This document shows, one piece after another, positions 1 to 25,334 of a stretch of 25,334 nucleotides of DNA (its first letter is position 1; every line of letters starts with the position of its first letter). A model generated the notes under the pieces. The model ran no database searches. It was given only the letters and a program-made list of their open reading frames with translations, and was not told where the DNA came from. The stretch covers positions 1 through 25,334 of IMG/VR virus record IMGVR_UViG_3300023198_000265, one strand, 5' to 3'. Source of the DNA: a virus. The position numbers were made by a program, and so were the translations under genes.

Positions 1-48
1 TTAAGTAATAATACTTGGGGAGCCAGAAATGGGGATGTGGGAAGATGA
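1..48 (+). CDS. possible 3' end of an upstream gene (partial)
   Basis: The first reading frame is open from the left edge and stops at a TGA at 46-48, giving about 15 residues ending in GDVGR. Nothing recognisable can be read from so short a tail, so this may not be coding. It is listed because the remaining 94 bases before the next gene show no promoter or RNA structure that I can support. Confidence 0.2.
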   Translation, partial: LSNNTWGARNGDVGR

Positions 49-94
49 TAGAGCGTGTCGCACTATGACCACAAAAAGGTAATAGGAGAGTATA

Positions 95-556
95 ATGACA
101 GATCCACATGTACCGGGAACACCGGGAACACCAGCAGATGCACGAGCAGATGTTGATCAAGTAGCGGCAGGAGCAGCATTAGCTGCAGCTGCAGCAGACC
201 AAACAGACTCTAAAACAGGTACAGTACAAACTGGCTTTAGTGAAACTGGTCACCAACAAATGTCGGACGTTAACGTTCAAGAACTAGTTAGTGCAGCTAC
301 AGGACTTATGGCTTCTAGTCAAGCGACTCTTAAAGCAACTTTAGACGGCGTTTCAGGCCTTAGAGCACAAAATGCAGCAATGATTGACAATATGACCCAA
401 GCTAATGCTGTGCATCTGAATAACTTAGTTAATTCAGCATCACATCGCCATAGCGAAATTGCAGCTGATCGTCAGTGGAATATTAACGAAACTGATTTCT
501 ACGCTTTCGTAGCAGCAGCAGTTGCAGCAGCAGTAGCGAAAAACGCAGAAGCATAG
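95..556 (+). CDS. alanine-rich hypothetical phage protein (153 aa)
   Basis: I do not recognise this protein. It begins with a short GTP repeat (GTPGTP), then an Ala-rich stretch (residues about 23-36). The middle is Ala/Ser/Asn-rich and predicted helical, and the C-terminus is AAAVAAAVAKNAEA. There is no signal peptide, long hydrophobic segment or catalytic motif. The ATG has a good ribosome binding site (GGAGAG, 85-90). Codons are GCA/GCT-rich and look more carefully chosen than in neighbouring hypotheticals, so it may be well expressed. The low-complexity helical composition would suit a structural or decoration protein, but that is a guess. The stop codon starts a TAGTAGTAA motif that leads straight into the next gene. 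Confidence 0.75.
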   Translation: MTDPHVPGTPGTPADARADVDQVAAGAALAAAAADQTDSKTGTVQTGFSETGHQQMSDVNVQELVSAATGLMASSQATLKATLDGVSGLRAQNAAMIDNMTQANAVHLNNLVNSASHRHSEIAADRQWNINETDFYAFVAAAVAAAVAKNAEA

Positions 557-563
557 TAGTAAT

Positions 564-800
564 ATGAAATATTGGAACCCTAAGGATCGAATCACCTTCT
601 CGGGATTTAAAGAGCAATATTTCGCAGAGTTACGAGAGGAATGGGCTAATGGTGATGCATGGTATATGCATATATTACCAGATTGGTTCATAGAGAAGGA
701 GTATCTAGAACATGCTGAGAAGCACGATCCTAAAGCATGGTTAAGATACACCTTTGACAAGTTCAGAGAAGAAAAAACTGGACTTAAGTTTATTCAATGA
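564..800 (+). CDS. hypothetical protein (78 aa)
   Basis: This is a small, charged, aromatic-rich soluble protein with no family I recognise. It has several Trp/Tyr/Phe residues in the first half and a Lys/Glu-rich second half. It starts 7 nt after the previous stop, probably by translational coupling, since no clear Shine-Dalgarno lies between. Its stop (798-800) is directly followed by the acceptor half of the permuted tmRNA. If that RNA piece extends further 5', it would overlap the end of this gene. A minus-strand frame of similar length over the same DNA has no supporting features and is taken as a shadow. Confidence 0.6.
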   Translation: MKYWNPKDRITFSGFKEQYFAELREEWANGDAWYMHILPDWFIEKEYLEHAEKHDPKAWLRYTFDKFREEKTGLKFIQ

Positions 801-852
801 TAGTAGTAAAATAACGTTGTGGACGGCGGTTCGATTCCGCCCACCTCCACCA
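801..852 (+). ncRNA. tmRNA acceptor piece (P2 3' strand, T arm, CCA end)
   Basis: This 5'-most segment of the permuted gene carries the 3' end of the mature molecule. The T arm is GGCGG-TTCGATT-CCGCC, followed by the acceptor strand and an encoded ACCA. The GGAC just before the T stem matches the tetranucleotide at the same place in E. coli tmRNA. No anticodon arm or 5' half of a tRNA lies upstream, so an ordinary tRNA is excluded. The true 5' end is unknown and may lie inside the preceding gene. Confidence 0.85.
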
Positions 853-902
853 ATAGTATACCACACCACGCAATTAGAGCGGAAATGTCGTATATTACTG
901 AT
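853..902 (+). other. intervening segment of permuted tmRNA precursor
   Basis: Fifty bases separate the encoded CCA end from the first G of the acceptor stem. In known permuted tmRNAs the equivalent loop is removed by RNase P at the 5' end of the coding piece and by 3' processing of the acceptor piece. No ORF or promoter is seen in it. Confidence 0.7.
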
Positions 903-1014
903 GGGGGTGCCCAGGTTTCGACAGAGCGCGAAAGTGCTACTTAGAATTCGGTAAGGCTTAAGCCGTAATAGAAGCAAAAAACTAATTGACAATACATCAA
1001 TTAAAACAGAGAGC

Positions 1015-1074
1015 GCATTCCCTGCATTTGACGATGACATGGATTTCGCAATGGAATATGCACTAGCTGCATAA
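1015..1074 (+). other. tmRNA tag reading frame with stop (putative AFPAFDDDMDFAMEYALAA)
   Basis: The frame ending TAA at 1072-1074 encodes a peptide ending EYALAA, like the E. coli tag ending ENYALAA that ClpXP recognises. I placed the resume codon at GCA 1015. It lies 12 nt after the closing strand of a hairpin (984-989/997-1002, AATTGA/TCAATT) that could belong to pseudoknot PK1, close to the spacing in E. coli. A GCA at 1024 is the alternative and would give 16 residues. The body is unusually acidic (DDDMD). The stop is followed by a small hairpin, AGGC-ATA-GCCT (1084-1094), that may belong to P5. Confidence 0.65.
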
Positions 1075-1115
1075 GCCCTCTTGAGGCATAGCCTGCCTTA
1101 TTACCAAATTGGCTC

Positions 1116-1165
1116 GCCCTCGGCCCACTCCGCCATTCGTAGCGTTCTTGTTAATGGCCGAGGGC
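1116..1165 (+). terminator. 10-bp GC-rich hairpin downstream of tmRNA (terminator or processing structure)
   Basis: GCCCTCGGCC (1116-1125) pairs perfectly with GGCCGAGGGC (1156-1165) across a 30-nt loop. It lacks a U-run, so it is not a textbook intrinsic terminator. It may protect or process the tmRNA 3' end, or separate it from the lysis genes. Confidence 0.4.
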
Positions 1166-1181
1166 ACTTATTGGAGATGAT

Positions 1182-1550
1182 ATGCCTACATGGATTTATA
1201 CAGTAGGGATCTATGCAGCTATTATTATAGGTGGATATTTCTACTATACAACTACGCAGAATAAATTAGAGGCTTATGCTGTATCTACGGCTAAATATGA
1301 ATTAGCTATTCAAACAAACAATGAAACTATTCAGCGATTGGAAGATGATGCAGAAGAACGAACTGCGTCATTTAATGAATTAAGTAGACAATTGGATATA
1401 TCCGAAGCATATCAAGATAGTTTACATGAACTGTTACAAAAACATGATCTAACCCGGTTAACGATTGCTAAACCAGGGCTGATTGAAAATAGGATGAATG
1501 ATGCAACTAAGCAAATCTATCAAGATATGGAGTCTGATACTAGTAACTAG
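1182..1550 (+). CDS. i-spanin (Rz-like inner membrane lysis protein, 122 aa)
   Basis: The inner-membrane half of a two-component spanin spans the periplasm and, with the o-spanin, fuses inner and outer membranes in the last step of lysis. The sequence shows one N-terminal hydrophobic segment (about residues 5-22, IYTVGIYAAIIIGGYFYY). A long polar, Glu/Gln-rich region (about 25-95) predicted as coiled coil follows. No cleavable signal is apparent, as in lambda Rz. The length is usual for Rz. The start has GGAG (1173-1176) upstream. The 3' end overlaps the next gene by 53 nt in another frame, the arrangement typical of Rz/Rz1. Sequence identity to Rz is not evident; the call rests on topology and context. 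Confidence 0.75.
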   Translation: MPTWIYTVGIYAAIIIGGYFYYTTTQNKLEAYAVSTAKYELAIQTNNETIQRLEDDAEERTASFNELSRQLDISEAYQDSLHELLQKHDLTRLTIAKPGLIENRMNDATKQIYQDMESDTSN

Positions 1551-1917
1551 TTTATTTGTTTCTTGCGCTTGGCTTAAGCCAGATGTGATTACAGAAACAG
1601 TATACTTAGATAGAGAGATTCCAATAGTTGAGATGCCCAAGCCTCTTAACTTAGTAGTGCCGCGCATATATGCCGTAAGCTATAAAAATCTAAAAGAATT
1701 TCTAGCTGATAACGAAACGCGGAACGGCACAATAGTATTTATAGCTATGGATGTTATAGACTATGAAGTATTTGCGCACAACCTTGCAGAAACAAGACGA
1801 TATATAAATCAGCAAGGAGCCATTATAGAATACTATGAGGCACAAGCTGGCTCCGGCGAGTCAGACAGAGATAACTCTGATGAACCTAGCGAGACTGCAC
1901 AAAAATTTGAAGACTGA
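1498..1917 (+). CDS. o-spanin (Rz1-like outer membrane lipoprotein, 139 aa)
   Basis: This is the lipoprotein partner of the i-spanin. The N-terminus is a lipoprotein signal: positive residues (K6, K9), a hydrophobic core (SLILVTSLFV) and a lipobox-like FVS-C at residues 20-23, so Cys23 would be lipidated. Phe at -3 is slightly off consensus. A Pro-containing region follows, as in Rz1 proteins. At 139 residues it is longer than lambda Rz1 (60), and the last 30 residues are acidic and may be dispensable. Two Met codons are adjacent (1498, 1501). AGGA at 1491-1494 is too close to be an ideal ribosome site, so coupling to the i-spanin is likely. The end overlaps the lysozyme gene. Confidence 0.75.
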   Translation: MMQLSKSIKIWSLILVTSLFVSCAWLKPDVITETVYLDREIPIVEMPKPLNLVVPRIYAVSYKNLKEFLADNETRNGTIVFIAMDVIDYEVFAHNLAETRRYINQQGAIIEYYEAQAGSGESDRDNSDEPSETAQKFED

Positions 1918-2326
1918 TGAAGGTGTTATTTACGATATTTACTTAGATCACTTAGGAAAGAAAACTTTTGGTGTTGGACACCTAGTAACACAGGACGATA
2001 AAGAATGGGACAAGCCAGTAGGGTTTGCTGTATCCTATGAACGAGTACATAAGTGCTTCGAAGAGGATGTAAATAAAGCTATTAAGAATTGTCAAAAACT
2101 TTATGGAGAAGGTTTTGAAGGATATCCTGATGATGTACAAGAAGTGTTAGTAAATATGGTATTTAATCTAGGACTAACTGGTTTATCAAAATTTAAAAGA
2201 ATGAATAAAGCTATAGATTTAGGCGATTATGCAGAAGCAGCAGAAGAAGGACGGGACTCTTTGTGGTATCGTCAAGTAACAAATAGAGCTGAAAGGCTTA
2301 TGACCCGATTAGAAAATATAACATAG
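1880..2326 (+). CDS. endolysin, T4-type lysozyme (GH24 muramidase, 148 aa)
   Basis: This enzyme hydrolyses the N-acetylmuramic acid to N-acetylglucosamine beta-1,4 bond of peptidoglycan. The T4 lysozyme catalytic triad spacing is intact: Glu14 (in TDEG), Asp23 and Thr29 correspond to T4 E11, D20 and T26, followed by FGVGH (T4 has IGIGH). Further matches are VNMVFNLGLTG (T4 INMVFQMGETG) and SLWYRQVTNRAERL (T4 SRWYNQTPNRAKRV). I chose the ATG at 1880 because it gives a T4-like N-terminus about 12 residues before the DEG. An in-frame ATG at 1835 would add 15 residues with no family match. There is no signal peptide, so export should need a holin. The gene overlaps the o-spanin end by 38 nt. Confidence 0.93.
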   Translation: MNLARLHKNLKTDEGVIYDIYLDHLGKKTFGVGHLVTQDDKEWDKPVGFAVSYERVHKCFEEDVNKAIKNCQKLYGEGFEGYPDDVQEVLVNMVFNLGLTGLSKFKRMNKAIDLGDYAEAAEEGRDSLWYRQVTNRAERLMTRLENIT

Positions 2327-2340
2327 GTAGTAGTAAAACT

Positions 2341-2634
2341 ATGAACGCACAAGCCTCAATAGATGTAATTGACGAAAGAGTTCGTCAATTAGAAGAAGAA
2401 GATTGGGATTATACTCATGATGATGAGCATATAAATGGTGAATTAATACATGCTGCCATATGTTATGCACAAATAGGGCAAAACCCATATGACCCCCAAG
2501 GCCAAGTCAGACCTATGACTTGGCCTTGGGGTGATGACGATTGGAAACCAAAATCAAACCGAGAAAATTTGGTAAGAGCAGCGGCGCTGCTAATCGCGGA
2601 GATTGAACGACTTGATAGGGCAACACATGAATGA
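2341..2634 (+). CDS. conserved phage protein of unknown function (97 aa)
   Basis: This resembles a small family common in phages and prophages. Its pattern is an ERxRQxEEEDWDYTHDDEHxxGEL start, an AAxCYA helix, a PxTWPW motif, then WKPK and a C-terminal helix ALLIAEIERLDR. All of these are visible here. The family's function is not known to me. The His/Asp cluster (HDDEH) could bind a metal, but this is only inference. It starts 14 nt after the lysozyme stop, behind a TAGTAGTAA motif, with no strong Shine-Dalgarno. Its end overlaps the next gene by 8 nt. Confidence 0.8.
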   Translation: MNAQASIDVIDERVRQLEEEDWDYTHDDEHINGELIHAAICYAQIGQNPYDPQGQVRPMTWPWGDDDWKPKSNRENLVRAAALLIAEIERLDRATHE

Positions 2635-2818
2635 CAAACTAAAAGTAACTGGATTAAGTAAGAATTGGCAGGCAGATTGTTTACGTTGGTGGGGTACAAT
2701 ACTAACGGGTAAGTTCGGACATTGGTGCTTTGAGTTTGATGAACTCCCAATAGATGAAACCTGCAGAGAGTTTGAATATTGTACTTGTTTTACGGAAAAG
2801 GAAAAAGCAGATGCTTGA
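2627..2818 (+). CDS. hypothetical protein (63 aa)
   Basis: This is a small, soluble, Trp- and Cys-containing protein ending in a Lys/Glu-rich tail. The Cys residues in CREFEYCTCF are suggestive of a metal or redox site, but there is no full finger. I do not recognise it. I took the ATG at 2627, which overlaps the previous stop and fits coupled translation, over a non-ATG start at 2603. Its last codons overlap the ATG of a tiny membrane protein. Confidence 0.6.
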   Translation: MNDKLKVTGLSKNWQADCLRWWGTILTGKFGHWCFEFDELPIDETCREFEYCTCFTEKEKADA

Positions 2819-2906
2819 ATTTGTACTAGGACTAGTACTTGGTGTAACTATAGCGGTTATAGTACTAGTTATTTGGATAAGAAATAAAATAGGGGGGTTC
2901 TCATGA
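2811..2906 (+). CDS. tiny single-span membrane protein (31 aa)
   Basis: ATG at 2811 opens a 31-residue frame that is almost entirely one hydrophobic helix (residues 2-22, FVLGLVLGVTIAVIVLVIW) followed by a basic tail (RNK) and IGGFS. A strong purine-rich ribosome site (GGAAAAGGAAAAAG, 2794-2807) precedes it. It overlaps genes on both sides: 8 nt with the previous one, and ATGA with the next at 2903. That packing supports it as real. Topology and closeness to lysozyme and spanins make a pinholin- or antiholin-like role possible. It could equally be an unrelated membrane peptide. Confidence 0.6.
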   Translation: MLEFVLGLVLGVTIAVIVLVIWIRNKIGGFS

Positions 2907-3205
2907 TAAACCATCCCCTTGAACTACGCCCTGGTGCTTCTTATGTATTGGAACACCCAAATCCCTTATCAGAAGAAATAAAAACACGACTATTAAGCAA
3001 ATTATATAAACAAACTGAAAGATTGGGATGCAAATTTATTATACTAGATGCTGGACTAAAAATAGTGAGAGAAGTATATGGCGAGAGTGAAGAAGAAAGC
3101 GCACGAGAAGTTGAGCAAGGCGAATATACAACATGTAATTGGTTTATTAGATCCCTCAAACAAATCGAAAAAGATCTCAAAGAAGGACGCATGTCATATA
3201 CTTAA
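2903..3205 (+). CDS. hypothetical protein (100 aa)
   Basis: The start overlaps the preceding stop (ATGA), with a strong GGGGGG ribosome site at 2892-2897. The first 60 residues read like a genuine soluble alpha/beta protein (PGASYVLEHPNPL, then FIILDAGLKIVRE). The last 40 residues are charged and low in complexity, and they overlap the next gene for 128 nt in a different frame. I do not recognise the family. The reading frame may have been extended by loss of an earlier stop, or the two genes may truly share this DNA. Confidence 0.65.
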   Translation: MINHPLELRPGASYVLEHPNPLSEEIKTRLLSKLYKQTERLGCKFIILDAGLKIVREVYGESEEESAREVEQGEYTTCNWFIRSLKQIEKDLKEGRMSYT

Positions 3206-3752
3206 TATCGCATATAATACTACTAGACTACAGAAAATAATTGATGAACATCTCGAAGCAGAAGCCTTTATTACAAAAAGAAAGGCTCAAAATAGGGGCA
3301 AGAGGGCGACAGACGGGGAAATCCTTGAGGTTATTAGCGAATATCTTCAAGGAGAACCTATCTCTCAAATCGCCACAGGATTATACAGATCTGCAGGATT
3401 TGTCCGAGGAATTATCGACAGATTGGGAGTTCCTTTTAGACCGACTAATGCAGAAGAAAGAAGCCAAGTAGCTTTGTTACCAGACGCCTGTGTCAGAGAA
3501 GAATTTCGTACAGGAGCAATGGTTTGGAGCGCTAAGTATCACGCTCCAGCAGTAGTAAAACAATGCATTCCAGGATATGAAGATAAGTACGGATGTGAAG
3601 CATATCAGATATATGTTATAGAAAAGATAGATTCAGATGGGTCTTTTTTTGAATACGTACAAAGCGGGGGTTTCAACGCATATGCACTTGTTTATGACTT
3701 AGGTAGTTTAGAACATTTGACTCAATATGGAGTTAATTTAGATAAGATTTGA
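3078..3752 (+). CDS. putative HTH DNA-binding/regulatory protein (224 aa)
   Basis: The N-terminus is basic (RVKKKAHEKL). A helix-turn-helix-like stretch follows at about residues 35-55 (KKDACHILNIAYNTTRLQKI), then a second helical region (about 75-115, EILEVISEYLQGEPISQIATGLYRSAGFVRGII) that also has HTH character. The C-terminal half is a beta-rich domain of unknown type. I recall similar proteins in T4- and T5-like phages, but I cannot name the family precisely. Inference: a DNA-binding regulator of early or late transcription. The start at 3078 keeps the first HTH whole but overlaps the preceding gene by 128 nt. Later starts would cut into that motif. A consensus promoter follows its stop. 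Confidence 0.75.
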   Translation: MARVKKKAHEKLSKANIQHVIGLLDPSNKSKKISKKDACHILNIAYNTTRLQKIIDEHLEAEAFITKRKAQNRGKRATDGEILEVISEYLQGEPISQIATGLYRSAGFVRGIIDRLGVPFRPTNAEERSQVALLPDACVREEFRTGAMVWSAKYHAPAVVKQCIPGYEDKYGCEAYQIYVIEKIDSDGSFFEYVQSGGFNAYALVYDLGSLEHLTQYGVNLDKI

Positions 3753-3762
3753 AAAATATTTC

Positions 3763-3791
3763 TTGACTTTTTGATATAACTGATGTATAAT
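3763..3791 (+). promoter_or_regulatory. sigma70 promoter (TTGACT-17-TATAAT)
   Basis: TTGACT at 3763-3768 and TATAAT at 3786-3791 are separated by exactly 17 bp, and the -35 lies in the TTTCTTGAC context shared with other promoters in this window. Transcription should start near 3798 and serve the gene at 3841. Confidence 0.85.
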
Positions 3792-3840
3792 GGTAATTCA
3801 AAAGTAGAGAACATAACCAAAAATTAGAGGATTTATAAAA

Positions 3841-4194
3841 ATGGCGTGGACACAAGAACAGAAAGATGAAGTAATTGCTGAATATCTAGCCGCTGAACCA
3901 ACACCCGAAACATCAATGGAGATTGTCAAAGAGGTTGCAGAGAACCATGACCAGTCTCCTAATGGTGTACGTATGATTTTAACAAAAGCTGATGTCTATA
4001 TTAAAAAAGGCCCATCTCCTTCCAAGGGATCGAATGGTAAAGGGGGAACTCGGGTATCTAAAGCCGATTCACAAAAAGCCCTTAGCGATGCGATTGATGC
4101 TGCAGGAGAGTCTCCGGATGAAGAAATCATTAGTAAATTAACTGGAAAAGCTGCTATTTACTTCACAGAAGTAATTAATAAGATTAATGAATAG
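3841..4194 (+). CDS. small T5-like DNA-binding/transcription-related protein (117 aa)
   Basis: The N-terminal 55 residues (AWTQEQKDEVIAEYL, then EIVKEVAENHDQSPNGVRMIL) look like a Myb/SANT- or HTH-type helical domain that selects sites by 'SPNGVR'. A Gly/Ser/Lys-rich linker (about 58-72) and an acidic helical tail follow. Similar proteins accompany the D5-type protein in T5-like phages; I infer a DNA-binding or transcription role. It has its own consensus promoter and GAGG ribosome site, and it ends in tandem hairpins with a terminator, so it forms a monocistronic, probably strongly expressed unit. The linker spelling PSPSKGSNGKGG suggests a flexible, exposed region. The exact family is uncertain. 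Confidence 0.8.
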   Translation: MAWTQEQKDEVIAEYLAAEPTPETSMEIVKEVAENHDQSPNGVRMILTKADVYIKKGPSPSKGSNGKGGTRVSKADSQKALSDAIDAAGESPDEEIISKLTGKAAIYFTEVINKINE

Positions 4195-4247
4195 GTGATT
4201 TCGATCACCCATTTGCACCTAGGGAGGGACGCCTCCCTAGCGTTTTT
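4194..4247 (+). terminator. tandem hairpins with rho-independent terminator
   Basis: The first hairpin is GGTGAT-TTCG-ATCACC (4194-4209), a perfect 6-bp stem with a UUCG tetraloop, starting at the last base of the stop codon. The second is CTAGGGAGG-GACG-CCTCCCTAG (4219-4240), a 9-bp stem followed by CGTTTTT. The second is a textbook intrinsic terminator. Confidence 0.92.
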
Positions 4248-4323
4248 ATACTCAACATAAGTACCTTAAAGCTCAGTAACGTAAAAGATTTTACCACCCT
4301 GGCTACCAAAAGGAACTGTTGTA

Positions 4324-4593
4324 GTGAAAAAAGAAGAACTAAGAGCACTCGTATTAGAATACGGAGATGCTACCATAAACTTTAGAAGTAAAAACTCAAA
4401 TAAATTAAAGTACAATACCTGTACTCTAGATTTTAGTACGTCACATATTCAAAAGAAAACAAATCGTGCAAAGGAAACACCAGATACTTTATTATTATTC
4501 TGTTGGGATACAGATTCATATAGACTACTAACGCCTAGTAGCGTAGTAAGTGTAGTACCCCTATCTGCTGTTTTAAGAAATGAGCCAGCATAA
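4324..4593 (+). CDS. conserved phage protein (89 aa)
   Basis: This small beta-rich protein contains INFRSKNSNKLKYNTCTLDF, then LLLFCWDTDSYRLL and SVVSVVPLSAVLRNEP. It looks like a compact SH3/WYL-like beta barrel that I believe recurs beside T5-like replication genes. I know of no function. It starts with GTG at 4324 behind AAAAGGA (4308-4314). No promoter is evident in the 76 bases after the preceding terminator, so its transcription may depend on read-through or a weak promoter. Its stop overlaps the next ATG (TAATG), indicating coupling to the PC4-like gene. Confidence 0.7.
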   Translation: MKKEELRALVLEYGDATINFRSKNSNKLKYNTCTLDFSTSHIQKKTNRAKETPDTLLLFCWDTDSYRLLTPSSVVSVVPLSAVLRNEPA

Positions 4594-4895
4594 TGGATTT
4601 CTATGATCCCCCACTGTATGAGAAATTAATACACTTTGACGAAGTAAAAAATTTACAAGTAAAATTAACTATAAATACTTTTCGAGGAGTAGAGTACCTT
4701 GCATTACGTAAATATTACCAAGATTTTGATACAGAAGATTGGCTGCCCTCAAAGGAGGGAATAACAATGGCACTTGATTTCGATAACTCCAGGAATTTAT
4801 TTATATCCTTAGCAGAAATTTTGTCACTAGCAGAGTCTAAAGAAGTTTTAGAAGACGTATTTGGTGACCTTTTAAAAGAGATATACGTTAAATAG
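4593..4895 (+). CDS. PC4-like ssDNA-binding protein (100 aa)
   Basis: The core fits the PC4/YdbC single-stranded nucleic acid-binding fold: a beta strand with FRGVEYLALRKYYQDF, then EDWLPSKEGITMALD, then a C-terminal helix that in the family mediates dimerisation. PC4 proteins bind and melt ssDNA. Phage members (for example a T5 protein reported with this fold) are linked to transcription or replication. The 20 N-terminal residues are extra, and the C-terminal helix (LAEILSLAESKEVLEDVFGDLLKEI) is longer than in YdbC. It is coupled to the preceding gene and followed directly by a promoter. The assignment rests on pattern, not on an alignment. Confidence 0.65.
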   Translation: MDFYDPPLYEKLIHFDEVKNLQVKLTINTFRGVEYLALRKYYQDFDTEDWLPSKEGITMALDFDNSRNLFISLAEILSLAESKEVLEDVFGDLLKEIYVK

Positions 4896-4898
4896 TTC

Positions 4899-4927
4899 TT
4901 GACTTCTACCCCAAATCTTGATATAAT
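4899..4927 (+). promoter_or_regulatory. sigma70 promoter (TTGACT-17-TATAAT)
   Basis: TTGACT at 4899-4904, a 17-bp spacer and TATAAT at 4922-4927, in the GTTCTTGAC context. The expected start near 4934 lies 23 nt before the ligase N-terminal gene, leaving room for AGGACA as ribosome site. Confidence 0.85.
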
Positions 4928-4956
4928 GTTTTATAAATTGAAATTTAGGACAATAA

Positions 4957-5880
4957 ATGAAGAATTTGTTAGATCGAGCCTCTGAAGCCTACTACGCAGG
5001 CAACCCTTTTATGAGCGATGCAGAATTTGATATTCTGTCGTCTCATTTCGATTACAATATGGTAGGTCATAAAGTAACTGGCGGTCTAAGCCATTACTAT
5101 CCCTTGTATTCCCTACAAAAAATCTTTGATCTAAACGAAGCCCCTATTAATATAGATCTATGCGTTATAACCCCAAAATTGGATGGAGCAGCCATTTCCG
5201 TATTATATGTAAATGGACAGTATTCGTTGGCACTTACGAGGGGAGACGGTAAGATCGGTCAAGATATTACTAAAAATGTCTCCCATCTCGTACCAAACAA
5301 GTTAGGAGGTGGGGGTATTATTCAAATAACTGGAGAAGTGTTAGCTCCTAAAGCTATTACTAACTCCCGAAATTACGCCTCGGGTGCTCTGCAACTTAAA
5401 GACTTTGAAGAATTTAAGACGAGAGACTTACGCTTCGTAGCCTATGGAATGGAAGGCAATTTTAGTCATCCAACTTGGACTATGACAATGCAGAATTTAA
5501 TTAGTGAAGGTTGGAATACGGTATTAAACTTCGATGTTACAAACTACCCAACAGATGGTACTGTCTATAGAGTTGACGAATATTCTAAGTTTAACAATTT
5601 CGGATATACTTCCAAACACCCCAGAGGTGCATTTGCCTTTAAAGTACAAGCAAAAGGTATTCCAACTACACTATTAGACGTAGTGTGGCAAGTAGGAAAA
5701 TCAGGTGTAATAAGCCCAGTAGCAATTCTAGAGCCAATATTTATTGGTGATGCAAAAGTATCTAGAGCCACCTTACATAATATTAAGTACATAAATGATC
5801 TAAATTTAGAAATAGGTTGTACAGTCGGAGTGATTCGTAGTGGTGAAGTTATACCCAGAGTAGTGGAGAGATTGGATTGA
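4957..5880 (+). CDS. ligA: NAD-dependent DNA ligase, N-terminal part (adenylation + OB domains, 307 aa)
   Basis: This seals nicks using NAD. The first 50 residues resemble domain Ia, which binds the NMN moiety (AYYAGNPFMSDAEFD). The adenylated lysine is Lys74 in TPKLDGAAIS (KxDG motif). Further ligase motifs are TRGDGKIGQDIT, TGEV, RNYASGAL, KHPRGAFAFK, and the OB-fold signature VGKSGVISPVAILEPIFIGDAKVSRATLHN through RSGEVIPRV, here in two readable blocks. The protein stops just before where the zinc finger begins in bacterial LigA (about 670 residues); those domains are encoded separately at 6135. T5 ligase is split in the same way. An own promoter and AGGACA ribosome site precede the ATG. 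The two proteins presumably assemble into one enzyme. Confidence 0.93.
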   Translation: MKNLLDRASEAYYAGNPFMSDAEFDILSSHFDYNMVGHKVTGGLSHYYPLYSLQKIFDLNEAPINIDLCVITPKLDGAAISVLYVNGQYSLALTRGDGKIGQDITKNVSHLVPNKLGGGGIIQITGEVLAPKAITNSRNYASGALQLKDFEEFKTRDLRFVAYGMEGNFSHPTWTMTMQNLISEGWNTVLNFDVTNYPTDGTVYRVDEYSKFNNFGYTSKHPRGAFAFKVQAKGIPTTLLDVVWQVGKSGVISPVAILEPIFIGDAKVSRATLHNIKYINDLNLEIGCTVGVIRSGEVIPRVVERLD

Positions 5881-6077
5881 CTGTAGAGCATCATGATGTA
5901 GAACCCTACTCAATAAGTTATGATTTGCAAGGTTTTATAGAAGAATTAAGACATATCTTTGAGTCAGAAGGTAAAGCCGCTCCGAAATTAAGAAGATTAG
6001 AGCGAGCTGTAGACCAAGCAGAAAAATATGCTATAGAATATGGACATCTTCCTAGAAAACAAGCTGTCAAAAAATAA
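5877..6077 (+). CDS. hypothetical protein between ligase halves (66 aa)
   Basis: This is a helical, charged small protein (FIEELRHIFESEG, then KLRRLERAVDQAEKYAIEYG) without recognised domain. It starts at a TTG that overlaps the ligase stop (TTGA), with GAGAGA about 8 nt upstream. No in-frame ATG exists near the start, so TTG is the likely initiator. Its position in the split ligase suggests either a ligase-associated accessory protein or simple insertion. The next promoter begins directly after its stop. Confidence 0.6.
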   Translation: MTVEHHDVEPYSISYDLQGFIEELRHIFESEGKAAPKLRRLERAVDQAEKYAIEYGHLPRKQAVKK

Positions 6078-6080
6078 TTC

Positions 6081-6109
6081 TTGACATTTATCTTAAAATT
6101 TCATATAAT
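6081..6109 (+). promoter_or_regulatory. perfect-consensus sigma70 promoter (TTGACA-17-TATAAT)
   Basis: Both hexamers match the consensus exactly (6081-6086 and 6104-6109) with 17-bp spacing, in the ATTCTTGACATTTAT context. The start is expected near 6116, just before the ribosome site of the ligase C-terminal gene. A match this good should be very strong in a host with a typical sigma70. Confidence 0.92.
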
Positions 6110-6134
6110 ATATATTCTGAGAAAAGGAAATTAA

Positions 6135-6881
6135 GTGAGACTAATTATACCACCTGAATTTTGCCCTAGCTGTGGTTCAGCTTTAAAATGGCAGAATGAT
6201 CTATTATACTGTAGAAACACTTCATGTGGAGAGCAGTTGGGCAAAAAGATTGAACACTTTGCAAAAAGTTTAAAGATAAAAGGATTAGGCCCAGCAACAC
6301 TATCTAAGCTAGAACTTAATTCTATAGCTGATTTGTACTTTTTAGAAGAAATGGATTTATCAAAATATATAGGCTCAGATCGCATGGCAGAAAAGCTGTG
6401 CAAAGAAATACAAAATTCGGAAAAAGTAACCTTAAATAGATTACTACCCGCATTTGCAATACCGTTAGTAGGTAACTCAGTGTCTGAAAAACTCGCCACT
6501 GTCTGTCATAATATAAGTGATATTGATGACGATACATGCAGACAAGCAGGACTCGGGCCAAAGACCACTAGCAATTTACTAGATTGGATAGAAGATAACG
6601 CAGCTCTTATAGACGAACTGCCTTTCAGCTTCAACTTCGAGAAACCTAGACTTACCGGCAATATGGGAGTTGTGTGTATCTCTGGTAGGTTAAAGAGTTA
6701 TAAAACAAAGGCTGAAGCAACAGACGTTCTACAAAAACTAGGTTATACCGTTAAATCTAGTGTAACGAAGGATGTAACTATCCTTATCAATGAAAGTGGG
6801 ATAGAATCCGCTAAAACCAAACGCGCCAGAGATGCTGGCATAACTATAGTAACGAATCTAAAAGATTTTATTGGAGAATAA
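6135..6881 (+). CDS. NAD-dependent DNA ligase, C-terminal part (Zn finger, HhH, BRCT, 248 aa)
   Basis: This provides the DNA-binding domains of LigA. A four-cysteine zinc finger lies at residues 10-31 (CPSC at 10-13, C26, C31). Helix-hairpin-helix repeats follow (IKGLGPATLSKL, IPLVGNSVSEKL, AGLGPKTTSNLL), and a BRCT domain occupies about residues 175-248 (VVCISGRL, then LGYTVKSSVTKDVTILI). Together with the protein at 4957 it covers a complete bacterial-type ligase in the correct order. It begins with GTG behind AAAAGGA (6122-6128) and has its own consensus promoter. This makes independent expression of the two halves possible. The end lies 4 nt before the D5-like gene start. Confidence 0.93.
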   Translation: MRLIIPPEFCPSCGSALKWQNDLLYCRNTSCGEQLGKKIEHFAKSLKIKGLGPATLSKLELNSIADLYFLEEMDLSKYIGSDRMAEKLCKEIQNSEKVTLNRLLPAFAIPLVGNSVSEKLATVCHNISDIDDDTCRQAGLGPKTTSNLLDWIEDNAALIDELPFSFNFEKPRLTGNMGVVCISGRLKSYKTKAEATDVLQKLGYTVKSSVTKDVTILINESGIESAKTKRARDAGITIVTNLKDFIGE

Positions 6882-6885
6882 TATT

Positions 6886-7611
6886 ATGGCACTTCCTAAA
6901 TGGAATGACGAACGAGAAAGTATCCTTACCGAATTTGTCGGTGATGAAAGCCCTGTAAGCCAAGAAACAGTAGCGGGTGCTGCTGAAGTTCTTGAAACCT
7001 CAACACGCTCTGTATCGAGCAAACTGCGTAAAATGAAATTTGAAGTAGAACTTGCTTCTGCTCGTGCACACCGTTCTTACAGTGACGAAGAAGCTGCAAC
7101 TCTTGCTGCTTTTGTAACTGATAATAGTGGTGAGTACACTTATGCTCAAATCGCTAAAGTATTTGCTGACGGCAAATTTACGCCTAAATCAATTCAAGGT
7201 AAAATTCTTTCCCTTGAACTTACCGATCACGTTAAAGCAGCTCCTAAGCCTGTAAACGTGCGTACTTACACACCAGAAGAAGAAGAAATCTTTGTCGACA
7301 TGGTAAATGCTGGTGAATTCATTGAAGCTATCGCTGAAAAACTTGGACGTACTGTAAATAGTATTCGTGGTAAAGCTCTTAGCTTGCTACGTTCAAATGA
7401 TATTGAAGCATTCCCCCGTCAAGAGTTCACTAAAGGTTCTACCCGTCAAGATCCTCTTACAGAACTTGGTGATGTTTCCGAGATGACTGTCGAAGCTATT
7501 GCGGAAGCAATTGAGAAGACTGAGCGTGGTGTTAAAACTATGCTTACCCGCCGTGGTTTAGTTTGCGCTAACTACGATGGAGCAACTCGAAAAGCTAAAG
7601 CTAGTAAGTAA
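6886..7611 (+). CDS. D5-like DNA-binding protein, three Myb/SANT-like repeats (241 aa)
   Basis: The sequence resembles phage T5 D5, an abundant dsDNA-binding protein needed for replication and late transcription. Repeating helical units are visible: LPKWNDERESILTEFV, then RSYSDEEAATLAAFV, then RTYTPEEEEIFVDMV. Each is followed by a recognition-type helix (TRSVSSKLRKM, PKSIQGKILSL, VNSIRGKALSL), with a fourth, weaker unit ending ERGVKTMLTRRG. I chose ATG 6886 (GGAGAA upstream) over TTG 6871. Codon choice (CTT, GCT, CGT) is clearly more biased than in neighbours, as for a highly made protein, and a strong terminator follows. It is probably cotranscribed with the ligase C-terminal gene from 6081. 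Confidence 0.85.
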   Translation: MALPKWNDERESILTEFVGDESPVSQETVAGAAEVLETSTRSVSSKLRKMKFEVELASARAHRSYSDEEAATLAAFVTDNSGEYTYAQIAKVFADGKFTPKSIQGKILSLELTDHVKAAPKPVNVRTYTPEEEEIFVDMVNAGEFIEAIAEKLGRTVNSIRGKALSLLRSNDIEAFPRQEFTKGSTRQDPLTELGDVSEMTVEAIAEAIEKTERGVKTMLTRRGLVCANYDGATRKAKASK

Positions 7612-7628
7612 TCCTTATTAGTTAGAAT

Positions 7629-7663
7629 AACAACCCTCGGAGCAATTCTGAGGGTTGTTTTAC
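7629..7663 (+). terminator. rho-independent terminator after D5-like gene
   Basis: AACAACCCTC (7629-7638) pairs with GAGGGTTGTT (7650-7659) across an 11-nt loop, followed by TTTA. The stem is 10 bp and lies 18 nt after the stop codon. Confidence 0.88.
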
Positions 7664-7682
7664 GTCTGTAATATTTACAGAC
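7664..7682 (+). promoter_or_regulatory. perfect 8-bp inverted repeat before the helicase gene
   Basis: GTCTGTAA (7664-7671) and TTACAGAC (7675-7682) flank a 3-base centre. As DNA it could be an operator. As RNA it would place a hairpin about 25 nt before the helicase ribosome site. No consensus promoter is seen next to it. Confidence 0.45.
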
Positions 7683-7720
7683 AACGTGGTCTTGCAACCA
7701 TATTGATCGGGGGATCATCA

Positions 7721-9076
7721 TTGAATATTGCTAGTGCGTTAATAAAACAGATACTCGACTTACAGGACTTTGAGACCTGGAGTTCAGTTCGTGAGCACTA
7801 TCTACCCTCCGAATACCATATCTTATTTAATACAATTGATAAGCATTGCTCTAATAATCATAAATTACCCACTTTTGAGGAATTGAAGTTCGAAATTCGT
7901 GATGTTAGTACGAAAGAAAAACTGTACGCTATAGAATCTATTGAAGTAGAAGCAGAACCAGAGATGCTACTTCAGTACTTAAAAAATGAATTTACTCAAA
8001 AAGAGATATTAAATCGTGCGGAAGATTTTGTAGAAAATTCAGTCGCATTTGAAGATGCAGAAGAATCCTTAGCACATTTACATCAAATTGTATTAGACGT
8101 AGAAGCGTTAGTAGACTTAGAAAAACCCCAAGAAAGTATGGGACGTATTGAATTATTCGCAGACAAAGAAGAATATAGTAAATACCTTGCCCTCGGGCTT
8201 AATGCAGATTTCGATCTTTCACATCAGTTCGGCCCCCGTGATCTGATTCTGATTGGTGGATTTCGAGGGCAAGGTAAGTCTATTCTATGTTCTAATATTG
8301 CGGTTAATATATACGATCGTGGTAGGTCCTCGGTTATGTATTCTACTGAAATGGATAAACGTACCGTTTTACAACGTAACTGTGCAATCGCTACGGGTGT
8401 GGATTATGGTCGCTTAAAGTTTCAGAATTTAAATAAAACAGAGTGGGAGAAAGTAGCTGCTTGGTGGGCTGGACGTTTCCAAGATAGTCAAAGTATCTTT
8501 GAAAATTATTTAGATCATAGAGATTTTACTAAATTCCATAGTACATTAATTGATGAATCAGAATTAAGACCAGAATGTCAATTAGATGTAGTTTATGATC
8601 CTAATCTAACTATTCCTAAAATAAATTCTGATCTTGATAAGAAGATGAAAGGTGGGATGGATATTGGAGTAATCATAGTAGATTATTTAAATAAAGTTAA
8701 ACTTAGTGCAACTCCTTCTAAGCGTGGTGCATTTGATTGGATTGAACAAATCGAAGTAAGTACTGCATTGAAAGCAATAGCAGCAGAATTTGAAAGACCT
8801 TTAGTATCTCCGTTCCAAATAGATAAGCAAGGAGAAGCTAGATTTTCAAAAGGTATTCATATTGATGCTGATGCTGTATATAACTTAAAAGCAGATAAAG
8901 GAGATAATCCTTGTATTAAGTTAACCTGTGAGAAAATGAGAGATGGCCCTGAGTTAAATTTCACATCTGTTATGGATTGGAGTTCATTGAAGTTAGGACC
9001 CGAATCTACAGTTCATCCAGAGGATATAGTAGATAGTGATGAAAAAACAGGGGAAGAAATTAACGATGGTTTCTGA
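7721..9076 (+). CDS. replicative DNA helicase, DnaB/RecA-type (451 aa)
   Basis: A hexameric helicase that unwinds the fork ahead of the polymerase. The N-terminal 150 residues are helical, with a DnaB-like role likely in primase contact. The RecA-type core carries Walker A GGFRGQGKS at about residues 179-187, a DnaB-like segment YSTEMDKRTVLQR, and a Walker B-like IGVIIVDYLNKV. Towards the end come PFQIDKQGEARFSKG and a KADKG segment in the place of the DnaB arginine-finger region. I chose the TTG at 7721, preceded by GGGGGA at 7709-7714. The longer frame would start inside the preceding terminator. There is no strong promoter directly upstream; transcription by read-through is plausible. Its stop is followed by a promoter. 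Confidence 0.87.
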   Translation: MNIASALIKQILDLQDFETWSSVREHYLPSEYHILFNTIDKHCSNNHKLPTFEELKFEIRDVSTKEKLYAIESIEVEAEPEMLLQYLKNEFTQKEILNRAEDFVENSVAFEDAEESLAHLHQIVLDVEALVDLEKPQESMGRIELFADKEEYSKYLALGLNADFDLSHQFGPRDLILIGGFRGQGKSILCSNIAVNIYDRGRSSVMYSTEMDKRTVLQRNCAIATGVDYGRLKFQNLNKTEWEKVAAWWAGRFQDSQSIFENYLDHRDFTKFHSTLIDESELRPECQLDVVYDPNLTIPKINSDLDKKMKGGMDIGVIIVDYLNKVKLSATPSKRGAFDWIEQIEVSTALKAIAAEFERPLVSPFQIDKQGEARFSKGIHIDADAVYNLKADKGDNPCIKLTCEKMRDGPELNFTSVMDWSSLKLGPESTVHPEDIVDSDEKTGEEINDGF

Positions 9077-9093
9077 AACTTAAAAAATAATAC

Positions 9094-9122
9094 TTGACAT
9101 TTAGGTTAGATTTTAGTATAAT
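9094..9122 (+). promoter_or_regulatory. perfect-consensus sigma70 promoter (TTGACA-17-TATAAT)
   Basis: TTGACA at 9094-9099 and TATAAT at 9117-9122, with a 17-bp spacer, in the ATACTTGACATTTAGG context. The expected start near 9129 leaves a 31-nt leader with AAAGAGGGAG before the small gene at 9160. It would drive the small-gene cluster, primase and polymerase. Confidence 0.9.
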
Positions 9123-9159
9123 ATAGAATAGAAAAAGTTATAGAAAGAGGGAGATAATT

Positions 9160-9324
9160 ATGGAGGCATTAATAATATACTTAGTAGTAATAATTGGCGC
9201 TATATTATTAGCAGCCTTTCTACATTGGGGTTATAAAAGAGATATGGAAATTTGTAAAAAATGCAATTACCATAGATTGAGGTGTACTTGTGTTAAATTT
9301 GGAAGATACGATGCGTCTAATTAG
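9160..9324 (+). CDS. small membrane protein with Cys cluster (54 aa)
   Basis: ATG at 9160 follows a strong ribosome site (AGAGGGAG, 9146-9153) and the promoter at 9094. Residues 4-24 form one transmembrane helix (LIIYLVVIIGAILLAAFLHWG). A basic tail follows with CKKCNYHRLRCTC, two closely spaced CxxC/CxC groups that might bind zinc or iron on the cytoplasmic face. The frame ends TAG at 9322-9324, overlapping the next ATG. I do not recognise a family. As first gene after a consensus promoter it is probably well expressed. Confidence 0.7.
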   Translation: MEALIIYLVVIIGAILLAAFLHWGYKRDMEICKKCNYHRLRCTCVKFGRYDASN

Positions 9325-9535
9325 ATTTATGATGACTAATCTAGCCTTATTTACATTAGTAGTTATACTAGCATTTGCATATTCTCCTGATGATCCTAAT
9401 AATTGGGAATTATCTACTACTAATATGACAGAAGCTAGAAATTTTGTGCAAGATTGTAAAAGACAGGGTGGAATATCTACATCTAATATTAAAGATCGGG
9501 TAGCAACTCTGCATTGTAAATTAGGGAGATGGTAA
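9311..9535 (+). CDS. small membrane or secreted protein (74 aa)
   Basis: ATG at 9311 has GGAAGA at 9301-9306. A longer GTG start at 9290 is possible but lacks a better site. The N-terminus (RLIRFMMTNLALFTLVVILAFAYS in outline) is a basic end plus hydrophobic helix at about residues 8-23, acting as a signal peptide or anchor. The 45 residues beyond hold two Cys (DCKRQGG and LHCKLGRW), which could form a disulphide in the periplasm. Its function is unknown. It overlaps the preceding gene by 14 nt, and its stop overlaps the next ATG (TAATG). Confidence 0.65.
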   Translation: MRLIRFMMTNLALFTLVVILAFAYSPDDPNNWELSTTNMTEARNFVQDCKRQGGISTSNIKDRVATLHCKLGRW

Positions 9536-9639
9536 TGTTTGACAGTTTAATTCGTGAATGTGTTTGTGACGTACTTTACTATGTAGAATTTTATGGTTGT
9601 GAAGATTCTATTTTTGATTTTTTCTGGTTTTGGTTATAG
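9535..9639 (+). CDS. hypothetical micro-protein (34 aa)
   Basis: ATG at 9535 overlaps the previous TAA and has GGGAGATGG just upstream. The product is Cys- and aromatic-rich (CVCDVLYYVEFYGC, then IFDFFWFWL) and acidic. It could insert into the membrane with its hydrophobic C-terminus. The good ribosome site and exact stop-start overlap support translation; function cannot be inferred. Confidence 0.5.
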   Translation: MFDSLIRECVCDVLYYVEFYGCEDSIFDFFWFWL

Positions 9640-9644
9640 AGACA

Positions 9645-9866
9645 ATGGAACGTAAAGAAGCAATAAAAATGGCTGAAAAAGCCATGCTACATCATAGACC
9701 TGCTCGTTGTGAGATAGGCAAAGTTTTGAGTGAAGCACTAGAAAAATTAAATGAAATAGAAGCCGCAGTAGAGCAATTACGGTATTCTATGCATCCAGTA
9801 ATAGATCGAAAAGCAGTACAAAACTTATTAGATTTATTTAATGTAGAGACCGCACAAGTTAAATGA
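9645..9866 (+). CDS. hypothetical helical protein (73 aa)
   Basis: This is a fully helical, charged soluble protein: KEAIKMAEKAML, then LSEALEKLNEIEAAVEQL, then AVQNLLDLF, with amphipathic spacing suggesting a small coiled-coil or helical bundle. I do not recognise it. I chose the ATG at 9645 instead of 9630 because the latter overlaps the preceding micro-protein more. The ribosome site is weak in both cases (TAGAGA). Its stop overlaps the primase ATG (ATGA), placing it in the replication operon, possibly as an accessory factor. Confidence 0.65.
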   Translation: MERKEAIKMAEKAMLHHRPARCEIGKVLSEALEKLNEIEAAVEQLRYSMHPVIDRKAVQNLLDLFNVETAQVK

Positions 9867-10690
9867 AAGTAGAAGAACTACTAGAGTCTAAGAATATTGA
9901 CTATCTTCCTAAGGGTGGGGACTTTGAAGTCCGTTGCCTAAATCCTGAACACGAGGATAAACATCCTAGTCTAAGAATAGATAAAATAACTGGGATTTTT
10001 AATTGTTTTTCCTGTGGATTTAAAGGCAATTTATTCACCCACTATGGGGAACGGATAAACCATTTGCAACAAAAAAGAGAGCTTCTGATAAAGAGAATAA
10101 AGGCAAAGCTTGCAGAAAGTATTGGTTTATCCTTCCCCCAGAATCGTGTACCCTATGAGGGCGACTGGAGAGGAATTAGTCCTGAAACTTATAAGTATTT
10201 TGAGGCGTTTACATGCCATGATAAACCTTATGCAGAGAGAATTTTATTTCCTATTAGAGACGTTTCAGGCCGAATTGCCGCGTTTAATGGAAGGCATACA
10301 AGCGGCGGAACGCCCAAATATCTAATTAGTCCTGCTGGAGCTAAGATGCCTTTATTTCCGCAAGTTACTCCAATCATGGGGAGTGTAATACTTGTGGAAG
10401 GTTTATTTGATATGTTAAATCTCCATGATAAAGGATTAACCAACGCAGTTTGCTGTCACGGCACACGAAACATTAATGAGGACAAATTGTCTATGCTTCG
10501 TATTCAAGGAGTAGATAATGTAGACGTTTTCTTTGACGGTGACGACCCCGGACAGGAAGCCGCAGTAATTGTAAAAAATATATGTGATGCTATGGGTATG
10601 ATGACAAGAAACATTCATTTAGCGGGTAAAGACCCAGGTGAATTGACTGAAAATCAGGTCCATGGATTAATGAGGAAATTATATGCCTAA
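9863..10690 (+). CDS. DNA primase, CHC2 zinc finger + TOPRIM (275 aa)
   Basis: This makes RNA primers for lagging-strand synthesis. A CHC2 zinc finger lies at residues 25-51: C25, H30, C48, C51. Basic helical stretches link it to a TOPRIM fold, with FNGRH and PKYLIS motifs typical of phage primases, then VILVEGLFD (catalytic Glu-Gly) and VFFDGDDPGQEA (the acidic DxD-like motif). At 275 residues it is much shorter than DnaG (about 580) and has no helicase-binding domain, as in T5-type primases. The start overlaps the previous stop, and the stop overlaps the polymerase start, so translation is coupled. Confidence 0.9.
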   Translation: MKVEELLESKNIDYLPKGGDFEVRCLNPEHEDKHPSLRIDKITGIFNCFSCGFKGNLFTHYGERINHLQQKRELLIKRIKAKLAESIGLSFPQNRVPYEGDWRGISPETYKYFEAFTCHDKPYAERILFPIRDVSGRIAAFNGRHTSGGTPKYLISPAGAKMPLFPQVTPIMGSVILVEGLFDMLNLHDKGLTNAVCCHGTRNINEDKLSMLRIQGVDNVDVFFDGDDPGQEAAVIVKNICDAMGMMTRNIHLAGKDPGELTENQVHGLMRKLYA

Positions 10691-12950
10691 AGTTGCATTA
10701 GTAGAAACTAAACCTTCACGAAATGATTATAAAGAGCTATTTCAAAATGAATTTGCCTTTGATTCTTACCATTTGTGTTCAGATGCTAATATTAAGAAAG
10801 TCTTAAAGAAAGACTGTGATATTAATATTGATCTAGATGCTTACGACTATATTATTCTAGTAGGTAGCGATGCTTTAAAGTACTTTACCAAACTGAACGC
10901 AGTTACCACATATACAGGAAAGAAAATAGAAGATAAGTTCCTGGCTACTATCAACCCCGCAATGTTAGCCTTTAAGCCGGAGGCTCGTAGTACTTGGGAA
11001 CGCTCTAGAGATTCCATTATTGGGTATATTAATGGAACTCTTATAGATACTGTTATTGATGATACTATTGCTATAGGCATTGATACGGCAGAAGAAGCAA
11101 AAGCTTTCATACTTGACGCTATTAAGGACCCTCACCCTTATGTAGCACTAGACTCTGAAACTACCGGTCTATATCCTAGAGATGGGTATATTCAAGGTTT
11201 ATCTTTATGTTATGATGGTAAGAAAGGTGCATATATCAATGCGAATTGTGTTGATGAAACAGTAGAAAAACTATTGGCGAACTTATTTAAGAAAAAGACT
11301 GTAATCTTTCACAATGCTAAGTTCGATCTCGCGTTCTTCGAGTATCATTTCAATTTTGAATTCCCGCACTTTGAAGATACAATGCTTCTACATTATATTA
11401 TTGATGAAGTTCCCGGTACACATGGGTTGAAACAACTTTGTATGAGGTTTACTCAATATGGGGATTATGAAAAGCCAATGTATGATTGGATTGAATCATA
11501 TCGTAAACAGCACGGTATTTTAAAGAACGATTTCCGTTGGGGTGACATTCCATTCGAAGAAATGTATACCTATGCAGCTATGGATGCTCTAGTTACCTTC
11601 ATACTTTTTGAGAAATTCGTAAGAATTAAGCAAAATAAACGCTTATGCAAAGTTTATGACGAAATTCTTATTCCTGGTACCCGCTTCCTAACAGATATGC
11701 AAGATAATGGTGTACCAGTCGATAAATCACGACTTCTTAAAGCTCAATGTCTAATGCAACAGGATATTGATGAAGCTATAGCTAAATTATACACACATCC
11801 CGAGGTATCAGAGTTTGAAACTTTTCAAGGCAAAGATTTTAATCCTAATAGTGTGCTCCAGTTACGCACTCTATTGTTTGACTTTTTGGGATTACAACCA
11901 ACCGGCAAGAAAACAGGTACCGGGAAGGACTCTACAGATAAGGAAGTTTTAGCACAACTTGCTTCACAGCATGGAGTTCCACAACTCATTTTAGATATTA
12001 GACAGAAGTCTAAAATTAAAAATACTTATTTAGACAAGATTTTCCCTCAATTAGATCGGGACAGTCGGCTGCGCACTGGATTTAACATACATACAACTAC
12101 TTCGGGCCGCTTAAGTAGTAGTGGTAAGTTAAATATGCAACAACTTCCACGCGATAATCCTATTGTCAAGGGCTGTATCATGGCAGCTCCTGGGCATAAG
12201 ATTGTTGCCATGGATTTAACCACTGCTGAGGTGTACGCGGCCGCTGTTCTTTCTGAGGATGAAGCTTTAATGGATATAATCCGCCAAGGGGGTAATTTCC
12301 ATAGTCAGATTGCTAGAAAAGTATTTAGACTAGACTGTGAGGCAGAGGATGTGGCGGATATATACCCAACACAACGTCAAGCTGCTAAAGCTGTAACATT
12401 CGGTATTATGTATGGAGCTGGAGCAGCTAAGATCAGTGAACAAGTTACACATGACTCTGGCAAATATTTTAGCAAAAATGAAGCACAAGAGGTTATTGAT
12501 GACTACTTCAGAAGTTTCCATAAACTTAAAACATGGATTGAGAAAAACAAGAAATTCATCGAACAAAATGGGTTCATTTATTCCTATTTTGGACGAAAAC
12601 GCAGATTGCCTAATGTTGCTTCAAAAGATCGCGGAATCAAAGGGCATGAAGTTAGATCAGGACTTAATTTCCTCGTGCAATCAGTGGCTTCAGACATCAA
12701 TCTCTTAGGGGCTATTGATACACACAATGCTTTAAAAGTAAAAAGTATGAAAGCAAAAATATTTGCTCTAGTACATGACTCAATTTTAGCAGAAGTGCCA
12801 GATGAAGAAGTAGAAGACTACTGTGCAATTCTATTACAGAATGTACAAAAAGACAGAGGCTTATCAATTCCAAACCATCCTGTGGGTTGTGATTTTGATA
12901 TAGGACAGGATTATTCAATGGGTAAATATGAAAAACTCTACGGAAAGTAA
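10683..12950 (+). CDS. DNA polymerase, family A with 3'-5' exonuclease (755 aa)
   Basis: This is the replicative polymerase, related to T5 and E. coli Pol I. Residues 1-120 form an extra N-terminal domain, not the Pol I 5' nuclease; its IILVGSDALKYF resembles uracil-DNA glycosylase-like folds. The proofreading domain has Exo I D157/E159 (ALDSETTGL), Exo II D215 (FHNAKFDLAFF) and Exo III Y297/D301. Motif A is MDLTTAEVYAA (D511, E516), differing from DYSQIELR. Motif B is RQAAKAVTFGIMYG (R565, K569, F573, Y577), and motif C is ALVHDSI (D699). F573 in place of T7's Tyr predicts discrimination against dideoxynucleotides. All catalytic residues are present. GAGGAA (10671-10676) precedes the ATG. 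Confidence 0.95.
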   Translation: MPKVALVETKPSRNDYKELFQNEFAFDSYHLCSDANIKKVLKKDCDINIDLDAYDYIILVGSDALKYFTKLNAVTTYTGKKIEDKFLATINPAMLAFKPEARSTWERSRDSIIGYINGTLIDTVIDDTIAIGIDTAEEAKAFILDAIKDPHPYVALDSETTGLYPRDGYIQGLSLCYDGKKGAYINANCVDETVEKLLANLFKKKTVIFHNAKFDLAFFEYHFNFEFPHFEDTMLLHYIIDEVPGTHGLKQLCMRFTQYGDYEKPMYDWIESYRKQHGILKNDFRWGDIPFEEMYTYAAMDALVTFILFEKFVRIKQNKRLCKVYDEILIPGTRFLTDMQDNGVPVDKSRLLKAQCLMQQDIDEAIAKLYTHPEVSEFETFQGKDFNPNSVLQLRTLLFDFLGLQPTGKKTGTGKDSTDKEVLAQLASQHGVPQLILDIRQKSKIKNTYLDKIFPQLDRDSRLRTGFNIHTTTSGRLSSSGKLNMQQLPRDNPIVKGCIMAAPGHKIVAMDLTTAEVYAAAVLSEDEALMDIIRQGGNFHSQIARKVFRLDCEAEDVADIYPTQRQAAKAVTFGIMYGAGAAKISEQVTHDSGKYFSKNEAQEVIDDYFRSFHKLKTWIEKNKKFIEQNGFIYSYFGRKRRLPNVASKDRGIKGHEVRSGLNFLVQSVASDINLLGAIDTHNALKVKSMKAKIFALVHDSILAEVPDEEVEDYCAILLQNVQKDRGLSIPNHPVGCDFDIGQDYSMGKYEKLYGK

Positions 12951-12957
12951 TGAAGCA

Positions 12958-13101
12958 ATGGAGAAATTGGGTTGGTTTCCGATCGAATATACAGATTTAG
13001 TAGAATTAATAACTACGGAAGCTCCAATAGTTGTAACCAGCAAAGGTATGCAGCTTTATTTCAAAAACGAAGATGTATCTGAACTATCGACAGATAAGTA
13101 A
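12958..13101 (+). CDS. hypothetical protein after polymerase (47 aa)
   Basis: This small acidic protein (LGWFPIEYTDLVEL, then APIVVTSKGMQLYFKNED) fills what would otherwise be a gap between polymerase and the next gene. GGAAAG at 12941-12946 supports the ATG at 12958. An in-frame ATG at 12928 inside the polymerase end would give 57 residues. The end overlaps the following gene by 29 nt. The sequence reads like a real beta-containing fold, but no family is recognised. Confidence 0.55.
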   Translation: MEKLGWFPIEYTDLVELITTEAPIVVTSKGMQLYFKNEDVSELSTDK

Positions 13102-13567
13102 GGTTACATTCCCAGTATATGCATTGCCTAGCGATGATTGGCATAGCCAAGATGGTCTACTATATGTAAATGGGCAAATAGTAGACGATAAAAACATGTC
13201 TGGGGAGACTTTGGGTATACGAAGATTACAGACATATTTTAAGGATTTATTACCTTTAAAGTACACAATCAATACGTTTGTGGCTTTATTAAAGCAAGGA
13301 AAGAGATATTATATTGACAGTGCAGGAAAGTGTTTTATTTATCAAAAAACTAAATTCTGCCAATTAAAATATTATCCCATTAAGAGAATAGATAAACACG
13401 ATACTTATTGTATTTTAAGACTACATGGAGTTAATTTTCCGTTTACAATACCCCGTCCTCCTAAGGCGGGGTTTAATTGGGCTGGAGTTCTTCATCTAGA
13501 CGGACTACCTTGGTTGCTCTATGATTACGCTGATAAGAAAACAAAGCCTACAAGAAGAAAGATATGA
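13073..13567 (+). CDS. conserved phage hypothetical protein (164 aa)
   Basis: This soluble, aromatic-rich protein starts inside the preceding small gene. Its two alternating beta halves each contain a similar pattern: YALPSDDWHSQDGLLYVNG near the start and LHLDGLPWLLYDYADK near the end. The middle holds a KFCQLKYYPIKRI stretch followed by RLHGVNFPF. It lies between polymerase and D10-like helicase and shares an ATGA overlap with the latter, so a replication role is suggested by position only. A 7-bp GC-rich hairpin with TTT tail (13451-13474) lies within its coding sequence. Confidence 0.7.
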   Translation: MYLNYRQISKVTFPVYALPSDDWHSQDGLLYVNGQIVDDKNMSGETLGIRRLQTYFKDLLPLKYTINTFVALLKQGKRYYIDSAGKCFIYQKTKFCQLKYYPIKRIDKHDTYCILRLHGVNFPFTIPRPPKAGFNWAGVLHLDGLPWLLYDYADKKTKPTRRKI

Positions 13568-14853
13568 AAGCAGTTCTGAGTAATAGAATTTATATGGACT
13601 GTACTAAGCAGTATCGTGATTATCTGAATGAGGAGCTTACGTATATAATTCCGAGCTATAATCCACAAGACCCTCCTCAAGTTATAAAGAATATGGCAAG
13701 GATTCGAGATACGTTAGTAAGTCTACCTGTAGGACGTACGGATTTAATACCAGACGATTATGAAATTGTTAATAGACGTATATTAGTACCCGCAGAACTT
13801 CCAGAATTTAAGTTCACTTTACGCGACAGCCAACAGAAGGTATATAACTCAGTCGAGGACAACTGTATAATTAACGCACCACCTAGTTGGGGAAAGACTT
13901 TTACAAGTTTAGCAATAGCCAATAAGCTAGCTCAGAAAACATTAGTTGTAACACATAATGTAAATCTAAGAAACCAGTGGGCAGATGAAGTAAAATATAC
14001 TACGGGGATTATGCCAGGTCTGATAGGTAGTGGAAAATTTGAAATTGACCATCCTATTGTTATTGGTAATGTACAAACTTTATATAAGAATATTCCCGCT
14101 ATAAAGAAAGCATTTGGGACTATTATACTCGATGAAATGCATCATGTATCAGCAGCAACTTTTTCTCGTATAATAGATGCTAGTCAGGCTCGTTATAAAA
14201 TAGGTTTATCAGCAACTATAAAAAGAAAGGATGGAAAGCATGTAGTATTTAGAGATTACTTTGGACATAACATTATTAAAGTACCGAAGGAAAACATGAT
14301 GACTCCTTCGATAGATATTATAAGACCACCTATTAGATTCCCAGATGGAGCGCGAACTCCTTGGGCTAATAGAGTAACTGCGCTGACTCAAAATCATGAA
14401 TATATTCATCTGATTTCCATGCTAGCGGCCGCCTACGCGGCAAAAGGGCATAAGGTCCTGGTAGTGAGTGATCGCACCGCTTTTCTTCGTTCCTGCACCG
14501 AATTAGTAGGTGACACTGCAGTTTGTGTTATCGGAGAGGTAGACCCGCAAGACCGAAAAATTTTACAGAATCAAATTTTAACTGGAGAAAAACAGGTATT
14601 ATTCGGCACTCAAGCAATTTATGCCGAAGGGATTTCAATCAATTCACTATCCTGCCTTATTCTAGCAACTCCGTTAAATAACGACCCCTTACTAGAGCAA
14701 TTAGTAGGTCGTGTATGTAGAGAACGTGAAGGAAAATTAAACCCTAAAGTAGTAGATATACACTTAATAGGGCATACTGCACGTAGACAAGCTTCAGCTA
14801 GAATGGGCTACTATATGCGGGAGGGCTATCATATACAAGAAATCTCTTCGTAA
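13564..14853 (+). CDS. SF2 DNA helicase, T5 D10 / UvsW-like (429 aa)
   Basis: An ATP-dependent helicase of the kind that remodels forks and branched DNA. Motif Q-like region FTLRDSQQKVY (about 84-94) precedes Walker A APPSWGKT (105-112). Motif Ia is TLVVTHNVNLRNQW, motif II is the DExH-type LDEMHH (190-194), and motif III is SAT (216-218). The second RecA lobe has HKVLVVSDR, YAEGISINSLSCLILATP, and motif VI QLVGRVCRERE with the arginine finger. The length suits T5 D10-like helicases. The start overlaps the previous stop (ATGA), with AAGAAGAAAG as ribosome site. Its stop is followed within 30 nt by a consensus promoter. Confidence 0.92.
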   Translation: MKAVLSNRIYMDCTKQYRDYLNEELTYIIPSYNPQDPPQVIKNMARIRDTLVSLPVGRTDLIPDDYEIVNRRILVPAELPEFKFTLRDSQQKVYNSVEDNCIINAPPSWGKTFTSLAIANKLAQKTLVVTHNVNLRNQWADEVKYTTGIMPGLIGSGKFEIDHPIVIGNVQTLYKNIPAIKKAFGTIILDEMHHVSAATFSRIIDASQARYKIGLSATIKRKDGKHVVFRDYFGHNIIKVPKENMMTPSIDIIRPPIRFPDGARTPWANRVTALTQNHEYIHLISMLAAAYAAKGHKVLVVSDRTAFLRSCTELVGDTAVCVIGEVDPQDRKILQNQILTGEKQVLFGTQAIYAEGISINSLSCLILATPLNNDPLLEQLVGRVCREREGKLNPKVVDIHLIGHTARRQASARMGYYMREGYHIQEISS

Positions 14854-14881
14854 AAGAGGTATTACAAGTAAAAAATAGTTC

Positions 14882-14910
14882 TTGACATTTCTGGCTAAAT
14901 TTGGTATAAT
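14882..14910 (+). promoter_or_regulatory. perfect-consensus sigma70 promoter (TTGACA-17-TATAAT)
   Basis: TTGACA at 14882-14887, a 17-bp spacer and TATAAT at 14905-14910, in the GTTCTTGACATTTCT context. Start expected near 14917. Unlike the other four, its -10 abuts the ATG of the next gene (14912). It lies upstream of the ssDNA-binding protein and the nuclease genes. Confidence 0.88.
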
Positions 14911-14911
14911 A

Positions 14912-15319
14912 ATGATTCTATATAATTGGCAAAAAATATTTAAAGCAGCAGATGGAAATGCTGTGGAGTGTTGGCGAATCTTCAAAATGCTAGCACGGAG
15001 TGAGATTCCCCGAAATAAGTATGATATGATATACTATTACTCATCTATGAACTTTCGAGGAGATTCATTTTTATTGCACGAGGACGTGCTACTATTTAAT
15101 AGTTACAAATACAATACCTATGATCTATGTGTATATTTAGCGTTAGCTTCTTTGCGATCGCTAGCAGAGTATAAAGCATCGGGAAAAGTCACTCTTGACC
15201 TTACCCATACTAAATTAGATCCTAGGAAACACTTAGATGACCCAAGCCTGTTACCTATAAAGGATGGTCATATTCACTTTCCCTACGAGGAAAGTCCAAG
15301 CAAAAAGGAGTTACATTAA
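14912..15319 (+). CDS. conserved T5-like phage protein of unknown function (135 aa)
   Basis: A helical, aromatic-rich protein: LYNWQKIFKAADGNAVECWRIF in outline, then MIYYYSSMNFRGDSFLLHEDVLLFN and VYLALASLRSLAEYKASGK. I believe the family recurs beside ssDNA-binding protein genes in T5-like phages, but I know no function. Start choice is a problem. ATG 14912 gives the family-like N-terminus but lies 5 nt upstream of the predicted transcript start from 14882. Either upstream read-through mRNA translates it, or the protein begins later (for example GTG 14963, near GATGGA). Its stop overlaps the next ATG (TAATG). Confidence 0.75.
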   Translation: MILYNWQKIFKAADGNAVECWRIFKMLARSEIPRNKYDMIYYYSSMNFRGDSFLLHEDVLLFNSYKYNTYDLCVYLALASLRSLAEYKASGKVTLDLTHTKLDPRKHLDDPSLLPIKDGHIHFPYEESPSKKELH

Positions 15320-15948
15320 TGGCATTATCATTTAATCAGAGTAAAGGCTCTGCTATCAAAAACACAATAGATTCTTACAAGTGGGTTAACGGTGAAAACG
15401 TTGTCCGTATTGTAGGAGATATTTTACCTCGTTACGTTTATTGGATTAAAGGGGAGAACGATAAGAACATCCCTATGGAATGTTTATCTTTTGACCGTGA
15501 AGCCGAAGCTTTTATTAACAAAGAAAAAGATTGGGTGCGTGAGTTTTATCCCGCTGAAAAATGCACTTGGAGCTACGCTACTCAATGCCTGTTCGAAGGT
15601 AAAATCATTGTTCTTAACTTGAAGAAAAAACTATGGGAGCAAGTTATTACTGCTGCCGAGGATCTCGGAGATCCTACAGATTTGGATACAGGTTGGGACT
15701 TACGAGTTCTTCGTAAGAAAACGGGCCCACTAGCGTTTAACATAGAGTATCAATTACAGGCTCTTAAATGTAAATCTCGTTCTCTCTCAGAGGAAGAACG
15801 TGAATTATTAAAAGATCTTAAGTCTATGGACGAAGTTATGCCTCGTCCTACCGCAGACGCTCAGAAAGAGCTTCTTGACCGTATTACTGGAAAAGGTAAA
15901 GAAAATACGGATGATGAAGCCCTTGACGCAGAGTTTGACGTAGACTAA
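15319..15948 (+). CDS. single-stranded DNA-binding protein, gp32-like OB fold (209 aa)
   Basis: This coats ssDNA during replication and recombination. The beta-rich core includes ENVVRIVGDILPRYVYW, then NIPMECLSFDRE and EKDWVREFYP, then KCTWSYATQC and GKIIVLNLKKKLWEQV, features shared by a phage ssDNA-binding family. The C-terminal 20 residues are strongly acidic (DDEALDAEFDVD), the usual partner-binding tail of SSBs. Lys/Arg and aromatic residues are spread over the strands. AAGGAG (15305-15310) gives a strong ribosome site. Codons are more biased than those of neighbours (CTT, CGT, GCT), and a terminator follows, both consistent with abundant product. I saw no T4-style zinc motif. Confidence 0.82.
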   Translation: MALSFNQSKGSAIKNTIDSYKWVNGENVVRIVGDILPRYVYWIKGENDKNIPMECLSFDREAEAFINKEKDWVREFYPAEKCTWSYATQCLFEGKIIVLNLKKKLWEQVITAAEDLGDPTDLDTGWDLRVLRKKTGPLAFNIEYQLQALKCKSRSLSEEERELLKDLKSMDEVMPRPTADAQKELLDRITGKGKENTDDEALDAEFDVD

Positions 15949-15959
15949 ACCAAACCGCG

Positions 15960-15990
15960 GCGGGGTTATAGCTAACCCCGCTGCTTTCTT
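15960..15990 (+). terminator. rho-independent terminator after ssDNA-binding protein
   Basis: GCGGGGTTA (15960-15968) pairs with TAACCCCGC (15973-15981) across TAGC, followed by TGCTTTCTT. The 9-bp stem is strong, but the U-tract is interrupted, so partial read-through into the nuclease genes is likely. Confidence 0.85.
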
Positions 15991-16011
15991 CGACTTTTAA
16001 AAGAGGCTTAT

Positions 16012-16950
16012 ATGATTTTATTCACCGCCGATTGGCACCTTAAACTAGGCCAAAAGAATGTTCCTTTGGCCTGGGCAGCTAATAGATATGCGGATTTCTT
16101 CAACCAAATTCACGCAATAGAATCACAAGTTGACTTACATATAATTGGAGGCGACATATTCGATCGTCTTCCTAGTATGGAAGAATTAGCGTTATATTTT
16201 AAATTTATAGCTAATGTTAAAGTCCCTACTCTTATATTTGATGGAAATCATGAAGCCACAAAAAAGAATCAAACATTTTTTACTTATTTAAAAGAAGCTA
16301 CTACTAAAGTCAATCCTTTAGTAGAAATTATAACTTATTGCTATGTTGATAAAGAAAGAAAATTCAGTATATTACCCTATTGTAAACTCCACAAAAAGGG
16401 GGCATGGAGTACTTTGCGCCCTGATTGGCCACTGTTTACGCATGTGCGTGGTGAAATTCCTCCACATGTTAAACCGGAAGTCGACTTGGAAAGGTTTGCG
16501 CACTTCCCTATTGTATTCGCAGGGGATTTGCATGCCCACTCAAATACACAACGAAATATCGTATACCCTGGAAGCCCGCTTACCACCTCCTTTCATAGAT
16601 CGGAAGTCGAAACAGGATACATCTTAATTGAGGACGATTGGAGTTGGAATTGGCATAAGTTTGCTTTACCTCAATTAATTAGAAAAACAGTACAAAATCC
16701 CGTAGAAATGATAGCTACAGATTATCATCATACTGTTTACGAATTAGAGGGAGACTTATTAGATTTGGCAAATGTCAAAAATTCAGACCTTTTAGATAAG
16801 AAAGTAGTAAAACGAAGCACTGAAGCAGCCTTAGTATTGGCTAAAGATATGGACATATCGGCGGAATTAGTAGAGTATTTCACATATATATTAGAATTAT
16901 CAGAGTACAAAACTGAAAGTATAATGGGAACCTTCCATGATTACACTTAA
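16012..16950 (+). CDS. SbcD/Mre11-like exonuclease subunit (T5 D12-like, 312 aa)
   Basis: The nuclease subunit of a phage SbcCD-type complex, acting on DNA ends and hairpins with the ATPase encoded next. It has the five calcineurin-like phosphoesterase motifs: TADWHL (D7, H9), GGDIFDR (D48), FDGNHE (N79, H80, E81), FTHVRG (H144) and GDLHAHS (H174, H176). These would bind two Mn ions. The C-terminal 90 residues form the capping region and ATPase contact. In T4 the pair is gp47/gp46, in T5 D12/D13. AGAGG (16001-16005) is the ribosome site. It overlaps the next gene by 14 nt, keeping subunit production coupled. Confidence 0.93.
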   Translation: MILFTADWHLKLGQKNVPLAWAANRYADFFNQIHAIESQVDLHIIGGDIFDRLPSMEELALYFKFIANVKVPTLIFDGNHEATKKNQTFFTYLKEATTKVNPLVEIITYCYVDKERKFSILPYCKLHKKGAWSTLRPDWPLFTHVRGEIPPHVKPEVDLERFAHFPIVFAGDLHAHSNTQRNIVYPGSPLTTSFHRSEVETGYILIEDDWSWNWHKFALPQLIRKTVQNPVEMIATDYHHTVYELEGDLLDLANVKNSDLLDKKVVKRSTEAALVLAKDMDISAELVEYFTYILELSEYKTESIMGTFHDYT

Positions 16951-18733
16951 AAAACTGACTTGGGGTACGGCATTTAGATTCGGAGAAGATAATTGTATTC
17001 AGTTAGATAATGCTACACTTACTCAAATTTTAGGGGATAATGGATTAGGAAAGTCCTCTATCCCTTTAATTTTAGAAGAAGTTTTATTCAACAAAAATTC
17101 TAAACCAGTAAAGAAAGCCTCTATTCCTAATAGAATATATAACCAAGGATACTGGATAAATCTTACCTTTCAAGTAGATAATGATGAGTATGAGATTAAT
17201 GTAACTCGTAAGAATAGTATCAAAGTGAAGCTATTTAAAAATGGAGCGGATATCTCCAGTCACACAGCTACTGGTACGTATAAAACTATTCAAGAAATTA
17301 TAGGCGCAGATTTCAAAACATTCTCACAGTTAGTATATCAGAATCCAAAGGCTAGTTTACAATTTTTAACTGCTACAGATACTAACCGTAAAAAATTCTT
17401 AATTGATCTTTTACATTTAGAGAAGTATGTTACCTTATTTGAAATTTTTAAAGAGGCGGCTAAAGAGGTAAATATAGAAACTGCTGAGTTTGAAGCTAAG
17501 GTAGCAACCATTGAAAAATGGTTGGTAAATAATAAATTGACAGACACTACCATACTTCCTATGCTAAATTTAGATATAGACACGGATGAAGATGAGAAGC
17601 TCGCGCGTGAATTAACAACAGAAATTACAAATATTTCGCAGAAAAATAAAAAAATAACTAAAAATAGACAGTATAAGAAACTACTTGACGCTATTGATCT
17701 AAATGAAATAAATAGTAGTAAAGTGAAACAATTAGAATCTTACGATCCTCTACAAAAGGAAATGGGTGCTTTAGAATCTAAAAAATCCGCATCCGTACAG
17801 TTAGTAGATAGATTGAATAGACTAGAAGATGTATGTCATATTTGTGAACAAAACATAAACCCAGAATTTAAAGCTAATTTAATTAGTATAGAAACGAAGA
17901 AATTTGCAGAATCTAAAGAGCAAATTAAAAAACTAAAGAGACAAATAAATGAAATCAAGAAAGACAACTTTGAGTACACGCGTATCAACAAGCTTCAAAA
18001 AGATTGGGAAGATTTGTATCGTAGTGTGGACGTATCTCTACCTACGATTTTACTGGATGTTGATGAGTTTAGAACCAGGTTGGCTAGCGTACAGGACAAG
18101 TTACAGAAGGCTAAGAGCCAAATGGCTGATACAGCACGAGAAAACCAAGATAGAACCAAGCGAAATACAAGAATACAAGTCATACAGGAGCAAACTGACG
18201 AATTCATCAGAGAGTTAAATACTATTACCAATTCTCTAGATAAACGCAGAGACCTACTATCTAATCTAGAAATGTTAAAGAAAGCATTCAGTACAAATGG
18301 ATTGCTAGCGTATAAGATAGAGAATGGCGTTAAAGACTTGGAAATGCTAGTAAATGAATATTTATCAGAGTTAGCAGATGGGAGGTTTACTTTAGAATTT
18401 GTACTTTCTAATGATAAACTTAACGTACTTATTACAGAGGATGGTGACACTGTAGATATTACAGAGTTATCTTCTGGGCAACTTACAAGAGTCAATACAG
18501 CCACGCTATTAGCGATACGAAAACTTATGAGTAGTATTTCTAAGTCTAGAATCAATGTGCTATTCTTAGATGAAGTTATATCAGTGTTGGATGCTGATGG
18601 TAAAGAGAAATTAGTAGAAGTACTTCTACAAGAAAAGGATCTAAATACATATGTTGTTAGTCATGGGTGGGAGCACCCGTTGTTAGAGAAAATAACAGTA
18701 GTAGATCGAAATAAAATTAGCGAATTGGAGTAG
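16937..18733 (+). CDS. SbcC/Rad50-like ATPase subunit (T5 D13-like, 598 aa)
   Basis: An SMC-type ATPase that controls the SbcD-like nuclease. Walker A LGDNGLGKSS occurs at about 33-41. Two helical arms are rich in Lys/Glu/Asn (about 155-290 and 310-450), joined by a zinc-hook-like CHIC (C300, C303). The ABC signature ELSSGQ lies at 510-515, Walker B NVLFLDEV at about 540-547, and a His switch SHGWEH at about 575-580. At 598 residues it is close to T4 gp46 and T5 D13, and about half of E. coli SbcC, so the arms are short. All catalytic motifs are intact. The start ATG overlaps the upstream gene. Confidence 0.93.
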   Translation: MITLKKLTWGTAFRFGEDNCIQLDNATLTQILGDNGLGKSSIPLILEEVLFNKNSKPVKKASIPNRIYNQGYWINLTFQVDNDEYEINVTRKNSIKVKLFKNGADISSHTATGTYKTIQEIIGADFKTFSQLVYQNPKASLQFLTATDTNRKKFLIDLLHLEKYVTLFEIFKEAAKEVNIETAEFEAKVATIEKWLVNNKLTDTTILPMLNLDIDTDEDEKLARELTTEITNISQKNKKITKNRQYKKLLDAIDLNEINSSKVKQLESYDPLQKEMGALESKKSASVQLVDRLNRLEDVCHICEQNINPEFKANLISIETKKFAESKEQIKKLKRQINEIKKDNFEYTRINKLQKDWEDLYRSVDVSLPTILLDVDEFRTRLASVQDKLQKAKSQMADTARENQDRTKRNTRIQVIQEQTDEFIRELNTITNSLDKRRDLLSNLEMLKKAFSTNGLLAYKIENGVKDLEMLVNEYLSELADGRFTLEFVLSNDKLNVLITEDGDTVDITELSSGQLTRVNTATLLAIRKLMSSISKSRINVLFLDEVISVLDADGKEKLVEVLLQEKDLNTYVVSHGWEHPLLEKITVVDRNKISELE

Positions 18734-18736
18734 ATT

Positions 18737-18979
18737 ATGAATAGAAGTTTCTATACAAGAACGTGGCCTGAACCTACCACAGCACCTTGGACAGACCCAT
18801 CAACACCTTGGGATCAGCCTGGTACAGCACCTTGGGAGCCGCAACCTTGGCCAGAGCTCTCATCTCCAAATAACCTAGTAGGCTGGGAATGCCCAGTATG
18901 TGGTCGAGGCAATGCCCCCACCACAAGCACTTGTCCCTGTTATTACGATGGCAGAGTAACGACAAGCACAGAAACATAA
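18737..18979 (+). CDS. Pro/Trp-rich zinc-ribbon protein (80 aa)
   Basis: The N-terminal half (about residues 8-42) is a Pro-Trp repeat: WPEPTTAPW, TDPSTPW, DQPGTAPW, EPQPW, with spacing of 7 to 8 residues between Trp. The C-terminal half holds WECPVCGRGNAPTTSTCPC, a zinc-ribbon pattern of the type seen in many short phage proteins. The low-complexity arm would be extended and might bind a partner protein, since polyproline helices often do. GGAG (18727-18730) precedes the ATG, 3 nt after the SbcC-like stop. Position suggests a link to the end-processing complex or to the resolvase next to it; no function is known to me. Confidence 0.75.
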   Translation: MNRSFYTRTWPEPTTAPWTDPSTPWDQPGTAPWEPQPWPELSSPNNLVGWECPVCGRGNAPTTSTCPCYYDGRVTTSTET

Positions 18980-18983
18980 CAAT

Positions 18984-19427
18984 ATGGTAGATAGTAGAGC
19001 GAAAGGAGCCCGTGGAGAATACTTAGTAAGAGATTTATTACGTGAACATACGGGGCTTCAATTTGAAAGAGTTCCCTCCTCGGGTGCATTAGAGTATTTG
19101 AAGGGCGACTTATATGTCCCCCACAGGAAAAACAAGTTCTGTATAGAAGTAAAAAATTATGCAGACTCTCCATTATCGGACAAGATATTTACAGCATTAA
19201 AAACAAATAATTTGATACGATGGTGGAATAAATTAAAACAACAAGCAAAAGGTGGTAATCAAGAACCCCTTTTATTTTTTAAGTATAACCGTTCTAAAAT
19301 ATTTGTAGTAACAGAAGAAGTTCCAAAATGCACAGAGATGTACATGTATATAGCTTGGTTAAATGCTTATATATTATTAGCGGATGAATGGCTTACTGAA
19401 GAATATATAGAACTGTTGGAGGATTAA
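18984..19427 (+). CDS. Holliday junction resolvase-like nuclease (PD-(D/E)XK, 147 aa)
   Basis: The N-terminus (RAKGARGEYLVRDLLRE) matches Hjc/RecB-type resolvases with the first catalytic Glu (GE). SGA and KGDLYV supply the motif II Asp, and CIEVKNY supplies the E-x-K of motif III. Length suits archaeal Hjc and phage resolvases. Expected role: cutting branched intermediates in recombination-dependent replication and before packaging. Hydrophobic segments FAW-like beyond residue 110 are ordinary core strands. The ribosome site is weak, and translation may depend on the preceding gene, which ends 4 nt upstream. A generic Mrr/RecB endonuclease role is the alternative. Confidence 0.85.
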   Translation: MVDSRAKGARGEYLVRDLLREHTGLQFERVPSSGALEYLKGDLYVPHRKNKFCIEVKNYADSPLSDKIFTALKTNNLIRWWNKLKQQAKGGNQEPLLFFKYNRSKIFVVTEEVPKCTEMYMYIAWLNAYILLADEWLTEEYIELLED

Positions 19428-19428
19428 G

Positions 19429-19716
19429 ATGCAAGTATTTAAGTGTGAATTATGCGGGAAGATAGAAAATCGAGGATTCCCCTTTTATAATGAGATACAG
19501 TATTGTGAAGACTGTAATAAATTGTTACAAGATAAAGAATATGAAATTAGATACCAAGTAAAGAAATATTATAGAGAAACATATTCCAAGTTTGAGAGAA
19601 ATAGAGCACATATTTTAGAGTTATGTGAGTGGCTGTATAACAATAAACGAACCACGTTCCTTAGATACTTTGGGAAAGAAGGCGAGGAAATGCTTTTAAA
19701 GGCAGTACAAAAATAA
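19429..19716 (+). CDS. zinc-finger protein, hypothetical (95 aa)
   Basis: Four cysteines in two pairs form a likely zinc site: CELCG (about residues 6-9) and CEDC (about 26-29). The spacing is CxxC-x16-CxxC. The remaining 60 residues are basic and helical (YQVKKYYRETYSKFERNRAHI, in outline) and could bind nucleic acid or a partner. GGAGG (19418-19422) is a strong ribosome site. It sits between resolvase and flap endonuclease, where T5 has D14, so I consider it positionally equivalent but do not claim homology. Confidence 0.7.
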   Translation: MQVFKCELCGKIENRGFPFYNEIQYCEDCNKLLQDKEYEIRYQVKKYYRETYSKFERNRAHILELCEWLYNNKRTTFLRYFGKEGEEMLLKAVQK

Positions 19717-20555
19717 TGGCTTTTACTTTTAAAGAAAAAATATTGGATGCTAATCCAAAAAATACAATGGTAGTAGATGCTTTAAACTTAGCGTTTCGTT
19801 GGAAGCATCAAGGACGTAATGATTTTAGATACGACTTTTTACAGACCGTGCAATCTCTAGCTATCTCTTATAAAAGTAAGAAGATAATAATTACAGCAGA
19901 TTGGGGTTCATCAACATATAGAAAAGCTTTAGACCCAGAGTATAAAGCGGATCGTAAGGAGAAATTTAAAGATCAGACAGAGCAAGAAAAGATTGCGTTT
20001 GAAGAATTTTTTGACGAATACGAATCTACACTAAAATTATTATCTGAACATTACACGGTTCTAAGGTATAAAGGCGTAGAGGCTGATGATATAGCAGCAC
20101 ATCTAGTAAGATATAAAGAACAGTACGAATTTGAAAATATTTGGTTAATTTCCTCTGATCGAGATTGGGATTTACTTATAGCAGATGATGTAAGTAGATT
20201 TTCTTATGTTACGCGTAAAGAAACTACCATGGAGAACTGGTTCGAGCATTATGATGTAGAACCAGAGAAATACATCTCCCTGAAGTGTCTACAAGGCGAT
20301 AAAGGAGACAATGTTCCTGGTATTCCTCAGATCGGGCCTAAACGAGCGTCTGGCTTATTAGAACAGTATGATAGCGCTATGGATATTTATGACGCTATTC
20401 CACTTGAAGGCAAGTATGTATACATTAAAAATTTGAATGATAGCGGGGATCGTATTCTATTAAACTATGAACTTATGGATCTTATGACTTATTGTGACGA
20501 TGCAATAGGTGAAGACAATGTTAATGATATTAGAAAAACATTAGGATGGTTATGA
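19716..20555 (+). CDS. flap endonuclease / 5'-3' exonuclease (T5 D15-like, 279 aa)
   Basis: A structure-specific nuclease that removes RNA primers and 5' flaps. Since the polymerase in this window lacks the Pol I 5' nuclease domain, this protein supplies it. Motifs of the FEN family are present: MVVDALNLAFR (first Asp), ITADWGSSTYRKALDPEYKADR (clamp region, in outline), VEADDIAAHL (metal ligands E and DD), SSDRDWDLL (further Asp pair) and the H3TH motif GDKGDNVPGIPQIGPKRA. Length is close to T5 D15 (291). The start overlaps the previous stop (TAATGG). A weak ribosome site suggests coupled translation. Confidence 0.94.
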   Translation: MAFTFKEKILDANPKNTMVVDALNLAFRWKHQGRNDFRYDFLQTVQSLAISYKSKKIIITADWGSSTYRKALDPEYKADRKEKFKDQTEQEKIAFEEFFDEYESTLKLLSEHYTVLRYKGVEADDIAAHLVRYKEQYEFENIWLISSDRDWDLLIADDVSRFSYVTRKETTMENWFEHYDVEPEKYISLKCLQGDKGDNVPGIPQIGPKRASGLLEQYDSAMDIYDAIPLEGKYVYIKNLNDSGDRILLNYELMDLMTYCDDAIGEDNVNDIRKTLGWL

Positions 20556-20827
20556 ATAATATATTACACTCAGTATATAGAATGAGTATGGAAGAATATT
20601 TTAGATTTGAGGATCTAGAACATATGGAAGAGCATATCCATGCAATGATGACACGTCAAATAGCTGACTTACTCTTAGAACAGATTCCTATTAATAAAGA
20701 GCGAAATTTTGCATTTAATGAAGATATTTACTCGGTAAATTGTGCAGTAGTAACCGAGGAAAGATATAGACAGCTTCTAAAGCAGGAGCGAGATCTGCGT
20801 GACATTCGCAGACTAATCACAGGATGA
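20552..20827 (+). CDS. hypothetical protein (91 aa)
   Basis: This small acidic helical protein overlaps the flap endonuclease stop (ATGA) and is itself overlapped by the RNR start. AGGATGG precedes the ATG at 20552. An in-frame ATG at 20546 would add two residues. The sequence has Met/Glu-rich helices (MEEYFRFEDLEHMEEHIHAMM, in outline), then ADLLLEQIP and a VTEERYRQLLKQERDLRDIRRL helix. I do not recognise the family. It may be a replication accessory protein, judging only by its place in the operon. Confidence 0.65.
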   Translation: MNNILHSVYRMSMEEYFRFEDLEHMEEHIHAMMTRQIADLLLEQIPINKERNFAFNEDIYSVNCAVVTEERYRQLLKQERDLRDIRRLITG

Positions 20828-23082
20828 GTATGGAGGGTAGCGAGCTAGCAAGTAACATTAAGTATTACACAGATTATGCCAAATGGCGGGAAGATTTGGG
20901 TAGGGTTGAAAATTGGGAAGATAGTGTCTATCGCGTGATGGATATGCATAGAAAGAAATATGCAACCCAAATAGCAAGTAACCCTGAGTTAGCTAGAGCA
21001 GTAGATTTTGCAGAGGATTGTTATCTCGATAAAGAGATTCTTGGTTCTCAGCGTGCTTTGCAATGGGGCGGGAGTCCTATGCTCAAGCACGAGGCGAAAA
21101 TGTATAATTGTGTATCTAGCTATGTTGATCGTATAGAGTTTTTCCAAGAATGTATGTACTTTTTATTGTGTGGGTGTGGGACAGGGTTTTCGGTTCAACA
21201 TCATCATATAGAAAAGTTACCTCCAGTATCCCCTAGAGATGGGCACGCAAAGATTTTCACAGTTTTGGACAGTATTGAAGGTTGGTCAGATGCGGTAGGC
21301 GCATTAATTTGTTCTTATGTAGCTTCTCAATTTGAAACGCCTTTCCCTAATTTTCAGGGACATCATATAGCTTTTGATTATTCCAAGATTCGTGAAAAAG
21401 GCGCAAAAATTACTGGAGGATTTAAAGCTCCAGGTCCTGAAGGGTTACGTAAAGCTTTAGGGCTTATAGAGCAGTTGCTGGATAATTTTCTATCTGCAGG
21501 AGGCCCTTTAGCCCCTGATGTTCCCAAGGGTTTTGATCACGAACACTTAACGTCTGTAGTAGTTTACGATATAGTAATGTATTTCTGTGATGCAGTTCTT
21601 AGTGGCGGGGTCAGACGAGCTGCAACAATTTGTCTATTTAGTCCAGATGACTATGAAATGATGAATGCTAAAACGGGGGATTGGCTTGATAAGCATCCAC
21701 AGCGTGCACGATCAAATAATTCTGCTATACTTGTACGAAGTGAAGTAACTGAACCCGAATTTGCCCGATTATTTGCGTCAGTCAAAGAATTTGGCGAACC
21801 TGGGTTTGTATTTGTTGATCACAGGGATATAACTGTTAATCCTTGTGTAGAGATAGGAATGTGGCCCCAGACTGAAGATGGAAAGTCTGGGTGGCAAGGA
21901 TGTAATTTAGTGGAGATTAATGGTGGAAAATGTAATACACCCGTTAAATTTTATGAAGCGTGCAGAGCCGGAGGTATTATGGCAACCCTACAAGCCGGAT
22001 ATACGAATTTCCGTTATCTCCCCGCAACAACTAAGGAAATCTTCGAACGAGAAGCACTATTGGGAGTGTCAGTTACTGGGTGGACTAACAACCCGGAAAT
22101 CCTTTTCAACGACGACATCCAACGTGAAGGTGCTGAAATTGTAAAAATCACAAATAAAATTATCGCCAAAATGCTCGGTATTAATCAATCTGCGAGAACC
22201 ACATGTGTTAAGCCTAGCGGTAATGCTTCCGTATTGCTAGCAACCGCTTCGGGTATTCACGGAGAACACGCACCGCGTTACTTCCGTAATATGCAGATGA
22301 ATAAAGATAATAATATTGCACAAATTTTTACAAAGTACAATCCAGATGCAGTAGAGGAAGGTGTGTGGGAGCAAACAGGGCGCGATTGGTGTTTTTCAAT
22401 TCCAATCGCTGCGCCGAAGGACTCTTTATTTAAACGTCATCTAACAGGCATAAACTTACTTGAACTAGTAAGATTAACTCAAAATAATTGGATAGAATAT
22501 GGAACAAACGAACATTTATGCGTTAACAAACGTGTTCGACATAACGTATCGAACACAATCCAAGTCGATGACTGGGACGCCGTTCGAGACTACATTTACA
22601 AGTATAGAGAAGATTTCGCAGGCATATCTCTCTTTGGAATTACCGGAGATAAAGCGTATGCCCAAGCTCCCTTTACTGAAGTTTTTACTAGAGAACAACT
22701 CTTAGATTTCTACGGAGATGCTGCGCTCTTTGCAAGTGGACTTATCGTTGACGGGATGCACGTCTTCAACGATGATCTGTGGCATGCCTGCAGACGGGCA
22801 TTAGAAGATAACGGGCATGAGCAATTACCTTATGAAAAGAATTTTAGTCAGGAAGATTGGGTTCGTAGATGTAAGAAGTTCTCAACGAATTATTTTGACG
22901 GAGATATAGGACAGACTACCCATTGTCTGAAAGACTTATATAATTATCATAAATGGGTGAAGATTTCAGCCAATTTAGTCGAAATCGACTGGATTGCTGA
23001 GAATATTGAACCAGAGTATACAAATGTTGATACTCTAGCAAGCGCTTCCTGTATTGGGGGAGTTTGCGAGTTACCATTTTAG
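20824..23082 (+). CDS. nrdJ: class II (adenosylcobalamin-dependent) ribonucleotide reductase, monomeric (752 aa)
   Basis: Reduces ribonucleoside triphosphates for phage DNA synthesis using a cobalamin radical, independent of oxygen. Size and pattern resemble the monomeric Lactobacillus leichmannii RTPR. The thiyl cysteine is C341 in NPCVEI, with E343. The redox pair is C96 (MYNCVSSY) and C360 (QGCNLVEIN). A C-terminal shuttle pair C743/C748 (CIGGVC) accepts electrons from thioredoxin-like donors. CVKPSGNASVLLATASGIHG is the conserved phosphate-binding loop, and FLLCGCGTGFSVQ fits the substrate pocket. No small subunit gene or NrdI/NrdH is present, as expected for class II. The host must make or import B12. 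No intein or intron is seen. Confidence 0.92.
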   Translation: MSMEGSELASNIKYYTDYAKWREDLGRVENWEDSVYRVMDMHRKKYATQIASNPELARAVDFAEDCYLDKEILGSQRALQWGGSPMLKHEAKMYNCVSSYVDRIEFFQECMYFLLCGCGTGFSVQHHHIEKLPPVSPRDGHAKIFTVLDSIEGWSDAVGALICSYVASQFETPFPNFQGHHIAFDYSKIREKGAKITGGFKAPGPEGLRKALGLIEQLLDNFLSAGGPLAPDVPKGFDHEHLTSVVVYDIVMYFCDAVLSGGVRRAATICLFSPDDYEMMNAKTGDWLDKHPQRARSNNSAILVRSEVTEPEFARLFASVKEFGEPGFVFVDHRDITVNPCVEIGMWPQTEDGKSGWQGCNLVEINGGKCNTPVKFYEACRAGGIMATLQAGYTNFRYLPATTKEIFEREALLGVSVTGWTNNPEILFNDDIQREGAEIVKITNKIIAKMLGINQSARTTCVKPSGNASVLLATASGIHGEHAPRYFRNMQMNKDNNIAQIFTKYNPDAVEEGVWEQTGRDWCFSIPIAAPKDSLFKRHLTGINLLELVRLTQNNWIEYGTNEHLCVNKRVRHNVSNTIQVDDWDAVRDYIYKYREDFAGISLFGITGDKAYAQAPFTEVFTREQLLDFYGDAALFASGLIVDGMHVFNDDLWHACRRALEDNGHEQLPYEKNFSQEDWVRRCKKFSTNYFDGDIGQTTHCLKDLYNYHKWVKISANLVEIDWIAENIEPEYTNVDTLASASCIGGVCELPF

Positions 23083-23095
23083 GAGAATCACCGAT

Positions 23096-23275
23096 ATGAA
23101 TAACGAAGTAGTAGCAATACTTATTAATGCGCAAGTATTTAATGAGTTAGCACAGTATATGAGCAATAAGCCCTATGCTGAGGTTAAAGGCTTTTTTGAC
23201 GCATTTCAACAGTCTGCAGGACTGACACAGGAAATGGTCGATAAGCTTAATGAAAAAGAAGAAGCCCCTGAATAA
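23096..23275 (+). CDS. hypothetical protein (59 aa)
   Basis: A short protein, with AGGAGA (23081-23086) fixing the ATG at 23096 rather than the frame's upstream start inside the RNR gene. The sequence reads VVAILINAQVFNELAQYM, then VKGFFDAFQQSAG and a Lys/Glu-rich end. It is helical and acidic, with no family recognised. It is the last gene of the rightward block. Its stop lies inside the loop of the terminator hairpin. Confidence 0.7.
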   Translation: MNNEVVAILINAQVFNELAQYMSNKPYAEVKGFFDAFQQSAGLTQEMVDKLNEKEEAPE

Positions 23276-23288
23276 GGGGCTTTATCTT
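23258..23288. terminator. bidirectional rho-independent terminator between convergent genes
   Basis: AGCCCCT (23263-23269) pairs with AGGGGCT (23275-23281) across GAATA. TTTATCTTTAT follows on the plus strand, and the minus strand reads TTCTTCTTTTT after the stem. It therefore fits termination in both directions, with only 12 nt between the two stop codons. Confidence 0.88.
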
Positions 23289-25334
23289 TATGGGTTCAGA
23301 TTACCTAATCTGACTCTAAGTACCGAACTAGCATAAATATCGATTCTGTCGTCAAACATCTTAGTATAACTAGTACCTGATCCTGAGCCTATCAACAGTT
23401 TGTCCGCCGCTATAGTACCCGCCACCACTAAGTCTCCGCCAATAACCTCAGCTACTAAAGAAGTATGCGCTGTAGTAACAGTAGCATGGTCTCTTCTAGT
23501 CGCATCCATTCTAACGGCCAGTATAGTATTACTAGTACCTTTTACTGTTATTATATCATTCTGCTCTACTATATCTTTTCCGGTAGCAGTAGTGAAATGA
23601 TTATTAATAGCTGTAACACAATGTTGCTCTGTTGTTACAGAATTTCCTTCGGTAATTACATAATAACCAGCACCACCAGTACCAGTAGGACCAGTAGGAC
23701 CGTCAGCCCCTTCAAGTCCTGGGGCTAGTGTCGCATCAATATATCTAGTTTGTGCTACCCCATCAAAATCTCTAATATATATAAAGAGTCTATATACTGT
23801 AAGTTGTGTTAAATTGCCTGCCCAGTCTCCAAGATTACAATTAGGTCCTACAGCGCCCCCAATACTAGGTAACGTTAAGTTATTTCCACTTCTTAATACA
23901 AGATTTAAATTAAAACGTCCAGAAGTGCTCGGAGTACTCGCACTATAAGAGTTCTGGTTAAGATTAAGAATCTGAGAGCCATGATAACAGTTAAGCACAC
24001 CACCACTAGCAGTCCAAGTTTCGGAGCCGCCATTAGTAACAGGCACCACGTGGGCACTATTATTATAATTAGCAGATACTGGAGAGTCTCCATCAGCACC
24101 AGGGTCTCCAGGCGTTCCATCTGCCCCATCAAAGACAGGAGTTATAGTAACATCTTTTTCAATTAATATAGTGTCATTATAGGTACTTCTAATATAAATG
24201 TTAATTCTATATATTGTAGTTACCGTTAAATTGCCACTCCAATTACCCAGAGTAGCTGTAGTACCAACCGCCCCACTAATGCTAGGCTCTCCTAATGTAT
24301 TTCCGCTCACTCTTACTATATTAATATTATAACGTCCAGCAGTACCGGGATAAGAGGCTGATTGAGAGTTAGAGTTCAGACTAAGTAATCCACCACCCTC
24401 ATAAACATGTAATAATCCTCCGCTACTAGTCCAGGTTTCCGAACCCCCTGCAGTGACAGGTACAGGGTGTGCACTGTTAGAATAGTTAGCAGATACTGAA
24501 GAATCCCCGTCAGGGCCTGTAGGGCCTGTAGGGCCTGTATCGCCTGTAGCACCATCTTCCCCATCAACTCCATCGATAGCTGTTTTCTCGGCTGTAGACC
24601 AAGTCATATCAGTATCAGTATTTACAGTAGTAAGAGCCAGTGCAGTAGTATGAGTTACCCATACAGGATTACTAGTATATGCCGGCACTCCTATAGTCCA
24701 AGAACCAAAAGTACCTGATACTACACCTGTAGAGAAAGTATAAGTTAGATCAATATTAGCAGGTTTGGTAGGCTCAGAAGCGGCTCTCTGATATAAGGTG
24801 AGGGAAGCAGCTTGTGTACCGTTTTGCCCTTGCAATATAGCTCCTGCCCAATCAATAGCAGCTATCGTATCTGTATCAGTCTCACTGAATGCAGTTGCCT
24901 GATCTACCCATAAGTACGCATCCCCAGGTGCTGGAATATCTTGTGTCCAACCATCTAGATCAGCTACAGGATCGGGGACCCCTATTAAGGTATTGGTAGA
25001 AAACGTATACTGAGTATCATTATTAATACTAGCAGGTTGTATGTCAGTAGCAGTACGTTTATATATAGGTACTATCGCTGTATTATTACCTGAAGTACCG
25101 TCAGTACCATCAGAAACTCTAGAAAAACTTTGTTGTTTAACTATACCGCTGAAATCAGTGCCATCTATTAACTTACCGCTAATTGGGAATTGAATATACC
25201 CCACATCAGCATTTATCGCATCAATTTCATCAGAGTAAGCATATATTGGATTAGAACCAGTAGCAGTAACTCCACCAGGCCCTTCGGAAACCCCAGAAAG
25301 AGTTCTAGTGCCTATAGTCCATTGACCTGCTCCC
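23288..25334 (-). CDS. tail fibre/tip protein with collagen-like repeats (partial, 5' end beyond window)
   Basis: The frame stays open to the right edge, and a GTG at 25204 is therefore only an internal codon; at least 680 residues lie in the window. Numbering from that GTG, two tandem beta-rich units (about 234-357 and 372-497) share GDS-VSANY-NSAH-VPVT-GGSETWT, SGRFN/GRYN and LGxWxGNLT patterns. They are separated by Gly-X-Y collagen-like segments (211-234, 359-373, 498-512). Earlier units repeat YTFST, LYQR/IYKR and WTIG/WVTHTTA. The C-terminus (ADKLLIG, DDRIDIYASSVLRVRLGNL) matches the end of lambda J-type central fibre proteins, which contact the host receptor. Expected trimer at the tail tip; late gene. 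Promoter not visible. Confidence 0.85.
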   Translation of the reverse strand, partial: GAGQWTIGTRTLSGVSEGPGGVTATGSNPIYAYSDEIDAINADVGYIQFPISGKLIDGTDFSGIVKQQSFSRVSDGTDGTSGNNTAIVPIYKRTATDIQPASINNDTQYTFSTNTLIGVPDPVADLDGWTQDIPAPGDAYLWVDQATAFSETDTDTIAAIDWAGAILQGQNGTQAASLTLYQRAASEPTKPANIDLTYTFSTGVVSGTFGSWTIGVPAYTSNPVWVTHTTALALTTVNTDTDMTWSTAEKTAIDGVDGEDGATGDTGPTGPTGPDGDSSVSANYSNSAHPVPVTAGGSETWTSSGGLLHVYEGGGLLSLNSNSQSASYPGTAGRYNINIVRVSGNTLGEPSISGAVGTTATLGNWSGNLTVTTIYRINIYIRSTYNDTILIEKDVTITPVFDGADGTPGDPGADGDSPVSANYNNSAHVVPVTNGGSETWTASGGVLNCYHGSQILNLNQNSYSASTPSTSGRFNLNLVLRSGNNLTLPSIGGAVGPNCNLGDWAGNLTQLTVYRLFIYIRDFDGVAQTRYIDATLAPGLEGADGPTGPTGTGGAGYYVITEGNSVTTEQHCVTAINNHFTTATGKDIVEQNDIITVKGTSNTILAVRMDATRRDHATVTTAHTSLVAEVIGGDLVVAGTIAADKLLIGSGSGTSYTKMFDDRIDIYASSVLRVRLGNLNP
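23714..24505 (-). repeat. two tandem protein-level repeats in tail fibre gene
   Basis: Segments 24134-24505 and 23714-24091 encode about 125-residue units that align along their whole length, starting GDSSVSANYSNSAH and GDSPVSANYNNSAH. The DNA has diverged more than the protein, which suggests an old duplication under selection for fold. Confidence 0.8.

Follow-up and report, generated by a model that had tools for sequence, protein, structure and literature searches.

Two-Piece tmRNAs in Phages and Bacteria

tmRNA rescues stalled ribosomes and adds a tag to the incomplete proteins on them. A two-piece tmRNA was described in the methylophage Melnitz by Buchholz et al. 2022 (PMC9004378). In the same study, 402 phages with tmRNA accounted for 133 unique tmRNA structures, 53 of which were two-piece by ARAGORN, and marine or aquatic samples were the source of 50 of these 53 structures (PMC9004378). 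A tmRNA database paper of 2025, in which the RF04321 family was built, reports 79 unique phage tmRNA sequences (PMC11915505). Permuted two-piece tmRNAs are common in viral contigs, and in IMG/VR one restrictive search pattern matched at least 119 stretches.

The window, that is, the whole stretch of DNA analysed here, is an entire IMG/VR virus record, linear and 25,334 bases long. Like Melnitz, it holds a phage-borne, permuted, and complete ssrA with a tag frame. However, Melnitz, a myophage, has T4-like features, and its ssrA was grouped by the authors of that study with the alphaproteobacteria, whereas the window is T5-like and its gene fits best as beta-type. In addition, the Melnitz ssrA was reported with a glutamine riboswitch, whereas no riboswitch was found in the window by Rfam search. 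The Stenotrophomonas phages DLP6 (KU682439) and Marzo (MZ326868) share with the window a gene called as permuted by ARAGORN and the same type of acceptor and T arm, but they belong to other phage groups, and their tags are shorter, at 13-14 aa. The DLP6 gene (L124, 1440-1783) lacks an annotation in the deposited record. Betaproteobacterial ssrA (RF01850) resembles the window's gene in its permuted order, TTCGAC-type D loop, TTCGATT T loop, and similar PK1 and resume region; it differs in being cellular and in having a tag of about 10 aa, and with the RF01850 model a Rhodocyclaceae genome scores 231.8 bits versus 66.1 for the window.

According to the preliminary description of this DNA, a permuted, two-piece tmRNA in a T5-like phage is not known to have been described. 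Two-piece phage tmRNAs as such are not new, being published (PMC9004378) and common in viral contigs, but the narrower point stands: no paper on a permuted tmRNA in a T5-like phage was found in the literature covered, which includes few subscription papers. To the known systems, the locus adds its T5-like setting, a mixture of gene forms in the T5-like group, and a 28-residue tag initiated with Asp.

A Fragment of a T5-Like Phage

The record is a fragment of a T5-like (Demerecviridae-like) phage; T5-type virion genes and long terminal repeats are absent from its 25.3 kb. A T5-like replication module occupies 4957-23082 on the plus strand and comprises a split NAD ligase, a DnaB-like helicase, primase, PolA, a further helicase, SSB, SbcD, SbcC, a RusA-like resolvase, an exonuclease, and ribonucleotide reductase. 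The two halves of the NAD-dependent ligase lie at 4957-5880 and 6135-6881. The closest isolate polymerases are T5-like and about 44% identical, and the closest isolate ligases are T5-like too; together with the split ligase of the module, these polymerases bear out the earlier naming of the phage as T5-like. No phage isolate matched the window by megablast. Closer polymerases are held by hundreds of viral contigs, the best 80 of them at 71-74%.

Structure of the Permuted Gene

A covariance search of the whole window with Rfam release 15 returned one family above its curated cut-off, tmRNA_permuted (RF04321), which matches at 791-1074 with 100.6 bits (E 8.2e-19) against a cut-off of 47 bits. 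Independently of Rfam, ARAGORN called a permuted tmRNA at 760-1165. For calibration, 150 Pseudomonadota genomes were searched with the same model, and their scores fell into two groups, one of 113-168 bits and one of 65 bits or less. The lower group is the range of weak matches by one-piece genes, and the window's score is nearer to the upper group; E. coli and other control genomes whose tmRNA gene is one-piece scored below the cut-off only. The preliminary description had proposed a phage-borne tmRNA with circularly permuted gene order and had named a covariance-model search and ARAGORN among the means of checking it; both agree with the proposal. It had placed the gene at 801-1100, and the features are where it put them, although the gene is somewhat longer, the match starting at 791 and a terminal hairpin reaching 1165. 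The window holds a real and intact-looking permuted tmRNA gene of the two-piece form.

The acceptor half is upstream of the 5' half. It spans 791-852 on the plus strand (RF04321, ARAGORN, and pair check) and consists of a P2 helix strand, GGAC, the T arm, the acceptor 3' strand, the discriminator A, and an encoded CCA at 850-852. A 50-nt spacer follows at 853-902, after which the 5' half starts on the same strand with the acceptor 5' strand GGGGGTG (903-909), the D-loop analogue GGTTTCGAC, and the beginning of P2 (903-928; RF04321 and pair check). In the acceptor stem, CACCUCC (followed by ACCA) pairs with GGGGGUG at 7 of 7 positions, G3-U70 included, and the T arm at 825-841, GGCGG-TTCGATT-CCGCC, is canonical with 5 of 5 stem pairs (pair check and covariation). 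This order of the halves, the acceptor pairing, the T arm, the GGAC which precedes it, and GGTTTCGAC after the acceptor 5' strand had all been pointed out beforehand, and all are present. Farther downstream, a PK1-like region (948-978, plus strand) contains a CGG...CCG stem, aligned by RF04321, with a loop GCUU whose complementarity to a downstream AAGC suggests a pseudoknot. At 1116-1165, a perfect 10-bp hairpin (GCCCTCGGCC/GGCCGAGGGC, plus strand; fold -24.4 kcal/mol) without a T run is likely the structure at the 3' end of the coding piece; the ARAGORN gene also ends at 1165.

The 12 acceptor and T-stem pairs were compared across four T5-like loci (the window, L121, L167, and L284). All 48 cells are paired, compensatory changes on both sides occur in 6 of the 12 pairs, and the G-U at acceptor pair 3 is invariant in all four loci. 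When the partner was shifted by 1-3 columns as a control, pairing went down to 46-60%.

The spacer, whose removal from the precursor is predicted, forms a hairpin extending the acceptor stem. Its folding energy of -11.3 kcal/mol compares with -5.5 ± 2.2 in dinucleotide shuffles, of which 10 in 500 fold as stably, and the spacers of L121 and L284 likewise fold back onto the acceptor stem. This hairpin would hold both ends together for processing, with cuts predicted by homology at 852/853 and 902/903. Cofolding of the two halves gave no single stable picture of the whole RNA, and reliance is therefore placed on the covariance model. In a sigma-70 promoter scan, no convincing candidate emerged for the tmRNA gene.

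Tag Peptide

The predicted tag, DNTSIKTESAFPAFDDDMDFAMEYALAA, has 28 residues and an ALAA end, a degron of the hydrophobic AA type, and is read on the plus strand from the resume codon GAC at 988 to the stop TAA at 1074 (ARAGORN, with the frame checked). In the Rfam alignment, this GAC falls on the resume codon of the RF04321 family, after UAANN. The tag was compared with those of 83 distinct viral permuted tmRNAs. This set was mostly gathered by patterns which fix part of the acceptor stem, so acceptor positions invariant in it prove nothing. The tag ends in LAA in 68 of the 83, a majority which the ALAA end of the window fits. Conversely, a tag starting with Asp is found in 2 of the 83, and GAC is a rare resume codon, which weighs against a functional reading. 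Another viral permuted tmRNA, L138, has the predicted tag DNNYEMEDYALAA, which also starts with Asp. Tag length in the set ranges from 8 to 33 residues, with 10 the commonest and 20 or more in 11 of the 83, so the length of 28 residues is unusual but not unique. Tags of 22-33 residues are predicted in the viral permuted tmRNAs L003, L031, L017, L019, L079, L108, and L136. The idea that a long tag is a phage-specific trait was rejected, as the alphaproteobacterial gene L180 reads about 22 codons.

T5-Like Relatives

In the record of L121, which is collinear with the window and whose polymerase is 67% identical, a permuted tmRNA precedes the homologue of the window's gene 3078-3752 by 0.4 kb; in the window, the distance to this gene is 2 kb. 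In L167 (polymerase 50%), the permuted tmRNA lies among tRNAs and is likewise upstream of this gene. A further permuted tmRNA, L284, occurs in a 101-kb T5-like record (G199) and scores 92.7 bits as alpha-type. Its spacer of about 150 nt (1563-1713) contains a small, very basic ORF which extends into the tmRNA's 5' half and is accompanied by a ribosome-binding-like AAGGAG. By contrast with these permuted genes, the record which holds L122 carries a standard one-piece tmRNA in a tRNA cluster (L201, G004:C1:7300-8400, 202-536; RF00023, 98.1 bits). This gene was missed by ARAGORN, and by eye its tag ends in ...EYALAA.

The remaining T5-like records searched gave no tmRNA match; they are mostly fragments, and about 20 of them, as worked out by hand from coordinates, extend at least 4 kb upstream of the 3078-3752 homologue. 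The tmRNA gene is sporadic in T5-like phages and its forms are mixed, namely, permuted beta-type, permuted alpha-type, and one standard. This distribution points to repeated capture or replacement, and the alpha-type L284 and the standard L201 genes speak against one acquisition in a common ancestor of T5-like phages. No SmpB match was obtained in three T5-like tmRNA records, mostly fragments, in a search which detected its positive control; therefore, the SmpB of the host is presumably used. T5-like phages are in this way added to the groups which carry a two-piece tmRNA. Comparison of relatives that carry the gene with those that lack it, and of relatives with different tags, makes the use of tmRNA by phages testable.

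Subtype and Origin

Among the subtype models, beta_tmRNA (RF01850) is the closest, but its 66.1 bits are below the curated cut-off of 84, so the gene is not assigned as a member; this shortfall weighs against the reading as a functional permuted gene. The alpha_tmRNA model (RF01849) gives 40.1 bits, also below its cut-off of 50. In a tree of 115 genes, the 29 from cellular alphaproteobacteria group together as a clade (100/99), which excludes the window's gene; the latter is placed with phage and betaproteobacterial genes. The tree rests on 153 columns and has long branches, so that deeper placement is unsure; one clade uniting three T5-like genes was not recovered in it and was not rejected either (AU p 0.29). 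Judged from these comparisons, the window's copy is on the betaproteobacterial/phage side.

The preliminary description had suggested either acquisition from a bacterium with a permuted ssrA or convergent permutation. The form of the gene suggests capture from a lineage whose ssrA is permuted (66.1 bits as beta-type versus 40.1 as alpha-type). Convergent permutation need not be invoked, since the gene fits a model built on cellular permuted genes. An origin from cellular alphaproteobacteria was considered and rejected, because the gene scores lower with the alpha model and lies apart from the cluster of 29 cellular alphaproteobacterial genes (100/99).

Proposed Function and Alternatives

The locus is very probably a functional permuted (two-piece) ssrA gene of a T5-like phage, whose host is probably an aquatic proteobacterium. 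One precursor would be transcribed from it. Host RNase P would act on the 5' side, at 903, and the 3' processing machinery of the host would expose the encoded CCA at 852; both trims together would remove the 50-nt spacer hairpin. The acceptor piece and the coding piece would then be kept together by the acceptor and P2 helices. The RNA could be charged by the host alanyl-tRNA synthetase via G3-U70 and delivered to stalled ribosomes by host SmpB. There, the ribosome would resume on GAC and add the 28-residue tag, whose ALAA end would address the protein to host ClpXP/ClpAP. During an infection with cut or decaying messages, the phage may benefit in that ribosomes are recycled and broken proteins degraded.

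The same gene could instead be a decaying passenger, a fragment of host ssrA captured by chance which has lost its function. The sporadic occurrence of tmRNA in the T5-like group and the score under the beta_tmRNA cut-off would suit such a history, but all 12 tRNA-domain pairs have been kept, relatives show compensatory changes in them, the 28-codon tag frame is open all the way to its ALAA end, and both halves are intact, with CCA and D-loop motif; this explanation is quite improbable. Slightly less credit is due to a decoy role, in which the phage RNA, by competing for SmpB or AlaRS of the host, would block trans-translation there. Such a role has been proposed for the RNA of mycobacteriophage DS6A, which consists of a tRNA domain only; a similar RNA of this kind strongly inhibits tmRNA, perhaps via SmpB titration (PMC4131195; also PMC11915505). 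However, a decoy has no need of the full tag frame and stop which are kept here. Least probable of all is that the gene is the relic of an integration site, an attachment-site copy of ssrA left by a temperate ancestor. An attachment relic normally consists of one gene end only, whereas here both halves are complete, and the surrounding module is that of virulent T5-like phages, with no integrase among the gene families identified in the window; in its favor, ssrA often serves as a site of integration (PMC4383910, PMC11915505).

Beyond the preferred reading of a functional phage ssrA, it may be speculated, with considerable doubt, that T5-like aquatic phages repeatedly acquire and exchange tmRNA genes of the permuted beta-type, permuted alpha-type, and standard forms and that the phage's own extended acidic tag of 28 residues replaces host tagging in infection. 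If this were true, an own tag would let the phage set which proteins get degraded, or how.

Other Genes of the Fragment

Directly downstream of the tmRNA, an i-spanin and an overlapping o-spanin (phrog_739 and phrog_812) are encoded at 1182-1917 on the plus strand, and a lysozyme gene is also present on the fragment. The i-spanin (1182-1550) is most like a protein of the Methylophilales phage Melnitz, with about 45% identity; no tmRNA is annotated in the Melnitz region shown around the i-spanin-like gene. On the minus strand, an ORF of 638 aa at 23288-25204, for which no PHROG match was obtained, contains collagen-like stretches (GPTGPTGPDG) and repeated modules and is perhaps a tail fibre.
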